From the NCBI RefSeq assembly GCF_037996825.1, contig NZ_JBBNAC010000001.1:682001-746000 (forward strand): a stretch of DNA of 64,000 nucleotides, read 5' to 3'. The position numbers were made by a program, and so were the translations under genes. The notes under the pieces are model-generated. The model was not told where the DNA came from, ran no database searches, and worked only from the letters and a program-made list of their open reading frames with translations. Shown here in pieces: positions 1 to 64,000 of this stretch (position 1 is the first letter of the stretch; each line of letters opens with the position of its first letter). The DNA is from Bdellovibrio sp. BCCA (GTDB lineage: Bacteria > Bdellovibrionota > Bdellovibrionia > Bdellovibrionales > Bdellovibrionaceae).

Positions 1-1658
1 CAGGTTCCGCAAGTACGGGTGGAGCAGGGGCCCTTGTTATCGCGGATTTCTCTTCAAGTTCAACGGGACAATTTTCTTTTAGAGGTGATGGAAAACTAGG
101 TGTGGGAACCGTGTCTCCTGCCGCGGCTCTTCATGTTTCAGCGCCCAGTGCTGTTGGAAGAATTTCTGCGAGCGGTCTTAATGAAGATGCGACTTTTCAA
201 ATCAATAATGAAATAGAGAACAGTGGTTTTGCGCTCAAACGTTCCGATGTTACAAATACTTTGCAATTCAACTACGAAGCTCCGATTGGAACAACATCAA
301 AACAGATTCTTTCGATGACGAGCTCAGGCTATGTTGGCATCGGTACAACCGCTCCGACTTCCGCTCTGACGATGATAAACAATGCCGTGTCGGATCTTAA
401 TGATGATTTTAATATCATGACTTATTCGGATACTTACACGCCGTCGATCTTATTGACGAGATACAAAGGAACTTTGGCGGCACCAACAGCTATTACGGCG
501 GGACTTCTTAGCAGTATTCAAACCAGAGGCTATAATGGTTCTACAATTGCCGAGGTCGCAGGTTTGCGTTTTCTTGCCGAGGAAAACTGGACAACGACCG
601 CAACGACGAATAACGGAGCTCTCTCATTCCATACATCTACGAATGGAGCATCGACAGAAAAAATGCGTGTGACGTCTTCTGGCAATGTCGGGATTGGTAT
701 CACGGCACCTCTTGCAACTTTGCATGTGGGAGGAAATATTAAACTTGGCCCCGTGAATCCAGCCAATACGGGAACTTTACCTGGATATGGAAACTATCTT
801 TATTTCCATGGGGGACCTGCACCAGCGACGTCAGACAGTGATGTGACCGATCCGATCTGGATGGCACGTTATAATATTGCAGCTGACCAATCTGAATTAC
901 GTGTGAATTTTACGGATAACAATCAAGCGCAAGACGCATTTTCCGTGGGATACACCAATGCCGGAGTATTTAATTCCATGATGCGTGTTCAAGGTGATGG
1001 CAAAGTAGGAATCGGTGACACCTCTCCAAGTTACAAACTCGACGTCAACGGCGAGGTGGCAGGTCGTAACGGTCTTGGTTATGTTCTTTATATGGGAGGA
1101 GATTCTTCAGGTGATCTTGAAATCGGGACAACCCAGACGTCCAACAATAATTTAGTGTTCTACAATCGGGGCGGTGGTTATGCGATGGACATTATGGCCC
1201 GAAATATCACTTACACGGGTTCTTTGAATCCCTCAGATCGCCGTTTGAAAAAAGATATTCATCCATTGCAAAAATCTTTGGAAAATATTTTGAAAATCGA
1301 AGGTGTTAGCTACTTCTGGAAAGAGCCTCAGAAATATTCCGAAGGTCTTCAGCGCGGAGTGATCGCACAACAAGTGGAAGAAGTTTTTCCGGATTTAGTA
1401 AAAACAGATAAAGCCGGAATGAAAAAAGTGAATTATCTGGGCTTCATTTCGCCGATCATTGAAAGTCTTAAAGAGTTTTATTCGTTGTGGTTCCATGACA
1501 GCCAAAAAATCCATCAGGAACTCGCTGAACAAAAATCTCAAATCGCTATTCTGGAAGAGAAAAACAAAGCTCTTGAAAGACACAATGAGGCTTTGGAAAA
1601 ACGTCTTCAAGCGATTGAAGCGCATCTTCGTCAGCCGACTTCCGTGGGCTCTCATTAA
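1..1658 (+). CDS. Tail-fibre-like surface adhesin with C-terminal S74 autochaperone (5' end off window)
   Basis: The frame is open from the first bases (G-S-A-S-T-G...), so the gene starts left of the window and the in-frame GTG at 102 is not its start. The visible part is a chain of beta-rich Gly/Ser/Thr repeats with recurring 'VGIGTTAP' / 'VGIGITAP' / 'VGIGDTSP' segments typical of fibre shafts. Near the C-terminus lies the intramolecular chaperone of endosialidase tails (peptidase S74), including the S-D-R-R-L-K motif (Ser codon 1233-1235) that carries the Ser/Lys self-cleavage pair in this family, followed by a long coiled coil (D-S-Q-K-I-H to the end). Known biology: the S74 domain trimerises the fibre and then cuts itself off; Bdellovibrio carries many chimeric trimeric fibres used to contact prey. 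Prey adhesion is therefore a reasonable inference. Host range or ligand cannot be read from this part. Confidence 0.85.
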   Translation, partial: GSASTGGAGALVIADFSSSSTGQFSFRGDGKLGVGTVSPAAALHVSAPSAVGRISASGLNEDATFQINNEIENSGFALKRSDVTNTLQFNYEAPIGTTSKQILSMTSSGYVGIGTTAPTSALTMINNAVSDLNDDFNIMTYSDTYTPSILLTRYKGTLAAPTAITAGLLSSIQTRGYNGSTIAEVAGLRFLAEENWTTTATTNNGALSFHTSTNGASTEKMRVTSSGNVGIGITAPLATLHVGGNIKLGPVNPANTGTLPGYGNYLYFHGGPAPATSDSDVTDPIWMARYNIAADQSELRVNFTDNNQAQDAFSVGYTNAGVFNSMMRVQGDGKVGIGDTSPSYKLDVNGEVAGRNGLGYVLYMGGDSSGDLEIGTTQTSNNNLVFYNRGGGYAMDIMARNITYTGSLNPSDRRLKKDIHPLQKSLENILKIEGVSYFWKEPQKYSEGLQRGVIAQQVEEVFPDLVKTDKAGMKKVNYLGFISPIIESLKEFYSLWFHDSQKIHQELAEQKSQIAILEEKNKALERHNEALEKRLQAIEAHLRQPTSVGSH

Positions 1659-1808
1659 GGAAGCCGTATTAAGGGAATTTCGAGGAAGATCCGCAAAATT
1701 CCTTGGTTTTAGTTAGTAAAAATAACAAACAACGCGATCCTAACTTTGATTCTGTGATTTTCTTTATTAAAACCTCTGCATCTTCAATCACATATAAAGA
1801 GGTTTTCG

Positions 1809-2108
1809 ATGAAAAAGCTTATCGTTGCGTTATTAGTTTTATCTGCGGCTCCTGCTTCTTACGCAGGGAAAATGAAAGAAATCTGGTCGATGACGAACGA
1901 AAGCGTTCTAGAAACATTGGGTTTTGATGAAGGCGCTGTCGCGATTGAAAACCATAAATTCGTGCAAGTCGAAGGCGCAGATCTAGCGATCCAAACAACA
2001 GTGCGCGGTTTTTATCGCGTAAACGGCAACGTTCCGACTTATCAGTGCGTGACTGCATTTATAAAAACGAATGATTTTTACGACGTAGTTAAAACAGAGT
2101 GCAAATAA
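1809..2108 (+). CDS. Small secreted protein of unknown function
   Basis: 99 residues with a clear Sec signal peptide (M-K-K, hydrophobic core, A-S-Y-A cleavage site near residue 19). The mature part is about 80 residues and includes a stretch 'TVRGFYRVNG' and two cysteines near the end (Y-Q-C-V and E-C-K), which could form a disulphide in the periplasm. An AGAGG ribosome-binding site precedes the ATG by 6-7 bases. It is monocistronic: a strong hairpin terminator follows within 25 bases. I do not recognise the family. Confidence 0.75.
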   Translation: MKKLIVALLVLSAAPASYAGKMKEIWSMTNESVLETLGFDEGAVAIENHKFVQVEGADLAIQTTVRGFYRVNGNVPTYQCVTAFIKTNDFYDVVKTECK

Positions 2109-2130
2109 ATCTAAATTCGAGAAATAAAAA

Positions 2131-2158
2131 AGGGGCTTAAAAGCCCCTTCGTTTTTTT
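2131..2158. terminator. Bidirectional rho-independent terminator
   Basis: Eight-base-pair stem AGGGGCTT / AAGCCCCT (2131-2148) followed by seven T on the plus strand and preceded by an A-rich run that serves as the T-tract on the minus strand. It sits between the convergent ends of the small secreted protein gene (plus) and the IHF/HU gene (minus), and overlaps the last codon of the latter. Confidence 0.85.
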
Positions 2159-2450
2159 AGCCTTTTTTCTCTGGCCCGTTGTTGATGTCTTCTTTCAGTT
2201 CTTTTCCGACTTTGAAGAATGGAAGTTTTTTCTCGTCGACGTTGATGATTTCACCTGTGCGAGGATTGCGTCCTTTATAAGCACCATACTGACGATTTAC
2301 AAATGAGCCGAAACCACGGATCTCAATACGGTCATCGCGCATCAATGCTTCCACCATAGAATCAAAAATAGTGTTCACAACGGTTTCAGCTTTTACGCGT
2401 GTGATGCCCGCTTTTTCAGAGATTAAATTAATCAAATCCGCTTTTGTCAT
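2157..2450 (-). CDS. ihfB: Integration host factor beta / HU-family DNA-binding protein
   Basis: A 97-residue nucleoid protein that binds and bends DNA as a dimer. The body matches the IHF/HU fold: N-terminal helices (M-T-K-A-D-L-I), the 'RIEIRGFGSF' strand that is characteristic of IHF beta, the DNA-inserting arm with 'GRNPRTGE' (intercalating Pro), and the closing 'FFKVGKELK'. I place the start at the ATG at 2450 because a GAGGA ribosome-binding site lies eight bases upstream of it; a TTG at 2465 would add five residues and has no such site. Transcribed alone and convergent with the gene to its left. The subunit name (beta rather than HU) rests on motif similarity; its partner subunit is not in the window. 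Confidence 0.9.
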   Translation of the reverse strand: MTKADLINLISEKAGITRVKAETVVNTIFDSMVEALMRDDRIEIRGFGSFVNRQYGAYKGRNPRTGEIINVDEKKLPFFKVGKELKEDINNGPEKKG

Positions 2451-2503
2451 TTCGGCAGTCCTCAAATCAAGAACATAAGCTTAAAGTATTGATAACACTC
2501 CCG

Positions 2504-2509
2504 ATTATA
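2504..2509 (-). promoter_or_regulatory. -10 element of the ihfB promoter
   Basis: Perfect TATAAT on the minus strand, giving a transcript that would begin near 2497 and leave a leader of about 47 bases before the ATG at 2450. The expected -35 position (around 2527-2532) is occupied by the arm of a hairpin and matches the consensus poorly, so the promoter may need an activator or a different sigma factor. Confidence 0.45.
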
Positions 2510-2512
2510 CAG

Positions 2513-2538
2513 AAGTGCGGTGGTCTGACCACCACTTT
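2513..2538 (-). terminator. Hairpin downstream of the glycosyltransferase operon
   Basis: Imperfect stem AAGTGCGGTGGT / ACCACCACTT with a small bulge, just beyond the stop codon of the minus-strand operon that ends at 2552. There is no T-run after it, so it would be a weak intrinsic terminator or an mRNA 3'-end stabiliser. It also overlaps the -35 region of ihfB. Confidence 0.4.
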
Positions 2539-2551
2539 TCAATAGTTTAAC

Positions 2552-3811
2552 TCAATGCTTCTTATACAAACCTGTGTTCAGAAGGATTTTACGGTAGGCA
2601 TCAAGAGTCGCCTGGACCATTTTAGGCGTGTCAAAGAGATCGACCACTTTTTGGCGTGCCCGATCGCCGATCTCCTCAGCAGGCATGGTTCCTGAGAAAA
2701 TTTCGACCAAAAGATTACTCATCGAGTCCACATCGGCAGGTCTCAGTAAAAACCCATCGCGACCGTCTTCAATAATATTAGCAATTGGGGACACTTCCGA
2801 TCCTAAAACAACCTTCTTTTGTGCCATAGCTTCCAAAGTAGAAGGTTCAAAACCCGTGCTTCTCGAACCCATGTTCACGAAGACATCACCAAGAACGATA
2901 TAATCCTCAATCTCGGTGGAGGGAACGGCTCCGGTCATTACCACGCGATTTCCCAAAGCCAGATTCAGAACTTGAAATTCGATGTCTTTAAACTTCGGAC
3001 CATTTCCGACAACGATCAAATAACTATTCGGTTTTTTGATCGCGACTTTTTCAAAAGCCCGCAGCAAAGGCATGATCTCTTGAACTTCCGTCATGTCCGT
3101 GATCGTCACAGCGACATGGGCATTCTCTGGAATGCTCAATTTTTTACGAAGCTCTAATGACTTTTCTTTGGGGGTTAAATCACCAAGTTCAATTCCGTAA
3201 GGCACAGTGTAAGTGTGATAATCCGGGTAGAGATAATATCTTTCAAGAATGATTCTTTGCTGAGGATTCGTAACGAAAATTCCATCCGCTGTTGAAAGCA
3301 GCTGACGATCGCCACCATAGTAAGTCGTCAAAAACTTATAAGTAGTTGCAAGAGCCGTCGTGAGCATACTTCCCAAAGTGTCTTGCTTCATCGCGAGAAT
3401 CGCAAAAAGTTGCGACATTTGAGTGGCTTCAACGTCATAGGCCATCGCGACTTTCAAATCATCTTTGCGACTGCCAATGCGGTAGCCCGATTTGTCGATA
3501 CTATGAACAAGATGAAACGGATCTTCTTTATGAAGCTGGGCAAAACGTTGGCGCACAGCCATTTGAAAATTCATGTGAGCCAGGTTTTTTGCGCCTTCAT
3601 GCAGATAAAAAACTCTCACACCGTCACGAATAACTTCAGGTTTTTTTAACGGAGAAGTCGCTGCCAAAACCGTGACCTTATGTCCCTCTTTGGCAAGCCC
3701 GCGAGCGATCGGCCACAAAAATCCATGATCTGTCGCGCGACTTAAAATCGGAAAGCGATGCGAAGTCAGACAGATGTTTAAAGTGTCAGGAAGACGGGAT
3801 CTTTTGGCCAT
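2552..3811 (-). CDS. Glycosyltransferase, GT-B fold (GT4-like)
   Basis: 419 residues. The N-terminal Rossmann half begins 'LNICLTSHRFPILSRA' and contains 'GLAKEGHKVTVLAAT', typical of GT4 enzymes. The C-terminal half carries the nucleotide-sugar binding E-x7-E region around residues 318-330 (G-F-E-P-S-T-L-E-A-M-A) and the usual 'NIIEDGRDGFLL' after it. Such enzymes move a sugar from a nucleotide donor to a lipid or glycan acceptor at the cytoplasmic face of the membrane. Last gene of a five-gene minus-strand operon, four bases after the preceding gene, which has a similar fold; the pair probably acts in surface polysaccharide or LPS assembly. Donor and acceptor are not predictable here. Confidence 0.85.
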   Translation of the reverse strand: MAKRSRLPDTLNICLTSHRFPILSRATDHGFLWPIARGLAKEGHKVTVLAATSPLKKPEVIRDGVRVFYLHEGAKNLAHMNFQMAVRQRFAQLHKEDPFHLVHSIDKSGYRIGSRKDDLKVAMAYDVEATQMSQLFAILAMKQDTLGSMLTTALATTYKFLTTYYGGDRQLLSTADGIFVTNPQQRIILERYYLYPDYHTYTVPYGIELGDLTPKEKSLELRKKLSIPENAHVAVTITDMTEVQEIMPLLRAFEKVAIKKPNSYLIVVGNGPKFKDIEFQVLNLALGNRVVMTGAVPSTEIEDYIVLGDVFVNMGSRSTGFEPSTLEAMAQKKVVLGSEVSPIANIIEDGRDGFLLRPADVDSMSNLLVEIFSGTMPAEEIGDRARQKVVDLFDTPKMVQATLDAYRKILLNTGLYKKH

Positions 3812-3815
3812 GAAT

Positions 3816-4934
3816 CTATCTTAGATGATTCAAAGCCTTGTTGTACAGACGATTGAGTTCATTCAAAGACGAATCGATCAAATGACGGTCTTGAGCCAGT
3901 TGCTCAGATAAAGATTCAGGAAGTTTAAGGTGAGGCTTGGCCAAAAGTTTAACCAAGTCTTTTTGCAAATGGTGGTGGTTGAGAACCCAGCAATTCACCG
4001 TGTTTTTCCAAAGATCCGAATGCACACTCGTTTGTTTCGAATCCAAGATCAAAACAGCATGGCACTGAATGGCGCGCATATAGTATTCAGTCATCTCCAC
4101 CGGGCTTAAATTTTGGCCCGCAAGCATGAAAGCAGTACTTTTCTCTAGGAGGACTTTGCTTAAATGCGACGGCAAATCGCCAGTCACAGTCCAGTGATGA
4201 CCGCATTGGAACTCTTCCATCCAGGCGGCAAATCTTTTACGGTCTCGCAAAGACCAGTGAGAGTAGGATCCCCACAAAACCACTTTATACTTTTGCGCCA
4301 TTGTACGAATGCGGATAAAGCTGTCAGATTCCGGATTGAATTTATTTTCTCTAAACGGAATGACGACGTAAGGCCCCTCAATCAAAAGATTTATGAGCTG
4401 ATCTTCTTCCTGGTCGCTATACACGCTGACTTTTTTGTTTTCATTTTTAAGGTCCAAAACCGGCGGCAAAATCCCGCGACCTTGGCGAGTGGATCTGACA
4501 TCCAAACCACGAAGCTGTCCTAAAGCTTCCACTGTAGGACAAGTGATGATGTCACTTTCTTCAATCAAATAACGGACAGGGTTACGACGAGTCAGTCCAT
4601 GGCGAATATCTAAAAGAGATGTCGTTAGAACACACGTTGGATGCGATTTCGCAAAAGTCGAAAGAATCATTTGCGCGGCATTCATTCTGTCTTCGTCTAA
4701 AACCAGATGCAGAATTTGCGGTTGCAGACCAAAAAGGCCGGGAATAATGCGAAGACCTTCAAGAAGGCTCCAGCGTTTGAAATATCCCATGAATTCAATG
4801 CCATTTGTATCGTGTTCGGGATTTTCGCCGTGACTGGTAAGGAGAACCACTTCGTGCTGCTGGGATTTAAGAGCTTGCGCCAGCTGCCACGAGGTTGCGT
4901 TCACATGTTTACTCACCAGAATTATTTTCGCCAT
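3816..4934 (-). CDS. Glycosyltransferase-like protein (GT-B N-terminal fold)
   Basis: 372 residues. It opens with a GT-B style first strand and loop, 'AKIILVSKHVNATSWQLAQA', followed by 'QQHEVVLLTSHG', and later 'QPQILHLVLDEDRM', as in GT4 donor proteins. I do not find the E-x7-E motif in its C-terminal half, so it may be a divergent transferase or a non-catalytic partner of the glycosyltransferase gene that follows only four bases downstream. Its start overlaps the end of the nudix gene by 13 bases, which implies translational coupling. No signal peptide or membrane span is visible. Confidence 0.65.
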   Translation of the reverse strand: MAKIILVSKHVNATSWQLAQALKSQQHEVVLLTSHGENPEHDTNGIEFMGYFKRWSLLEGLRIIPGLFGLQPQILHLVLDEDRMNAAQMILSTFAKSHPTCVLTTSLLDIRHGLTRRNPVRYLIEESDIITCPTVEALGQLRGLDVRSTRQGRGILPPVLDLKNENKKVSVYSDQEEDQLINLLIEGPYVVIPFRENKFNPESDSFIRIRTMAQKYKVVLWGSYSHWSLRDRKRFAAWMEEFQCGHHWTVTGDLPSHLSKVLLEKSTAFMLAGQNLSPVEMTEYYMRAIQCHAVLILDSKQTSVHSDLWKNTVNCWVLNHHHLQKDLVKLLAKPHLKLPESLSEQLAQDRHLIDSSLNELNRLYNKALNHLR

Positions 4935-5383
4935 TCAAGTCCTAAGGCTTTATAAATCTTATGAAGGATTTTGCGATTGGCCTCAGGGATGTTTCGGTGC
5001 TTCAACTCTTCTGGATGAATCCACTCAAGCATCATGTGGTGCTTGGCCCGAGGCTCGCCCTTCCAGTATAGGATTTCATAAAATAATATGAGGATCCCTA
5101 CATCTCCGTAAGAATGTGTACAAGCAAGTTTGAGTTCGCCCACTTCGGCTTCAATGCCCAATTCTTCATTGAGCTCACGCGCCAAAGCTTCCTCGGGAGT
5201 TTCACCTGTCTCAATTTTGCCACCAGGAAATTCCCATTGGCCTGCAAGAGAGTTGTTTTCGGGGCGTTGACCGACCAAGATTTTACCATCTTTACGCAAA
5301 AAGCCAGCGACCACAGGAATCCAATGTCCTTTGCGGATTTTAGATTTTTTAGGTTTTGTCGCTACTGCGCTATCGTCCGTCAT
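4922..5383 (-). CDS. Nudix hydrolase, MutT-like
   Basis: 153 residues. The nudix box G-x5-E-x7-R-E-x2-E-E-x-G is complete at about residues 50-75 (G-G-K-I-E-T-G-E ... A-R-E-L-N-E-E-L-G-I). 'PVVAGFLRKDGKILVGQRPENNSLAGQWEFPGG' is split across the window in the order expected for MutT-type enzymes, which hydrolyse 8-oxo-dGTP and related oxidised nucleotides with Mg2+. Start chosen at the ATG at 5383, preceded by AGAAGG; an upstream in-frame extension to 5485 lies inside pyrD and is unlikely to be used. Overlaps pyrD by 14 bases and the downstream gene by 13, so it is part of the gdhA-pyrD operon. A short basic linker (K-P-K-K-S-K-I-R-K) precedes the domain. Confidence 0.88.
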   Translation of the reverse strand: MTDDSAVATKPKKSKIRKGHWIPVVAGFLRKDGKILVGQRPENNSLAGQWEFPGGKIETGETPEEALARELNEELGIEAEVGELKLACTHSYGDVGILILFYEILYWKGEPRAKHHMMLEWIHPEELKHRNIPEANRKILHKIYKALGLEWRK

Positions 5384-6353
5384 TATACCTTCTTGCCACG
5401 TCATGGAAAAAACTAGGTCCGTGGAACACAAGTGCAGAATAAATTTGAACAAGATCTGCGCCCATTTGCAATCTTTCAAAGACATCTTCTGGAGTTAGTA
5501 CGCCACCAACGCTGACCAAAAGCAGACCCTCGCGTTTTTTGCCTAAGCTTTCGACAGCAACTTTTAATGCGCGCTGCGAAAGTTCCTTTAAAGGTGCTCC
5601 AGAGAGTCCTCCCTCGGAAGGAAAATGGCAACCCGGAGGACGAGACAATGTTGTGTTTGTTAGCACGAAGCCATCAACACCCAACTCTTGGCAGTGTAAA
5701 ACTGTTTCTGCCAAAGCCTCATCTCCCATATCTGGAGAGAGTTTCACAAGAACAGGCGTCGGTTCAAAGTGAGAAACACGGTCCACAATCGGACCAATCA
5801 AATCACGCAGATTCTCTTTGTTCTGAAGATCTCTGAGGCCTTTTGTATTCGGACTTGAGATATTCACAACAAAGGCATCGGCAAACGGACGGAATTTATC
5901 CACGAGTGTAAGATAATCCTGAACCGCTTGATTGTTGGGAGTGTAGCGATTCTTTCCAATGTTAACGAAAATGGGAGTGCGATAGTTGGGAGCATAGAAC
6001 GCAAGGTTATAGAAAGTTTCATCTGCGCCATGACTTGGAAATCCCATCTTATTCCACATCGCCTGAAGTTTCAGATCACGGTCCATGATCTTTCCAGGAT
6101 TTGGAGCTTGTGGAAGGGGAGTCACAGTTCCGACTTCAACAAAGCCACAACCCAAAGCCCACCAGTCTTTTAAATTTTCAGCGTTTTTATCAACTCCACC
6201 GGCAATTCCCAGGGGATTCGCAAAATACAGATCGCGCCAGGTAAAACTTTTCCAATGCGGAGTTTTTCTGCCGTGAACAAGAGAGTAGATCGGTAAGGCC
6301 AGTGAGCTCAGGTCGTGAGCCCACTGGGGTGGTAAAACTAACCAAGGACGCAT
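5370..6353 (-). CDS. pyrD: Dihydroorotate dehydrogenase, class 2 (quinone)
   Basis: 327 residues. Catalyses the oxidation of dihydroorotate to orotate in pyrimidine synthesis, passing electrons through FMN to membrane quinone. Class 2 hallmarks are visible: 'FANPLGIAGGVDKNAE', 'GCGFVEVGTVTPLPQ-PNP', the active-site 'NISSPNTKGLR' around residue 165-175 with catalytic Ser, 'LTNTT', and the C-terminal FMN-phosphate loops 'SVGGV' and 'GADLVQIYSALV'. The N-terminal hydrophobic helix that docks class 2 enzymes on the membrane is present but short. Its ATG shares a base with the TAA of gdhA (TAATG), which indicates translational coupling. Confidence 0.95.
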   Translation of the reverse strand: MRPWLVLPPQWAHDLSSLALPIYSLVHGRKTPHWKSFTWRDLYFANPLGIAGGVDKNAENLKDWWALGCGFVEVGTVTPLPQAPNPGKIMDRDLKLQAMWNKMGFPSHGADETFYNLAFYAPNYRTPIFVNIGKNRYTPNNQAVQDYLTLVDKFRPFADAFVVNISSPNTKGLRDLQNKENLRDLIGPIVDRVSHFEPTPVLVKLSPDMGDEALAETVLHCQELGVDGFVLTNTTLSRPPGCHFPSEGGLSGAPLKELSQRALKVAVESLGKKREGLLLVSVGGVLTPEDVFERLQMGADLVQIYSALVFHGPSFFHDVARRYNDGR

Positions 6354-7627
6354 TATCTTGGATACAATCCTCTGAGAAGCATTGCTTTCTCAAGACGTTG
6401 AACAGAAACAGCCATCGCAGCAGATCTCATGTCGACGTTTTTCTCTTTAGAAAGAGCGTAACCTTTATCGAATGCTTTTGTGATAATACCTTTAAGACGG
6501 TTGTTCACTTCATCTTCGTCCCAGAAGAACGATGTGATGTCTTGAACCCATTCAAAGTAAGACACGATCACGCCGCCGCCATTCGCAATAACGTCTGGAG
6601 CGATGAACACACCGCGCTTCGAAAGAATTTTTGTCGCTGCATTTGTCACAGGACCGTTCGCACCTTCAACGATGATTTTTGCTTGGATCTTTTCAGCATT
6701 GTGCGTGTCGATTTGATTCTCAAGCGCGCAAGGGAAAAGAGCGTCACATTTTACTTCAAGCAGGTCTTCATTGCTGATTGGAGTTGCTTTTGGATAACCC
6801 TTCAAGAATTTGTGAGCTTTCACGTATTCCATCACTTCAGGGATATCAAGTCCGTCACCGTTGAAGATACCGCCAGAGACGTCAGACACTGCAACGATGC
6901 GAGCGCCACGCTCGTGAGCGAATTTCGCTGCGAAAGAACCTACGTTACCGAAACCTTGAATCGCGATGGATGAACCTTTCATGCTCATCTTGCAAACTTC
7001 AAAAGCTTTTTCAGCTACGTAAACAACGCCCAAACCTGTTGCGTGGTTACGGCCCAAAGAGCCACCGATCTCAACCGGTTTACCAGTCACAACACCCGGT
7101 TGTGCATAGCCACCTTGCTCTTGAGAGTAAGTGTCCATGAACCAAGCCATTGTTTGTGGATCTGTGCCCACGTCTGGAGCTGGGATGTCTTTAGTTGGTC
7201 CTACGAAAGGAGCAATTTCAGAAGCATAACGACGAGTCAGATTTTGTTTTTCAGTGCGAGAAAGTTTTGTGGGATCAACAGTGATACCACCTTTTGCGCC
7301 ACCCAAAGGAAGACCGAGAACAGAGTTTTTGAAAGTCATCAAAGCCGCAAGGCCGACAACTTCAGAAAGGTCTACGTTTTGGTGATAACGGATACCGCCC
7401 TTGTAAGGGCCGAGAGTTGGAGAGTACTGAACGCGATAGCCAGTGAAAACTTTTACGCTGTAGTCGTCCATACGAACAGGGACAGATACAGTGATCGCGC
7501 GACGAGGTCTTTTTAGACGCTCAAGTACGTTAGGGTCACAGTTGATAATCTTTGCCGCTTCTTCGAGAGTTTGAATAGCGTTTCTGAACAGAGGCCCGTC
7601 ATACAAGGGCTCAATCTTGTGTTCCAT
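6353..7627 (-). CDS. gdhA: Glutamate dehydrogenase (Glu/Leu/Phe/Val family)
   Basis: 424 residues. Interconverts glutamate and 2-oxoglutarate plus ammonia with NAD(P). The family signature around the catalytic lysine, 'LPLGGAKGGI', is at about residues 106-116; the dinucleotide fold 'IQGFGNVGSFAAKFAHE' is near residue 218; 'YFEWVQD' near the C-terminus is typical of hexameric GDH-II enzymes. Start set at the ATG at 7627, nine bases after an AAGGAGA site; the in-frame extension to 7729 reads through the promoter region. First gene of the operon gdhA-pyrD-nudix-GT-GT. A predator that lives on amino acids released from prey would use it mainly in the deaminating direction (inference). Confidence 0.95.
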   Translation of the reverse strand: MEHKIEPLYDGPLFRNAIQTLEEAAKIINCDPNVLERLKRPRRAITVSVPVRMDDYSVKVFTGYRVQYSPTLGPYKGGIRYHQNVDLSEVVGLAALMTFKNSVLGLPLGGAKGGITVDPTKLSRTEKQNLTRRYASEIAPFVGPTKDIPAPDVGTDPQTMAWFMDTYSQEQGGYAQPGVVTGKPVEIGGSLGRNHATGLGVVYVAEKAFEVCKMSMKGSSIAIQGFGNVGSFAAKFAHERGARIVAVSDVSGGIFNGDGLDIPEVMEYVKAHKFLKGYPKATPISNEDLLEVKCDALFPCALENQIDTHNAEKIQAKIIVEGANGPVTNAATKILSKRGVFIAPDVIANGGGVIVSYFEWVQDITSFFWDEDEVNNRLKGIITKAFDKGYALSKEKNVDMRSAAMAVSVQRLEKAMLLRGLYPR

Positions 7628-7709
7628 GATATGTGTCTCCTTAAAAATACACTGTGCAAGTCTATTGAAGTAAATACTCAATGTCACTCTGGAAAAAGGT
7701 GATGACTCA

Positions 7710-9446
7710 GTGGTTCTTATTGGCCACAATGGGCCTATGCTTCAGTCTTGTTTTATTACTATTGGTCTTATTCTTGGAGGCTTCTCAGCCCTGGCAGCGA
7801 CCCCTCAACGAGCCTTTATAGAGCAATTCCAAAGCTCGCGGATCAGTTTTCCCTCCGAAGAGTCAGCTATTCTGGCCGACAGCCCGGGGCGTTATCCCGA
7901 GCCTCTGAACTTCATCTTAGAAAGTGTCTTGAGCTGGATTCCTCGCGGAGAGCCGAAACTGATGAGTGCGGCCTGTTCACCAGACACATGGCAAGAGCGC
8001 ATGAAAGATCCGCGCCTTGCGGGTTCATTGCAGTTGCAAGGAGCCCTCGTTCAGAAATACTTCCAAGAGTGTCGAAGCGAATTAGAGACAGGCGACAACG
8101 GTTACTTCACAAATTTAAAAACGATGATGACGATGAAGTATGCGCCACAAACGCATCCTTTTTTACGTCGTGTTGTTGTGAATCTTCCGGGCAATGTAAA
8201 ACTCAAAGGTCTTTTGGGTTTGAAGGGAGATTTGAAGCGACGCCCTCTTGTGATTGTTCGTTTGGGAATTTTTTCGAATGTCGAAGATTTTAAACCTGAG
8301 CGCGCCTGGCTCATGATGCTGTTTGAACAATCGCCGTTCAACGTGCTTTTGCTTGAAAACATGTCGAGTTCTGATTTTGTCGCGAACAACAATCAATTTT
8401 CATTCGGCGGTTACGACGAAGGTATTCAAAATATTTTGGTCGCGCGTTTGTTGAGTGATCCCGTTGAGCCCCTTTCTCAGCTTGTCGACAGTGTGCATGT
8501 TTTTGGTATCAGTCTTGGTGGTCATGGCGTTTTATTCTCTTCGCTTTTAAACAAATACAATTCTCCTAAGAGTGGGGCGTTGATCAACAGCTTTACGGCT
8601 TTGTGTCCCGTTGTGGATCTGAAAAAAACAATGGTGGCTTTAACAGAAGGCGGAGTAAAATCAGCCTTTGTCGATCTGTGGAGTCGCCAGCGTCTGACGG
8701 GCCTTGATAAAAAACTTCCAGCGCTTGTGACCTATGACAGTTTTGCTTTTCTTTCTAAGGCCATTTCTGAAATTGCCCGCACTTATCATGGCGGCCTTTC
8801 GTATATTTCAAGTGTGCGTTTGCCGCCGGAGATGAAAGACAGCTCTGACTTCTGGGGCTTGAATGATTTTTGGAAGTACTACAAACAAGTTGAACAGCCC
8901 GTTTTGATTTATGCAACCGAGCAAGATCCAGCGGTGCCTTTCAATCTCAATTCAGAACTTATTCAAAACAAAGATTTAAAAATCGATAGTAAAAATCTTC
9001 GCGTGATTGAATTGCCGCAAGGAGTGCACTGCACGCTTCCGGTTCCCTACGATTGGCACGCAATTACGTCCCTTTTTCAGTCTTACATTCTTTCACACTC
9101 TCCCGGATTTAAAATGGTCGAGAGAACTTTGGATGTGGATTTGAGCGACGAAGAGTGGGAGGGATTTTTTGATGAAGGTTCGCGCGTGAAATTTGAAGTG
9201 CAAGAGCCTAATAAAAAATCAGGATTTGTGACAATCGAGATGGAAGTCGAAAATGCCAAAGGCAAAGAGAAGTCGATGAACTTAAGTTTGCCATTGTCAC
9301 AATTTGATTTCCGTTTTTTAAATCCAGAGCTGAGTGCTTCTGAACAAGAGATGATTGTGCGTTGGTTGAATCAAAATCTCAAACTGCGCATTCAACCTAA
9401 AAACGGCAAGTACGCTCTTAGAGCCACATGGTCTGTCGCTCAGTAA
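7710..9446 (+). CDS. Exported alpha/beta-hydrolase-like protein
   Basis: 578 residues. The N-terminus has a hydrophobic export signal ending near A-L-A-A. The nucleophile elbow G-I-S-L-G-G-H-G is at about residues 267-274, an acid candidate lies in 'IYATEQDPAVPF' near 405-410, and the His candidate in 'PQGVHCTLP' near 440, so a Ser-Asp-His triad is plausible. After about residue 460 there is an extra C-terminal domain of roughly 115 residues, rich in acidic and beta-forming sequence. The GTG at 7710 has AAGGTGAT eight bases upstream; an ATG at 7737 is an alternative without a clear site. Divergent from gdhA, and its end overlaps the next gene by 19 bases. Substrate unknown. Confidence 0.75.
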   Translation: MVLIGHNGPMLQSCFITIGLILGGFSALAATPQRAFIEQFQSSRISFPSEESAILADSPGRYPEPLNFILESVLSWIPRGEPKLMSAACSPDTWQERMKDPRLAGSLQLQGALVQKYFQECRSELETGDNGYFTNLKTMMTMKYAPQTHPFLRRVVVNLPGNVKLKGLLGLKGDLKRRPLVIVRLGIFSNVEDFKPERAWLMMLFEQSPFNVLLLENMSSSDFVANNNQFSFGGYDEGIQNILVARLLSDPVEPLSQLVDSVHVFGISLGGHGVLFSSLLNKYNSPKSGALINSFTALCPVVDLKKTMVALTEGGVKSAFVDLWSRQRLTGLDKKLPALVTYDSFAFLSKAISEIARTYHGGLSYISSVRLPPEMKDSSDFWGLNDFWKYYKQVEQPVLIYATEQDPAVPFNLNSELIQNKDLKIDSKNLRVIELPQGVHCTLPVPYDWHAITSLFQSYILSHSPGFKMVERTLDVDLSDEEWEGFFDEGSRVKFEVQEPNKKSGFVTIEMEVENAKGKEKSMNLSLPLSQFDFRFLNPELSASEQEMIVRWLNQNLKLRIQPKNGKYALRATWSVAQ

Positions 9447-10339
9447 TTAAAATTTTCCTTTTTTTGTTTTTAGTATGTGCAGCCTCGACTTCAGGGGCTG
9501 CCGAAGAAAGCAAACCCTTATGGGAGTACGGCTTTGGAGCGGGTTATGCGCAGTATGCCCATTATCCGGCGGCTGATCAGTATGCTCAGCTCTTTTTGCC
9601 TTTTCCGACCTTTCAGTATCGCGGTGAAATTTTGCGTGCAGATGATCACGAAGGTGGTCGCGCTTATCTTTTAAAAAATGAAAAGTGGTCCTTGGAGTTT
9701 TCCGGAAGTGGTTCGTTGCCGTTGGATTCTTCTGACAATCGTGCTCGTGAAGGCATGGAGAATCTTCCTTTGGTTTTAGAGGCTGGACCTCAACTGGTCT
9801 ACTCTCAAGATCACGCTTGGGAATTTAAAATCGCTGCATTCCCTTCCATTGTGATCGATGGCGCTTACATTCGCCAAAACGGCGGAAGTCTTAATCTGCA
9901 AGCGGCTTATCGTTGGGAAAAAGAAGTGGTAGGTCTTTTTGTAACTCCGCTGGGCTTAAGTGGTATTTTGACATTAAACGCGAAGGCCGCATCTCAAGAA
10001 TTTCATAAAACTTATTTTGAAGTTTCGGCGAAAGATGCCACAAGTGTGCGATCAAAATATGATGCCGTTGCTGGTTTTTTGGATACACAAGCAACATACT
10101 TTCAAAGAATTTCCAAAGGTCGCTTTACTCTTTACGCAGCAGTTTCTTACACGGATTATTCACAATCGGTGAATCGCAAAAGTCCCTTACATCGAGCGGA
10201 TTCAAACTTTGAATATGGAGTCGGTCTTACTTATGTTCTGGGTGAATCCAAACGTCAGTCTGTTCCTCTTGAAAACACAGAAGGTCTAATCAATAAAGCG
10301 ATTGAGCGTCGTAAGGAACGCCTCGAGCAGTTTCAGTAA
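9428..10339 (+). CDS. MipA/OmpV-family outer membrane protein
   Basis: 303 residues with a Sec signal (F-L-F-L-F-L-V-C-A-A-S, cleavage near S-G-A-A). The mature protein matches the MipA/OmpV family: 'YGFGAGYAQYAHYPAADQ', 'FPTFQYRGEILRADD', repeated aromatic amphipathic strands and a final barrel strand region 'FEYGVGLTYVLGESKR', but it does not end on the usual terminal Phe; a basic tail of about 25 residues follows. In E. coli MipA bridges the murein hydrolase MltA and PBP1b at the outer membrane. It overlaps the upstream hydrolase by 19 bases, so both are probably produced together as envelope proteins. Confidence 0.85.
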   Translation: MVCRSVIKIFLFLFLVCAASTSGAAEESKPLWEYGFGAGYAQYAHYPAADQYAQLFLPFPTFQYRGEILRADDHEGGRAYLLKNEKWSLEFSGSGSLPLDSSDNRAREGMENLPLVLEAGPQLVYSQDHAWEFKIAAFPSIVIDGAYIRQNGGSLNLQAAYRWEKEVVGLFVTPLGLSGILTLNAKAASQEFHKTYFEVSAKDATSVRSKYDAVAGFLDTQATYFQRISKGRFTLYAAVSYTDYSQSVNRKSPLHRADSNFEYGVGLTYVLGESKRQSVPLENTEGLINKAIERRKERLEQFQ

Positions 10340-10340
10340 G

Positions 10341-10363
10341 AAAAAGGTACCAGGTACCTTTTT
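10341..10363. terminator. Palindromic bidirectional terminator built on GGTACC
   Basis: AAAAAGGTACC, one A, then GGTACCTTTTTT: two 11-base arms that are perfect reverse complements. With A-run on one side and T-run on the other it can terminate transcription in both directions, fitting its place between convergent genes (MipA-like, plus; AlkB-like, minus). A partial copy of the GGTACCTGGT core recurs at 11280-11289. Confidence 0.7.
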
Positions 10364-10365
10364 TC

Positions 10366-11241
10366 CTAAAGCTGACTTTTAAAGAATTCGGAATGTTCCG
10401 CGAGTTTTTCCATATAACCGCGCACGTCTTCTTGGGCTTCATTGGGCAAATGTTTAAAAGGCACGATGTGTTCGTCAGGAACATAACGGAAGGTGAAGTT
10501 GATACGACGAGTTTCAAAGTTTGAAATTTCGTTCAGAGGAAAAGTGTGACCCTCTTTTTTATCCACGCGTTGCACACGATGGAAAAGGTGCTTTTTAAAT
10601 TTCTCTCCACCGAAAATTTGCAAAGAGCGATCATCAAGCCACTGTTGCAAGATCACGTTAGATCTGGACTCTGTTCCTTTGCTTGAGACAAATTGGAAAA
10701 GAGCGCGCTCACCAAAAGAAATCGAAGCCACGGGGCCTGGTTCAAAATCTTTGTGCTCACCCACGCGCGCGCAATCCAGGCGTTTGCCGTCTTCTTGAAT
10801 TTGATTTCCGTAGTAGTTAATTAGGCATGTGTTGAGATGCCAGCCACGGGGAATATCGCGCGGTTCAAAAGATTCATGAACTAGAGTTTCAATTTTCTGC
10901 ACAAGGTATTCTAAAATCGGTGGATACCCCTCGGCCTTTACACAGCGATTATAAATTCCTTTAGGCGGATGATAGTAATTCAAACAAGCAAACTGCCAGT
11001 TTCCCAACCAGTAAACCGGGCGCAACAAGGGGCGCTGTTTTTGGTTCTCAGGCGGCGGATTATTTTTGGAATAGCGCATCTCCCAGATCGGGTAGAGCGT
11101 GTTTAAATACTGAAGGATTTCTTCTTTTTCCCGAGGAGAAATGTAGCCCTGTTTATAAACCAGGCCGCGTGCGCGACCGGAAGAGTTTTCCGCTCCTTTG
11201 GGAGGGAATTTGGGCTTGTAAGATCCTTTAGGCTTAAACAT
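10366..11241 (-). CDS. 2-oxoglutarate/Fe(II) dioxygenase, AlkB-like
   Basis: 291 residues. The Fe-binding H-x-D is at about residues 160-162 (G-E-H-K-D-F-E-P), the distal His in 'KKHLFHRVQRV' and the 2-oxoglutarate/substrate-binding arginines in 'RRINFTFRYV' near 243-252, the R-x5-R pattern of AlkB proteins. 'NTCLINYYGN' before the H-x-D matches the AlkB N-Y-Y motif. AlkB enzymes remove alkyl groups from DNA, RNA or proteins by oxidative demethylation. A basic, Pro/Lys-rich N-terminal tail of about 30 residues precedes the domain. No convincing ribosome-binding site is seen before the ATG. Transcribed alone. The substrate (DNA repair or RNA/protein) is open. Confidence 0.85.
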   Translation of the reverse strand: MFKPKGSYKPKFPPKGAENSSGRARGLVYKQGYISPREKEEILQYLNTLYPIWEMRYSKNNPPPENQKQRPLLRPVYWLGNWQFACLNYYHPPKGIYNRCVKAEGYPPILEYLVQKIETLVHESFEPRDIPRGWHLNTCLINYYGNQIQEDGKRLDCARVGEHKDFEPGPVASISFGERALFQFVSSKGTESRSNVILQQWLDDRSLQIFGGEKFKKHLFHRVQRVDKKEGHTFPLNEISNFETRRINFTFRYVPDEHIVPFKHLPNEAQEDVRGYMEKLAEHSEFFKSQL

Positions 11242-11338
11242 AGAAGAAATGGTCTATCATAACTAAGGGCTTCTGCAAAGGTACCTGGTGACAGGGAGGG
11301 CTGCTTCGGATACAAATGACCCGTGGGAGGATGAAAAA

Positions 11339-12367
11339 ATGACAACCCCTGTGAAGGCGACCGTAGGTCCTCAAGAAAAAGAACTTCTTTTAAATCAGAT
11401 CCCTTTCCTTAAAGGTAAAAGAATCCTCATTATTGGAGATGTCGGTCTTGATGAGTACGTCTTGGGTCAAGTTCGCCGTATCAGCCCTGAAGCTCCCGTT
11501 CCTGTTTTGGAAGTGGAAGAAGAAGACATGCGTTTAGGCCTTTCTGCCAACGTCGCACAAAACGTCGCAAGTCTTGGTGGTGAAGCGATGCTCGTTTCTG
11601 TTGTTGGCGATGATACCGGAGCCAATCTTTTAAAAGATCTTTTTGCGAAAAATGGTGTGAGCTGGGATTACATGATTGTCGATAAGGCTCGTCCGACGAC
11701 ACGTAAAACGCGTGTGATGGCAAAACACCATCACTTGGTGCGTGTGGATTATGAGCTTCGCAAATATTTGTCTGCCGAAGCGGAAGCACGCTTAATTGAA
11801 ACTGTTGAAAAGAATGTGGCTAAAGCGGACTGCGTGATTATTGAAGACTACGCAAAAGGTGTGATCTCTCGCAATGTCGTGGAAAAAGTGTCTGCGATTT
11901 GTAAAAAGCACGGTAAAAAATTAATGGTCGATCCACATCGTAATAATCCGGGTTCGTTCTATGCTGGTGTTGATTTGATCAAACCGAATTACGATGAAGC
12001 GGTTGTTTTAACAGGCCTTGATTTTGATGATCTTCGTGACAATCCAAATAAAGTTGTTGAAGTAGGTCGTGCTCTACAAAAAATCACGGGTGCCAAAGAA
12101 GTGGTTTTGACTCGTGGAAAAGACGGAATGACGATTTTCTCCGGTGATGAAATCATGGAAGTTCCAACATACGCCCGCAAAGTTTTCGACGTGACGGGCG
12201 CCGGTGACACGGTGATCGCGACTTTGTCTTTAGGACTGGTTTCTGGTTTGTCTCTTGTTCACTCTTGCATGCTAGCAAACTATGCCGCAGGTGTGGTGGT
12301 TGGCAAAGTTGGATGCGTGCCTTGTGAAATTCCAGAGCTTAAAGAATACATCCAAACAGCTCACTAG
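11339..12367 (+). CDS. rfaE1: D-glycero-beta-D-manno-heptose-7-phosphate kinase (RfaE domain I)
   Basis: 342 residues of the PfkB/ribokinase fold. 'IGDVGLDEYVLGQVRRISPEAPVPV' (seen in two halves) and 'GLSANVAQNVASLGG' are typical of the HldE N-terminal kinase; the catalytic/anion-hole 'VTGAGDT' lies near residues 285-291. It phosphorylates heptose-7-phosphate at C1 on the way to ADP-heptose for the LPS core. The second (nucleotidyltransferase) domain of HldE is absent, so this is a stand-alone HldA/RfaE1-type enzyme whose partner must be elsewhere. Start set at ATG 11339, eight bases after GGGAGG. Confidence 0.88.
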   Translation: MTTPVKATVGPQEKELLLNQIPFLKGKRILIIGDVGLDEYVLGQVRRISPEAPVPVLEVEEEDMRLGLSANVAQNVASLGGEAMLVSVVGDDTGANLLKDLFAKNGVSWDYMIVDKARPTTRKTRVMAKHHHLVRVDYELRKYLSAEAEARLIETVEKNVAKADCVIIEDYAKGVISRNVVEKVSAICKKHGKKLMVDPHRNNPGSFYAGVDLIKPNYDEAVVLTGLDFDDLRDNPNKVVEVGRALQKITGAKEVVLTRGKDGMTIFSGDEIMEVPTYARKVFDVTGAGDTVIATLSLGLVSGLSLVHSCMLANYAAGVVVGKVGCVPCEIPELKEYIQTAH

Positions 12368-12422
12368 GAGTTTTCAAATAACATCTGGCTCCTCACAACG
12401 GGATTGTCATAGCCTCAAGGGC

Positions 12423-13955
12423 ATGAGCTTTTTGTTGTGGGGAGTTTTCATTTCTTTTTATTCTCTTGTTTCCTGCCAAAGCGTTCCTGCAAATTATAAG
12501 GTTTCAGAAAGTCATGCGCTGACCACAACGTCAGACACTTTTTTTGGTCGCCTTTTAGCACCCAGTATTGAGGCGAACCCTGGGAAATCGGGTTTTTATC
12601 CTTTGCAGGCAGGGACTGACGCTTTTGTGGCAAGACTTGAATCGGTTAGACGAGCCCAGAAAAGCCTCGATGTGCAATACTACATTTGGCACGACGACCT
12701 TGTTGGGAAAATTCTTTTCTATGAAATTTTAGCGGCCGCAGATCGCGGTGTTCGGGTGCGCCTGCTTCTGGATGATTTGCACATCGGCCAGTACGAGGAA
12801 TTACTTTTAGTTTTAGATTCGCATCCTTTTATTGAAGTGCGAATGTTCAATCCTTTCGCCAACCGCAGTCTTCGATTTTTGGACGTATTTCGTTTTAGCC
12901 AAATCAATCGTCGTATGCATAACAAAGTTTTGATTGCCGACAACCAAACGGCCATTATCGGTGGACGAAATATTGGCAACGAATACTTCACAGCGAGCCC
13001 TGATGAAAACTTCGGGGATTTTGATGTCTGGTGTTTTGGTCCGGTGGTGAAAGAAAGCTCGCAGTCCTTTGACCTTTACTGGAATCATCGTCTATCGGTT
13101 CCGATTAAAGAACTGAATAAGCGCGAGGTGCAGGGAACGGAATTGGCAAGTTTGCAGAATGACCTTAAGGCCGTTGCACAAAGCGAAGAGGCAAAACCCT
13201 ATTTAAAGGAACTCGCAGAATCTTCATTAGCAAAGAGCATCGAAAATAGAAAAGTGCATTCGTTCTGGGGAAAGGCACAAGTTTTTTCTGACTCTCCGGA
13301 AAAGGTAGCAGGTGAAAGTTATAAAAAAACTTCCATGCTCAATCAAGTGACTGCGTTGCCGATTAAATCTTCCAAAGAGATCTTCATCGTTTCACCTTAT
13401 TTTATTCCCGGAAAAAACGGTGTTGAATATTTCAAGAAAAAATCCAAGGAGGGGGTGAAGGTCACTGTTTTCACGAACTCTTTGGCCTCCAATGATGTTC
13501 CGCTTGTATTCGCAGGATATAAAAAATATCGCAAAGGTTTGCTAAAGGTGGGCGTGGAAATTTACGAAATGCGTCCGCGTATTTCGGCTCAGAAAAAGAA
13601 ATTCTCTAGCAGTCTTTCTGCCGGAGCTCGTTTAGGATTGCATGGTAAAGCGTATGTCTTTGACCGTCGTGTGATGTTCGTCGGTTCTATGAATTTAGAT
13701 CCACGCTCGGTCGAACTTAATTCAGAAATGGGCGTTTTATTTGAAAGTCCCGAGCTTGCACAAAAGTTTGTGGAGCTAACATTGAATGAACTTCCCGATG
13801 TCGCTTACAAGGTGACTTTAAACGAGGGAAAATTGCAATGGACGACTCAAGAAGGTGAAAACCAAGTGACAGTGGAATCTGAACCCGAAGCTTCCGTATG
13901 GAAGAGTTTTAAAGCGGGCTTCCTTTCCTTGTTTGTTCCCGAGAGTATGTTATAA
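12423..13955 (+). CDS. Phospholipase D-family lipoprotein (cardiolipin-synthase-like)
   Basis: 510 residues. Begins with a hydrophobic segment ending in a lipobox, L-V-S-C followed by Q, so it is probably an acylated lipoprotein outside the cytoplasm. Two complete HKD motifs are present: M-H-N-K-V-L-I-A-D with 'GGRNIGNEYF' after it (His near residue 166), and L-H-G-K-A-Y-V-F-D with 'GSMNLDPRS' (His near residue 406). This is the arrangement of phospholipase D / cardiolipin synthase proteins that transfer or hydrolyse phosphatidyl groups. Typical ClsA has two N-terminal membrane helices; these are replaced here by the lipoprotein signal, which resembles the exported ClsC/YmdC group. An in-frame extension back to 12282 lies inside rfaE1 and is not used. 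Role could be in own membrane lipids or prey lipids. Confidence 0.88.
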   Translation: MSFLLWGVFISFYSLVSCQSVPANYKVSESHALTTTSDTFFGRLLAPSIEANPGKSGFYPLQAGTDAFVARLESVRRAQKSLDVQYYIWHDDLVGKILFYEILAAADRGVRVRLLLDDLHIGQYEELLLVLDSHPFIEVRMFNPFANRSLRFLDVFRFSQINRRMHNKVLIADNQTAIIGGRNIGNEYFTASPDENFGDFDVWCFGPVVKESSQSFDLYWNHRLSVPIKELNKREVQGTELASLQNDLKAVAQSEEAKPYLKELAESSLAKSIENRKVHSFWGKAQVFSDSPEKVAGESYKKTSMLNQVTALPIKSSKEIFIVSPYFIPGKNGVEYFKKKSKEGVKVTVFTNSLASNDVPLVFAGYKKYRKGLLKVGVEIYEMRPRISAQKKKFSSSLSAGARLGLHGKAYVFDRRVMFVGSMNLDPRSVELNSEMGVLFESPELAQKFVELTLNELPDVAYKVTLNEGKLQWTTQEGENQVTVESEPEASVWKSFKAGFLSLFVPESML

Positions 13956-13962
13956 AGCCCTC

Positions 13963-14346
13963 ATGAAGACACGCACTTATAAAGTCAATTCTCAGTTATT
14001 ACCCGAAGGTTTTCCCAGAGAGTTTGATGCTCATATTTATTTCTCGGAAACTTCTTTTGAGAAAGCCCATCGGTTGCGCGAAGAGGCCATCGCGCGATTT
14101 GCAGGTCAGCGCGTGTTCGTAGGGCAAATGATTCCCGAAGCCATCGGCCCCCATCCTATTCCGATGTTTGAAATCAATTTTCCCAAAGAGCTCTTCACCG
14201 ACGTGGTCTTGTGGCTTATGAAAGCCCGTGGAGATTTATCAGTCCTCGTACATGAATTGACAGGAAACGATCTCTACGATCATACTCAAGCCGCCATGTG
14301 GCTCGGCGAAGCCGTTCCTCTCGATTATTCCGAGTTTAAATCTTAA
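13963..14346 (+). CDS. DOPA 4,5-dioxygenase-family protein
   Basis: 127 residues, the usual length of the family. The conserved pieces are in order: 'FDAHIYFSE' (metal-ligand His), 'IGPHPIPMFEINF', 'VLVHELTGNDLYDHTQAAMWLGE'. The repeated His residues are likely metal ligands of an extradiol-type fold; the physiological substrate in bacteria is not established. Start set at the ATG at 13963, seven bases after the PLD gene ends. Its last four bases overlap the convergent DEDD/GIY-YIG gene. Confidence 0.82.
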   Translation: MKTRTYKVNSQLLPEGFPREFDAHIYFSETSFEKAHRLREEAIARFAGQRVFVGQMIPEAIGPHPIPMFEINFPKELFTDVVLWLMKARGDLSVLVHELTGNDLYDHTQAAMWLGEAVPLDYSEFKS

Positions 14347-15902
14347 GACATTTCTACAATATGATCTTGGGAACGGAGTTTGTTGAGTTCCGTGTAGAGA
14401 ACGGTCATGCGGTCGTAGGTATCGACGGAGTGGTCTTTCCAAGGACACTTGCTAATGGTTTTTGGAAGGTCTTCCTTAACGATATGACCATTGTGAATTC
14501 TAAGATCAATCTTTTGTTCACCGGTGACTTGAATATGGGCATTCATCAAAGCTGTTAGCTTTTTTGTGCGCAGGTAAGTCGCTGCAGAACGGATGAAGTG
14601 TCGCTCAAACTTATCGGCGATATCTTCCGCCGTAAGTTCTGTTTCTACGTCATCATCTTCTTCGGAAGTTTCTGTTTCTTCCAAAAGCTCCTGGGCCTCT
14701 TCTTCATCTTCGTCTTTAAGTTTGCGATACCAGTTCAGTCCCACGGCCAAAATCGCACGAACGGATGTGAATTCATACATCTCAAAACCATGGCGTTCAC
14801 AGAAAAGCTGGAAGCCCTCTTTCAGAAGTTCGGCATCCAAAGGCTCATAGAACATATTTTCGTCAAAGCTTTCTGCCGCTAAGGACGCACTCAATCTTAA
14901 AATCGAGTCCAATGCCATCGCATTAGAAAAAGGCCCGATGAAATGTTCGTCGTCAGCTTCAGCGCGTGACGAAGTGAAATCACGGTTAAAAAACGCCAGC
15001 TCGCGACGGCCCACCTTTAAACTCACGTTGTAAGGAGGATTGAGTCTTTTGATCTCGTCGGTTTCTAATAAAGCAGCTTCCAACGGACTTCCTACAGTTG
15101 TGACATGCAAGTCCCAAACTTGAGTCAGCATTTCAAGCTTTCGTGTGTCGCGATTTTTCTGACCACGGAAGTAACTGTTCACGCGATCGTGCAGAGAGGT
15201 CGCCTTACCAACATAAAGAACTTCGCCCCAGCGACTCATCATGCGATAGATGCCAGGCTCTTTAGGAAGGCTCAGACGTTTTTCTTTCGGTAAAGGATAT
15301 TCGTATTTACTACGGGCTGTTTTCGGAGTTTCTTGCAGCCAGTGATGAAGTTCTTCAACAGTATGAATGCCTTTTTCTTCCAAGGCTGCGGTGAGCCCTT
15401 GCCAAATCACTTGTGTTGCTTGCACATGATTGGCGGCGCGTTTTAATTCCCCCGAAGGACAGCCAAAGTATCCAGCAAGTCCTTTAATACCGCGAGTGGG
15501 AAGATTCGGAAAAAGTCTTTTGGCAATTTCGTGAGTGCAAAGAATAGAAAATGGCATGGCCTCTTGTAGTTTTTCGTAAGCGTCCGCTAAGAACGGTTTT
15601 TCAAACTGCGCAAAGTGGATCACGGCTAATACGTCTTCGCCGACATGAGTTTTGATAAATTCTTTTAAAGAAGAAAATACTTCAGGCAAAGGACGAGCGT
15701 CCACCATGTGCTTATCGTAAATTCCCGTGATGAATTGAATACGGCGAGGAACAGGTTGATCTTCTGGTTGTTGCACCAAAAAGCTTTCAACAGTCTCGGA
15801 TTGCAAAGAGCCCCAAGCAATTTCCAAAATATTGGCAGTATCAGGTTTTGCCCCTGTAGTTTGTAAATCTAAAAAAAGAACGGATTTCTTTTTAAGACTC
15901 AT
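14343..15902 (-). CDS. DEDD exonuclease-fold (degenerate) fused to GIY-YIG nuclease
   Basis: 519 residues. Residues 1-170 have the DnaQ-like exonuclease fold, but the catalytic acids are altered: motif I reads D12-L-Q14-T-T-G (usual D-x-E-T-T-G), motif II H96-F-A-Q-F-E101 (usual Asp), motif III H159-V-Q-A-T-Q164 (usual Asp). Residues about 213-300 are a GIY-YIG domain like UvrC/Cho: 'EPGIYRMM', 'LYVGKATSLHDRVNSYF', and the catalytic Glu in 'AALLETDEIKRLNPPYN', all intact. The last 200 residues include a very acidic stretch (D-E-D-E-E-E-A-Q, E-E-D-D-D-V-E-T). Exonuclease-GIY-YIG fusions are known as UvrC-like incision proteins; here the exonuclease part is probably structural. Overlaps the helicase gene by 11 bases. 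Confidence 0.85.
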   Translation of the reverse strand: MSLKKKSVLFLDLQTTGAKPDTANILEIAWGSLQSETVESFLVQQPEDQPVPRRIQFITGIYDKHMVDARPLPEVFSSLKEFIKTHVGEDVLAVIHFAQFEKPFLADAYEKLQEAMPFSILCTHEIAKRLFPNLPTRGIKGLAGYFGCPSGELKRAANHVQATQVIWQGLTAALEEKGIHTVEELHHWLQETPKTARSKYEYPLPKEKRLSLPKEPGIYRMMSRWGEVLYVGKATSLHDRVNSYFRGQKNRDTRKLEMLTQVWDLHVTTVGSPLEAALLETDEIKRLNPPYNVSLKVGRRELAFFNRDFTSSRAEADDEHFIGPFSNAMALDSILRLSASLAAESFDENMFYEPLDAELLKEGFQLFCERHGFEMYEFTSVRAILAVGLNWYRKLKDEDEEEAQELLEETETSEEDDDVETELTAEDIADKFERHFIRSAATYLRTKKLTALMNAHIQVTGEQKIDLRIHNGHIVKEDLPKTISKCPWKDHSVDTYDRMTVLYTELNKLRSQDHIVEMS

Positions 15903-18264
15903 AAGAACTCCAAAACTCTTGGACGTCTTTAAGAATCTGCCTTGATACTAATTCTTGCGGAGAATCCTGAAACCAACCTTCGGGCATCGTTTCAGCATAA
16001 CTGTTCTGCAAAAAGCGTGAGTCCAGCATCACAATCACACCGCGATCCGTTTCTGAACGAATCACACGTCCTGCCGACTGGATGGCTTTTGCCATAGCCG
16101 GATAAACATACGCATAGTTAAAGGCATTGTCTTTGCCATAACGGTTTTCATAATAAGTACGAATTTGCTCGCGCTCAAAATCAAAGTTGGGAAGTGCCGG
16201 ACCTACAACAAAAGCGCCAATGAGCATATCACCAGGGAAGTCCACGCCTTCAGAGAAAACTCCACCCTGCACGCCCATCAATAAAGTGGGGCGTTGAGCG
16301 GCTTTCATTTCTTCAAGATAACTTTGGATTTGTTGCTGCTTCATTTCTCGTTCTTGCGTCAGAATTTGAAACTCTGGAAGCTGCAACTTTTGTAAAACCA
16401 TTCCCATAAATTCAAAGCTTGGGAAAAGAGCAATGTAATTTCCAGATTTCACTTGCGTGATTCTTTGAATGGCGTCGGCAATTTTACCGGCGTTCATATG
16501 ACGATCTGAAAATTTTGTTGAAATCTGTGGAATGATCAAAAGCTTACGGTTGTCTTTAGTAAACGGTGAAGAGAACTCAATTTGTTTCGTTGTTTCTTTC
16601 GGAAAACCCAAAAGTTCTTGATAATAATTAAACGGCTTTAGCGTAGCTGAAAATGCCACGACATTCTTAAATTCTTTATATGCCAAAGACAAATGATCGG
16701 CAGCATCACAGCAGGTGATCTTCAACATCTCAGAATAGTTGCTCTTTTGATAGGTCTGAAAAAACTCTTCGCCACTTAAAGCTAGCGAGTTTACAAAATC
16801 CGACCACATATTCATAAAGCGCAACATAGGATCTTGGTTTTGAATCTCTTCGTCAGACTCCAAATACTGAACGGTCAAATCGCGAATATCCGCATCTAGA
16901 TCTTCAAACGGCTCCATCATGATTTCAATCTTTTTGGAAACGCCATCAAGACCGTAAGACTGAATCAGCTTGCGAGCCTGTTGCAACAAAACTTGCGCAC
17001 GCAAAGAAAACGACGGTGAGAGTTTTACCAAGTCGCGCTCTAAGATATTAAGCTGTTGAGTCGAAATACTCGGAGAAAAATAATCCTGCGCTCGTGAAGG
17101 AAGATTGTGAGCCTCATCAATAACCAGATTGGCTTTTTCCTTTGGTTCAAGCAAAGGCTCTGCCAAGCGGCCAATCAAACTGCGGGGAGCAAACACATAG
17201 TTGTAATCGCCAATCACCACATCGGCGCGCTCAATGGCTTCAATAGAAAGTTCAAAAGGGCAAACTTGATATTCTTCCGCCATGGCCTTGAGTTTATGAC
17301 TGTCAAGACTGCGCAACCTCGCAAGTTTATTTACAAGATCGTTTTCATGAACCTTTTTATAATAATCATTCGCAAACTCACAGTATTTGGGATTGCAAAG
17401 AGGCTCAGCCTTCATGCACATCTTGCTTTTTGCCGTGATAGTCAAAGATCGCACTTTGCAACCTTGCTCTTGCATGCGCTCAACGGCTTCTTCAGCAACC
17501 TGATGCTGGGAGTTTTTAGGCGTGACGTAGACCACTTTTTGGCCACGAGCCATAGCTTCTTTCAAAGAGGGATATAAAATCCCCACAGTTTTTCCAAGGC
17601 CCGTCGGAGCTTGAATCAAAAGAGGATTTTCTGTGGCAAAATTTTCGGTGACCGAATCGACGAGTTCCCGTTGTCCTCGGCGCGGAGCGGGAAACGGAAA
17701 AGCCATTTCTTCAGAAATCTGCTGACGTTTTTTAAATAACTTCTCTTTGATCTTCGTTTCAACAACAAGTTCTTCCAAGCGAAGAGCGAGCCAGGTCTCG
17801 TATTCTTCAATATCCAATAAAACGGGTAAGTCGCGAAATTTATAATAATTGCGAGCTGAAACCAGACAAAGATTCAAACGTGGAACAACGCCCGTGTGTT
17901 TGTAGTGCATGTATCCATAAGTGCGGACCTGCCACACGTAGGGATGATTGGGCTCCAAGGTCAACTTATCGTAAAGTTCATCAATATCAAAACTGGTTTT
18001 GATTTCTTCAATCATCGCCGGATATTCGACAAATCCATCAGCACGTCCCGAGATCTCAAATTCATAAGGAGACTTCGTAAAGGTAAAAGAGATTTTTTTC
18101 TCAGGCGTATAATCCGAATTTTCGCGCACACGAATTCTTTGTACTGCTTGATGAATTTCCTGACCACTCAGTGGAGGCGCTCCATAACCGGAATGCGTCT
18201 CGATGTGTCCTACACGAGGAGTTGGAATCGCAAATTGTCGAACATCGAGATGAACTTTACGCAT
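15892..18264 (-). CDS. RecB/Cas4-like nuclease fused to XPD/DinG-type Fe-S helicase
   Basis: 790 residues. Residues 1-170 look like a PD-(D/E)XK nuclease of the RecB/Cas4 kind: 'SGRADGF' (Asp) near residue 75, 'MIEEIKTS' (E-x-K) near 87, and 'QVRTYGYMHY' (the Q-x3-Y motif). Then a superfamily 2 helicase: Walker A 'APTGLGKT' at about 216-223, four cysteines for a 4Fe-4S cluster between about 280 and 336 (M-C-M-K, P-L-C-N, K-Y-C-E, V-C-P-F), DEAH box 'VIDEAHNLP' near 380, and motif VI 'QSAGRVIRSETDRG' near the C-terminus. XPD/DinG helicases unwind 5'-3' and act at R-loops, bubbles and lesions. Middle gene of a minus-strand trio; one base separates it from the radical SAM gene. Confidence 0.9.
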   Translation of the reverse strand: MRKVHLDVRQFAIPTPRVGHIETHSGYGAPPLSGQEIHQAVQRIRVRENSDYTPEKKISFTFTKSPYEFEISGRADGFVEYPAMIEEIKTSFDIDELYDKLTLEPNHPYVWQVRTYGYMHYKHTGVVPRLNLCLVSARNYYKFRDLPVLLDIEEYETWLALRLEELVVETKIKEKLFKKRQQISEEMAFPFPAPRRGQRELVDSVTENFATENPLLIQAPTGLGKTVGILYPSLKEAMARGQKVVYVTPKNSQHQVAEEAVERMQEQGCKVRSLTITAKSKMCMKAEPLCNPKYCEFANDYYKKVHENDLVNKLARLRSLDSHKLKAMAEEYQVCPFELSIEAIERADVVIGDYNYVFAPRSLIGRLAEPLLEPKEKANLVIDEAHNLPSRAQDYFSPSISTQQLNILERDLVKLSPSFSLRAQVLLQQARKLIQSYGLDGVSKKIEIMMEPFEDLDADIRDLTVQYLESDEEIQNQDPMLRFMNMWSDFVNSLALSGEEFFQTYQKSNYSEMLKITCCDAADHLSLAYKEFKNVVAFSATLKPFNYYQELLGFPKETTKQIEFSSPFTKDNRKLLIIPQISTKFSDRHMNAGKIADAIQRITQVKSGNYIALFPSFEFMGMVLQKLQLPEFQILTQEREMKQQQIQSYLEEMKAAQRPTLLMGVQGGVFSEGVDFPGDMLIGAFVVGPALPNFDFEREQIRTYYENRYGKDNAFNYAYVYPAMAKAIQSAGRVIRSETDRGVIVMLDSRFLQNSYAETMPEGWFQDSPQELVSRQILKDVQEFWSSYES

Positions 18265-18265
18265 A

Positions 18266-19345
18266 TCAATCTAGTTTAAATTGCAGTTGATCCCCGGGCC
18301 TTTGAAAGTGTGCTGCCGAGAGTTCAAACTCTTTCACATTTAAATTATATTTGCGAGTATAAAGAGCAAACATTTGCGCCATTTGGTCCGCTCTGGCGCC
18401 TTCTCCGCGCATACGCGATCCAAAGTTAGGATCATTGAGTTTGCCGCCCCGAATATCACGCACCGAGTTTAAAACTTTTTGCTTTTTTAGTGGGCGATGG
18501 ACTTCCAACCATTCATCAAAAATCGGTAAAACCGAAGACGGCAGTCGCAAAGGAACGTATCCGGCAAAGCTGGCTCCCGCTTCACTAGCAGCTTTTAAAA
18601 TCATTGGCATTTCATGATCAGTGAGGCCGGGAATACAAGGTGCAACATTCACGCCTACCGGAATCCCTTCCTTAGCCAAAGTTTCAATCGCCTTAAGACG
18701 CGCCATCGGATGAGAAGTGCGCGGTTCTAAAGTGCGAGCAAGGTCAGCATCCAGTGATGTCACTGAAAGAAAAATCAAAATGCCGTCATACTTGGCCATC
18801 TCTTTAAAAATATCTAAGTCTCTCAAGATCAACGCATTTTTCGTGATCATCGAAACAGGATTTTTAAATTCCAACAAAACCTGCAGGCAGCCGCGAGTCA
18901 GCTCTTTTTGTCTTTCGAGCGGTTGATAGCAGTCCGTAATGCCGCTCATGTTGATCACTTCCGGTTGCCAAGATTTTTTCATCAAAGCTTCACGCAAAAG
19001 TTTAGGAGCTTCTTCTTTCACAAAAATTTTAGATTCAAAATCAAGCCCCGGAGAATAACCTAAATACTCGTGGGTCGGGCGCGCATAGCAGTACGCGCAG
19101 CCGTGTTCACAGCCGCGATAGGCATTCACTGAAAAGCGAAAACCGACATCAGGAGATTTGTTTTCCGTGATAATGGTGCGTGAAGAGTCTTTGAGGACTT
19201 CCGTTTTGAGAAGAGGCTTCTCGTCAGCATCAATGTAATTATCAAATTCTTCTTCGGTAGCTTCGTATTTAAGAGAGTCGTAACGATTGGTGACGTTGCT
19301 ACTGGCTCCACGACCACGAATATCTTTTCGAAATTCACGAGTCAT
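18266..19345 (-). CDS. Radical SAM protein, PA0069/SplB-like family
   Basis: 359 residues. The [4Fe-4S]-SAM motif C-x3-C-x2-C is at about residues 80-87 (R-G-C-E-H-G-C-A-Y-C-Y). Other family pieces are 'GRGASSNVTNRYD', 'TITENKSPDVGF'-like segment, 'INMSGITDCYQPLE', 'SMITKNALILRDLD' and 'TLEPRTSHPMARL', all as in the PA0069 group, which is related to spore photoproduct lyase. Substrate is unestablished; the link to SplB suggests nucleic-acid repair or modification. First gene of the trio with the nuclease-helicase and GIY-YIG genes, which strengthens a DNA role. Confidence 0.85.
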   Translation of the reverse strand: MTREFRKDIRGRGASSNVTNRYDSLKYEATEEEFDNYIDADEKPLLKTEVLKDSSRTIITENKSPDVGFRFSVNAYRGCEHGCAYCYARPTHEYLGYSPGLDFESKIFVKEEAPKLLREALMKKSWQPEVINMSGITDCYQPLERQKELTRGCLQVLLEFKNPVSMITKNALILRDLDIFKEMAKYDGILIFLSVTSLDADLARTLEPRTSHPMARLKAIETLAKEGIPVGVNVAPCIPGLTDHEMPMILKAASEAGASFAGYVPLRLPSSVLPIFDEWLEVHRPLKKQKVLNSVRDIRGGKLNDPNFGSRMRGEGARADQMAQMFALYTRKYNLNVKEFELSAAHFQRPGDQLQFKLD

Positions 19346-19370
19346 AGGCAGCCAGTATATGCCAAAAAAA

Positions 19371-19397
19371 TAAAAAACCGCAAAGCAGAATGCCGTT
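19371..19397 (-). terminator. Probable terminator after the secreted protein gene
   Basis: On the minus strand a short imperfect stem (AAC-G-GCA / TGC-G-GTT) is followed by six T, an A and seven more T. It lies 40-60 bases after the stop of the minus-strand gene that ends at 19435 and before the radical SAM gene. Confidence 0.45.
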
Positions 19398-19434
19398 TGG
19401 CTAGACTGCTAAGGCTTGTTTACTCAATATGAGT

Positions 19435-20280
19435 TCAGTTTAAATTCGTAAAAGGCAATTCTAAACCGTTAAAAATATAAACCGGTCGCAGCGCTTGCCC
19501 TGCAGATTCTCCGGGAACAAAAATGCGCACGTTAAACACCAAGGATGCGTTTTCCAGGACGGGATGTTGTGTTTGCAACCAGTTTTGCACGGCAGATTCC
19601 ACTTGAGTCGTTAATTCAGATGTGAAAGAGGTTGGAACCATTAATAACACGGAAGCCATAGCTCCTGAATTTTTATATAAGTAATTGATTTCAAGTGAGA
19701 TCAAAGCATTCTGTGAAGCTTGTTCGATGGTTTCATTGAAAGCTAAGTCCAACCATGTCTTCAATGAGCTCACCTGGTTCTTTTGTCCTAGCAGCTCGGG
19801 TAAGCTTGCTGGTCCCGTCGAGGCGGCCAAAGGGTATAAGGGAGAAACAAAAGACACCCAAGGACTCTTACCCGTAGAATCAAAAGCTTGAACTTTGATA
19901 TGGGCTTGTGGGTGAACCAATGCATTCCAAGACTTGATTGAAACAAAAAGCACACCGGCAGAATTTTCTGTGGTTTCAATTGATTTTAAATCTGCAGAAA
20001 ACCCTTTATCAAAACTGACTAACAAGGCGCCGGAATTAGAACGAGTGATATGAAAGAAAGGTTGTTGATCTTCAAGACTAAGATGGAAACCTGCCCCTGG
20101 AAAATTCGCCGGAGCCGTAAGCTGGATTGTTACCGTGCCTAGAGCGGATTGCTGCAGTCGTGAAATATTTGAATCTGGCACGAAGCTTTGTCCCAGCAAA
20201 GACGGCGGAGTCGCAGCAAGAGCTGATGTACTAAAACCTAAAAACAAACCCAAGAGCATAGATAAAGAAAGTGTTTTCAT
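19435..20280 (-). CDS. Secreted protein of unknown function
   Basis: 281 residues with a Sec signal peptide (L-S-M-L-L-G-L-F-L-G-F, cleavage after A-L-A near residue 22). The mature part is Ser/Gln/Leu-rich, with only one Trp-rich segment ('KSWNALVHPQAH') and no cysteines, and reads like a beta-sandwich followed by an alpha/beta C-terminal part with 'TLTTQVESAVQNWLQTQ'-type helix. No family is recognised. A TATAAT-like -10 (minus strand, 20317-20322) lies upstream, so it is probably transcribed on its own. Confidence 0.7.
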   Translation of the reverse strand: MKTLSLSMLLGLFLGFSTSALAATPPSLLGQSFVPDSNISRLQQSALGTVTIQLTAPANFPGAGFHLSLEDQQPFFHITRSNSGALLVSFDKGFSADLKSIETTENSAGVLFVSIKSWNALVHPQAHIKVQAFDSTGKSPWVSFVSPLYPLAASTGPASLPELLGQKNQVSSLKTWLDLAFNETIEQASQNALISLEINYLYKNSGAMASVLLMVPTSFTSELTTQVESAVQNWLQTQHPVLENASLVFNVRIFVPGESAGQALRPVYIFNGLELPFTNLN

Positions 20281-20342
20281 GGAAGCTTCATAACGAAGTT
20301 CCCTGGTAAACTCAAATTATATAAACGAAGGAATCGGGAATT

Positions 20343-21521
20343 CTACTTCGCAGGAATTTCTTGCAAGGGATGATGATGTCTTTCGCGTTTAAACAAGAAA
20401 GCAAAACTATTCACCATCAAGAAGGATAGAATCACAAATCCTAAACCCCAGAGGAGCGCTTGTTTAATGCTAAACAAGTCCGTCAGTTTCCCAATCGTCA
20501 GATGCATTAGAATCAACATAATGGAATCCGTCGCCATCATATACGAAACGGCGGAATCCAAGTCCTCAGGAAACTCTGTGGAGATCCAGGAAATCGATAG
20601 AGGGTAAAATGGCGCAATCATAAAACCTGTTCCCGCCAAGAACAGAGGATGAATAAATACGCCAGCTAAGATAAAAACACCGGTCATCACTAAAGAGCTC
20701 GACAATAAAAATTGCGGAGAACGTTTGAAGTGAACCACGGCAAAAAGAAAACGTCCTAGCATCATGCAAATAAAGAAATAAGTGACGTAAAGACTTGAAG
20801 CCTCCATGTCGTAATTCCAAGTGCGTTGCATGTACAGAGCTAAACGCGAAGACACCATAATCTCGGCTGCGACGGCAAGGCTCAGCATGATAGCTAAAAA
20901 CAACTGCGGCTTAAAATTTTTCTGCTTATTGGCTTTGTGTTTCTCAGGAGAAAACTCTGCTTTCGTGTGCAAAGACTTGTGACTTCTGTGAAAAGTATAA
21001 ATCAAAAGAAGTACAGGTCCTAAAGAGCCAGCAGCAAAAGTCCAGCGCCAGCTTCCAGTGAGATACTCCATGGAGGCTGCTAAAAGAGGCGCCAGCAAAC
21101 TCGCCATTCCGTACATAGTGTGAAGGCCCGAAAGCATTTGTTGCTTGCGATGAGGACTGGAGCCCATCGGCACTAAGATATTAGGCACTAAACCCAATAC
21201 GCCCAGGCTTAAACCAAAGAAAAAACTGAAAAATAAAAACAAAGGAAAAATCGGAGAGGCCGCCATACCCCACATCGAGAGCATCAAGCCAATCGCTCCA
21301 CTGCGCAGAACCGTCAGGCGATCATAGCGTCGCAAAAGATAACGACAGCCATAGCTCGCAAAAAAGCCTGAAATATTACTGAGCGCAAACATCAAAGACC
21401 CCATAGAGTCACTGATCGCAAAATGCTTCATGATTTCAGGAAACAAAGGCCCACGGATATTGTCGGAAAGTCCGAAGACAAAGAGGCTTGCGTAAGAAAG
21501 AAAAATAAAGGGCCAAATCAT
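20343..21521 (-). CDS. Major facilitator superfamily transporter
   Basis: 392 residues with about twelve hydrophobic segments. The first half has 'LFVFGLSDNIRGPLFPEI' and 'YLLRRYDRLTVLRSGAIG', corresponding to the loop 2-3 basic motif of MFS carriers; a long cytoplasmic loop rich in Lys/His ('HKSLHTKAEFSPEKHKAN') separates the halves. Start taken at ATG 21521 with GAAGG just upstream; an extension to 21635 would precede the first membrane helix without a clear ribosome-binding site. Substrate not predictable; sequence feel is closest to sugar- or drug-type uniporters of the Fuc/NarK-like groups. Divergent from rlmN. Confidence 0.82.
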   Translation of the reverse strand: MIWPFIFLSYASLFVFGLSDNIRGPLFPEIMKHFAISDSMGSLMFALSNISGFFASYGCRYLLRRYDRLTVLRSGAIGLMLSMWGMAASPIFPLFLFFSFFFGLSLGVLGLVPNILVPMGSSPHRKQQMLSGLHTMYGMASLLAPLLAASMEYLTGSWRWTFAAGSLGPVLLLIYTFHRSHKSLHTKAEFSPEKHKANKQKNFKPQLFLAIMLSLAVAAEIMVSSRLALYMQRTWNYDMEASSLYVTYFFICMMLGRFLFAVVHFKRSPQFLLSSSLVMTGVFILAGVFIHPLFLAGTGFMIAPFYPLSISWISTEFPEDLDSAVSYMMATDSIMLILMHLTIGKLTDLFSIKQALLWGLGFVILSFLMVNSFAFLFKRERHHHPLQEIPAK

Positions 21522-21593
21522 GCCTTCAATATAAAGACCTGAGAGGGTGAACTCAAGGAGGAGAGGGGTAATATGAGGACTCTTATGTAGAAT

Positions 21594-21613
21594 TTGCTTA
21601 AAGTTGCTTAAAG
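21594..21613. repeat. Tandem 10-bp direct repeat in the MFS-rlmN intergenic region
   Basis: TTGCTTAAAG occurs twice with no gap. The period equals about one helical turn. It sits between two divergent genes (start codons at 21521 and 21774), so it could be an operator or simply slipped-strand duplication. Confidence 0.6.
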
Positions 21614-21773
21614 TCAGGCAGCCCGGCTCGTCCAAAGGGACAATTCCATGAAATTCCTAGGAAAAAAGGGGGGCTTGTGCTACAAAATCGCCCACACATA
21701 TCCTTTAACCAAAGAGACTGACAAGGTCTCAGCTGTAACAAGCATGGCTGTAATAAGCCCGAGGAGCCCGAAG

Positions 21774-22991
21774 ATGGAATTAAACAACGGCGGCGTTGAA
21801 AACGCTCTGTCTGCCCCTGTGAACTATGCTGACGATAACGTCGCAAAACCTCTCGAAAACAAACCCGTCAATTTTTACTCAATGACTCTTGAAGATTTGA
21901 AAGCCTACCTTAAAGGGAAGGGCAAAGAGCAATTCCGCGCTCAACAAATTTTCAAATGGGTTTACGAACAAAGAATCACAGACCCTGAACAAATGACGAA
22001 TCTCTCAAAAGAATTCCGTGCTTCTTTGCCGCAACTTTTGAGCTTCGAACTTCCAAAAGTTTTAACTCACTTAAAATCAGTCGATGGCACTCAGAAATTG
22101 CTTTTTGATATGGGCAATGGCCAAAGTGTCGAAGCTGTTTTGATTCCATCGGAAGATCGTCTGACATTGTGTATTTCTTCCGAAGTTGGTTGCAACATCG
22201 GTTGTAAGTTCTGCTTCACTGGAAAACAAAAACTAAAACGTCGCTTGCGCACGGAAGAAATCGTGGGCCAATTCATGCAATGTCATGATCGCATGGGCGA
22301 CGGCCAGCGCATCACAAACATCGTTTTCATGGGCATGGGCGAGCCGTTGGATAATCCAGAAGCCGTCTTTAAAACCATCGACGTTATTCACTCTCCATGG
22401 GGTATCAATCTTTCTCGCAAAAAAATCACGGTCTCGACGTCAGGTATCGTTCCAGAAATGTGGCGTGTCGCTGACGCGAAAGTGCGTTTAGCCGTGAGCT
22501 TAAACGGTCCAACGGATGAGATTCGTTCACAAGTGATGCCGATCAATAAAAAATGGAATACGACGGAACTTTTGAACGCTTGTAAAGAGTATTGCCGTAT
22601 CACGAAAGACAAAGTCACTTTCGAGTACGTTTTGCTTAAAGGTGTGACAGATCAAATCGAACACGCTCGCCAGTTGGTGAAATTGGTGAAGGATGTTCCT
22701 TGTAAGATCAACATCATTCCGTTCAATGAACATCCAGGTTCTGGTTACGAGCGTCCTTCGGATGAAGCTGTCGAGGCTTTCCACTCGGAACTTATGCGCC
22801 TTGGTGCCCATGTTCTTCTTCGCCGCTCCATGGGGCGCGACATCTTTGCGGCTTGCGGTCAGTTGACAAGTCAGGTGCCGAACAAGCCTGAAACTATGGA
22901 TATCTCTAACTCTAAACTTGCGGGTCTTCCAAAGTACAAGCGTGAGATGCTTGCAGCTGCTGAAGCCGCGACGAATAACAACAATCAATAA
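21774..22991 (+). CDS. rlmN: Dual-specificity 23S rRNA (A2503) / tRNA (A37) C2-methyltransferase
   Basis: 405 residues. A radical SAM methyltransferase: cluster motif C-N-I-G-C-K-F-C at about residues 140-147, 'GMGEPLDN', 'VSTSGIVPEMWR', 'AVSLNGPTDEIRSQVMPINKKW', and the C-terminal mechanistic Cys in 'GRDIFAACGQL' near residue 361. RlmN methylates A2503 in the peptidyl-transferase centre and A37 of some tRNAs, influencing fidelity. Start set at ATG 21774, seven bases after GAGGAG; this leaves a 30-residue N-terminal extension relative to many RlmN proteins. Likely co-transcribed with the sugar kinase 12 bases downstream. Confidence 0.95.
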   Translation: MELNNGGVENALSAPVNYADDNVAKPLENKPVNFYSMTLEDLKAYLKGKGKEQFRAQQIFKWVYEQRITDPEQMTNLSKEFRASLPQLLSFELPKVLTHLKSVDGTQKLLFDMGNGQSVEAVLIPSEDRLTLCISSEVGCNIGCKFCFTGKQKLKRRLRTEEIVGQFMQCHDRMGDGQRITNIVFMGMGEPLDNPEAVFKTIDVIHSPWGINLSRKKITVSTSGIVPEMWRVADAKVRLAVSLNGPTDEIRSQVMPINKKWNTTELLNACKEYCRITKDKVTFEYVLLKGVTDQIEHARQLVKLVKDVPCKINIIPFNEHPGSGYERPSDEAVEAFHSELMRLGAHVLLRRSMGRDIFAACGQLTSQVPNKPETMDISNSKLAGLPKYKREMLAAAEAATNNNNQ

Positions 22992-23003
22992 GGAACCGAC
23001 ATC

Positions 23004-23912
23004 ATGTCTGAAATTCTCGTTGTAGGAAGTCTTGCTTACGATTCAATTCAAACGCCATCAGGAAAAGTCGATCGCGCGTTGGGCGGCTCTGCGAATTATT
23101 TTTCTTTGGCAGCCTCTTTGTTTTCTAAAGTGCGCGTTGTCGGTGTTGTCGGTGAAGATTACGAGCAGAACGATTATGAGTTGCTTCACTCTCGCGGTGT
23201 TGATTTGACCGGCCTTTCAAAAGTTCCAGGAAAGACATTTCATTGGGCGGGTTCTTATGAAGGCGACATGAATGAAGCGAAAACTTTGAAAACGGATTTG
23301 AACGTGTTTGAACACTTCAACCCGCAATTGCCGGAGCATTTCAAAGATTCTTCTTTCGTTTTCTTGGCTAACATTGCTCCAGAACTTCAATTGCAAGTTT
23401 TGGAACAGGTGAAAGCTCCAAAGTTTGTGGGCATGGATTCCATGAACTTGTGGATCAATATCAAAAAAGAAAAAGTAATCGAAGTTCTTAAGAAGGTCGA
23501 TCTTGTTTTGATCAACGAAGGTGAAGCCAAAATGCTCACGGGCGCAGCGAATGCCATTTCAGCCGCTCCGATGATCACAGATCTTGGACCAAAAACAGTG
23601 GTGATCAAACGTGGTGAGTACGGCTTTGCGATGTACTCTAAAACAGATGGTTACTTCATCTTGCCTGCGATGCCGATTCCGACAGTCGTCGATCCAACAG
23701 GTGCGGGTGATACATTCGCCGGCGGTTTCTTCGGATACTTGGCAGCGCAAAAAGAAGTTCCAACGGTAGGTAACTTGAAACAGGCTTGTATCATGGGTTC
23801 TATGATGGCAAGTCACACGATTCAGGACTTCTCTGTAAGAGCTCTTGCGAAAGTCACACTCAGTGACCTGGAAAAACGTCTCACTGAATACAAAAAAGTG
23901 ATTACGGTTTAG
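23004..23912 (+). CDS. PfkB-family carbohydrate/nucleoside kinase
   Basis: 302 residues with the ribokinase fold: 'VVGSLAYDSIQTPSG', 'ALGGSANYFSLAASLF', 'VKRGEYGFAMYS', and the signature 'DPTGAGDTFAGGFFGYLA' with catalytic Asp near residue 236. These features fit adenosine kinase/ribokinase-like enzymes; the exact sugar or nucleoside is not readable. An AAGGA site precedes the ATG. Follows rlmN by 12 bases and is followed by a strong terminator. Confidence 0.85.
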   Translation: MSEILVVGSLAYDSIQTPSGKVDRALGGSANYFSLAASLFSKVRVVGVVGEDYEQNDYELLHSRGVDLTGLSKVPGKTFHWAGSYEGDMNEAKTLKTDLNVFEHFNPQLPEHFKDSSFVFLANIAPELQLQVLEQVKAPKFVGMDSMNLWINIKKEKVIEVLKKVDLVLINEGEAKMLTGAANAISAAPMITDLGPKTVVIKRGEYGFAMYSKTDGYFILPAMPIPTVVDPTGAGDTFAGGFFGYLAAQKEVPTVGNLKQACIMGSMMASHTIQDFSVRALAKVTLSDLEKRLTEYKKVITV

Positions 23913-23935
23913 TAAATTTAAAAAATCTCAAAATG

Positions 23936-23963
23936 AAAAGCCTCGCGAAAGCGGGGCTTTTTT
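23936..23963 (+). terminator. Rho-independent terminator after the PfkB kinase gene
   Basis: Stem AAAAGCCTCGC / GCGGGGCTTTT (one G-U pair) closed by a GAAA tetraloop and followed by a T-run. Ends the rlmN-kinase transcript. Confidence 0.88.
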
Positions 23964-24045
23964 AGTTTTATCCTTAGTCGATTCCAGCAGTTAGAGCGAA
24001 ATCCGAGTCACAGCATTTAAAAATTATTTAATCCCGTTTTCATAG

Positions 24046-24057
24046 GTTCTTAAGAAC
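24046..24057. promoter_or_regulatory. 12-bp perfect palindrome upstream of the small secreted protein gene
   Basis: GTTCTTAAGAAC reads the same on both strands and lies about 62 bases before the start codon at 24120, where a repressor or activator dimer could bind. A shorter relative (TCTTAAGA) appears upstream of traT. Function is inferred from position only. Confidence 0.35.
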
Positions 24058-24119
24058 GCTTTGTTAATCTGATTTCAGCAAGAGAAGAGATGATTCTCAC
24101 AAACCAAATGGAGGTTTTT

Positions 24120-24338
24120 ATGAAATCAGCAATCGTTCTTATGTCAATCGTACTTGCAGGTGTTTTCGCTCAAGCACAAGGCACAGGCGCAGCTCCTCAG
24201 CAGTCAAACACTGCAAACTCTGAAGTTTCTCAACAACAAAAAGCAGATTCTGCTGTTGTGAAAAAAGAGAAAAAACATAAAAAACACGGCAAAAAAGAGA
24301 AATCAGAAAAAGAAAAATCAGAAAGCATGACTAAATAG
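24120..24338 (+). CDS. Small secreted Lys-rich protein
   Basis: 72 residues. Signal peptide M-K-S-A-I-V-L-M-S-I-V-L-A-G-V-F-A, cleavage near A-Q-A. The mature part starts Gln/Ser/Ala-rich and ends in a run of Lys, Glu, His and Ser (K-K-E-K-K-H-K-K-H-G-K-K), so it is intrinsically disordered and highly basic; it could bind polyanions such as LPS, peptidoglycan-linked polymers or nucleic acid. Start fixed by GGAGG six bases upstream. The 14-base leader AACCAAATGGAGGT is shared with traT. Followed by a GC-rich hairpin. No family recognised. Confidence 0.72.
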   Translation: MKSAIVLMSIVLAGVFAQAQGTGAAPQQSNTANSEVSQQQKADSAVVKKEKKHKKHGKKEKSEKEKSESMTK

Positions 24339-24348
24339 TTTCCTGATG

Positions 24349-24376
24349 AGTGCCCTCGATCTTAGCCGAGGGCACT
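24349..24376 (+). terminator. Hairpin after the Lys-rich protein gene
   Basis: Perfect ten-base-pair stem AGTGCCCTCG / CGAGGGCACT with an eight-base loop, twelve bases after the stop codon. The following T-run is weak, so termination strength is uncertain. Confidence 0.6.
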
Positions 24377-24547
24377 TCGTTATCGCAAATTTTTCTCTAG
24401 AATCATATTCGCGTTTGAAGCATTTTCCGTTTCGGGTTGAAGCGAATTTTAAAAAATATACGCTAATCATGACGGCCATCATCACACTCCACGATTTCGC
24501 AACACTACCCTGAGATAAGGAAGTGCAAAGGAATTGCAGGAGGACGT

Positions 24548-26080
24548 ATGAAGCTGGTAACAAAAATAGTATGTATTGTGGCGTTAGCAGCTGCTTTGGC
24601 ATCAATTACATCAACTCAGATCGCAAGAAAAGAAGTTGAAGAGCAAGGGCAAGAAGATCTTGTTCAAAAAAGTCAGGCGATTTTAGATCAGCTCGAAGGC
24701 ATCCGGGACTACGTCGCCGACCAAGGCGGTTTGCAAGAGTATATCAATCAGATTGTTGCACGGTATCCCGATGGCAATATTCCCCAGGATATAAAAACAA
24801 GTATTTTGAAACGCGTTCCCATTTTTGCTTCCATGAAGGTGGGGCAGGATCAGTCAGAGCGCGCCGGATATAAATTTCGAGTCTTTGCTAAAGAACCCCG
24901 TCGCAAAGGCAACTTAGCCACGGCAGATGAAACGCAAATTTTTGATAAATTCGAACGGGATCCAAATTTGAAAGAATTCGTGGCGACAACAGACAGTCAT
25001 ATTGTCGTTTACCGACCGGTGCGACTTTCTGAAAAGCAAGGCTGCTTACTTTGTCATGGCGAGCCTTCACAAAGTCCTTTTAAAAATGGAAAAGATATTC
25101 TTGGTCATACGATGGAAAATTGGGCGGACGGAAGGCTTCACGGTGTCTTCAGTATCAAGTCTGATATGGCGCCCACTCATGAAGCCGCCAAAGCTTCCGT
25201 GGAAAATATCTTACTCTTTGCTCTGGGCGGTTTGATTTTCAGTGTGATCCTTGCCTGGTTTATTTTAAGAAAACCTTTGGCAAAATTGCGTGACGCCGTT
25301 GATTCAATTAAAAATTCAAGCGCGCGTCTTGCGTCAACCAGTCACGAGATATCAAGCGCATCACAAAACTTAAGCAGTTCTTCCACTCAAGCTGCGGCGG
25401 CTCTTGAAGAAACATCGGCGTCTTTGGAAGAATTGACAAGCATGGTGAAACTTAACACCGAAAATGCCAACAGTGCCAAAGATATTTCTGTGAGCGCCAT
25501 GAATTCAGCGAAAGTCGGTGAGGAACAAATCCGCACTTTGATTGAATCTATGAAGGAAGTTTCTACGTCCTCTAAAAAGGTTGCTGAAATTACCACGGTG
25601 ATTGATGACATTGCCTTTCAAACGAATCTTCTAGCACTCAATGCTTCGGTAGAAGCCGCTCGTGCTGGGGAGCACGGAAAAGGTTTTGCTGTTGTTGCCG
25701 ACGCCGTTCGTTCCTTAGCTCAAAAATCCGCTGTCTCAGCGAAAGAAATTTCAGATCTCATTTCGCAAAGCTCCACTTTAATTAGTTCAAGTTATAATTA
25801 TGCGGTTAAAAGCGGAGAAACATTGCAGGCGATCGTGAAAGAGGCAGAAAAAGTATCTGTGCTGAACAATGAAATCGCACATGCTAGCGTTGAGCAAACC
25901 ACTGGGATTGAACAAATCAGCAAAGCCGTTCATGAGCTTGATAAAGTCACACAGAACAACGCCGCTTCCTCCGAAGAGGCCGCAGCGGCTTCCGTTGAAT
26001 TATCGCGACAATCTGAGCAGTTAGATGATTTGGTTGGCGGCGTGGGGGATGTTATCAATGGAGCGAAGAAAGTCAGTTAA
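24548..26080 (+). CDS. Methyl-accepting chemotaxis protein with c-type heme sensor domain
   Basis: 510 residues. An N-terminal membrane helix, a periplasmic domain of about 190 residues with a C-L-L-C-H heme-attachment motif at about 165-169, a second membrane helix near 220-240, then a cytoplasmic signalling coiled coil with the conserved hairpin tip '[18 protein letters not shown]' near 360-377. The sensor part looks like the Tll0287-like (DUF3365) domain, which binds heme in a PAS-related fold and is used for redox or gas sensing. No HAMP domain is obvious between helix 2 and the signalling part. It would report redox/O2/NO state to CheA-CheW arrays. GGAGG precedes the ATG. Its 3' end overlaps the convergent GMC gene by 8 bases. 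Confidence 0.9.
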
Positions 26081-27767
26081 CCTGACTTTCTTCCATTTTT
26101 TGTTGAGCGTTTTCTTTCTGCGGAATTCGAGACGCTATATACTCAGCCATAGCGGCAATCGTTAACGAGGGATTTGCTCCTGTAGAGGTAGGAAGAATAC
26201 TTCCATCAATAACATGCAAGCCTTCGTAGCCGAAAACTTCTCCCATAGTATTGACGAAGCCATCTTCTGCGGAATCCCCCATGGGACAACCGCCAAGAGG
26301 ATGAACGGAAATCACCTTGTTTAAGTGAGTCAGCGGATTTTCAACATAAACGCCATCCACCATGTCGGCGATCTTTCGCATCTCTTCACGCAGACGATCA
26401 AAGTGCGGCTGGCTTTTATCGATCTTCCAACGAATGATAGCTTGGTTGTCGTCGCGAAGTTGGATTTCTCCATCGGGCTTATCGCGCCCCATTCCTAAAA
26501 GAATCAGACAGCGTTTTGTAAATTCGGCGCGGTCAATGGTTTTGGCAAATTCATCTCCTATATTGATTTGATCGTGGCCGTCGATCTTAAGAATTTTAAA
26601 AAAATGTTTTTTAAGCTGATGGCTGGCTAATTTTAAAAGACCTAAAATACCGCTGAGCTGTGGAATGCGTCCCGAAAGAAACCAAGCAAATCCCAAAGGA
26701 TATCCGGCTTCCTGTAAATACATGCCGTGAGGGTATCCGTCGTCATAATTGCGAAATGAATATTCGATAGAGCCTGTAATTACCGGGCCATTCGTGGCAT
26801 CCACATTCGGTTTTGTATTAAAGATCCACGAAATGAGATCGCCATTACCGCTCCACTTTTTTCCTAACCAGTGATTGAGTTTAGGAAGATATCCCTGCTT
26901 TTTCATTTTTAATAACAAAGACGTAGAACCTAATGAACCAGCAGCGAGGATGACTTTCTTGGCAGTAAAAATATTTTCCTGCATTGGAAATTCAGGAATG
27001 ACGTAAGCCACGGCGTAATGATCTTCGCGTTTTTCAATGCGAATCACTTCAGCATGGGTTCGCACATCAGCTGCGTGAGGAATATTTTTTAAATTTCTAG
27101 CGCGATAAAGATAATTTAAATCCAAAGAATTCTTTGCGTGGATATTGCAACCGATGTCGCAGTCACCGCACTTATTGCACCTCGATTGCAAAGCTCCATG
27201 ACTGTTGCGGGTTTGATGGCCCGGAAAATCTCCTTCAAAGCGAACGGCCAAAGGAGGCAAAGTGAATTTGTGGCGCTCCTTTGCTTCAGGATGCATCGGC
27301 ATTTCTTCGGAAAGCTTTTTAAACAAAGCCGTCTTCGGAGTGTTTTTATAATAAGAATGCGTTTCAAACGGATAGGGCTGAGCCTCCATCATTTTTAATA
27401 CTTTTTCGTAATACGGATCTAAAAGATCCCTTGAAATTCCTCCGGGCCAGTTCACAAAAAAATCGGGAGGCATTTTATAAAGAACGTTGGCATAGATAAG
27501 ACTTCCCCCGCCAAGGCCGCTTGCGGTTAAAGTCATTGCATCACTGTCGGGAGTGTCGCGAATTTCCATCAAACCGAATTTGCGGTCCTGCGGGTCCCAG
27601 AACATGTTTTTGCGAACTTCATGAGGACGACGGGGAAATTCGTGCATCTTCCACTGGCGACCACGTTCTAACAAACAAACTTTGTAACCTTTTTCGACTA
27701 AACGGCAAGTCATGACCGAGCCCCCGAATCCGGACCCGATCACGATGTAATCGTAATCTACTTTCAT
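26073..27767 (-). CDS. GMC-family FAD oxidoreductase (cholesterol-oxidase-like)
   Basis: 564 residues. FAD-binding '[17 protein letters not shown]' at the N-terminus, '[16 protein letters not shown]', a Cys-rich segment [12 protein letters not shown] at about 196-207 typical of the cholesterol-oxidase-like subgroup, and the C-terminal '[10 protein letters not shown]' and '[19 protein letters not shown]' (active-site His and FAD closure). These enzymes oxidise alcohol groups of sterols or other hydrophobic alcohols. No signal peptide is evident. It lies 12 bases downstream of an alpha/beta hydrolase in the same operon; the two activities are fused or adjacent in relatives, so they likely act on one lipid substrate. 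Confidence 0.9.
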
Positions 27768-27779
27768 GATTTCTAATTC

Positions 27780-29570
27780 CTATGCAATACGCAGCTTTTT
27801 GACTTCTGTGACGCTTGCTTGTTGTTTTAAGAATTCTACTAATTGCGGAAAGACTTCGGTGTGACTGTATTGTCCCATGAAGACATCTTGATGTCCGTAA
27901 TTGGTGAATTCTTTGTACTGAATGCGTGCGGCGTTCTTCGTGTTTTTTAAAATTTCATAAGTCATTTTATTCGACTCTGGAAAAATATGATTTTCCGAGC
28001 CAGAAACCAACAATGTTGGAGGAAGATCCCGCTTTTTCATTTCCTCCAGGTAGTTGATCTTGCCGTCCCACGAAACCGAAGCTTTTGCCAGAAGCATTTT
28101 GCGAATGTGTTTATAATAATGAAAGCTGGTTCCGCCAAAAAGATCCATCAAACGACGATGAGTCACGGGATGGATATTGCGGTGATTGAAAGCGGCAGGG
28201 AAGCCCCAACCCCACATAAAGCTCACCATATGACAAGCTGGCTCTTTGCATTCGCTTCGAATCGAACGCTCCATCCAGTAAAGCCATTTTCCGAAAACAC
28301 GTCCCGGTGAATAAGGAATTTTGGGAGACACGTAAGGATATCCAAATGCCTGTTCTAAAATCTCAGGTCCCACCATCATTTTGGCGAGAGCTTGCCAAGG
28401 GACTTGCGGTGTCAGGGACACACTGTTAGCGACAATGCTTGCGATATTTTTTACGTATCCAGCAGCATAAGAAGCCATAAAAGCAAGTGAACCCACGCAG
28501 TGGGCGATCACGTGAATTTTCACATCATTCCCGCAAGTTTCTCGAATGAAATTGACGGCTCGTGGAATGTCATACTTCGCGACATCATCAACGGTGTAGC
28601 GGTGAGGATGAAGGTTGTAATTAAATCTTCCGCTGCCTCGCCAATCCAAAGACCACACATCAGAAAAACCTTGGGTATGGAGATGATTCACCAGATTTTC
28701 ATGCTCTGGCATAATGTACATGTCTGTCGAAGTGGTCAGTCCATGCAGAAGTAAAACCACATCTTTGGATTCTTGAAATTTAAAACGCTGTACCGAAATA
28801 GTCAGGCCGTCACGCGTGTCGAGAGGATGAAGAATTTTTTCACCTAAAGCCACACCTTGAGTGGTGTGCAAAGGATACTGATGTTCATTCCACCGTGCTG
28901 AAGTTGTAGTGAAAACAAACGGCGCATAACTTTCCCAAAGCGTATCGGTGAAAGCCTTAAAGTAACGTAGCAAGGATTCTTTTTCTTCAAGGTAAGAAGT
29001 CGTGTTTGTTTTAAAGCTGCGCATTTGGCGCAAGAAATCACTTAAGGAAATACGCAAAACACCCACGGCATGGACATTTTTTTCGCCAAACTTTTCGAAG
29101 TTGGAATGTCCTTCCCAGAGATAATAGTAAAGCGTTGTTGTCTGCTTCCAGAGTTCACTGGCATTTTCTTTTAAAATTTCTTTAAACCCAAAAAACGTCC
29201 ACTTCTTTCCTTCACGGTCCGTGAGGAAAAATGTGTAGTGCATTTCTTTGACCGTGTCGTAGTGAGGACTTGCGGCGGGTTGAGTGAACAGTTGGAAAAA
29301 ACCATCATCCAGGCGCATATTATCACGAAACCGGAAGTCGGTGATCTTACCAAAAACTTTGGAGGTCGTACTGTGGTCCTCTAGAAAACGTTCAAGATCG
29401 GGGACCTTGATGGTAACCGTAAATTCAAATGGCTGCTTATCAAAGCGCTCATTTTCAATTTGAAAATCACCGTGAGAAAGAGGCTGGGCTGGAGACAAAA
29501 CAAATTTTTTCGGAACAACGTAGCCCGCCATCTTCTCGGTAAATTCGAGAGATACTGTGTTCTTCTTCAT
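27780..29570 (-). CDS. Alpha/beta hydrolase with Cys in the nucleophile elbow
   Basis: 596 residues. N-terminal about 270 residues form an extra domain (related to the GMC-associated 'cholesterol oxidase' region: 'DFQIENERFDKQPFEFTVTI' style strands). The hydrolase core follows: 'VVLLLHGLTTSTDMY' (oxyanion loop), 'SLDWRGSGRFNYN', nucleophile elbow A-H-C-V-G-S with Cys near residue 356 instead of Ser, and the His in 'TNYGHQDVFMG' near 557. Cys-nucleophile alpha/beta hydrolases such as dienelactone hydrolase are known, so this can be active. Start set at ATG 29570 with AAAGGA upstream. Twelve bases before the GMC gene; probably a lipid/ester pathway. Confidence 0.85.
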   Translation of the reverse strand: MKKNTVSLEFTEKMAGYVVPKKFVLSPAQPLSHGDFQIENERFDKQPFEFTVTIKVPDLERFLEDHSTTSKVFGKITDFRFRDNMRLDDGFFQLFTQPAASPHYDTVKEMHYTFFLTDREGKKWTFFGFKEILKENASELWKQTTTLYYYLWEGHSNFEKFGEKNVHAVGVLRISLSDFLRQMRSFKTNTTSYLEEKESLLRYFKAFTDTLWESYAPFVFTTTSARWNEHQYPLHTTQGVALGEKILHPLDTRDGLTISVQRFKFQESKDVVLLLHGLTTSTDMYIMPEHENLVNHLHTQGFSDVWSLDWRGSGRFNYNLHPHRYTVDDVAKYDIPRAVNFIRETCGNDVKIHVIAHCVGSLAFMASYAAGYVKNIASIVANSVSLTPQVPWQALAKMMVGPEILEQAFGYPYVSPKIPYSPGRVFGKWLYWMERSIRSECKEPACHMVSFMWGWGFPAAFNHRNIHPVTHRRLMDLFGGTSFHYYKHIRKMLLAKASVSWDGKINYLEEMKKRDLPPTLLVSGSENHIFPESNKMTYEILKNTKNAARIQYKEFTNYGHQDVFMGQYSHTEVFPQLVEFLKQQASVTEVKKLRIA

Positions 29571-29782
29571 CTCACTGTCCTTTCCTTCATAAACAATAAG
29601 ACGTTTTTCTATCACTTGAAAGTCCCGCAACGGACCAAGGCTCGGTGGCCATCAACAAATATATTGTGTACGCAAAAAAAACGTCTCAAAATGAGAACGG
29701 CTCGACCTTAATCCTGATATTGCCCGGACTTTGCATTACCCTTAAAGAGAAGATGGAAAAATTCCGATATTTCCCAATAGAT

Positions 29783-31132
29783 ATGAGCAAAAAGAAAAAG
29801 AAATCTTCAGCCGCAGAGAATCTGATTGAGTCCTTGATGGATGACCTCAAGGATATTCAGTCCGAATCTTCTTACCGTGCCGCCACGGATGAAGATGATT
29901 TTTCTGGTTTGCCGACTCTGGACGACGAAGCCCACCGTGTGGAAAACACAAATGCAGGTGGCGGCAACCTCTGGGAAAATTTAGAAAAAGGAATCGAAAA
30001 GGATTTAGTCTCTTCTGAGTTTACGGGTGGGTCCGAGACTTCTGATCCTTCTGACGATCTTGATGAAGAAGCCTCTGCAGATTCTGACTTTGATATGCCG
30101 GAAGGCTTTGGCAACTTGCCACCTTCAGAGCGTTTTATGATGGGAACTCCTTCCGCAGAAGAGGAGCATTACGATGGTCCTTCTGCCGATGGCGGTTATC
30201 AATCCCCTGATGATATTTTTGCAACTCCTTCAACAGAAGATGTCTATAAAGGTCCTTCCGTTGATAATCTTCCATCTGTAGAGTCTGACGACGAGGCTAC
30301 TCGCCCTGTATTCAGTCCATCTGCAGTGGGTGGTGGAGAAGATAAAACCGTTTCTATTCAACAAGACATGAACGTCACTTCTTCAGTGGCGGCTGGGACA
30401 GATGCGGATAAAACCGTGGCTGTGGAAGGTTTTGCCAACGCTCGTTTGGGCGCGCGCAAGGCTCCGGATGTCGATGTGAAGGTGAGTGTTGGGAATTACC
30501 GTGGAAGCCGTGGCTCCGCCAATGTGATGACTTCCGTGGATGCAAGTTTGGCGCAAGCTGAAAACTTGAAATTGGCCCAACAACGTATTTTGGAATTGGA
30601 AAAAGAAGTTGAACATCTGCGCGGTGAAAATGAAGAACTGGCTTCGGCTGGTGAGATCATTCGCACTCGCACGGATGAACTGACAGTGCGCATTTCTTCT
30701 TTGGAAAAAGAAAAACAAGAAGTGCAAGAATCCGCACAAAGCGAGATTTTGATTTTAAAAGGCAATCTTCAGTACAAAGAAAACGAAGTTGCCAAAGCAC
30801 GCATTAAAGTGGACGAGCTAGAAACTCGACTTAAATCGGACTTTAAAAAGATCCGTGTGCGCGAAAGAGAGCTGGAAAATCGTCTAGAGCTTCTTCGTGC
30901 AGAGAAGTCAGCCCTCGTTCGGTCCAAAGATGAGTATATCTTAGAACAGAAAAGAAAGATTGATCAGCTATCTCAGGAACTCGATAATTACCGTAAGAAG
31001 TGTCTTGAACTTTACAAGACCATCGAGGCCAATCAGGATCAAGTTAAACGCACCGAGCGTGCTTTGCGCTTGGCTTTAACGAATCTAGAGGCTAAAGAGG
31101 AGAACCTCGTTCCGTTGAAGAAAGCTGAGTAG
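29783..31132 (+). CDS. Acidic, disordered-then-coiled-coil protein with DKTV motifs
   Basis: About 449 residues. After a Lys-rich start (M-S-K-K-K-K-K) the first half is acidic and disordered, with repeated P-S-A/T-E/D and Y-D/K-G-P-S elements. Two E/D-D-K-T-V motifs follow (E-D-K-T-V-S-I and A-D-K-T-V-A-V), which fit phospho-threonine sites for FHA domains (hydrophobic residue at +3). The second half is a continuous coiled coil of about 190 residues. No membrane segment. Two bases before the metallophosphoesterase gene and in the same run of genes as pgi and dgcB. The start is uncertain: ATG 29753 is an alternative with a purine-rich site. Likely a scaffold or polar-organising protein; no family recognised. 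Confidence 0.75.
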   Translation: MSKKKKKSSAAENLIESLMDDLKDIQSESSYRAATDEDDFSGLPTLDDEAHRVENTNAGGGNLWENLEKGIEKDLVSSEFTGGSETSDPSDDLDEEASADSDFDMPEGFGNLPPSERFMMGTPSAEEEHYDGPSADGGYQSPDDIFATPSTEDVYKGPSVDNLPSVESDDEATRPVFSPSAVGGGEDKTVSIQQDMNVTSSVAAGTDADKTVAVEGFANARLGARKAPDVDVKVSVGNYRGSRGSANVMTSVDASLAQAENLKLAQQRILELEKEVEHLRGENEELASAGEIIRTRTDELTVRISSLEKEKQEVQESAQSEILILKGNLQYKENEVAKARIKVDELETRLKSDFKKIRVRERELENRLELLRAEKSALVRSKDEYILEQKRKIDQLSQELDNYRKKCLELYKTIEANQDQVKRTERALRLALTNLEAKEENLVPLKKAE

Positions 31133-31134
31133 TC

Positions 31135-32274
31135 ATGGATTCTGCTTCCCCAGTTGAGAGCAACGAAGGCGTTACAGTCGCCAAACCAGCTCCTGTCAAA
31201 AAGATCAAAATCATTGTGAGTGATCTCCATTTGGGGAAGGGTCGTCTTTTGGAAAAAGGCGGGATCAACTCTCTGGAAGAATTCTACTACGGTGAAAAGC
31301 TTGTCGAGTTCATTCATTTTTATTCCACGGGTGTTTACCGTGATTATGAAGTGGAACTGATCATCAACGGCGACTTCCTCAATTTCTTGCAATGTGATTA
31401 CAAAGGACATTTTCTTTCGGTCATTACCGAGTCCGTGACTTTGGAAATTTTGAAAGAGATTGTGAAGGGGCACGCCAATGTCTTTAAAGCTTTGGCCGAG
31501 TTTGCTGCAAAGCCAGGCAACACCATCACCTACATTGTGGGTAATCATGATCAGGGGATGTTGTGGCCTGCGTGTCGTGCGTTTTTAAACCAGGTGATTG
31601 GCACTCCGATCCGCTTTAAAAACATTGTGTACTTCTTTGATGGCGTGCATATCGAACACGGGCACATGCACGAAGCTGCCAATCGCATGGACCCTAAAAA
31701 GTTCTTTCTTAAAAAAGATCTTGTCGAGCCCATTTTAAATCTGCCATTTGGCTCCCATTTTTTCCTCGAAGTGGTGTTAAAGATCAAACAACATTATCCC
31801 CACGTCGATAAAATTCGTCCGTTCGGAAAAATGGTGCGATGGTCTTTCATGAATGAAACAAAGATCATGATTAAGGCATTCTTTATGGCCCTTGGATATT
31901 TTCTTAAGAGCGCCGTGGTGAAAGATCCTCGTCGTCACTGGCCACTGAAACGAATTATCCAAGTCATTGCCGAAAGTGCGATCTTTCCTGATTTAAGTGA
32001 GTCAGCGCGTAAAATTTTAGGCGATGAACGTGTTCACACGGTCGTCTTTGGCCACACGCATGTGTACCAATACCGTCAGTGGTCTGAGAATAAAGAATAT
32101 TTTAATACAGGGACGTGGACTGAGATCACATCTTTGGATATTGTGTCTTTGGGAAAAATCACGAAGCTAACTTACGTGCTGATCGAATACCCTGAAGACG
32201 GAGGCCGCCCTCGCGGTCGTCTGAAAGAGTGGAAGGGTTATCATCGCATCGAAGAAGACGTGGCTATTTCCTAA
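31135..32274 (+). CDS. Calcineurin-like metallophosphoesterase
   Basis: 379 residues. All metal-binding motifs are in order: 'SDLHLGKG' (residues 28-35), 'INGDFLNF', 'VGNHDQGM', 'EHGHMHE' and 'FGHTHVYQ'. It resembles UDP-2,3-diacylglucosamine hydrolase-type and related phosphodiesterases but is longer, with a helical insertion between H-G-H and G-H-T-H that holds 'KPFFLKKDLVEPI'-like basic sequence. A two-metal phosphatase or phosphodiesterase in the cytoplasm or at the membrane face. Two bases after the coiled-coil gene; 28 bases before pgi. The real substrate (lipid A precursor, cyclic nucleotide or phosphoprotein) cannot be decided from sequence. Confidence 0.85.
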   Translation: MDSASPVESNEGVTVAKPAPVKKIKIIVSDLHLGKGRLLEKGGINSLEEFYYGEKLVEFIHFYSTGVYRDYEVELIINGDFLNFLQCDYKGHFLSVITESVTLEILKEIVKGHANVFKALAEFAAKPGNTITYIVGNHDQGMLWPACRAFLNQVIGTPIRFKNIVYFFDGVHIEHGHMHEAANRMDPKKFFLKKDLVEPILNLPFGSHFFLEVVLKIKQHYPHVDKIRPFGKMVRWSFMNETKIMIKAFFMALGYFLKSAVVKDPRRHWPLKRIIQVIAESAIFPDLSESARKILGDERVHTVVFGHTHVYQYRQWSENKEYFNTGTWTEITSLDIVSLGKITKLTYVLIEYPEDGGRPRGRLKEWKGYHRIEEDVAIS

Positions 32275-32302
32275 CGGCCCAATCAGGTAGAAGGCGGAAC
32301 GT

Positions 32303-33520
32303 ATGTTGGAAATTGCTCAAGCGGCACATAAAATTGATTCTTCTGTTCATGAAAAATGCCAAGAAGCTTTGAAAATCTTTTTGCACAGAAAAGATATCGG
32401 ATTTCCACAACTCATGGAGCGGGTTTCTCTGTGGCAACAATCATATAAGGTAGGCCAAGAATTTTCTCATCGCTTCAAGCGTTTGGTCGTTGTCGGTGTG
32501 GGCGGAAGTTCTTTGGGAACCCGTGTGATCGCCGAAGTTTTCAGAGCTAAAAAATTATTCTTCGTTGATAACGTCGATGCTTTGGAATTTGAGACTCTTA
32601 TTGAAGAACTGGGTGATTTGCGCGAAGTAGGTTGGGTTTTCATTTCTAAAAGTGGAACGACAATCGAAACGCTTTGCGCTTTGGAATTCCTCGACCAAAT
32701 TTTTAAAGAAGAAAATCTTCATTTAGCAGCTCAGAGTGTTGTGATTTCAGAAAACAAAGAAAACACCCTGACAAAATGGGCTAAGAAAAATGAAGTGCCA
32801 GTGTGTGAAATTCCTGTGGATGTCGGAGGACGTTTTTCCGTGCTTTCTCCCGTGGGAATGATGCCTGCGGCCTTTCTTGGTTTGGATTTAGAGAAATTCC
32901 GCGTGGGAGCTATGCGCGCTCTTAACGAAACTTCTCTTGTGACGCAAACTATGGCGCAAGTCGCACAAAGTTTTGATCGCAACGAGTGGATCACGCTTCT
33001 TTGGTCTTATAATTCTCGTTTAAAAGATTTTGGTTCTTGGTTTCAACAACTGTGGGCGGAGTCTTTAGCGAAGGGTCAAGGACGTGGCGGCGGTGAAGCT
33101 CCGCGTGCGAGCACGCCAATGTCAGCTGTGGGTGCCTGCGATCAACATTCCATTTTGCAACAAGTGATGGAAGGGGCTCGCGATAAGTTTGTGATATTTG
33201 TGCGAGTTGAAGAATCTGAAGCGGGTTCTCAACGTCTTCATAAAACGCAATTTTCTGAAATGGCAGATCTTGAAGGTCGCACCATGGGTGAACTTTTGAG
33301 GGCAGAAGCTGTGGCCACACAAGAAGCTCTGACGCAGAATGGAGTTTCTACTCTCACGCTTAAGACAAAAGTCTTAGACGAACACACTCTGGGATACATG
33401 TTTATGTATTGGCAGCTTGTTGTCGCGGGACTCGGGGAGTACATGCAAATTGATGCTTTTAATCAACCTGGTGTAGAGCTGGGCAAGAGACTAGCGAAAG
33501 CAAAATTGAAGAAAGCATGA
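32303..33520 (+). CDS. pgi: Glucose-6-phosphate isomerase
   Basis: 405 residues, shorter than the usual 450-550 but with all core parts: 'VVGVGGSSLGTRVIAE' (phosphate loop), 'FISKSGTTIETL' (SIS sugar-phosphate site), 'VGGRFSVLSPVGMMPAAFLG', and 'GACDQHSILQQVMEG' with the ring-opening His. Interconverts glucose-6- and fructose-6-phosphate. An AAGGCGGAA site precedes the ATG. Follows the metallophosphoesterase by 28 bases. A good promoter for the next gene begins at the base right after its stop codon. Confidence 0.92.
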   Translation: MLEIAQAAHKIDSSVHEKCQEALKIFLHRKDIGFPQLMERVSLWQQSYKVGQEFSHRFKRLVVVGVGGSSLGTRVIAEVFRAKKLFFVDNVDALEFETLIEELGDLREVGWVFISKSGTTIETLCALEFLDQIFKEENLHLAAQSVVISENKENTLTKWAKKNEVPVCEIPVDVGGRFSVLSPVGMMPAAFLGLDLEKFRVGAMRALNETSLVTQTMAQVAQSFDRNEWITLLWSYNSRLKDFGSWFQQLWAESLAKGQGRGGGEAPRASTPMSAVGACDQHSILQQVMEGARDKFVIFVRVEESEAGSQRLHKTQFSEMADLEGRTMGELLRAEAVATQEALTQNGVSTLTLKTKVLDEHTLGYMFMYWQLVVAGLGEYMQIDAFNQPGVELGKRLAKAKLKKA

Positions 33521-33550
33521 TTGTCATTCGTCGGTGGGAAGCCGTATACT
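33521..33550 (+). promoter_or_regulatory. Sigma-70-type promoter of dgcB
   Basis: TTGTCA at 33521-33526 and TATACT at 33545-33550 with an 18-base spacer. Both hexamers match the consensus at five of six positions. Initiation six to eight bases downstream puts the first transcribed base at or next to the A of the dgcB ATG (33558), which would make the transcript leaderless. Confidence 0.6.
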
Positions 33551-33557
33551 TTTTTGT

Positions 33558-34490
33558 ATGGCTCACAACGATGACAACTCCGACAATTTAGAAAAAACCA
33601 GTATAGTCGCTAGTGACACGTTCAAAGGACGTCTGAAAGAGGCTGATGAAGTCCCTCCGGCAATCGTTGTTTTGATCGGTCCTCCAGGTTATGTGGGTAA
33701 ACAGTATCCTATTACGGCCAATGATATCGTGATTGGTCGTTCTGTAGAAAGCCAAGTTTACATCGACGATAAAAGTTTAAGCCGTTCGCATGCAAAATTC
33801 GCAGTGAATGGCAGTGAAGTGTCTGTGATCGATTTGGGCTCAACAAATAAAACGATCGTGAATGGCCAAGTCATTCCGCCGCTCGCTTCTTGTTTATTAA
33901 AAAACAACGATCAAATCAAAACAGGCAACGTCATTTTCAAATTCCTTGAAAAAGGAAGTATCGAAGCGATGACGAATGCAGCGATGTACGAACGCGCGCA
34001 AAAAGATGCTTTGACAGGTGCTCATTCCAAAGGAGCTTTGATCGAAAAAGGCCCTGAGGCGATAAAGCGTGCCGAAGTTTTGAACGAACCTCTAAGCCTT
34101 GTGACTTTCGATATCGATCACTTTAAAAAGATCAACGACAACTACGGCCATCCAGGTGGTGACCACGTGTTGAAGGAACTTTGCCGTATCGTGATCACAA
34201 AACTGATCCGCTCAAACGACTTCTTTGCTCGTTACGGCGGGGAAGAGTTTGTTCTGCTTCTTTCTGGTTCCTCTTTAAAAACAGCCGGTGAAGTGGGTGA
34301 GCGTATTCGTCAAACAATCGAAGCGCATGAGTTTGTATTTGAAGGTAAAAAAATTCCGGTGACGATTTCTGTGGGAGTAGCAACAAAACTTCCGAACGAA
34401 ACCGAGTGGACACAAATCTACGATCGCGCTGATAAAGCTTTGTATCAATCCAAACAAGGCGGCCGTAACCGCGTGACGGTGGCTCAGTAA
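33558..34490 (+). CDS. dgcB: FHA-GGDEF diguanylate cyclase (DgcB-type)
   Basis: 310 residues. A flexible N-terminal tail with Thr in 'LEKTSIVASDTFKG', an FHA domain (about residues 35-125; 'IGRSVESQVYI', 'SLSRSHAKF', 'LGSTNKTIVNG') and a GGDEF domain with active G-G-E-E-F at about 227-231 and an R-x-x-D inhibitory site (R-S-N-D) five residues before it. It makes cyclic-di-GMP from two GTP. In B. bacteriovorus DgcB, which I recall as Bd0742, the FHA domain senses the phosphorylated tail and the enzyme is needed for prey invasion; the same layout is seen here. No ribosome-binding site precedes ATG 33558, in line with the leaderless promoter above. Followed by a strong terminator. Confidence 0.93.
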   Translation: MAHNDDNSDNLEKTSIVASDTFKGRLKEADEVPPAIVVLIGPPGYVGKQYPITANDIVIGRSVESQVYIDDKSLSRSHAKFAVNGSEVSVIDLGSTNKTIVNGQVIPPLASCLLKNNDQIKTGNVIFKFLEKGSIEAMTNAAMYERAQKDALTGAHSKGALIEKGPEAIKRAEVLNEPLSLVTFDIDHFKKINDNYGHPGGDHVLKELCRIVITKLIRSNDFFARYGGEEFVLLLSGSSLKTAGEVGERIRQTIEAHEFVFEGKKIPVTISVGVATKLPNETEWTQIYDRADKALYQSKQGGRNRVTVAQ

Positions 34491-34513
34491 AGAGAAGCAT
34501 TTAATTGAGTATT

Positions 34514-34543
34514 AAAAAAGGCCGTGAAAAAACGGCCTTTTTT
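34514..34543 (+). terminator. Rho-independent terminator after dgcB
   Basis: Twelve-base arms AAAAAAGGCCGT / ACGGCCTTTTTT around a GAAAAA loop, ending in a T-run. Located 24 bases after the stop codon. Confidence 0.9.
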
Positions 34544-34679
34544 ATTTGTCTAAGGTTTTAGAATTAAGGTCTTTTTCTTAAGACAAATATTCCCGATCTC
34601 AATTTTAACTCGGTTTAAAAGCAAAAATGTCTCGGCCTTTTCTTTGAATATCCTCCCAGCAACCAAATGGAGGTGAATC

Positions 34680-35420
34680 ATGAATCAAACCGTTATCAAA
34701 TCAATCCTTGCTCTTTCCGCGCTTTACATGCTTTCTGGTTGCGCGGCCACACAAGTGGCCTTGTCAAAAAAGAACTTAGATGTTCAAACGAAAATGAGCG
34801 CAACGCTCTTTCTTGATCCGATCGATGAAGAAAAAAGAAAAACTATTTATGTTGTGGTGAAAAATACCTCTGATAAATCTGAGTTTCAAATCTCAGATGA
34901 AATGCGCAATGCTTTGCAGTCTAAAGGCTTTAAAGTGGTTTCAAAAATGAATCAAGCGGCTTTTGTTCTACAAGTAAACGTCTTGCAGGTAGGTAAAGCC
35001 GATCCTAACGCGGCCGAAGCAGCGATGTATAAAGGTTATGGCGCAGATGGTGTCGCTTTGGGTGCCGGAGCTGCCTACGTCGCTGGTGGAAGTGACAAAG
35101 CGATGGTCGGTGCCGGAATCTTAGGAGGTATTGCTTCTGTAGTCGCAGACTCACTTGTTAAAGACGTTCACTTTAGTGTCATTACAGATGTGCAAATCAA
35201 AGAACGTCTGTCAGGAAAAGGCAAGGCGCAGAACACAACACTGCACTACAATGAATCAGGTACTAGCGGTGGCACGTTTTCGAGTTATTCGGAAAAATCC
35301 GAGTGGAAGATTTATCAAACACGTATCTTGAGTTCGGCTAATAAAGTGAATCTAGAATTTGCGCAAGCGGCGCCGGAATTAAAACGAGCGTTGGTGCAAA
35401 GTATCTCTGGAATTTTCTAA
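34680..35420 (+). CDS. traT: TraT-family outer membrane lipoprotein
   Basis: 246 residues. Lipobox L-S-G-C followed by A gives an acylated lipoprotein. The body follows F-plasmid TraT closely: 'KKNLDVQTKMSATLFLDP', 'VVVKNTSDKSEF', 'VLQVGKADPNAAEA', a Gly/Ala-rich central segment ('GAGAAYVAGGSD'), 'DVHFSVITDVQIKERLSGKG' and 'YQTRILSSANKVNLEF'. On plasmids TraT blocks mating with cells that already hold the plasmid and gives serum resistance; here it is chromosomal with no conjugation genes nearby. In a predator it could shield the outer surface. Strong GGAGGTGA site upstream. Followed by a bidirectional terminator. Confidence 0.92.
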   Translation: MNQTVIKSILALSALYMLSGCAATQVALSKKNLDVQTKMSATLFLDPIDEEKRKTIYVVVKNTSDKSEFQISDEMRNALQSKGFKVVSKMNQAAFVLQVNVLQVGKADPNAAEAAMYKGYGADGVALGAGAAYVAGGSDKAMVGAGILGGIASVVADSLVKDVHFSVITDVQIKERLSGKGKAQNTTLHYNESGTSGGTFSSYSEKSEWKIYQTRILSSANKVNLEFAQAAPELKRALVQSISGIF

Positions 35421-35435
35421 GAAAAATTTCAACTC

Positions 35436-35461
35436 AAGCCCAAGAATTCAATCTTGGGCTT
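35436..35461. terminator. Bidirectional terminator between traT and the convergent gene
   Basis: Ten-base arms AAGCCCAAGA / TCTTGGGCTT around a six-base loop, with T-rich sequence on the plus side and reaching the stop codon of the minus-strand gene. Confidence 0.82.
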
Positions 35462-36247
35462 TTATTTTTCTTCAATGATAGAAATCAGACTCCAAGATAG
35501 AGGCACGCCAAAAGTAAACGCAGAAAGATCCTGACGTGTTGCAGGCTTTAATTGAATCACTGGTGTTGTATCCGTAAGGGATGTGACGAAGTTCACGCGC
35601 ACCAAAGAAAAACGACTTGGATTTTCTGGATCAATCACTCCTAAAAGTTTATTGTCGCGATCTGCGAAGACTTTCAAAACAAAATGATTTCCGCGCACGA
35701 GAGGGCGATCCATCAAATCATCAGGCAGCGGAATATTTCTTCCGGGTCTTCCTGGGCGCAGTCCTGGCTCTAGCGGTCTTGGGATTTCACGGAAGTTCAA
35801 CATCAGGATTTGCACAGCAGGGCTCCAGATGTCTTCCTCTTGAATTGTAACGCCGGAACCATAGCGACCTTTGATGGCGTAGTCTTGCTTAATCCCAAGC
35901 TTGCGATTCAGAGTTTTTAAAAATGTCACAAGATCCGGTTCAACCAGGCCTTGATTGATATCGATGTTCTTCGCACTAAGGTCGGCTCCCACCTCACGCA
36001 CCAACTCCACCAAATGCTCTTTGCTGTAGGGTTGTTGAAACGATTTAAGCTGCAACCAATTCACTGCACTCGTAGGACCGCACAATGAACTGTCAGATTT
36101 TCCCGGCGCCACACCTCGTTCAAAGAAAAGGCTGTCGTTTTGATTGAGCATCAAAGCGGGAAGGTCATTCTCTGCCGGAAGGATGATGGCAAAAGAAAGG
36201 ACTCCATATAATAAGACGGAAAAGAAAACGCCCCAGGTTTTTGTCAT
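35462..36247 (-). CDS. Exported cysteine-peptidase-like protein
   Basis: 261 residues with an N-terminal signal (W-G-V-F-F-S-V-L-L-Y-G-V-L-S-F-A). A C-G-P-T-S motif at about residue 56 ('SSLCGPTSAVNWLQLKS') is followed much later by 'RGNHFVLKVFADRD' and 'GVIDPENPSRF', giving a Cys-His-Asp order as in papain-like C39/C70-type peptidases. A Pro/Arg-rich insert ('PRPLEPGLRPGRPGRNIPLP') lies before the His. It would act in the periplasm or outside. This assignment is by motif order only; activity is not certain. Monocistronic. Confidence 0.6.
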   Translation of the reverse strand: MTKTWGVFFSVLLYGVLSFAIILPAENDLPALMLNQNDSLFFERGVAPGKSDSSLCGPTSAVNWLQLKSFQQPYSKEHLVELVREVGADLSAKNIDINQGLVEPDLVTFLKTLNRKLGIKQDYAIKGRYGSGVTIQEEDIWSPAVQILMLNFREIPRPLEPGLRPGRPGRNIPLPDDLMDRPLVRGNHFVLKVFADRDNKLLGVIDPENPSRFSLVRVNFVTSLTDTTPVIQLKPATRQDLSAFTFGVPLSWSLISIIEEK

Positions 36248-36574
36248 GCGGAGGTTTTAGCAGATTCCATATATAGACAAAATATTTGCGGGCCCTGCGC
36301 GTAATCTTTCTAGGCCCACAATGCTCCAGGACCTTCATCCAGGGCCATAAGAAATGCTAATACGTGTCATAACAAAATGCGTAATTCCTAAGATATTTCA
36401 TATATTTAGGGCCACTTTGACTATGCTTCCATCGGCATCATCGTTGCATTAATGAAACACTGTAGGCACCGCGGGTTTGGGGGCGAATTTACCGGGGGCT
36501 GAGGGGGGCGAAATGGCCTTTCTGGGAAAAAAATTCAGAACGTTAACCGAATTTAGACAGAAACGAGTCATATT
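36248..36574 (+). promoter_or_regulatory. 327-base leader/promoter region of the ECF sigma operon
   Basis: No gene is seen. It is divergent between a minus-strand exported protein and the sigma gene. The right half contains a G-rich tract (36473-36508) and, just before the start, GAAC-GTT and GAGTCATA blocks about 17 bases apart that loosely resemble an ECF autoregulatory promoter. No sigma-70 promoter of good quality was found. Confidence 0.4.
36473..36508 (+). other. G-quadruplex-capable G-tract
   Basis: Four G-runs: GGG, GGGGG, GGGGG and GGGGGG, with loops of 3, 10 and 4 bases, on the non-template strand 66-100 bases upstream of the sigma factor start. Such a spacing can fold as a quadruplex in DNA or in the leader RNA. 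Folding and effect are inference. Confidence 0.5.
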
Positions 36575-37195
36575 ATGGAGAGAGATCTAGTAGTGACGGA
36601 TCTTGAACTGGTTGAAAAAGTAAAGTCTGGTGACAGACGTTCTTTTTCCGAGCTCGTGAAACGACATCAAAGAAGTGTGCTGCGGTTGAGTTTGAGGTTT
36701 GTGAAGGACATGGACACAGCGGAGGATGTAACGCAAGAAGCGTTCATCAAAGCTTACGAGAAGCTGAACTCTTTTGAGGGCAGAGCTTCTTTCAAAAGCT
36801 GGTTGTTCCAAATTGCAGTGAATACTGCGAGGAACAAAATCCGCGAGTCAAAGCGTGACACCGTCGATATCGACGATGTGCAGTTAGCGGTGGATGCCGA
36901 AGCTGAGAACACATTAGTTCATACGGCGGTGGCAGATATCCTTCACAGCGAAGTGGAGAAATTGCCATTTAAACAAAAAACAGCGTTGGTACTTCGTGTT
37001 TACGAAGACCTCAGCTTTAACGAAATTGCCGATATCATGCAGTGTCCTTACGACACAGCGAAGGCGAACTACCGCCACGCTCTCATGAAGCTTCGTCAAA
37101 CTTTTGAGCAAAGTTCTGAGCTCAAAAACTGGACGGAGGAGGTTGGTGGTTTCTTTATGGAAGTAAACCAAAGATTTGCGGAAGCAGAGGGATAA
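36575..37195 (+). CDS. RNA polymerase sigma factor, ECF (RpoE-like)
   Basis: 206 residues with sigma region 2 ('LVEKVKSGDRRSFSELVKRH', 'DAEDVTQEAFIKAYEKL', 'FKSWLFQIAVNTARNKIRE') and region 4 ('LPFKQKTALVLRVYEDLSFNEIADIM', 'TAKANYRHALMKLR'), no region 1.1 or 3. This is a typical ECF sigma that redirects polymerase to envelope-stress promoters. A GTG at 36593, preceded by GGAGAGAG, gives a start (M-T-D-L-E-L-V) closer to the family norm than ATG 36575, which has no ribosome-binding site. I recall an RpoE-like sigma, Bd0743, next to dgcB in B. bacteriovorus; the position fits. Followed by a probable anti-sigma gene four bases after its stop. Confidence 0.9.
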   Translation: MERDLVVTDLELVEKVKSGDRRSFSELVKRHQRSVLRLSLRFVKDMDTAEDVTQEAFIKAYEKLNSFEGRASFKSWLFQIAVNTARNKIRESKRDTVDIDDVQLAVDAEAENTLVHTAVADILHSEVEKLPFKQKTALVLRVYEDLSFNEIADIMQCPYDTAKANYRHALMKLRQTFEQSSELKNWTEEVGGFFMEVNQRFAEAEG

Positions 37196-37199
37196 ATCA

Positions 37200-37679
37200 A
37201 TGGACCGTATCGAACCGATGGATCGTATGGATAAAGTGCGCAAAGGGCTGAAGGCCAGCGATGATCTTGAACTCCCGATGAGCGAAGATTTCTTCGATCG
37301 TCTGCACGACAAGATCATGGCCGAGGTTGAGCAAACCGAAATTGCTCCAGCTCCCATGCTTATGACCCCCAGAAATGTTTTGCGCGCTCACTGGCGAGGA
37401 TGGCTTTATCCGGCAGGCGGTGTAATGTCTTTGTTCTTGTTCTCGGCTTTATTGTTGAGTCAAGTGTCAAAAGTAAACCAATCTATGCAACGTGTGGGTT
37501 TATTGAGTGACGGTCACGAGCGTATCGTGGCGCAGGCACTTCTGTCCCCAGAGGACCTATCCCAGACTTTAATCAGCACGCAGAGCGAATCTGACTTTTT
37601 TATGGACGTAGCTAGCGAATCATTCGAAAATTTATCTGTAGCAAAATTCAATAAAATCATGGGTGAAAGCGGACGCTAA
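37200..37679 (+). CDS. Probable membrane anti-sigma factor
   Basis: 159 residues: an acidic/basic cytoplasmic part of about 75 residues, one membrane helix ('WLYPAGGVMSLFLFSALLL') and a periplasmic C-terminal part of about 60 residues. The topology and position, four bases after the ECF sigma stop codon, are those of an anti-sigma factor that holds the sigma factor at the membrane until a periplasmic signal destroys it. The zinc-binding H-x3-C-x2-C of many anti-sigmas is absent. Start at ATG 37200 after AGAGGGAT. Confidence 0.7.
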   Translation: MDRIEPMDRMDKVRKGLKASDDLELPMSEDFFDRLHDKIMAEVEQTEIAPAPMLMTPRNVLRAHWRGWLYPAGGVMSLFLFSALLLSQVSKVNQSMQRVGLLSDGHERIVAQALLSPEDLSQTLISTQSESDFFMDVASESFENLSVAKFNKIMGESGR

Positions 37680-37702
37680 TCACCCTTTTCGGGTGAGTTG
37701 AC

Positions 37703-38185
37703 GTGCGCGGAATATTTTTAAGTTTTATTTTAATCGTCCTTTCGGGGACGTTCTCTTTCGTGGCTTCCGCTGCGGAAAAACGCAATCAGTTGGAAGAACT
37801 TCTTATTTGGAAAATGAGTGATGAGTTAAAGCTCTCACCTGTGGAAGAAAAGAAGTTCACCGACATCGTGCAAGGTCTGAACAAAAAAAAGTCGGAACTG
37901 AATCAATCCCTTCAGGCGTCCATTGAGAAAATGAGCAAAGCTGACACGGCCAAAGCTAAAGAAGAAGAGTTGGGTCACTACCGTAAAGCTTTGCAAAACT
38001 ATGGACGCTTGAGTGAAGAAGAGTTTGATAAGTTGAAACCGCTCTTGGGTGCACAGCGCATGGTGCAGTATCTACAGATCAAGCAAGATCTCACGAACAG
38101 AATCAAAACGATGCTTGCGAATCCTGAAACGCAAAAAGGGCCTAAGCCCTCTTTACCACAACCGAAGTTGATTGAAGAAAAATAG
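37703..38185 (+). CDS. Periplasmic CpxP/Spy-like helical protein
   Basis: 160 residues with a Sec signal (cleavage near V-A-S-A-A). The mature part is all-helical and charged: 'LEELLIWKMSDELKLSPVEEKKF', 'LNKKKSELNQSLQ', 'HYRKALQNYGRLSEEEFDKL', the pattern of CpxP/Spy/ZraP-type proteins that bind unfolded proteins or metals in the periplasm. It begins with GTG after GGTGAG, 24 bases after the anti-sigma gene. As the third gene of the sigma/anti-sigma operon it is the best candidate for the periplasmic sensor or chaperone of the pathway, comparable with CnrX or CpxP. Confidence 0.65.
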   Translation: MRGIFLSFILIVLSGTFSFVASAAEKRNQLEELLIWKMSDELKLSPVEEKKFTDIVQGLNKKKSELNQSLQASIEKMSKADTAKAKEEELGHYRKALQNYGRLSEEEFDKLKPLLGAQRMVQYLQIKQDLTNRIKTMLANPETQKGPKPSLPQPKLIEEK

Positions 38186-38201
38186 TTTTATTAGCGCGGG
38201 C

Positions 38202-38717
38202 TTATTTCTGAGCCACTTTCTTGAGAGTATCCAAGGTTCGAGTCGTGATTGATTTTCCGAATGTCTTTTCGAGCAAAACCATGAAGGCCGGACCCTTCGG
38301 ATGCGGAAGATAAGCCGAGCAGACCATCGAGTCTTCAACTTTAAGAATCACGGCGCCATCTTTTTTGATAGGAAGATTTGGTTTCACAGTGGGACTGTCT
38401 TTTAGAAAAGTCACCACGCGCTTTGCTTTTGCATCTAGTTTTTCTGCTCGGAAGGGATCTGAATCCAACCAATCGCGCAGATCGTCTTGCGCTCTTACAA
38501 TTGTTGGGAAGGAGCGCTTTGAATATTTCTTGAGCCCCTCTTCGATTTGCTTTTCTAAAACTTTTTGAGATGTTTTCTTGGCATCAAAGACGACGTTTCC
38601 ACTTGAAAGCACCGTCACGACATTGGTGAAACCCATCTTTTCAAAACTCTGCTTCACTTCGGGCATCTTGGCATTGAGGGGGCTGACACCGCGAAGAAAA
38701 GCGATATATCTGGGCAT
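38202..38717 (-). CDS. DUF1697-family protein
   Basis: 171 residues matching DUF1697: 'RYIAFLRGVSPLNAKMPEVKQSFEKMGF', 'VVTVLSSGNVVFDA' and 'FMVLLEKTFGKSITTRTLDTLKKV' are its conserved blocks in the right order. Function of the family is unknown; it is cytoplasmic. Single gene, convergent with the CpxP-like gene. Confidence 0.82.
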   Translation of the reverse strand: MPRYIAFLRGVSPLNAKMPEVKQSFEKMGFTNVVTVLSSGNVVFDAKKTSQKVLEKQIEEGLKKYSKRSFPTIVRAQDDLRDWLDSDPFRAEKLDAKAKRVVTFLKDSPTVKPNLPIKKDGAVILKVEDSMVCSAYLPHPKGPAFMVLLEKTFGKSITTRTLDTLKKVAQK

Positions 38718-38744
38718 TGTTTCATCGTCTCCTAATTCCGAGGC

Positions 38745-39473
38745 TTATTTTTTTGTGATACCGGTTCCAACCATAATCAGGTCAGCGGATTTTTTGGCAA
38801 GCGCAACGATTTGATCTTTGTAAAGACTTGCTAATTTATCTGGCGCCATCTTCGCGGCTTCTGCGCAGGTTTTTCCTGTTTTAACGGCAACAAGTTGCGG
38901 AGTGACCGTGGCTTGGGCTTCAATTTTTTTTGTTTGTACGTTCCATAGTTCAGCGCCAATCAGGAAGTATGCTTCAAGATCGCCTTTGCTGCCGACGGGA
39001 GCCTGGCATAAAAATCCGTAACCGGCTTTATGCACGGGAAAGTTTTCATTGAGTGTTGGATGCACAACAAAAACATACTTGGCCCCTTGTTTGGCCGCTT
39101 CATCAAGAACGTACTGTTGAATGCCTTGGTAGCGATTTCCCAAGTAGATGTTTTTAAGGCTCATCGCTTCTTTTTTACCTTGATTGATTTTTTGTTCATC
39201 AAGGTTCACGTTCAAAGAAGTTTTATTCTGGCTTTTTAGTTCCGCACGAATCTCATCAACGATAATTTTGTTCAAAGACCAGGCCGCTGTGTTTGCAGCG
39301 TACTCCTTGTTTGAAAAAGTAGTGGTCCCCGTGTATTTCACGACGGCTTGATTATCTAGAACAGAAACAACGCCGACGTCGTTAAGCTGTTGCAGTTTGT
39401 TTTGTTCGATAGGTTTTGTTGCGCAACTGATAAGTAGAGATGGAAGAAGGAAGAGAGAAATGTTCTTAATCAT
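38745..39473 (-). CDS. Lipoprotein of unknown function
   Basis: 242 residues with a lipobox L-L-I-S-C followed by A. The body has strands and helices such as 'VGVVSVLDNQAVVKYTG', 'AWSLNKIIVDEIRAELKSQNK', 'YVLDEAAKQGAKYVFVVHPT', which recall the lipoprotein-associated nucleotide-like or GNA1162-like stress proteins, but I cannot name a family. Start at ATG 39473, preceded by GAGGAG. Located after another secreted protein in the same direction. Confidence 0.7.
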   Translation of the reverse strand: MIKNISLFLLPSLLISCATKPIEQNKLQQLNDVGVVSVLDNQAVVKYTGTTTFSNKEYAANTAAWSLNKIIVDEIRAELKSQNKTSLNVNLDEQKINQGKKEAMSLKNIYLGNRYQGIQQYVLDEAAKQGAKYVFVVHPTLNENFPVHKAGYGFLCQAPVGSKGDLEAYFLIGAELWNVQTKKIEAQATVTPQLVAVKTGKTCAEAAKMAPDKLASLYKDQIVALAKKSADLIMVGTGITKK

Positions 39474-39526
39474 GATGAACTCCTCGAAAGAGGATACGAA
39501 TTTTTGATTAAGATGTCTAGAAGCTT

Positions 39527-39554
39527 GGACCAAGCCGTCTCTTCGACTTGGTCC
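39527..39554 (-). terminator. Hairpin after the secreted protein gene
   Basis: Eight-base arms GGACCAAG / CTTGGTCC with a 12-base loop, directly downstream of the minus-strand gene that ends at 39567. No T-run follows, so it may be an attenuator or mRNA 3' stabiliser rather than a complete terminator. Confidence 0.4.
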
Positions 39555-39566
39555 TTAGATTCCTAA

Positions 39567-40115
39567 TTAACATTCACCGCTTTGTGAAAGATAGATTTGG
39601 TAAACTGTGCCGGTTGTCGTGTCGATAACTAGCAAAGTCGCGAACGTAACGCCACAATATCCAGGACCGTTTCCTGTGTAACCAAACTGCGCGCGGGCTT
39701 TGGCAAGAACGCGGATAACTCCGGGCCATTCCTTTTTCACCTTTTGAATTTGCGCTTTGATTTTTGTGGCTTCAGGATCTGCTTCGTCGTAATTTTCAAG
39801 GCTTTCTTCGGATTGGGAAATCATGAACTCTGACATGGCATTCGCGGAATCCGCAGATGTTGTACCCATGTCTACTTCATCACCCCAAGCGATGTCTTGA
39901 ACTTCTTTGTGCACAAGCTTCGATACTTCACCGTATTCATGCATAGAAAAGTTTTGCAAAATTTCTTCCGTTGTTTTTCCACCGACATGAAATACATCAT
40001 AGCCATAAGCAAGATCACCAAGCTTAGCGACTTGGGTTTCGATCTCAGATGTTTTAGCGAAAGTGTTTAAAGAAAAAGTCAAAAGTAAGGCGCTGAACAA
40101 AGATACAGTCTTCAT
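39567..40115 (-). CDS. Secreted protein of unknown function
   Basis: 182 residues with a Sec signal (L-F-S-A-L-L-L-T-F-S-L-N-T-F-A). The mature part is acidic in the middle ('SQSEESLENYDEADPEATK') and ends in a beta-rich segment with two cysteines ('GNGPGYCGVTFATLLVID' and the final 'SQSGEC'), a plausible disulphide. GGAGAG precedes the ATG. No family recognised. Confidence 0.7.
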   Translation of the reverse strand: MKTVSLFSALLLTFSLNTFAKTSEIETQVAKLGDLAYGYDVFHVGGKTTEEILQNFSMHEYGEVSKLVHKEVQDIAWGDEVDMGTTSADSANAMSEFMISQSEESLENYDEADPEATKIKAQIQKVKKEWPGVIRVLAKARAQFGYTGNGPGYCGVTFATLLVIDTTTGTVYQIYLSQSGEC

Positions 40116-40189
40116 GGGTTCTCTCCGTTTTGAATGGGCCCTTTATAGGAAGCCCTCTTAAAAAAGAGAAGTGCGCTTCTGGTTACTTA

Positions 40190-41272
40190 TTATTCTTTTT
40201 TTGCATGGGTGTTTAAAGAGACAATTAAGTCTTTCAAGCCCTGAGAAGGGTCTTTCGCCTTTTCCAAGGTTTTGCATTGCTCAATAAAGCGGGAATAGTC
40301 TTTTCCCAAGAGCTCATAAAGACGTTCAAAGTCCCCAAGATCTTGCATATAGGTTTTATAAAGAAGCAGGCGGGCGTTGTTGAGCTTGGATTCAGGAAAC
40401 TTCTTGTAACTGTCCGTCTTAAGCTGTGGCTGAAGTTCCTTTGTAAACTTTTCCTGAATCAGATGAATGCGCTCTTGGCGTTTGGATTCAGACCTTTCGT
40501 TCGCAGGAAGATCTTTGTACCATTTTTCTAAATCCTTCAGCTCGCCCGAAATAAACTGCGAAAAAAGTTTGTTATCCGCGTTTTCATTCTGAATCTGCTT
40601 CAAAGTGGGTGAGTCCGCGCCTTCTTTTTTATGGTAGAACTGTTCAGCGCCTTTGTTTCCTAAAAACGTAGCCAGGCGTTCATTAAAGTCCGCCGAGTTT
40701 TTAATATACAAAGTCGCATGCACCGTTTCGTGGATGATCGTATTCACAAGATCGTAGTCATCGTAACGAAGCATCGAACTTAAGATTGGATCGTTAAACC
40801 AACCCAAGGTGCTGTAAGCGGAAACGCCGCGCATGTAAGTGTCGAGATCTTCTTGTTGCAGTTCTTTTTCTTCTTCAAGAGCATCGGGCTCGTTGAAGTA
40901 TCCTTTGTAGGGCATTTTTCCCATAAAAGGATAAGACCATTGATAGTGTTTAAGTTCCCAACGATAAGCTGCACTCACAACGTAAGTGACGTAGGGTCTT
41001 CCCAATTCAACATACGACGTGTAGTTTTTTGTGGATTTAAGATGCAGTTCTTTTTCTGCGAACTCGCGCGCTTCTTGCGCCAGACGCAGTTTTTGTTTTT
41101 TAGATTCATCAAGGTTTGGATCTTGAAGAGCTTCCTCAATAGGCACGCGACTGCCCAGCAGTTTCATTTGTCCATAACCGGACTTCATCAAATAACCCAT
41201 TTGGCATCCGCATAAAAGCGAAAGACCCAAAGGAAAGATCGCTATTTTAAGAAAACGTTTTATAAGACCCAA
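40190..41272 (-). CDS. Predicted zinc aminopeptidase lipoprotein (PF10023-like)
   Basis: 360 residues. Lipobox L-C-G-C followed by Q. The zinc motif H-E-T-V-H is near residue 180 ('NTIIHETVHATLY') with the third ligand in 'FNERLATFLG' about 19 residues later, and 'AYSTLGWFNDPILSSML' before it, all typical of the PF10023 group of predicted aminopeptidases. It would be anchored to a membrane facing the periplasm. Its start overlaps the end of the beta-barrel gene by 13 bases, so the two are co-expressed. Confidence 0.85.
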   Translation of the reverse strand: MGLIKRFLKIAIFPLGLSLLCGCQMGYLMKSGYGQMKLLGSRVPIEEALQDPNLDESKKQKLRLAQEAREFAEKELHLKSTKNYTSYVELGRPYVTYVVSAAYRWELKHYQWSYPFMGKMPYKGYFNEPDALEEEKELQQEDLDTYMRGVSAYSTLGWFNDPILSSMLRYDDYDLVNTIIHETVHATLYIKNSADFNERLATFLGNKGAEQFYHKKEGADSPTLKQIQNENADNKLFSQFISGELKDLEKWYKDLPANERSESKRQERIHLIQEKFTKELQPQLKTDSYKKFPESKLNNARLLLYKTYMQDLGDFERLYELLGKDYSRFIEQCKTLEKAKDPSQGLKDLIVSLNTHAKKE

Positions 41273-41832
41273 GTGATTCCGGCACGAATAGAAGAGTCAT
41301 CCGTTTGCATTCCTCCGCCGATCGGAGTTTTCCAAACGTCATAACTTAGTTTAATACCAAATGTTTCTGTGAGTTGAATTTTTAAGCCCGCCCCATAACT
41401 CGGAACCGTCGCTGTTTCCGGTTGAAGTTTGAAAGTATTTTGTCCTTCGATTTTAACTTCTTGATAGCGGCTGATTTGCGCTCCGCCGCCTTTGATGTAG
41501 GGTTGGAATAAAGCTTTTTTATCCGCAAATACCAAAATCAAATCCGCACCCATGATTTGGGACTTTTGAGTTGTCGTACGTTGGGCATCCGAAGGGCTTG
41601 CTTTTTCTTCACGAACACCGCGAGCATCCGTGTAACTCAGTTCGAGAGCCAAGCGTTCTAAGAAATAAAGGGATAACGATCCCGTGATGGATTCTGAATC
41701 GAATTTATTGTTTTCATCAAAGGTCGTTGTTTTTCGTCCGTAAGAAAGCCCGAGTTCGGTGTACATAGCTTGTGCGGAAAGAGACGTCGAAACTAAAACG
41801 GCCAAAACTAAAACAGAAAATATCTTTTTCAT
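41260..41832 (-). CDS. Small outer membrane beta-barrel protein
   Basis: 190 residues with a Sec signal (cleavage near S-A-Q-A). Alternating aromatic/hydrophobic strands ('YTELGLSYGRKTTTF', 'SLSLYFLERLALELSYTD', 'ADLILVFADK', 'AGLKIQLTETFGIKLSYDVWK') and a C-terminal strand ending W-V-L are those of an eight-stranded OmpW/OmpA-type barrel. Overlaps the metallopeptidase gene by 13 bases. Confidence 0.78.
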   Translation of the reverse strand: MKKIFSVLVLAVLVSTSLSAQAMYTELGLSYGRKTTTFDENNKFDSESITGSLSLYFLERLALELSYTDARGVREEKASPSDAQRTTTQKSQIMGADLILVFADKKALFQPYIKGGGAQISRYQEVKIEGQNTFKLQPETATVPSYGAGLKIQLTETFGIKLSYDVWKTPIGGGMQTDDSSIRAGITWVL

Positions 41833-41906
41833 ATTCTTTCATTCTAGCAAGGGTCCTTGGCGAGTGACATGAATTCCGGCACCGTCTGGACTAAAGGAGC
41901 TAGACC

Positions 41907-42338
41907 ATGTATAACCAAGGTATGGCTGACAAAGTTTTAAAATGCGGGCTTCCCGATGATGAGAATGAACTAAAAAAAATCCTGACGCCAGAGCAGTACA
42001 GAATCATGGTGGAAAACGGCACGGAAAGGCCTTTTCAAAATGCCTATTGGAATCACCATGAAGCAGGTATTTATGTGGATGCTATCTCTGGAGTGCCTCT
42101 ATTTTCGAGTGAAGATAAATTTGATTCAGGGTCGGGGTGGCCCAGTTTTACAAAACCTATTTCGCCCGACGCGGTGGTGGAGCTTCCGGATCACTCGCAT
42201 GGTATGACTCGGATCGAAGTGCGTGCGAAGAATTCAAACTCTCACTTGGGACATATGTTTGATGATGGACCGGCGCCGACCGGACTTCGTTATTGTATCA
42301 ACTCAGCGTCGCTGAAGTTTATTCCAAAAAAGTCTTAG
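41907..42338 (+). CDS. msrB: Methionine-R-sulfoxide reductase B, cysteine-poor variant
   Basis: 143 residues of the MsrB fold with the active site R-Y-C-I-N-S-A-S-L near residue 130 and the core '[12 protein letters not shown]', 'GSGWPSF', 'GMTRIEVR', '[16 protein letters not shown]'. The two structural C-x2-C zinc pairs are lost (Y-V-D-A-I-S-G and R-A-K-N-S-N-S), and the usual recycling Cys in D-S-G-C-G-W is Ser. The only other Cys is near residue 13 (L-K-C-G-L). It reduces R-sulfoxides of methionine in proteins; with these changes it must either use Cys13 or a thiol reductant directly. GGAG lies seven bases before the ATG. Confidence 0.9.
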
Positions 42339-43228
42339 TTGCGATTCACAAGAGCTGGCGGATTGTAATTCACCGTGAATGAAAATTTCACGTGAATAAA
42401 TCCGTCGTCTTGAACCATCTCTTGCGGAGGATTTGGGAAAACCTTGGCGTCGCGGAATGCATTCACGGCAGCCGCATCGAAAGCCATGATGCCGGACTCT
42501 TTCATAATCAAAGCCTGACGAAGCTGTCCGGTTTTATCCAGCAAAAATTCTATGTGAGTTGTCCAGTTGCGATTTCCCGCCTGCGATAAAGTAGGGCGGT
42601 CGAAATTATTAATCGCTTGTTGCACACGTGTTTCCCAGCGATAGCGAATCAATTCTTCCATGCGGGCGTAGAATGTATAGAAAAGATAGCGATCCGTATT
42701 TAACGCCGTGAAAGAGCCGACTTTCATATCACGCGGCATGGATTCACCGATCGTCGACATGCCATCGTTAAAACGATTCATCTCTTGCAGCTCTTTGGTG
42801 ATATCGACGTTTTGAAATCCGTCTTTGTCTTTTTCTTCAGAGGCTTTCATTCCCGAATGTGTTTGCGGTTGCGGCGGCATGTTTTGTTGAGAAGTTCCGC
42901 GATTGCTACGATTGGCCGTCATGCCGTTCTGAGCGGCGCGAGTTTCTTCACGCACACGTTGTTTTTGTTCAGAAAGAAAACGCGCCAAAGTTTCGTCATC
43001 GGGCGCCTTCATTTTTTCAGGAACCAAGGCCTGGCGAACGACGGATTGTTTTTTTGGAGTGAGCGCTTCTAAAATTTGTCCCTCAGGATAAAGAGCGATC
43101 TCGATAGTCTCTTTCGGTGGCGTTTCAAAAAGGGGAGCCAACCACACCACACCTCCAAAGAAGATTAAATGCAGTAAAAGACTGCAAAGGAGGGCTGTAA
43201 CTAAAAGAACTCGTCGCGTGGTTATCAT
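42335..43228 (-). CDS. TonB-like energy transducer
   Basis: 297 residues: an N-terminal membrane helix ('[24 protein letters not shown]'-type, residues 8-30), a variable linker rich in Gln, Glu and Pro, and a C-terminal TonB-like domain ('[25 protein letters not shown]', '[10 protein letters not shown]', '[11 protein letters not shown]'). TonB proteins pass proton-motive energy from ExbB/ExbD to outer membrane receptors, and relatives (AgmX-like) serve other envelope machines. ExbB/ExbD are not in the window. It could drive the receptor at 54-56 kb. Overlaps msrB by four bases at the convergent ends. Confidence 0.78.
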
Positions 43229-43322
43229 CGTCGTCCCATTTTAAGACATAACTGGACCTTAGTGCAAGACGGCTAAAGTTGAAACATTTTCTGCCGATAA
43301 GAATGTGTCACAGGGGGAAATA

Positions 43323-43832
43323 ATGGGGAAAGTGCTCGATATCACGCCACGCCTAAGATCTCAAAATTCTTTAGAAAATACGAAAAAAGAAGTGGGTGCG
43401 GAAATCCTTGATATCACTGAGGCTCGTCAAGAGATTTTGAGCCGTGATCGCCGCGATGTAAAAAGAACTATTCTCACGGAATTCGTGGGTGCATTTGTGG
43501 TTTTGCCTGAAAAAGGTCTTTTAAAGGCCGCTCTTTATGACATCTCTGAAAACGGGATGGCATTTGATTTGGAACTGACAGAGGGCGGTTTTACGACGGG
43601 TGAAGAAGTCGCGATGCGCGTTTATCTGAATCACTCGACTTATTTTCCGTTCACAATTCGTGTGACGAACAGTCGCTCAATCGAAGATGAAGGTGTGATC
43701 CGTCATGGTGCTAATTTCGTCAGAGGCACAATGAATGATGTCGCGCTCCATCATTTCGTTAAATTCATCGAAAACGTCAGTGCGAGTCTGAAAACGGATT
43801 CCGGCGACGTTCTTGTTTCGCACATCTCGTAA
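43323..43832 (+). CDS. PilZ-domain c-di-GMP binding protein
   Basis: 169 residues. The c-di-GMP motifs are both present: R-D-V-K-R (R-x3-R, in 'RDRRDVKRTIL') and D-I-S-E-N-G (D/N-x-S-x2-G). About 50 residues precede the PilZ domain. It is an effector for the c-di-GMP made by dgcB-type cyclases. Start at ATG 43323, six bases after AGGGGGA. Divergent from the TonB-like gene. Confidence 0.88.
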   Translation: MGKVLDITPRLRSQNSLENTKKEVGAEILDITEARQEILSRDRRDVKRTILTEFVGAFVVLPEKGLLKAALYDISENGMAFDLELTEGGFTTGEEVAMRVYLNHSTYFPFTIRVTNSRSIEDEGVIRHGANFVRGTMNDVALHHFVKFIENVSASLKTDSGDVLVSHIS

Positions 43833-43950
43833 ATTCAATTCACGCGGCCCTTTTCCGTGGACTTTAGTCCTGCAATTTGTTGCAATTTAGCTGTGGTATA
43901 TTCTGCAGCGGATGCAGAATTGCACGGACTATAAACACGGAGGGCTGTCC

Positions 43951-45267
43951 TTGAGTAAAGCTAAGCGCAGAAAAATTGTTGTCGATACAAACGTGATTCT
44001 TTTCGATTCTCAGGCGATTCTGCGTTTTGGGGAGGCAGATGTTCACATCCCCATTTCAGTTATCGAAGAAGTAGATAAATTCAAAAGAGACCAAGGTGAA
44101 AACGGACGTAACGCCCGTCAATTCAGCCGCTTTATCGACGTGCTTCGTGCGAAGGGTTCTCTCGCAAGTGGCGTGCAAATCGATAATTCCGAAACGATGG
44201 TTTATATCAACACGGATTTGATGCTGGCGGGAATGCCGTCAGAGTTGGATCACCAAAAAGCAGACAATCGTATCCTGAATACGGCTCTAGCTTTGCAGAA
44301 ACAACATCCACGCTACAAAGTGGAGTTGATCTCTAAAGACATCAATCTTCGTATCAAGGCCGACGTTTACGGCGTTGTTGCAAAAGACTATGAGTCGAAC
44401 GACATCAACCGCGACGACCTTTACGAAGGTTATCAAGAGATCATGGTGACTCCTGAGCAAATCGACATGTTCTACAAAGAGAAACGCTTTTTGACGGACA
44501 TGAAGCTTTATGCGAACCAATACGTGATCATGAAGGACTCCGCGAATCCAAATCACTCGGCAATTGGTCGTTTTAGTTTTGCTGAAAAAGCCATCGTTCC
44601 ATTGATGCAAGCGGCAGATTCTATCTGGGGCATTCACGCTCGAAATGTCGAACAGGCGTTTGCTTTGGATTGTTTGATGAATGATGAAGTGATGTTCGTT
44701 TCTCTTGTTGGTAAAGCCGGCACCGGTAAGACGTTGCTTGCGATCGCAGCAGGTCTTCACAAAACTTTGGATCAAGGCCAATTCCAGAGATTACTTGTAT
44801 CTCGCCCGATCTTCCCAATGGGACGTGATATCGGCTATTTGCCAGGTGACATTGAACAAAAATTAAATCCCTGGATGCAGCCGATTTTTGATAACGTAGA
44901 GTTCTTGATGGGTGCGGACAAAAAAGCAGCAGGTCGCGCGCAAGAATTGATCAATCAGGGCATGCTCAACATTGAGCCTCTGACATACATTCGCGGTCGC
45001 AGCATTCCGAAGCAATACCTCATTGTCGACGAAGCACAAAACTTGACTCCGCATGAAATCAAGACAATTGTTACACGCGCAGGACGCGGGACAAAAGTTG
45101 TTTTGACTGGAGACGTTTATCAGATCGACAACCCGTATGTAGATTCTGCGAACAGCGGTCTCACTTACGCTGTGGAGAGATTTAAAGGGCACCCGATTGC
45201 AGCCCACGTGACTCTCACAAAAGGTGAAAGATCTGAGCTTGCCGAATTGGCAGCGAATATTTTGTAG
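43951..45267 (+). CDS. phoH: PIN-PhoH (PhoH2-like) ATPase/ribonuclease
   Basis: 438 residues. Residues 8-150 are a PIN ribonuclease domain ('KIVVDTNVILFD', 'SVIEEVDKF', 'VELISKDINLRIKAD'). After about 210 there is a PhoH ATPase with Walker A G-K-A-G-T-G-K-T near 254-261, 'SRPIFPMGRDIGYLPGD', and D-E-A-Q-N near 359. PhoH2 proteins unwind and cut RNA. The start is a TTG at 43951, six bases after a GGAGGG site; an ATG at 43912 has none. Followed by a MaoC hydratase gene 11 bases downstream. Confidence 0.9.
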   Translation: MSKAKRRKIVVDTNVILFDSQAILRFGEADVHIPISVIEEVDKFKRDQGENGRNARQFSRFIDVLRAKGSLASGVQIDNSETMVYINTDLMLAGMPSELDHQKADNRILNTALALQKQHPRYKVELISKDINLRIKADVYGVVAKDYESNDINRDDLYEGYQEIMVTPEQIDMFYKEKRFLTDMKLYANQYVIMKDSANPNHSAIGRFSFAEKAIVPLMQAADSIWGIHARNVEQAFALDCLMNDEVMFVSLVGKAGTGKTLLAIAAGLHKTLDQGQFQRLLVSRPIFPMGRDIGYLPGDIEQKLNPWMQPIFDNVEFLMGADKKAAGRAQELINQGMLNIEPLTYIRGRSIPKQYLIVDEAQNLTPHEIKTIVTRAGRGTKVVLTGDVYQIDNPYVDSANSGLTYAVERFKGHPIAAHVTLTKGERSELAELAANIL

Positions 45268-45277
45268 GAGTTTTAAA

Positions 45278-45688
45278 ATGGTTACGGCAGAAATTGATGT
45301 AGGATACACGGCTTCGATCACAGTGAAGGTGACTGACAAAATGGTTCACCAATTCGCTGATTTATCAGGAGACCGCAATCCTATTCATCTTGACGACGAT
45401 TACGCGGCGAAGAGCCGTTTTAAGCGTCGTATTGCCCACGGGATGATCGTTGGAGCTCTGATTTCCAGAGCTCTTGTTGACGGAATCGGTTTGGGTGGAA
45501 TTTATTTGGGACAATCTTTGAAATTCGTGAATCCGGTTTTCATCGATGACACGATCACGATCACAATCAAGATCACGGGTCTTCGTAAAGAAAAAGGAAT
45601 CGCGACGGTTGAAACAAACGCATACAAAGAAAACGGAGATATCGTGGTGAAGGGTGAAGCCGTCATCATGATGAATGCTCCGGCATAA
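45278..45688 (+). CDS. MaoC-like (R)-enoyl-CoA hydratase
   Basis: 136 residues with the hot-dog fold and hydratase motif 'FADLSGDRNPIHLDDDYA' (catalytic Asp and His) followed by 'RIAHGMIVGALIS'. Hydrates trans-2-enoyl-CoA to (R)-3-hydroxyacyl-CoA, used in lipid turnover or polyhydroxyalkanoate supply. GGAG lies before the ATG. Part of the phoH-maoC-bluf-doxX run. Confidence 0.9.
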   Translation: MVTAEIDVGYTASITVKVTDKMVHQFADLSGDRNPIHLDDDYAAKSRFKRRIAHGMIVGALISRALVDGIGLGGIYLGQSLKFVNPVFIDDTITITIKITGLRKEKGIATVETNAYKENGDIVVKGEAVIMMNAPA

Positions 45689-45693
45689 AGGGT

Positions 45694-46122
45694 ATGAATC
45701 CAATTTTTCATCTCGTCTATATCAGTGAGGCGGCCGAGGATATCAGTTACACGGATATTCACGATATTCTCGAAGTTTCACGACGAAATAATTCTCAAGA
45801 GGCCATCACTGGCCTTTTGATTTTTCGTGATGGACACTTTCTGCAATTGTTGGAAGGCGATGAAAAAAGCGTTCGCAAGGTTCTTGGTAAAATCCTGTTA
45901 GATGATCGTAACTATTCTTTGCGTGTTCTTATTGAAGCGCAAGGCGATCAGCGCCTTTTCCCGAATTGGACCATGGCTTTCTACGATGGCGACGTTAGCC
46001 CTAATTCCACGGAAGACCTGATCAATCTATTTGATGCATGCTTAGATGGTGGTGCGAGCCGCCGTTCTTTGATTATGCCGATGCTTCGCCAGTTCCGTGC
46101 TTCCGCTCCTGAATTAAAATAA
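45694..46122 (+). CDS. BLUF-domain blue-light receptor
   Basis: 142 residues, a single BLUF domain plus a short helical C-terminus. The flavin-binding residues are in place: Tyr in 'FHLVYISEA' near residue 9, Asn in 'RRNNSQEAITGLLIF', Gln in 'FLQLLEG', and the W-x-M of 'NWTMAF'. Blue light shifts the flavin hydrogen-bond network and so signals to a partner. There is no attached output domain, so it would act through protein contacts. Five bases after the hydratase gene. Confidence 0.92.
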   Translation: MNPIFHLVYISEAAEDISYTDIHDILEVSRRNNSQEAITGLLIFRDGHFLQLLEGDEKSVRKVLGKILLDDRNYSLRVLIEAQGDQRLFPNWTMAFYDGDVSPNSTEDLINLFDACLDGGASRRSLIMPMLRQFRASAPELK

Positions 46123-46148
46123 TTAACAGCTTTGTTGGAGGTTTCTGT

Positions 46149-46580
46149 ATGTCTGGTTTTCTATCCAAGATTTTATCTGCAAGAAATTTCAACACGAAAT
46201 ACGACGATGTTGCTTTGACTTTGTTGCGTGTGTTTATCGGGTTGACGATGGCTTTTTCGCATGGTTTGGGAAAACTGCCTCCTCCGCAAATGTTAGTGGA
46301 TGGTATTTCTTCTTTGGGGTTTCCAGCGCCTGAATTTTTCGCTTGGTGTGCAGGCCTTGCAGAATTTGCAGGAGGAGTTTTGCTAGCACTCGGCCTCCTC
46401 ACACGTCCCGCCGCAGCCTTTGTAGTTTTCACAATGCTCGTAGCAGTCCTAGGCGTGCACGGTGCCGATCCTTTCGCGAAGAAAGAAATGGCTTTGCTGT
46501 ACATGTTCTCTGCTTTATTTTTTGTACTTCACGGAGCCGGCCGCTGGTCCGTGGATCATATGATTTCGAAAAGGCAGTAA
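46149..46580 (+). CDS. DoxX-family membrane protein
   Basis: 143 residues with four hydrophobic segments: 'ALTLLRVFIGLTMAFSHGLGKL', 'WCAGLAEFAGGVLLALGLL', 'AAAFVVFTMLVAVLGVHG', 'ALLYMFSALFFVLHG'. 'LRVFIGLTMAFSHGLGKL' is typical of DoxX/DoxD small membrane proteins, linked to redox or thiol stress. GGAGG before the ATG. Last gene of the run; a terminator follows. Confidence 0.85.
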   Translation: MSGFLSKILSARNFNTKYDDVALTLLRVFIGLTMAFSHGLGKLPPPQMLVDGISSLGFPAPEFFAWCAGLAEFAGGVLLALGLLTRPAAAFVVFTMLVAVLGVHGADPFAKKEMALLYMFSALFFVLHGAGRWSVDHMISKRQ

Positions 46581-46600
46581 AAGAAGAGCATTCTATTTTT

Positions 46601-46632
46601 AAAAAGCTCCAATCACTTAGTCGGAGCTTTTT
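46601..46632. terminator. Bidirectional terminator between doxX and the PaiB-like gene
   Basis: Ten-base arms AAAAAGCTCC / GGAGCTTTTT with a 12-base loop. A- and T-runs on both sides make it usable from both directions; the gene on the other side runs minus and ends at 46690. Confidence 0.8.
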
Positions 46633-46689
46633 AAATAAGTGGTTGAGTAGAAAACCAGTGGTTATTTGCTGCCTAAATTTAATTACTCT

Positions 46690-47313
46690 TTATTTGAAAT
46701 TTTCAGCCATGAATCTTGCGATCAATCTACTGTTTTCATCTTCTCTCAGATTTAGCTCTTCAATAATTCGTTTTTGATCCTCAAGAGATTTTGACTGACT
46801 CAGTTTAAACTTCCCAATAAGTTTTTTAGGCATTAAAGAAAATCCACCAATTGCACTTATTAAATCAGTTTCAGATTTTAAATCGTCAGGGATATAAAAG
46901 TCCCACTGATCTTTATATAAACGATTTGTAAGATGAGTTGTTGCTTTCAAAATTTTTAGAAGCCCCTCATAAGTCTCTTCCAATGTCGGTAAGCCTTCTG
47001 CTTGAACCGAGATATAATTCCAAGTTGAAACATCATTAACTCTATACCAACTTGAGTTGATATAGGCGTTGGGACCATTGAACACTAACACCATAGCGGC
47101 TCCATTTTTAAGATGCTGCCATTGCGGATTTCGCGTCGACAAGTGACCCCGGATGGAGATTTTTCCATTCAATTGTACATCCGCCACAACTGGAAGATGG
47201 CTAACTTCAACCGAATCCCCAAAATGGGTAATAACCGTCGCCAGAGGATATTTATTAATGATCGCCAGGAGCGCGTCTGTTTCATGAACTGGTATCTGAT
47301 GTTTGTTGATCAT
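46690..47313 (-). CDS. FMN-binding PaiB-like protein
   Basis: 207 residues of the PaiB / FMN-binding split-barrel family: 'ATVITHFGDSVEVSHLPVV', 'SIRGHLSTRNPQWQHLKNG', 'YINSSWYRVNDVSTWNYISVQAEG'. PaiB proteins act as negative regulators of proteases and sporulation genes in Bacillus; in other bacteria the role is open. The sequence is AT-richer than the neighbours. The promoter (TTGACC, 16 bases, TAGTAT) places initiation at the A of the ATG 47313, so the message may be leaderless; no ribosome-binding site is present. An alternative ATG is at 47334. Confidence 0.82.
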   Translation of the reverse strand: MINKHQIPVHETDALLAIINKYPLATVITHFGDSVEVSHLPVVADVQLNGKISIRGHLSTRNPQWQHLKNGAAMVLVFNGPNAYINSSWYRVNDVSTWNYISVQAEGLPTLEETYEGLLKILKATTHLTNRLYKDQWDFYIPDDLKSETDLISAIGGFSLMPKKLIGKFKLSQSKSLEDQKRIIEELNLREDENSRLIARFMAENFK

Positions 47314-47318
47314 GAGAA

Positions 47319-47346
47319 ATACTAAACTGTTCATTCGTCAGGTCAA
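47319..47346 (-). promoter_or_regulatory. Promoter of the PaiB-like gene
   Basis: On the minus strand TTGACC (47341-47346) and TAGTAT (47319-47324) are 16 bases apart. Initiation six bases after the -10 falls on the A of the start codon at 47313. Confidence 0.5.
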
Positions 47347-47362
47347 GCGTAATCATATCAAA

Positions 47363-47732
47363 CTAAGTCGAAACGCTGTTGACGCCAAAAGTTTTAATAG
47401 ATCTCCGTGAGTTATGAGCCTGACATAGCAAGGTTAAGTTTTCAATGTTGCTCTCTCCGGCAAGAGCAACGGGTTTCGTGTGATCGATTTCCAACGCATA
47501 TTTTGAGGAGCATCGCCTTTTAGATTTTGAATCAATATGCTCACAGCAGCCTTGGGCTCTTTGCCAGAGCATTCTCTTGGTATGAACAGAAATAGCAGGC
47601 CTTAAGGATGGCACCTTTGGCGCCGATGGCAGGTGTGCAGCATTTCCATCTGGCAGTTCGTGAGCAAAAAGTTCCTTAAATTCTTGTAGCAGCGATTGAT
47701 TTTTACAGACGGCGAATTTCTATTTCGCGCAA
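47363..47732 (-). pseudogene. Decayed HNH endonuclease
   Basis: The C-terminal HNH part is readable: 'RMLWQRAQGCCEHIDSKSKRRC', 'YALEIDHTKPVALAG' and 'LCQAHNSRRS' with the D-H and H-N residues of the nuclease site. The frame is open upstream to a stop at 47720 without any ATG; a GTG at 47614 has no ribosome-binding site. Within it 'QSLLQEFKELFAHELPDG' belongs to the middle of long HNH proteins, but a segment is missing before 'PSAPKVPSLRP'. In another frame at 47706-47732 'LREIEIRRL' matches the N-terminal helix of the same family. So the gene has lost most of its N-terminal half through deletions and a frameshift. A residual 83-residue HNH peptide could still be made. Confidence 0.7.
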
Positions 47733-47844
47733 TCCCTATAACTTTTAGAGAAAATCTAAAACTCAAGCAAATAGATTTAACAGATTTAACGAAAACATTT
47801 TCTCACCTGCATGAGCAGACCTGTAATAAATAGGCCGCTATCGG
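47733..47844. other. AT-rich spacer
   Basis: No gene found. Contains the short direct repeat GATTTAACAGATTTAAC and otherwise decayed sequence between the HNH remnant and lipB. The low GC differs from flanking DNA and could be a scar of an old insertion. Confidence 0.4.
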
Positions 47845-48501
47845 TTACAAAGACTGTAGCAGGCGAAGTTTTAGTTTTTCGCTAAATTGTTTTGTGTCGA
47901 TCGGTGTGTTGAGAACTTGTTCAAGACTCACCATCGTGTCCGCTGTAAATCCACAAGGGTTCATGCCGACAAAGGCTTTGGGATCATAATTCAGATTGAT
48001 GGCGGCGCCGTGGAAGGTGATCCATTTGCGCACGCCGACACCCAGGGATGCGATTTTATGATTTCCTACCCACACACCTGTTTCATCAGCTTCAGAGTCT
48101 GTTTGCGGATTTTTGTGTAAGGATCTTCCCTGGGCATGCACGTCGTAAGTTTTTAAAACATCGACAATGGCATCTTCGAAGACACGTAAGTATCCGACGA
48201 TCTCACGATCCTTACGGCCCTTGCGTGCCAAAGTTAAATTGAGAATCGGGTAGACGATCAATTGACTTGGGCCATGATAAGTCGCGCGTCCTCCGCGAGA
48301 GACTTCGACGATTTTTCCATTCCAGTCAAAGACGTCGCCTTCTTTGGTGGCGCGACCTAAAGTGACAACTGGTGGGTGAGAACAAAAAACAAGATAGCCC
48401 GGAAGATTTTCCGAGTGAACTTTCTCGACGAGTTCGAGCTGTTTTTTCAGGGCTTCATCGTAATCAATGAGTCCCCAATCTTGAAAAATAAGGTCAGCCA
48501 T
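47845..48501 (-). CDS. lipB: Octanoyl-ACP:protein N-octanoyltransferase
   Basis: 218 residues. Transfers octanoate from acyl carrier protein to lipoyl domains such as those of the E2 subunit at the end of this window. Family marks: 'PPVVTLGRATKEGD', 'GGRATYHGPSQLIVYPIL' (substrate pocket), 'GNHKIASLGVGVRKWITFHG' with the catalytic Lys, and 'GMNPCGF' with the catalytic Cys. Start set at ATG 48501; a second ATG at 48537 would add 12 residues. Confidence 0.93.
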   Translation of the reverse strand: MADLIFQDWGLIDYDEALKKQLELVEKVHSENLPGYLVFCSHPPVVTLGRATKEGDVFDWNGKIVEVSRGGRATYHGPSQLIVYPILNLTLARKGRKDREIVGYLRVFEDAIVDVLKTYDVHAQGRSLHKNPQTDSEADETGVWVGNHKIASLGVGVRKWITFHGAAINLNYDPKAFVGMNPCGFTADTMVSLEQVLNTPIDTKQFSEKLKLRLLQSL

Positions 48502-48692
48502 ATTTTCTGTTTTGCCACCGAAAGTCGGGGATGTCATGGCTTTATTAAAAGACTGACAAATCTTTTTACATCAGTGTTTCTGCGAGTGTTGATGCTTTAG
48601 TCACAAAAATTTCAAAATGAGATTCATTTGAAATGCCCCTCAAACCCGCTACAGAATGAAATCACAGGACAGGGAAAATAGACGGAGGGTCC

Positions 48693-50318
48693 ATGAAGAA
48701 TCTGGGTGTAACAGTTCTACTGATCGCAGGGATGGCGTTAACAGGGTGTCTAGAAAGTGGTGGGGGCAAAGAAGTCCCTTCTAACTTGAATAACGGCGAC
48801 TTTGTGACAGAACCCGGTGGCGACGACAATGCGAGCCAAGGAAACGGTGGAACAACAACTCCGACGAACCCTGATGATGACGGAACGAAGACGCCTCCAC
48901 AGCCTTCAGCACCCGATGGATTTGATATCAACAAAGGAGAAGTCCTTACGGCTTCTACCAATTTGTCTTTGGATTTTTATCCTCCATTTCAGTCAGCTTA
49001 TTTGAAAGTTTCTGAGAATGAAACCTGTGCCAATGGAGACTGGATCCGTTACGCCAACAGCATGTCCTTTGTCAGTTCGAAATCAAATCAAGCTGTTCCT
49101 GTGAGTGTTCAGTTTCGCGACTATGACGGTCGTATGAGTTCTTGTTATACAAGAAAGATTTTTATCGATCAGGCCGGTCCTGAGATTGTGTTTGCTAAAT
49201 ATCCATCAGCTCCTGTTGAAGAGGGCTTGGATGTTGAAATCGTTTTCTCTGTGACGGACGCCGGTGCTGGTGTTGATACAGTCACTTGTGAATTTGCTGG
49301 AGTCTCGAAAGCCTGCTTGGCGGGACAAAATAAAGTGACGTTCCCAAAGATGGCAGGTGGCGATTACACGTTTAAAGTTTCAGCTAAAGACAAGCTAGGT
49401 TTTGCTTCTGAAAAGACCATCTCATTTAAAGTTTCTTCTTTATATAAACAAATGGTGCAAAACGTGAAAGTGAATGCCTACCAAAAAGTGGACATTCTTT
49501 TTGTCATCGATAACTCGGGCTCCATGGAGTATGAACAAAAGAGCATGGCCAATCGCGTGCGTAACTTTTTAGACGTTGTGAAGGGCTTAGACTGGCAAAT
49601 CGCTGTGACGACTACAGATCCTGTGCATAGCACTTTGGGCGATGGCCGTTTGGTTCCTCTTTATGGAAAAACGAACTCTTATATTTTAAATTCTTCGATG
49701 GCAGACGCTGATGCTCGTTACACATTGGGTATGACTTTGCAAAGACCCGAAACGGGCAGTGGTGATGAGCAAGGTATTTATGCCGCTTACAGAGCGATCG
49801 AAAGATCTTTGGGCGCTGTCGGCAGTAATAAAAACTTTATTCGTCAGGATTCACAGTTGGCCGTCGTGGTGATTTCGGATGAAGACGAATCAGCGAATGG
49901 TCCGAAGAATGATCCTGCGAACTTTATTAAATACGTTCAAGACAGTTTCGGTGGACAAAAAGCCATGAGCTTTCACTCGATCATCGCGCGTCCTGGAGAT
50001 AAAGCGTGTTTGAGTGGTGAAGGTTATTCTGCGGGGTTCCGCTATGAACAGATTTCAAAACTCACAGGCGGTGTAATTGGTGACGTCTGTGCTACCGACT
50101 ATGCGGCGCAAGTTCAAGGGATCGCTGAAGGTGTGAGAAAAACTTTAAAGTCGTTCACTTTGACTTGTGCTCCGGTGATCGACTCGATGAGATCTTTGTT
50201 GGTTCTTAAAGACGGACAAGTTTACAACGGCACACGCTCAATTCAAGGATTGAACGTGGTGTTTGATGAAATGCTTCCTGCAGGAAACTACGAAGTTTAC
50301 TATTCTTGTTTGAAGTAA
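48693..50318 (+). CDS. Lipoprotein with von Willebrand A domain
   Basis: 541 residues. Lipobox L-T-G-C followed by L. A flexible linker rich in Gly, Asn, Asp, Thr and Pro, then an Ig-like segment ('PSAPVEEGLDVEIVFSVTDAGAG'), then a VWA domain with the metal site D-N-S-G-S near residue 273 ('ILFVIDNSGSMEYEQKS'), 'TTTDPVHSTLGDG' and 'AVVVISDEDES'. VWA domains with this MIDAS bind ligands through a metal ion. Many such adhesin-like lipoproteins exist in predatory bacteria; a role in surface binding is inference. A 19-base overlap joins its end to the convergent transglycosylase gene. Confidence 0.85.
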   Translation: MKNLGVTVLLIAGMALTGCLESGGGKEVPSNLNNGDFVTEPGGDDNASQGNGGTTTPTNPDDDGTKTPPQPSAPDGFDINKGEVLTASTNLSLDFYPPFQSAYLKVSENETCANGDWIRYANSMSFVSSKSNQAVPVSVQFRDYDGRMSSCYTRKIFIDQAGPEIVFAKYPSAPVEEGLDVEIVFSVTDAGAGVDTVTCEFAGVSKACLAGQNKVTFPKMAGGDYTFKVSAKDKLGFASEKTISFKVSSLYKQMVQNVKVNAYQKVDILFVIDNSGSMEYEQKSMANRVRNFLDVVKGLDWQIAVTTTDPVHSTLGDGRLVPLYGKTNSYILNSSMADADARYTLGMTLQRPETGSGDEQGIYAAYRAIERSLGAVGSNKNFIRQDSQLAVVVISDEDESANGPKNDPANFIKYVQDSFGGQKAMSFHSIIARPGDKACLSGEGYSAGFRYEQISKLTGGVIGDVCATDYAAQVQGIAEGVRKTLKSFTLTCAPVIDSMRSLLVLKDGQVYNGTRSIQGLNVVFDEMLPAGNYEVYYSCLK

Positions 50319-51700
50319 GAAACGTCGCTTTGGCTGACCTTGCTGTCGTCAGGACGCGTGTCTTTCGTAAGAAGACTTTTTAAAACTAAACGCGCTGGAG
50401 TGTCGACCATTAACGTGAATCCCGAAGGGATCGAAGCGTTGCGCTCCAGAGCCTTCTTAAGATCCGGATTGTAAAGAACGAAATCGTCTTTGGCGAGACC
50501 ACTGCGACGCAAAAGTTCTTTAGCAGAAATAGCGCGTGCCAGTTTCACGGTGTGCAGATCCAAAGTTTTTTCATACTCAAGATCCGTGAAAATTTGATCA
50601 TGGTATTTTTCAGCATAAAGAGCGGCCAAAAACTCACAATAAAAATTAGAAGAAGCAAAATCAAAAGTGCGTGATTGATAGCTGGCGATGATTTCGGAAA
50701 GCTCTTCGCTCTCTGCGGCTTTCATGGCGCGACGAAGTCCTGAAGGGCCATGGTTCCATGCCGTCACAGCTAAAGGCCATGAGCGACGTAAAATCATATG
50801 GTTTTCCTTAAGCAGTCGTGCCGCTGCATCTGTAGCCTTAAAGGGAGAATTGCGTTCGTCGATGTGGTCGTTCACAGTCAAAAAGCTTTTTCCCGTGTAA
50901 TCCATAAACTGCCAAATGCCCGACGCACCGACTTTGCTGACAGCGTGGCGGTTGAAACTGCTTTCAACAAACGGAATGCGGGTCAGTTCGACAGGAAGTT
51001 TGTGATTGCGAAAGATTTCTTCCATGCCGCTAAGATAAAGAGGACTCACCTCAAGACCTTCAGCAAAAAAGTTCTTTTGACCCGTTTGCACGCGCACGTT
51101 TTTTAAGGCCTCTTTGGCTTTGTTTTGCAAACTGCCTGGCAAAGTTTCTAGAGCTTTAGCAACGCTAACTTGAGTGGCGTCGTCTTCATCAAACTGACCA
51201 CGAGCCAATTCTTTAAGAGCGTCGCGGATATTTTGAGTTTCTTCAGAAACAAATTCGTCAGCTTTCAAATTGCGCATCCAGCGCGCTTTGGGAGTGTCGC
51301 TGTTAATGATATCTGTCACATCCACGACTTTATACACCACCCATGGATACAGTGTGTGGTGAATCACCTTACGGTTGGCATCATAACGAGTGTAAATATC
51401 AAACCAAAACCCTACACGGTCGCGAAGACCCGCGGGAATATTAAAGTCATCGGCAATACGATTTTCATAATCGTTCAGGATTTCTTCACGATGATAAACG
51501 ACATCAGGATCTTTTGAAAAGACCACACCATCTAAGATAATGCGTTGGATTTTTTTAATGTGTTCAACAACGACGGGAAAGCTTGCAGAGTTAAAAAGCG
51601 CGACAAGAAGACTCAAAGCCACGAGAGAACCCACGACATTGCGGGTGCTTCGTTTTGAGATAAAATTCTTAGATAAATTCACGTTTTCATCACTCTTCAT
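50300..51700 (-). CDS. Lytic murein transglycosylase, Slt/MltD-like
   Basis: 466 residues. A membrane helix near residues 22-45 anchors it to the inner membrane facing the periplasm. The catalytic part is 'ELTRIPFVESSFNRHAVSKVGASGIWQFM' in pieces, with catalytic Glu near residue 247 and the 'GIWQFM' substrate loop. A helical region of about 180 residues precedes it. The C-terminus has a LysM-free tail ('LKKALERNASIPSGFTLMVD'). It cuts peptidoglycan to anhydro-muropeptides; in Bdellovibrio such enzymes reshape own or prey wall. Monocistronic on the minus strand. Confidence 0.88.
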   Translation of the reverse strand: MKSDENVNLSKNFISKRSTRNVVGSLVALSLLVALFNSASFPVVVEHIKKIQRIILDGVVFSKDPDVVYHREEILNDYENRIADDFNIPAGLRDRVGFWFDIYTRYDANRKVIHHTLYPWVVYKVVDVTDIINSDTPKARWMRNLKADEFVSEETQNIRDALKELARGQFDEDDATQVSVAKALETLPGSLQNKAKEALKNVRVQTGQKNFFAEGLEVSPLYLSGMEEIFRNHKLPVELTRIPFVESSFNRHAVSKVGASGIWQFMDYTGKSFLTVNDHIDERNSPFKATDAAARLLKENHMILRRSWPLAVTAWNHGPSGLRRAMKAAESEELSEIIASYQSRTFDFASSNFYCEFLAALYAEKYHDQIFTDLEYEKTLDLHTVKLARAISAKELLRRSGLAKDDFVLYNPDLKKALERNASIPSGFTLMVDTPARLVLKSLLTKDTRPDDSKVSQSDVSYFKQE

Positions 51701-51882
51701 CCCTACTTACAGAGCAAGAGTGATGCTAGAGTTTGGGGCCTCTAGCTCTCATAAAACGTGTTTGAACATAACGAACTGTCTAAAAGAACGTCACTGGCAA
51801 CAAAATTAGCACTGTGTTTCGGGGCGCTCACCAAAAGATGTTCAAAATGATGCAAATTCTGTTGGTGGCCCTCGAATTCTTT

Positions 51883-53184
51883 TTAATCGTTATCACCTTG
51901 ATGAGTCGGCGGAGCACGCAAGGCAAGTGCAGCGAGAACTTCTGTTTTCAAAAGGAAAGCCACTTCACGGACGTCCGCATGAACGGCGCAAATCTCTTCT
52001 TTACGATCCGTCGTCGTTGTCGATTTACAAAGAGTCGGATTCATCGCTTCGACTTGTTCTAACAAAGATCCTTTGTCCTGCGCAGCTTGAAGTGAAGCGA
52101 TCGCTTTATCCAATGCCAGAAGAACTTTTTCAGAAACGTCCGCGCGTCCTGATTGTGCCAGCAGATCATCAAAACCAAATCCAGGTTGTGCTGAGTAGCT
52201 GCCAGTAAAGATCGCTTTAAAACCTTTTAGCTGAGCTTCAGCGGCCGCTAAAGAAAGACCCGAATAGATATGCTCGACATCGCGAGGACACTTGTCTTCT
52301 GTGCAATCTTTATGGCGAGCCAAAGGACGACCTAGTTTCAAATCTTTGATTTTTTCAATATTGGCCAAAGCATCCGTCACGGCGTTGATAGATTCTTTCA
52401 ATCCCGCGTAGCGAGAACCATCAATCAAAGCTTTGGTAAAGTTGCCACCTTGCAAAGACCAAGCGTTGTTCAAAGATTTAGCTTTTGTCTCTACATCTTT
52501 TGCCAACTCTTGTGCCCACCAGCAGCGATCCAGTTTCTTTTGCTGTTCCTCGCGAGCATTCCATTCTGCCATGGCAGGATTTGCTCTTGGGTTGCAAGTG
52601 GATTTCAACGACTTTTCAAAAAGCAGATATTCAATTGCTGCCAAACCACGAACGTTGAAAATCAAACCATCACTGCTGATAGCAGACTTTGAGTTTTCGT
52701 AGGCCTTTTTGTCGATGTCGCAAGTGTTGAGGTAAGGCCAAGAATAAAGGTAATCATTTAAAAAGCGTCCATTGTCCATCAAAGGACCAAAAGGTGCCGC
52801 TTGAACCGTGTGAAAGGAAAGCATGGCGCGTTCCCAATCCAATTGCACTTGCGTCTCTTCACGGCGAGCCAGGGAGCCGGTCGCCAAAGCTTCGCAATAC
52901 AGGCGAAGTGAGCTGCGTAAAACAGGAACTTGCGTGTTAAAATCTTCTACTGCACGAGCAATAATGTTTGTGCCGATATTGATCAGCATTTTTTGTTCTG
53001 AAAATGCACCTTCATTTGGTTTTTGAAATTCACCAGGAAGTGATTCACCTTGGTTTTGTTGAGGCGTATTGTTACCGCCATTGCGAGCTGTTTTTTCGTT
53101 CTTAAAAAAGTCCGAACAAGAAGCCGTTAATAAACAGGTCACTAAAGCCAAAGACACCTTCAAAACCAGATTTTTCGCGTGCAT
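51883..53184 (-). CDS. Imelysin-like iron-regulated lipoprotein
   Basis: 433 residues. Lipobox L-T-A-S-C followed by S. The body follows the imelysin (M75-like / ICMP, IrpA) family: 'FHTVQAAPFGPL', 'LNDYLYSWPYLNTCDI', 'NVRGLAAIEYLLFE', 'KSLNNAWS', 'HIYSGLSLAAAEAQLKGFKAIFTGSY'. The G-x-H-x2-E motif is changed to G-L-A-A-I-E, with His replaced by Ala. Imelysin-type proteins sit in the periplasm and take part in iron uptake. An iron-uptake receptor and ferric-binding protein follow at 54-57 kb. Confidence 0.82.
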   Translation of the reverse strand: MHAKNLVLKVSLALVTCLLTASCSDFFKNEKTARNGGNNTPQQNQGESLPGEFQKPNEGAFSEQKMLINIGTNIIARAVEDFNTQVPVLRSSLRLYCEALATGSLARREETQVQLDWERAMLSFHTVQAAPFGPLMDNGRFLNDYLYSWPYLNTCDIDKKAYENSKSAISSDGLIFNVRGLAAIEYLLFEKSLKSTCNPRANPAMAEWNAREEQQKKLDRCWWAQELAKDVETKAKSLNNAWSLQGGNFTKALIDGSRYAGLKESINAVTDALANIEKIKDLKLGRPLARHKDCTEDKCPRDVEHIYSGLSLAAAEAQLKGFKAIFTGSYSAQPGFGFDDLLAQSGRADVSEKVLLALDKAIASLQAAQDKGSLLEQVEAMNPTLCKSTTTTDRKEEICAVHADVREVAFLLKTEVLAALALRAPPTHQGDND

Positions 53185-53327
53185 AAGCCCTCACTTTCAG
53201 AAGGCTCTTTGTGCCTGAAAACCCCTCACTGTGACAAGTTTTCATGGCCTCGGGGGCATAGTTGAAAACTCATTGAGGATTGTTGAGAAAAAAGTGTGAA
53301 AATCGTCTCTGTGTGCTAACAAAAGGC

Positions 53328-54281
53328 ATGTTTGAGCAGCCGGAAAATTGGACTCGTTTGCAAAAATTACTCTTTCAGTTTGATGAGCCCACATCACGGC
53401 TTTATCACGTCAATATTATTTCCAGTTTGCTTTTGGTTATCCTAGTTCTTTGGATCGTGGCTCGTCAGGAAAAAATGCCACTTAAGACGCTTTTAAGCCG
53501 TTGGATTTTGCGCAAAAAATATTGGTGGAATCACTCAACGAAACAAGATTATTTGATTTATTTCCTGAATGCTCTCTTTAAAAGCTTCCTCTTTGTACCG
53601 TTGTTTGAAGGAAGTTTTCATATTTCTCAGGCTGTGATTCGGTTTTTAGTGAAATTTAGCAGCGGCGATCTTTTAAATATTCCTGTAAGCAATGCGGGCT
53701 TGGTGCTTTTCACTTTGGCGGTTTTTATTTGGGATGATTTTTTGCGTTTCTTCCACCATTGGTTGATGCACAAAATCCCTTGGTTGTGGGAGTTTCATAA
53801 ATTGCATCACAGTGCCCGGGTTTTAACTCCCGTGACTTTGTATCGCGCGCACCCTGTTGAATCCATCCTCGCAATTTTGCGAAATAGTTTAAGCTTAGGT
53901 GTTGCGATTGGCGTCTTTATTTTCTTATTTGGTTCAAGTTTCTCGCTTTGGACATTGTTAGGTATCAATGGCTTTGGTTTTATTTTTAATTTGGTCGGAG
54001 CCAACCTTCGCCACAGTCATATTCCTTTGAGCTTTGGTCCGTTTGAGAGATTTTTGATCAGTCCTATCCAGCATCAAGTGCATCACTCCAAAGACGTTCG
54101 CCATTACGATAAAAACTTTGGTGTCAGCCTTGCGATTTGGGATGGTTTGTTTGGATCTTTGGTTTTTTCTAAAGAGGTTTCAAAACTTCGTTTCGGTCTG
54201 AATGAAAGATTTCGAAAATCGTTGTGGGAGCATTACAAAGCGCCGTTTGTTACTTTAGGAAAGAGACTTTTAAGAAAGTAA
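53328..54281 (+). CDS. Fatty acid hydroxylase / sterol-desaturase-like membrane protein
   Basis: 317 residues with four to five membrane segments. The three diiron histidine boxes are complete: H-H-W-L-M-H (near 146), H-K-L-H-H (near 159) and H-Q-V-H-H (near 246). It uses a diiron centre and O2 to hydroxylate or desaturate an acyl chain. Start at ATG 53328. It runs opposite to the iron genes around it; the link may be the iron cofactor (inference). Confidence 0.87.
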   Translation: MFEQPENWTRLQKLLFQFDEPTSRLYHVNIISSLLLVILVLWIVARQEKMPLKTLLSRWILRKKYWWNHSTKQDYLIYFLNALFKSFLFVPLFEGSFHISQAVIRFLVKFSSGDLLNIPVSNAGLVLFTLAVFIWDDFLRFFHHWLMHKIPWLWEFHKLHHSARVLTPVTLYRAHPVESILAILRNSLSLGVAIGVFIFLFGSSFSLWTLLGINGFGFIFNLVGANLRHSHIPLSFGPFERFLISPIQHQVHHSKDVRHYDKNFGVSLAIWDGLFGSLVFSKEVSKLRFGLNERFRKSLWEHYKAPFVTLGKRLLRK

Positions 54282-54285
54282 ATTA

Positions 54286-54312
54286 GCGGGAGGAAGTAAG
54301 ACCTTCCTCCGC
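54286..54312. terminator. Hairpin between convergent hydroxylase and receptor genes
   Basis: Stem GCGGGAGGAAG / CTTCCTCCGC with one bulged G and a six-base loop, between a plus-strand stop at 54281 and a minus-strand stop at 54319. T-runs are short, so strength is moderate. Confidence 0.55.
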
Positions 54313-54318
54313 CGAAAT

Positions 54319-56526
54319 TTAGAAATAATGCTTTAAACCCACAAGAACGCTGCGAGCCTTACCTGGACGAGCGCCATAAGGTTTCATTGAAACTAAATAC
54401 TCACGATCCAAGATGTTATCGAGACGAGCATAGACGGAGCCTGCTTTGTCATATTGGTATTTTAAACTCCAATCGACAATCCCGTAAGCCGCAACCTCTT
54501 GTCTGTTCGTAGAAACAGACTCATTGTACATCTTGCCAGTCCAAGAAAGAACGACCTCTTGTGTGAATTTCTTGTATTGAGCACCCACACTTAAGCTGTA
54601 TTGAGTTTCAGGAACATAGGGAAGCGGATCTCCGGAATGAATGGTGCCGTTGCCCCACACTTCATTGTTAGAGCTAAAATCGTTTTTAAACTCCGCTTTT
54701 GTGAACGTCGCGTTCACGCCTACAGGAATATAAACGGTTTTGTACTGAAATCCTTTTTGCACACGCGCTTCAAGGCCCGTGATCAAGGCTTTCCCGCCAT
54801 CAAAGGTTTGATCTAAATCTCCGGTTGTACAACCGGAAGAAAAAGAACAAGTGTCTTTGATGTTTTGGTAGTCGTTCCAAAAACCAATGCCTTCTACGAA
54901 AAATTCCTGGTCAGCGTTGGAGTAACGGACTCCCGCTTCGTAGTTGATACTTTCTTCCGCTTTACTGCTCTGAGTTTGTCCCGGTCCTACGATAGAATAT
55001 CCACGATTGATTCCCGCAAAGGCAGACCAGCGATCGGTGAATTGTTGAAGCACTCCCACACCTGGCACGAAGAAATTCTCAGAACCATTGGTTGTCGTGT
55101 TCGTCAAATCATTCTGTGCAGAATAATTCACAGTTTCAAAGCGACCTGTTGTCGTGATTTTAAGACCAGGAACAGCTTCCACCAGCATCTCATCACTCGC
55201 AGTCACAGCGACGGACTGAGTGGTGTCACGGTTTAAGTCTTTTTGTACAGCAGCTTCTCCCGTACTCACCAAATGGCTGTTCGTCATTGAGTAATAGCGT
55301 TTGATGTGGTCGCGGCGAATCTGATCATCATGCAGACGAAGACCTAAACTCACTTGATGAGTCCAAGTTCCCGCTGTGTGCGCAGAAAACGAACCAAATT
55401 GAATGCCCTGACTGTAAAAATATCTATTGTTATTTAAAACAGCGATGTCCGTCGCGTTACTTCCAGAAGAGGCGGAGTCCGCGTTGCCAGTCAGAATATC
55501 GTGATAAAGCTGATCTTGGGCTCCAGAGGGATTTAAAAGAACAGAATTGATTTTAATATTTCCATCTCTAAATCCATCAAAACGGCGCCAGTCACGGTGA
55601 AATTTGTTGTGATAGACTGTCGCCCAAACACCCCAGTTCTCTTGAACTTGAGCTTTGTAGGTCAGTTGATACTGCTCGTGCTGCCAATCCATCAAATCTT
55701 TTTCAGAAGCATTGTAACGACGGAACGGAGACGCATCGAAATCGTCCAACGAAAGTCCTAAATATGTTTCATCAGAAAGTTCATTGGCGTAGCCGACTTT
55801 CATTTGCAAGGAATGACGTTTGTCTCCATCAAGGTGGTATTCACCTTTAAGCAAGAAATCATTCTTAGAAAATCCTGTTTTATCGCCTGAATCCAGTTTT
55901 TTAAAACCATCTGTTTGCATGTGAGTGCCTTCAAGCATCACACCGCCTCGATCAAAAACGCGTGCAATATTGCCACGATATTTTTGGGTATTAAAAGTTC
56001 CCGCTGCCAATTCTACTTCATTCGCGTCGTTTTTAGGAATACTGCGAGTAATGTAATTGATCGCTCCACCAATGGAGTTCGGTCCATAGGGAACAGACGC
56101 CACACCTTTAAAGACTTCAAGCGATTCGATCTTACTCATAAAAGGAGTGTAATAGGCCGCTGGAGCTGAGTAGGGTGCGGGACCAATCAAAATTCCATCT
56201 TCTAAAATGACAATCTTTTTACTGCGATCCGGGTGAGTTCCGCGAAGACCGATATTGGGGCGTAAGCCAAAGCCATCTTCCTCGCGAACATAAACGCCAG
56301 GAACCTGTTTTAGCACACGGTTCACGTCGGATTGCTGTTGCAGTTCGAGCTTTTCTTTACTGATAAAATGCGCAGAACTCGGTTGGGTCAATTCTTCTTC
56401 AGAACTGCCGATCACCTTGACCGGACCGAGCTCAGACATTTTTGCTGAGACCTCAGAAACGTCTTCGGCCTGAGAGTTCAGGCCGAAGAAAGAAATTAAA
56501 ATAAGAGTTTGAAAGAACTTATTCAT
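54319..56526 (-). CDS. TonB-dependent receptor, ferric-chelate type
   Basis: 735 residues. A Sec signal (cleavage near S-Q-A), a TonB box near 'GPVKVIGSS', a plug domain ('NRVLKQVPGVYVREEDG', 'NIGLRGTHPDRSKKIVILEDG', 'GAINYITRSIP') and a 22-strand barrel ending in a final Phe ('RSVLVGLKHYF'). The plug sequence is closest in feel to FecA-like ferric citrate receptors. It moves iron-chelates across the outer membrane using TonB. Two bases downstream of the ferric-binding protein gene, so they form an operon. Confidence 0.9.
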   Translation of the reverse strand: MNKFFQTLILISFFGLNSQAEDVSEVSAKMSELGPVKVIGSSEEELTQPSSAHFISKEKLELQQQSDVNRVLKQVPGVYVREEDGFGLRPNIGLRGTHPDRSKKIVILEDGILIGPAPYSAPAAYYTPFMSKIESLEVFKGVASVPYGPNSIGGAINYITRSIPKNDANEVELAAGTFNTQKYRGNIARVFDRGGVMLEGTHMQTDGFKKLDSGDKTGFSKNDFLLKGEYHLDGDKRHSLQMKVGYANELSDETYLGLSLDDFDASPFRRYNASEKDLMDWQHEQYQLTYKAQVQENWGVWATVYHNKFHRDWRRFDGFRDGNIKINSVLLNPSGAQDQLYHDILTGNADSASSGSNATDIAVLNNNRYFYSQGIQFGSFSAHTAGTWTHQVSLGLRLHDDQIRRDHIKRYYSMTNSHLVSTGEAAVQKDLNRDTTQSVAVTASDEMLVEAVPGLKITTTGRFETVNYSAQNDLTNTTTNGSENFFVPGVGVLQQFTDRWSAFAGINRGYSIVGPGQTQSSKAEESINYEAGVRYSNADQEFFVEGIGFWNDYQNIKDTCSFSSGCTTGDLDQTFDGGKALITGLEARVQKGFQYKTVYIPVGVNATFTKAEFKNDFSSNNEVWGNGTIHSGDPLPYVPETQYSLSVGAQYKKFTQEVVLSWTGKMYNESVSTNRQEVAAYGIVDWSLKYQYDKAGSVYARLDNILDREYLVSMKPYGARPGKARSVLVGLKHYF

Positions 56527-56528
56527 GA

Positions 56529-57515
56529 TTACTTATAGTCAAGTTCCTTGATGATACGTTGAGCTGCTGGAACTTGCTCACCGATCACAGACCAGTTTGT
56601 CGCGTCTGCTTTGAAAGTGCCCCAGTCTTTGATCAACGTGTTCGGAGTCACGCCCAAAGCAGCTGGATATTCCAAGTGGCTAGAAGACAAGTGAAGTTGC
56701 GCAGGTTCTTGCAACATCAAAGAAATGAATTCTTGCGCAAGAGCCGCTTTTTGTGAGTACTTCACAATGCCGATACCAGAACCATTGACGTGAACACCAG
56801 TTGTGTCTTGGTTCGCAAAAAGAGGTTTGATTGGGAAGTTAGGATTTTGTTGAACCATGCCTGCTAGGTAGTAAGTGTTTGCAATACCCACATCACAGAT
56901 ACCGTTTGCCATCGCTGTCATCATCGCTGTGTCATTTGGGAAAACATCAACGGCCAAATTATCAAGGATGCCTGACATGATGTTTTTTGCTTGCGCTTCA
57001 CCTTTGTGGTGAACAAGGCTTGCAATCAATGCCACGTTGTAAGTGCCTTTAGAAGTTCTCATGCACACGCGACCGGCCCATTTAGCGTCAGCCAAGTCTT
57101 CATAGTTAGAAAGTTCAGAAGCTTTTACGCGAGAAGAATCGTAAACCAAAGTGCGTGCTCTGTAAGTCACAGCCACCCAGTGGTCATTTTGATCTTTCAT
57201 TGCAGGAGCTACGCTTGATTTCACAGAAGCGTTTGTCAATGGCTGCAAAAGACCCTTGTTTGTAAGATCAGACAAGAAAACAAGATCTTTAGTGAAAATA
57301 AGATCCGCAGGAGTTGCCGCACCTTCTGTTTGAAGTTGCGCAAGAACGTCCGCATAAGCTTTTTCAACGATAACAACGTCAACGCCCTTTTCAGCTTTGA
57401 ATTGATCTGCGAGAGGTTGAAGACGCGCTGTCGGGCGGTCTGTGTAAATAGTCAGTGTTTCCGCTTGAGCGGCCAAGGCAGAAACAGTCAAGAGAAGTGC
57501 TACGAGCAATTTCAT
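56529..57515 (-). CDS. Ferric iron ABC-type periplasmic binding protein (FbpA/FutA-like)
   Basis: 328 residues with a Sec signal (cleavage near A-Q-A). Fold of Fe(III)-binding proteins: 'TLTIYTDRPTARLQPL', 'TPADLIFTKDL', 'WVAVTYRARTLVYD', 'YNVALIASLVHH' and the iron-binding Tyr pair 'GIANTYYLAGM'. It carries Fe3+ from the periplasm to an ABC permease. No permease or ATPase gene is near. First gene of the pair with the receptor, which is an uncommon order. Confidence 0.9.
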   Translation of the reverse strand: MKLLVALLLTVSALAAQAETLTIYTDRPTARLQPLADQFKAEKGVDVVIVEKAYADVLAQLQTEGAATPADLIFTKDLVFLSDLTNKGLLQPLTNASVKSSVAPAMKDQNDHWVAVTYRARTLVYDSSRVKASELSNYEDLADAKWAGRVCMRTSKGTYNVALIASLVHHKGEAQAKNIMSGILDNLAVDVFPNDTAMMTAMANGICDVGIANTYYLAGMVQQNPNFPIKPLFANQDTTGVHVNGSGIGIVKYSQKAALAQEFISLMLQEPAQLHLSSSHLEYPAALGVTPNTLIKDWGTFKADATNWSVIGEQVPAAQRIIKELDYK

Positions 57516-57654
57516 CTAAAACTCCTTTTATTTGGTGAACCGCTGAGATATCCAATGTGGGAGGCGAGCACAATCTTTCTATGGTTTATGTGCGTAAATG
57601 AAAAAGCATTGAAGATGAAAGTGAATTGAGAATATGATGCCTAGAGGAGTTTTT

Positions 57655-59346
57655 ATGAAGTCTGTAATAGTAATGTTTCTCTTTCTATCCTTAGGCGCCT
57701 ATGCACGTTTGTCAGACGGAAAAGCTACACTTCAAGTTGAAAAAACGAAATTAGTGGGCCATGTGGCAACAGGCTTTCATTTTAATAAAGACGCGCCCGC
57801 AAGTATCGTCATTGCGGGGCAAGAAAGTGCGCCAATTAAAAAAGAAGAAAAAGAATTGATCTTCGATCTGAGCAAGGCCGAGGGCAAAGCTCTTCAAGTC
57901 AGTTTCTACGTTTGTGATGACAAAAAAACTGTCTGTGAAGAGCATAAATACGATTACATGTTAAAATCCGGTAAACTTACGGCGGACGCCGGCAGTGCTG
58001 TAGCGCCGACTGGCGCGGAAGCTGGAGCAGCTCCTCAAGAAAAAACCGTTAAATCAGATAAAGTGCATGTGAATTCTCATGGCTTTATTGAAAACAATAT
58101 CGAGGCAGCTCTCGCGAAAGCCAACAAGGAGAAAAAACTGGTTTTGGTGGATTACGGTGCACCTTGGTGTCCTGCTTGCGTGCGTTTAGAAACGGAAGTG
58201 TTCGGCACCAAAGCCTTTAAAGGTGCGACTAAAAAACTTGTGAAGGTCGCTCTTAATTCTGATCTCGCAGTTAACAAGGCTTTCGGTGATAAATATAAAA
58301 TCAAGGCTCTTCCAACACTTTTGATTTTGAATGCTCAAGGTGAAGAACTTTATCGCAGTCTTGATTTTAAGCCGGCTCAAACTCTTTCTAAAGAGCTGAC
58401 GGCGGCTTTAAAGAAAACAACATCCTTGGTGGAACTTGAAAAACAAGCCGAAGCCGGTGATCGCACAGCACAAATGAAAATGGCCGAAAATGCTTTCAAC
58501 AAGTTGGATATGGCAACGGCTGTGAAATGGTATGGGAAGCTGCAAGATAAATCGGCTTTTTATGCTTATGCAGAAATGGGCTTGTGGGCTGAAAAAAATG
58601 AAAATGATAAAAAGAACCGCGATGGCTACATTCAAGTTTTAAAGAAATGGATTGCACAAGATCCAAATTCTTACACGGCAGCCTCTGCACGCAATGATCT
58701 GGCGGCACTTTATACTGAAGATAAAAAAGCTCTGCCTGAAGACGTTAAGACAGAACTGAATAAAAACCTGGAACTTCTTCCGTCGATCGCAGGCTCAGCG
58801 CAAAAGTCTCATGACTTTTTCGTGGCTTGGAATGTTTCAGATCTAAAACCATTTGAACAAGAAGAAGTGATGTCGGTGTGGCTTTCATCTGCGAAAGCTC
58901 TCAAAAAGGATGACATCGCAAAACAAATCGTCACGCAGTTGCAAGATCTTCTAAAGAAAAAAGACTTAAGTGCAAAACGTCCTGGCGAAATTATGACAGG
59001 CCAATCGTATTTCAGAACTGCGGGATTGAAAGCGGAGGAAGAAGCTTGGCTTGTAAAGTTAGTGGAGGCGTATCCGGACACCTATGTTTACCATATGAGA
59101 CTGGCGCGTTTTTACTCTCGAAACAAGGAACATGCGAAAGCTCTGCCAGAGGCGGCTAAAGCTGTTGAGCTGGGACCCGAGTGGCGTTTACAAAACTTAC
59201 AACTTTTGGCGCAAACCCAAAAAGAGCTGAATCAAAAAGAAGAAGCTAAAAAATCCATTGAGCGCGCTCTTGCTTTGCCTGAAGCAAAGTTAGAAAGATA
59301 TAAAAAGATTGCGCAATCGTTAGAGGAGTTAAAGAAAACTCTTTAA
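57655..59346 (+). CDS. Secreted thioredoxin-fold protein with TPR-like repeats
   Basis: 563 residues. A Sec signal (cleavage near A-Y-A), a first beta domain (about 1-110), a thioredoxin domain near 140-245 with redox site W-C-P-A-C (about 172-176; W-C-x2-C) and the cis-Pro loop 'KALPTLLIL', then a long helical part of TPR-like repeats ('YHMRLARFYSRNKEHAKALPEAAKAVELG'). Domains and location are those of DsbD-like or disulphide reducing proteins in the periplasm. Start at ATG 57655, preceded by GAGGAG. Convergent with the amidotransferase gene, overlap four bases. Confidence 0.87.
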   Translation: MKSVIVMFLFLSLGAYARLSDGKATLQVEKTKLVGHVATGFHFNKDAPASIVIAGQESAPIKKEEKELIFDLSKAEGKALQVSFYVCDDKKTVCEEHKYDYMLKSGKLTADAGSAVAPTGAEAGAAPQEKTVKSDKVHVNSHGFIENNIEAALAKANKEKKLVLVDYGAPWCPACVRLETEVFGTKAFKGATKKLVKVALNSDLAVNKAFGDKYKIKALPTLLILNAQGEELYRSLDFKPAQTLSKELTAALKKTTSLVELEKQAEAGDRTAQMKMAENAFNKLDMATAVKWYGKLQDKSAFYAYAEMGLWAEKNENDKKNRDGYIQVLKKWIAQDPNSYTAASARNDLAALYTEDKKALPEDVKTELNKNLELLPSIAGSAQKSHDFFVAWNVSDLKPFEQEEVMSVWLSSAKALKKDDIAKQIVTQLQDLLKKKDLSAKRPGEIMTGQSYFRTAGLKAEEEAWLVKLVEAYPDTYVYHMRLARFYSRNKEHAKALPEAAKAVELGPEWRLQNLQLLAQTQKELNQKEEAKKSIERALALPEAKLERYKKIAQSLEELKKTL

Positions 59347-60158
59347 GACGGATTCACGATAGGCTCTGGTGACGGAGCCTCTTTGTTAAGACAAGCTTCA
59401 AGAAAGCTTTTCACAAGAGGTTCCGACGAAAGAAAGTGTTCTTCAAAGTCTTTATGAAATTCAGGATGCCATTGCACTCCGACAAAAAATCGATCTTGAG
59501 TGCTGCTAAAAGCTTCAATTAAGCCATCCGATGACGTCGCCTCCACTTGCAAACCATTTCCGAGCGTCTTAATTCCTTGATGGTGAATCGAAACGATTTC
59601 TCCTCCGTGGGAATACATTTTTGAAAGCTTCCCGTGAGGCGCAATCTCCACACTGTGAGTGAGGTGATCGTAAAGTTCCGCTTTATAATGCGCGACTTTG
59701 TCAGGTCTTTGTGTCGGCAGGTCTTGAAAAAGAGTTCCGCCTTTAAAAACATTCATCAGTTGAAAACCGCGACAAATTCCTAAGACGGGTTTATTTCTTT
59801 TCGCAAATGCTTTTAAAAGTTTCATTTCATAGCGATCGCGCACAGGATCCAGGCGTTGTTTTTCCATCGCAGGAATGGGCTCTTCACCATACAACGACGG
59901 AGAAATATCCACACCTCCTTGCAGAACCAAGCCGTCTAAGACATCGGCGTACTGATCGACGTTGAGATCTTCTTTATTTAAAAGCGAATCAGATTCCAAA
60001 GAAGGAACCATAAACACCAAGGCCCCGTGTTTAGAAATCAAATGAGCTAAGTTTTGTTCAAGGTACTGAATAGTTTTTCCGCGGGCTTCAAAGCCCTCAG
60101 GAGCTTCATGCAAAATACGTGGAGAAAGGCCAATCAAAAGAGGCTTGCTAGTTTCCAT
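59343..60158 (-). CDS. Class I glutamine amidotransferase-like hydrolase (peptidase C26 / PuuD-like)
   Basis: 271 residues. Cys nucleophile in 'VLGICRGFQLMNVFKGG' near residue 128 and the H-P-E in 'GVQWHPEFH' near 231. 'LDGLVLQGGVDISPSLYGEEP' and 'RDRYEMKLLKAF' are typical of gamma-glutamyl-GABA hydrolase (PuuD) and related C26 peptidases, which cut gamma-glutamyl bonds of amines. It is cytoplasmic. Two minus-strand genes follow one another here, separated by about 30 bases. Confidence 0.85.
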   Translation of the reverse strand: METSKPLLIGLSPRILHEAPEGFEARGKTIQYLEQNLAHLISKHGALVFMVPSLESDSLLNKEDLNVDQYADVLDGLVLQGGVDISPSLYGEEPIPAMEKQRLDPVRDRYEMKLLKAFAKRNKPVLGICRGFQLMNVFKGGTLFQDLPTQRPDKVAHYKAELYDHLTHSVEIAPHGKLSKMYSHGGEIVSIHHQGIKTLGNGLQVEATSSDGLIEAFSSTQDRFFVGVQWHPEFHKDFEEHFLSSEPLVKSFLEACLNKEAPSPEPIVNPS

Positions 60159-60189
60159 ATTAAAATCTTGAACCTCAAAAAAAGCGCTG

Positions 60190-61071
60190 TCAAATTTCTT
60201 GGGGTTTTTTGACTTTAAGAAGCCTCATCAGCGTCTGAGCGTCTTCAGGAGCCCGGACTTTGATATCGTTGTCAAAATAGACATAGACGTCTCTTTGTCT
60301 TTTTTCGACAGGAAGATCGACAATATTCAAAGCATCTTTAGGAAGTTTTCCTTTAGACCAGATCTTAATTCGGTCAGCCCACCAGTTCAGAGTTTCAATG
60401 TCGTAGCCGCTTTTGTAGATCTCTTCATCGCCATGCAGACGTAAATATAAAAAATCAGCGGTGACATCTTCGATATAAGGCCATTTTCCAGCCGTGTCGG
60501 CAAAAACAATCGCGACGTTGTATTTACGAACAAGTTCAATAAAAAACGGATTCTCAAAGCTGTGATGACGGATTTCAATCGCGTGCCGCAATTCACGAGA
60601 TTGCTTGCGAAGAGCCGCAGGATATTCCGGAGAAAAACGATCGGATTTGTCAGAAAGTTTCGCGGCCTCGGAAAACGTGCGCGGTAAAAGTTTAAAAAAA
60701 GTTTCTAAGCGTTCTTCGTTGTAAAGAAAGCTCGGCGGAAACTGCCATAGAAATGATCCCAGCTTGTGATCCAGATACAAAACACCGGACGCAAAGAAAT
60801 TCGCCAAGGGCATTTCGATATCACGCAAACGACGAATGTGGGTGATGTACTGGGGACCCTTAACAGAAAAAACAAAATCGTTCGGAGTTTCTGAATGCCA
60901 ACGCTGATACGATTCCGGTTTTTGATAGTGATAGAATGAGCCATTGATTTCGATGGAAGAAACCTGTCGGCTGGCATAGGCGAGTTCTTTTTTCTGGGGG
61001 AGATCTGCGGGATAAAAGATCTTTCTCCACGGAGGATAAAGCCAGCCTGAAATACCGATTCTAATGTCCAT
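60190..61071 (-). CDS. DUF72 (YecE) family protein
   Basis: 293 residues. TIM-barrel-like DUF72 marks: 'RIGISGWLYPPWRKIFYP', 'SSIEINGSFYHYQKPESY', 'FVFSVKGPQYITHIRRL', 'HAIEIRHHSF', 'VYVYFDNDIKVRAPEDAQTL'. No enzymatic role is established for the family. Alone, 31 bases upstream of the amidotransferase gene on the same strand, so probably co-transcribed. Confidence 0.85.
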   Translation of the reverse strand: MDIRIGISGWLYPPWRKIFYPADLPQKKELAYASRQVSSIEINGSFYHYQKPESYQRWHSETPNDFVFSVKGPQYITHIRRLRDIEMPLANFFASGVLYLDHKLGSFLWQFPPSFLYNEERLETFFKLLPRTFSEAAKLSDKSDRFSPEYPAALRKQSRELRHAIEIRHHSFENPFFIELVRKYNVAIVFADTAGKWPYIEDVTADFLYLRLHGDEEIYKSGYDIETLNWWADRIKIWSKGKLPKDALNIVDLPVEKRQRDVYVYFDNDIKVRAPEDAQTLMRLLKVKKPQEI

Positions 61072-61097
61072 TTTTAAAAAGTAACTGATTTGAAAAT

Positions 61098-61127
61098 AAA
61101 AAACCCGCAGAATGCTGCGGGTTTTTT
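61098..61127 (-). terminator. Rho-independent terminator
   Basis: Thirteen-base arms AAAAAACCCGCAG / CTGCGGGTTTTTT with AATG loop. It ends the transcript of the minus-strand gene that stops at 61151 and lies just before the DUF72 gene. Because the arms carry both an A- and a T-run it would also work on the plus strand. Confidence 0.88.
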
Positions 61128-61150
61128 ATTTGTAAGAATGAAGTTACCAA

Positions 61151-61582
61151 TTAGTAGTAACGAACAATTTCAAACGTAGCGCTGCAACCGCGATCAACCC
61201 AAAGACGATTGCCGTAAACGCCCGCTGTGCGTCCCCAGATGCAAGCATCGTAAGAGTGCTGAGCCCAAATGCGGATTTCAACAAGTCTGTAGTCGTTGAA
61301 GTAGCATTCGTTATAACGATAGTTATAAGACGTGCACGTCACGTGCTCATACACATAATTTGGTGGTGGTGGATACGGTGGATAACCTGGATTTGGACGT
61401 GGCTCTGGACGAGGATCGGGGCGCACAGGTCCCGGACCTGGATAAGGATCAGGGCGACCCGGAGGACGAGGTCCCGGTCTCACGTAAGAAGTGTCTGCAT
61501 TACCCATGTTGTCATTGATGTCAGCTTGCGCCAATGGTGCCAAACCGCACACGATTAGCAAAGCCAAGAACATATTTTTCAT
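61151..61582 (-). CDS. Secreted proline-rich DUF3011 protein
   Basis: 143 residues. Sec signal (A-L-L-I-V-C-G-L-A-P-L-A-Q-A). A Pro/Arg/Asp/Gly-rich spacer ('RPGPRPPGRPDPYPGPGP') follows, then a C-terminal DUF3011-like domain with four cysteines and aromatic pattern ('TCTSYNYRYNECYF', 'QHSYDACIWG', 'VDRGCSATFEIVRYY'). DUF3011 is found in small secreted proteins with an unknown role. Start at ATG 61582 after GGGGGA. The spacer is flexible and extended and could cross the wall. Confidence 0.82.
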   Translation of the reverse strand: MKNMFLALLIVCGLAPLAQADINDNMGNADTSYVRPGPRPPGRPDPYPGPGPVRPDPRPEPRPNPGYPPYPPPPNYVYEHVTCTSYNYRYNECYFNDYRLVEIRIWAQHSYDACIWGRTAGVYGNRLWVDRGCSATFEIVRYY

Positions 61583-61689
61583 TTTTCCCCCAAAGAAAAG
61601 TGTCAATGTGGCTCTTTTTTTATTTGTACCAAATATTGTGCACAAATGATGCCGAAAAAATCGGTGTCGTGAGGGAACCTGTTAAGAAA

Positions 61690-61725
61690 TAAAAAAAGCT
61701 CAGGGGATTTCTCCGCTGAGCTTTT
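61690..61725 (-). terminator. Terminator after lpdA
   Basis: On the minus strand, ten-base arms AAAAGCTCAG / CTGAGCTTTT with an imperfect inner loop, followed by seven T, A and three T. Located 24 bases beyond the lpdA stop codon. Confidence 0.82.
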
Positions 61726-61748
61726 CAAAAAACATTTTATTTCAAGAA

Positions 61749-63173
61749 CTACTTATTAAGTGGTTTTTGAATGATGTGAATCGCGTGACCCAAAGTCGCT
61801 TCTGCCGCTTCCATCATTGTTTCACCCAATGTTGGATGAGGGTGGATAGAAAGAGCAAGATCTTCAATGCGTGCACCCATTTCGATGGCAAGCACAGCTT
61901 CAGAGATCAAGTTGGAAGCTTCAGGACCCACGATGTGAACGCCCAACAAAACATGTGTTTTCTTGTCAGCGATCATTTTCACAAAACCATCAGTTTCCAT
62001 CATGCTCACGGCACGGCCGTTGGCTGCAAATGGGAAGCGAGAAACCAAAAGATCTGTGTGACCTTTCGCTTTGGCTTCCGCTTCTGTCATACCTGCAGAC
62101 GCAATTTCTGGGTCTGTGAAGACAACGGCAGGAACTGTTTTCGCATCGTAAACGCGGTTTTGGCCTGCGATCACCTCAGCCACAAGAACACCTTCATGAG
62201 ACGCTTTGTGTGCAAGCATTGGTTGGCCTGCGATATCGCCGATAGCGAAAATGTTTTGAACATTCGTTCGGCGTTGAGCATCTACTTTTACGAAACCGCG
62301 CTCGTCAACAGCGATACCCGCTGCTTTCAAGTTCGCTTGGTCTCCGTTAGGACGACGTCCGACAGTCACAAGAATCTTGTCGCATTTAACGACTTCATCT
62401 TTACCGTTGATTTCAACAGTGACTTCGTAACCATCTTTCACTTTTTTCTGACCTTTGGCTTTTGCGCCGTACATGATGTTCACGCCAGCTTTGTTCAACT
62501 TACGAACAACGATCTGTGCGCAATCTGGATCAACAACGCCCGCAAGCAAAGAAGCCTGAGCTTCGATCACAGTCACTTCTGTGCCCAATTTTCTGAGATA
62601 AGAAGAAATCTCTAGACCGATGTAACCGCCACCAATAACAGCAACGCGTTTTGGAATTGTATCAAATGCCAAAGCGCCTGTTGATGAACAGATATCTTTT
62701 TCATCGAATTTGAAGCCAGGGATTTCAATAGGACGAGAACCTGTCGCCACGATGAAATACTTTGCTTGAACAGACTCTGTGCCAGCAGAAGATTTCACTG
62801 TGATTTCTTTAGAAGTTTTAAACTCCGCTTCGCCCTTAAGAACAGTGACACCATAACCTTTAAGAAGTTGGCTTACTCCGCCTGACATTTTGTCAGAGAC
62901 AGATTGTTTCCACTTCACAAGCTGTTTCATATCAACGTCGATCCCGCCTTTGATATTCAAGCCCATTTCTTTGAAGCCATGTTGAGCTTTGTGCAAAAGG
63001 TGAGTCGCTGTGATCATCGCTTTAGAAGGAATACATCCCACGTTCAAGCACACGCCACCTAAGAATTCTCTTTCAACGACAGCTGTCTTAAATCCAAGTT
63101 GTGCAGAGCGGATGGCAGCAACATAACCGCCAGGACCCGCACCAATTACTACTACGTCAAAATTTTGCGCCAT
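61749..63173 (-). CDS. lpdA: Dihydrolipoyl dehydrogenase (E3)
   Basis: 474 residues. FAD-binding 'VVVIGAGPGGYVAAIRSAQLG', redox disulphide C-L-N-V-G-C near 40-47 in 'GGVCLNVGCIPSKAM', NAD-binding 'VAVIGGGYIGLEISSYL', 'FAIGDIAGQPMLAHKASHEG', and C-terminal active-site 'SIHPHPTLGETM'. Reoxidises the dihydrolipoyl arm of E2. The start shares a base with the E2 stop (TAATG), so the two are coupled. Confidence 0.95.
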   Translation of the reverse strand: MAQNFDVVVIGAGPGGYVAAIRSAQLGFKTAVVEREFLGGVCLNVGCIPSKAMITATHLLHKAQHGFKEMGLNIKGGIDVDMKQLVKWKQSVSDKMSGGVSQLLKGYGVTVLKGEAEFKTSKEITVKSSAGTESVQAKYFIVATGSRPIEIPGFKFDEKDICSSTGALAFDTIPKRVAVIGGGYIGLEISSYLRKLGTEVTVIEAQASLLAGVVDPDCAQIVVRKLNKAGVNIMYGAKAKGQKKVKDGYEVTVEINGKDEVVKCDKILVTVGRRPNGDQANLKAAGIAVDERGFVKVDAQRRTNVQNIFAIGDIAGQPMLAHKASHEGVLVAEVIAGQNRVYDAKTVPAVVFTDPEIASAGMTEAEAKAKGHTDLLVSRFPFAANGRAVSMMETDGFVKMIADKKTHVLLGVHIVGPEASNLISEAVLAIEMGARIEDLALSIHPHPTLGETMMEAAEATLGHAIHIIQKPLNK

Positions 63174-64000
63174 TAAATCAACTCCACCAACATTTTACCT
63201 GGGTTTTCAATACGAGCAATGAACGCTGCCAAGAAACGAGCTGCAACCGCGCCGTCGATCAAACGGTGGTCCGCTGTCATTGTGTAGTTCATCACTTTGA
63301 TTGCTTTCAACTGGCCATCTTTGATAACCGGTTTTTCGTCGATCTTGTACATACCAAGAATCGCCACTTCAGGATGGTTGATCACTGGAGTTGCGTAAGT
63401 GCCACCGATAGAACCGATGTTCGTCACAGTGATAGTTGCACCCTTCATTTCATCTGGTTTCAACTTACCGTCACGCGCACGCTTAGAAAGATCCAAGATT
63501 TCCTTAGAAATTTCCAAGATAGATTTTTGGTCTGCATTCTTGATCACTGGCACAACAAGTCCGTTTGGAGTGTCTGCCGCGAAACCAAGATTGAAGTATT
63601 TTTTGTAAACGATCTCACCCGCCGCATCGTCGATAGAAGCGTTGAACATTGGGAATTCGCGGATGGTCGCGATCAAGGCTTTCATCACGATTGGAAGGTA
63701 GGTGATCTTCGTTCCGTGTTTCTCTGCGTGCTCTTTCAAAGATTCACGCATTGCCACCATCGCGTCCACTTTCGCTTCATCCATAATAGTGAAGTGAGGG
63801 ATCACGTGTTTAGAACGTTGCATATTTTCAGCAATCTTTTTACGGATACCAACAAGAGGCACACGCTCTTCAGCCGCGCCTGCAGGTCCTTGATAAGAAG
63901 GCTTAGGAATAGACATGCCCGGAGCCGCTGGAGCTTTTGCAGATACAGGAGCTGCGCCACCTTTAGCAGACAACACATCTTCACGAGTCACGCGACCCGC
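63173..64000 (-). CDS. Dihydrolipoamide acyltransferase E2 (5' end off window)
   Basis: The frame is open through the right edge, where 'AGRVTREDVLSA' of the subunit-binding domain is visible, so the upstream lipoyl domain lies outside. Downstream is a flexible Ala/Pro linker and the catalytic acyltransferase domain with 'IRKKIAENMQRSKHVIPHFT', 'NIGSIGGTYATPVINHPEVAILG' and the active site 'TMTADHRLIDGAVAARFL' (His). It belongs to the pyruvate or branched-chain 2-oxoacid complex; E1 is outside the window. lipB at 48 kb would lipoylate it. Confidence 0.93.
   Translation of the reverse strand, partial: AGRVTREDVLSAKGGAAPVSAKAPAAPGMSIPKPSYQGPAGAAEERVPLVGIRKKIAENMQRSKHVIPHFTIMDEAKVDAMVAMRESLKEHAEKHGTKITYLPIVMKALIATIREFPMFNASIDDAAGEIVYKKYFNLGFAADTPNGLVVPVIKNADQKSILEISKEILDLSKRARDGKLKPDEMKGATITVTNIGSIGGTYATPVINHPEVAILGMYKIDEKPVIKDGQLKAIKVMNYTMTADHRLIDGAVAARFLAAFIARIENPGKMLVELI

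Follow-up and report, generated by a model that had tools for sequence, protein, structure and literature searches.

The 64,000-nucleotide stretch of Bdellovibrio sp. BCCA DNA analysed here (the window) contains three consecutive open reading frames on the minus strand. The first and second are separated by 1 bp and the second and third overlap by 11 bp, which confirms the arrangement read in the first-pass annotation. The genes and their features are as follows:

18266-19345, minus strand: radical SAM gene of the PA0069 family, 359 aa
15892-18264, minus strand: EndoDinG-type helicase gene, 790 aa; predicted PD-(D/E)XK nuclease fused N-terminally to an Fe-S XPD/DinG 5'-3' helicase
17695-18264, minus strand: predicted nuclease domain of the helicase, residues 1-190 (alignments, AlphaFold2 pLDDT 88.9, fold matches)
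17587-17610, minus strand: Walker A region APTGLGKT, residues 219-226 (near-invariant alignment columns)
17260-17418, minus strand: Fe-S cluster segment (C283, C290, C295 and C335 invariant)
15973-16470, minus strand: Helicase_C_2 motor domain (Pfam)
15892-15902, minus strand: 11-bp overlap of helicase stop and GIY start
14343-15902, minus strand: pseudo-DEDD GIY-YIG endonuclease gene, 519 aa (Pfam RNase_T and GIY-YIG)
15333-15902, minus strand: degenerate DEDDh exonuclease domain, residues 1-190 (D12-x-Q14; H96..F100-E101)
15003-15281, minus strand: UvrC-type GIY-YIG domain, residues 208-300 (alignments; UvrC structure 1yd6)
14346-14885, minus strand: C-terminal region of the GIY protein, residues 340-519 (T-Y-D-R-M motif, present in the D-x-Q clade only)

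In Pfam, the helicase scored 139 bits for Helicase_C_2 and 52 bits for DEAD_2. It is the sole Helicase_C_2 protein, hence the sole XPD/DinG-family helicase, in its genome, and it matches the Finegoldia magna DinG structure 9kqh over its full length (E 1.8e-95). The N-terminal PD-(D/E)XK domain was not detected by Pfam in the window helicase; it was found by its motifs and predicted fold. Residues H38, E55, D76, E87-I-K89, Q112 and Y116 are invariant in an alignment of 10 diverse homologs, and the predicted fold aligns with the N-terminus of the Finegoldia DinG (9kqh; Z 16.7, rmsd 3.4, 180 residues aligned), with Cas4 SSO0001 (Z 14.0) and with Cas4/Cas1/Cas2 (7mi4; Z 12.0), besides matching LHK-Exo, RecE and EXO5. 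Pfam, motifs and predicted fold thus bear out the initial description as an XPD/DinG Fe-S helicase with an N-terminal Cas4/RecB-type nuclease. With its XPD/DinG motor domains, CCCC Fe-S motif and N-terminal PD-(D/E)XK domain with conserved H/E/D/E/K, the helicase is, judged by its sequence, a member of the already named EndoDinG subgroup. The named representative of this subgroup is DinG of Bdellovibrio bacteriovorus HD100, and its endonuclease activity is given as unpublished data (PMC11981726).

The partner protein combines an exonuclease-like domain with a GIY-YIG domain. The former resembles the PolC exonuclease (Z 22.8) and the S. aureus DinG exonuclease (Z 20.1) in its fold (AlphaFold2 pLDDT of the protein 88.9), and D-x-Q and H..FE replace the canonical D-x-E and N..FD of DEDD exonucleases. 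D-x-Q was present in all 49 readable rows of the protein's clade, whereas all seven canonical rows have D-x-E. In the GIY-YIG domain, which is 41-43% identical to the B. caldotenax UvrC GIY-YIG structure 1yd6, G217, Y219, Y230, G232, R240, E280 and N292 are invariant. From these residues, the exonuclease domain looks inactive, and the catalytic residues of the GIY-YIG domain are conserved. The label "degenerate DEDD" was therefore right, and the UvrC-like GIY-YIG nuclease is likewise supported by Pfam and the 1yd6 match. Pfam gave no match for the C-terminal region (residues 340-519). The nearest curated family is the DEDD exonuclease-GIY-YIG family (PRK07883, NF005906), which has the same domain order; however, the protein scores only 174 bits against the NF005906 cut-off of 495, has lost the acidic exonuclease residues, forms a separate clade and is associated with EndoDinG. 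With UvrC it shares the UvrC-type GIY-YIG domain only (model positions 4-137 of 574), and it stays below the cut-offs of both full-length UvrC, which also has UvrB-binding and second nuclease domains (TIGR00194; 86 bits, cut-off 285), and Cho (NF007833; 36 bits, cut-off 367). Cho is without a DEDD domain. No relative of the GIY protein was found in the virus-like contigs searched.

Since the helicase-GIY pair is kept in 22 of 24 genus members and in at least four phyla, chance adjacency of the two genes was rejected. The pair was found in Bdellovibrionota, Legionellaceae (Legionella plasmids), Melainabacteria/Cyanobacteriota and Aminicenantes; the two genes overlap in 38 of 40 related loci, and linkage is retained even where gene order is reversed (loci L053 and L058). 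In raw counts that ignore kinship, 60 relatives comprised 26 with both genes, 5 with the helicase only, none with the GIY gene only and 29 with neither. An EndoDinG sequence was also present in 8 of 13 genomes whose GIY relative is unlinked. Consequently, the proposal of a compact operon of nuclease-helicase and GIY-YIG gene holds, with its order conserved in the genus and in other phyla, and the conserved unit is these two genes. The partner is not obligatory, as EndoDinG occurs solo in Listeria and Enterococcus (Firmicutes). In the phage collection, the only full-length EndoDinG hits were unannotated records, either labelled as Listeria or Enterococcus phages or of faecal origin, and these may represent host DNA.

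In other Bdellovibrionota, the same helicase comes after an MBL exonuclease (TIGR04122, the ligase-associated DNA damage response exonuclease) instead of being paired with the GIY gene, and this family occupies the helicase-adjacent position in many of them. GIY and MBL neighbours never co-occurred beside the helicase in the loci examined, and the GIY family is missing in 27 of 28 MBL-type genomes. In the window genome, a single TIGR04122 gene exceeds the cut-off, and it lies far away from the operon (G000:C1:2689106). The kinship of this family with SNM1 goes no further than shared membership of the metallo-beta-lactamase superfamily. A third partner, FAN1 (VRR-NUC), adjoins an EndoDinG relative in one genus, on four Burkholderia replicons read from a plasmid collection. 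The helicase there is homologous (27% identity) and overlaps the FAN1 gene by 4 bp, but the partner has a VRR-NUC rather than a GIY-YIG fold and lies upstream, not downstream; no VRR_NUC was found in the window's own genome. Because the same motor occurs with an MBL exonuclease or FAN1 in relatives, the motor appears to stay constant while the nuclease beside it is exchanged.

UvrA, UvrB and UvrC are encoded separately, elsewhere in the genome, so that the operon is distinct from UvrABC, as first proposed, and the pair was rejected as a replacement for it. In the Legionella plasmid loci, the pair lies beside umuD and Y-family polymerases, in some also beside dinB, an SOS peptidase, Ku, ligD or UdgX. 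A promoter scan of the 100 bases upstream of the radical SAM gene gave no candidate. LexA-like boxes (TTACNNNGTAA) were not more frequent in the window than expected by chance, and none was found upstream of the operon. The main text of a Bdellovibrio transposon screen (PMC6561027) makes no mention of helicases, nucleases or repair.

We propose that helicase and GIY protein form a translationally coupled two-enzyme DNA-repair module whose main substrate would be interstrand crosslinks or similar bulky blocks, a reading to which we assign a probability of roughly 0.55. The pair travels together in at least four phyla and its second gene is swapped for nucleases of the crosslink-repair type, and hence it looks like a DNA-repair unit that has not been described. 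That crosslinks or bulky blocks are probably the lesion is suggested by analogy with S. aureus DinG and the eukaryotic FAN1 and SNM1 families. S. aureus DinG (ExoDinG) is likewise an XPD-family nuclease-helicase, and both its nuclease and its ATPase are needed for resistance to mitomycin C and formaldehyde, but not to UV or MMS (PMC12345164); there, an active DEDDh domain is fused to the motor, whereas here a Cas4-like domain is fused and an inactive-looking DEDDh domain sits on the separate partner. Where DNA is blocked or damaged, EndoDinG would load onto single-stranded DNA, open the duplex 5' to 3' and cut either the displaced strand or the 5' strand. The GIY-YIG enzyme, positioned by its inactive exonuclease domain as a docking platform for DNA or protein, would make a nick in the strand across the lesion from this cut, and the damaged or crosslinked segment would thereby be freed for gap filling. 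In relatives, the same motor would work with the MBL exonuclease or FAN1 as second nuclease. We infer that the two enzymes are in physical contact and divide the cuts between them.

Without any special link to crosslinks, the pair might process replication forks and recombination intermediates in general, trimming flaps and ends as Dna2 or AddAB do. The likeness of the nuclease domain to Cas4, RecE, EXO5, AdnAB and Dna2 fits this, as do the repair and replication roles suggested in a DinG review (PMC11981726) and the solo EndoDinG of Firmicutes. However, what recurs beside the motor is a structure-specific endonuclease or a nuclease of the MBL/FAN1 type, and the phenotypes of a nuclease-fused DinG concern crosslinkers, with none for UV or MMS (PMC12345164), so that we regard general fork processing as rather unlikely. 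Destruction of foreign phage or plasmid DNA by the helicase-nuclease and the GIY-YIG enzyme, comparable to CasDinG of type IV CRISPR, appears improbable. The helicase shares the motor fold with CasDinG and matches the PADLOC typeIV_DinG profile (3.5e-120), and the pair is mobile on Legionella plasmids, but its neighbours there are repair genes, and near-universality in the genus speaks against defence. Further, the window helicase has a nuclease domain, and it keeps the Fe-S cysteines that CasDinG has lost (PMC11981726). No cas genes lie nearby: the ten neighbouring proteins (9428-14346 and 19435-26080) gave no Cas match, no CRISPR-like array was found in 8000-27000, and most of the operon's neighbours in the window are housekeeping genes, a weak PLD/DrmC-type match being all that PADLOC gave for them.

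The first-pass annotation had joined all three genes into a possible complete pathway of lesion recognition, unwinding and incision and had related the radical SAM protein to spore photoproduct lyase; in a three-part pathway, this protein would repair or sense lesions as the lyase does. The lyase label was wrong: the protein belongs to the PA0069 family (NF033668, 472 bits, cut-off 360) and falls far under the cut-offs of the lyase models TIGR04070 (13 bits, cut-off 400), TIGR03886 (16, cut-off 438) and Pfam SPL (12, cut-off 27), which rules out SplB and an SPL-like operon. The gene adjoins the pair in 12 of 22 genus members, but it is absent in eight and unlinked in two which keep the pair. 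Outside the genus, a single case of the gene in the vicinity of a helicase was seen, with the two on opposite strands (L034), and it occurs without the helicase in two genomes (G025 and G043). Genome-level co-occurrence with the helicase outside the genus reaches p ~1e-3, where helicase-positive genomes are also larger. Of the suggested co-occurrence and order of three families, only the helicase-GIY part stands; the radical SAM gene is an occasional first operon gene outside the conserved core, with partial, genus-restricted linkage, and we consider a three-part system very improbable. Digestion of prey DNA, also suggested at first, would suit a genome from a predatory genus. Nevertheless, the gene families are those of intracellular repair, two genomes of the same genus are without the pair, and it occurs in Melainabacteria, in uncultured Aminicenantes and on Legionella plasmids next to genes for the SOS response, end joining and translesion synthesis; we therefore give a predatory role hardly any credence.

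Returning to the crosslink-directed repair module, its helicase alone had already been named, and the view that the operon is undescribed as a system applies to the pair: the literature searched held no description of helicase and GIY gene together, of the pseudo-exonuclease or of partner exchange. The EndoDinG review (Cheng 2025, PMC11981726) covers the same family and genus, including the PD-(D/E)XK N-terminus and the CCCC Fe-S domain, but treats the helicase alone, and its main text is silent on the GIY-YIG gene, the overlap, the radical SAM gene and the MBL and FAN1 partners. More tentatively, EndoDinG may be the basis of a modular machine for unhooking crosslinks, with a GIY-YIG enzyme carrying an inactive-exonuclease docking domain, an SNM1-fold exonuclease or FAN1 as partner according to lineage. 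Since the EndoDinG representative is named in a laboratory organism, deletion tests are feasible now, and the conserved pseudo-exonuclease offers a docking hypothesis that can be tested. Crosslink repair in bacteria is usually ascribed to UvrABC and recombination; a compact nuclease-helicase unit that moves horizontally and can change its partner would give a second route. If the modular machine exists, it would be a bacterial parallel to the eukaryotic FANCJ/XPD helicases and the crosslink-repair nucleases SLX1, SNM1A and FAN1, and such a unit would link three nuclease folds which eukaryotes use in crosslink repair.

The operon consists of three open reading frames on the minus strand:

18266-19345, minus strand: radical SAM gene
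15892-18264, minus strand: HEL, an EndoDinG-type nuclease-helicase gene (790 aa)
14343-15902, minus strand: GIY, encoding a pseudo-DEDD GIY-YIG protein (519 aa)

The 1 bp gap between the radical SAM gene and HEL and the 11 bp overlap of HEL with GIY agree with the first-pass annotation. Since a gene on the same strand (19435-20280) is separated from the radical SAM gene by 89 bp containing a T-rich, terminator-like stretch (noted by eye), and the downstream gene (13933-14346) lies on the opposite strand, the operon probably comprises three genes at most. Outside it, an AlkB-type 2OG-Fe(II) oxygenase gene (PF13532; 10366-11241) lies approximately 3 kb away, possibly a further nucleic-acid repair gene. 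A two-domain phospholipase D family protein is encoded at 12282-13955; its weak match to DISARM DrmC profiles probably reflects the shared PLD fold only.

The radical SAM protein had been taken for a SplB-like protein forming a three-gene system with HEL and GIY. Identity as a spore photoproduct lyase was rejected, as its scores are far below those models; instead, the protein belongs to the PA0069 family (472 bits against a cut-off of 360). Among 22 members of the genus, its gene adjoins HEL in just 12, is located elsewhere in two and is missing in eight, which argues against the three-gene system. Further, it occurs without HEL in two genomes (G025, G043), and contig G006:C1 carries HEL-GIY but no PA0069 gene. 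Co-occurrence of the radical SAM gene and HEL was observed at genome level, but is weak evidence of an association because, outside the genus, genomes with the helicase are also the larger ones.

HEL is the only Helicase_C_2 protein of the window genome and carries DEAD_2 and Helicase_C_2 domains; no Pfam match was found for the first domain of the window protein. Residues 1-190 have a predicted fold (pLDDT 88.9) that matches the N-terminus of Finegoldia magna DinG (9kqh; Z 16.7, rmsd 3.4, 180 residues aligned), followed by Cas4, LHK-Exo, RecE, EXO5 and MGME1. When homologues were aligned (ten, drawn from Bdellovibrionota, Legionella, Listeria, Burkholderia and Acetoanaerobium), no variation was seen at the nuclease positions (H38, E55, D76, E87-I-K89, Q112, Y116), at the four Fe-S cysteines (C283, C290, C295, C335) or at core positions of the ATPase motifs. 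HEL is a member of the already known EndoDinG subgroup named by Cheng (2025, PMC11981726), whose representative is B. bacteriovorus HD100 DinG, with endonuclease activity given there as unpublished. No description of the GIY partner, its pseudo-exonuclease clade, the gene overlap or the partner exchange was found in the literature searched, a set with preprints and most subscription papers outside it.

The exonuclease domain of GIY has a DEDDh fold, matching PolC best (Z 22.8, rmsd 1.8, 184 residues aligned) and also the exonuclease of S. aureus DinG (Z 20.1, rmsd 2.5, 177 aligned). Its motifs read D-x-Q and H..FE in alignments, while the catalytic residues of the UvrC-type GIY-YIG domain (41-43% identity to that of B. 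caldotenax UvrC) are invariant, bearing out the initial description as a degenerate DEDD-GIY-YIG protein. In a tree of 58 relatives, counting rows with a readable motif I, D-x-Q is present in 49/49 rows of one clade, which is split with full SH-aLRT support from canonical proteins (D-x-E in 7/7; the second motif, located in six of them, reads AHNxxFD). Near the C-terminus, T-Y-D-R-M was likewise seen in the D-x-Q clade alone. Judged by these sequences, the exonuclease is probably inactive yet maintained by selection, which suggests a binding role.

HEL and GIY occur together in 22 of 24 genomes of the genus, the remaining two having neither. Among 60 relatives, 26 possess both, five HEL only, none GIY only and 29 neither, although the Fisher value for this co-occurrence is inflated by kinship. 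A scan of one genome collection showed GIY as the next gene after HEL in Bacteriovorax, Legionella and Tatlockia as well as in Melainabacteria, other Cyanobacteriota bins and Aminicenantes. Gene order is conserved across several phyla for HEL-GIY, but not for the radical SAM gene. The two genes overlap at 38 of the 40 HEL-GIY loci; two further loci have the reversed order and still show an overlap. A D-x-Q GIY gene not beside a same-strand HEL was found in 13 genomes; eight of these contain an EndoDinG sequence, in some cases split between contigs or frames; G298 has it close to GIY but on the other strand. At four loci, a gene for a calcineurin-like phosphoesterase comes after GIY:

L097:7683-8765, phosphoesterase gene after D-x-Q GIY
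L099:4393-5499, phosphoesterase gene after D-x-Q GIY
L101:5116-6171, phosphoesterase gene after D-x-Q GIY
L103:7719-8762, phosphoesterase gene after D-x-Q GIY

The Pfam match was obtained for 3/3 of these proteins scanned. The genes often overlap the preceding GIY and share a 'DTHLG..RPR..RRRRG' start; only L103 also has HEL, forming a trio. Two tandem dynamin-like GTPase genes lie upstream of GIY on the opposite strand at L097 (2011-5759), and L099 seemingly contains a relative of one of them.

HEL also occurs with other partners. A gene of the TIGR04122 type (MBL-fold exonucleases) directly precedes HEL in 15 Bdellovibrionota loci; both proteins scored exceed the curated cut-off, as do more HEL-adjacent copies from a separate search. 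None of the loci read has both GIY and TIGR04122 neighbours, and 27 of 28 TIGR04122-type genomes lack a full-length D-x-Q GIY. One helicase-adjacent TIGR04122-type gene (L041:8394-8906, genome G028; 170 aa) seems internally deleted and is possibly a decaying partner. On four Burkholderia replicons, an upstream FAN1 gene (FAN1_HTH, FANC_SAP and VRR_NUC in the one protein scanned) overlaps HEL by 4 bp. Mapped onto a 71-row tree of HEL, partner labels require 8 changes versus 26.7 in shuffles; FAN1 loci form one clade and TIGR04122 loci one nested group spanning several families. We are unsure of the order of exchanges, since several deep branches are long.

On three Legionella plasmids (L075, L078, L082), two of them typed conjugative, HEL-GIY is set among DNA-damage genes: umuD and Y-family polymerases on all three, joined on one or two by dinB, an SOS-associated peptidase, Ku, ligD or UdgX. 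These regions are DNA-repair islands. Among nuclease-fused relatives, the one studied most is S. aureus DinG, where mitomycin C and formaldehyde resistance requires nuclease and ATPase, and deletion leaves UV and MMS resistance unchanged (PMC12345164). In eukaryotes, FAN1 and SNM1A are nucleases of crosslink repair (PMC4348246, PMC7607226). Based on these neighbors and analogies, we favor a reading of HEL-GIY as a repair module of two enzymes that acts on crosslinks or bulky blocks. A defense unit is disfavored, as neither Cas neighbors nor a CRISPR array was found around the operon and the pair is near-universal in the genus. This near-universal presence likewise disfavors a predation tool, and with it the processing of prey DNA proposed at first. 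The accompanying proposal of a pathway differing from UvrABC fits the window genome (G000), in which UvrB, a UvrC frame and two UvrA genes above the curated cut-off exist elsewhere:

G000:C1:2350657-2353185, UvrA gene
G000:C1:3644132-3646987, UvrA gene

The HEL-GIY repair module would therefore supplement excision repair rather than replace it.
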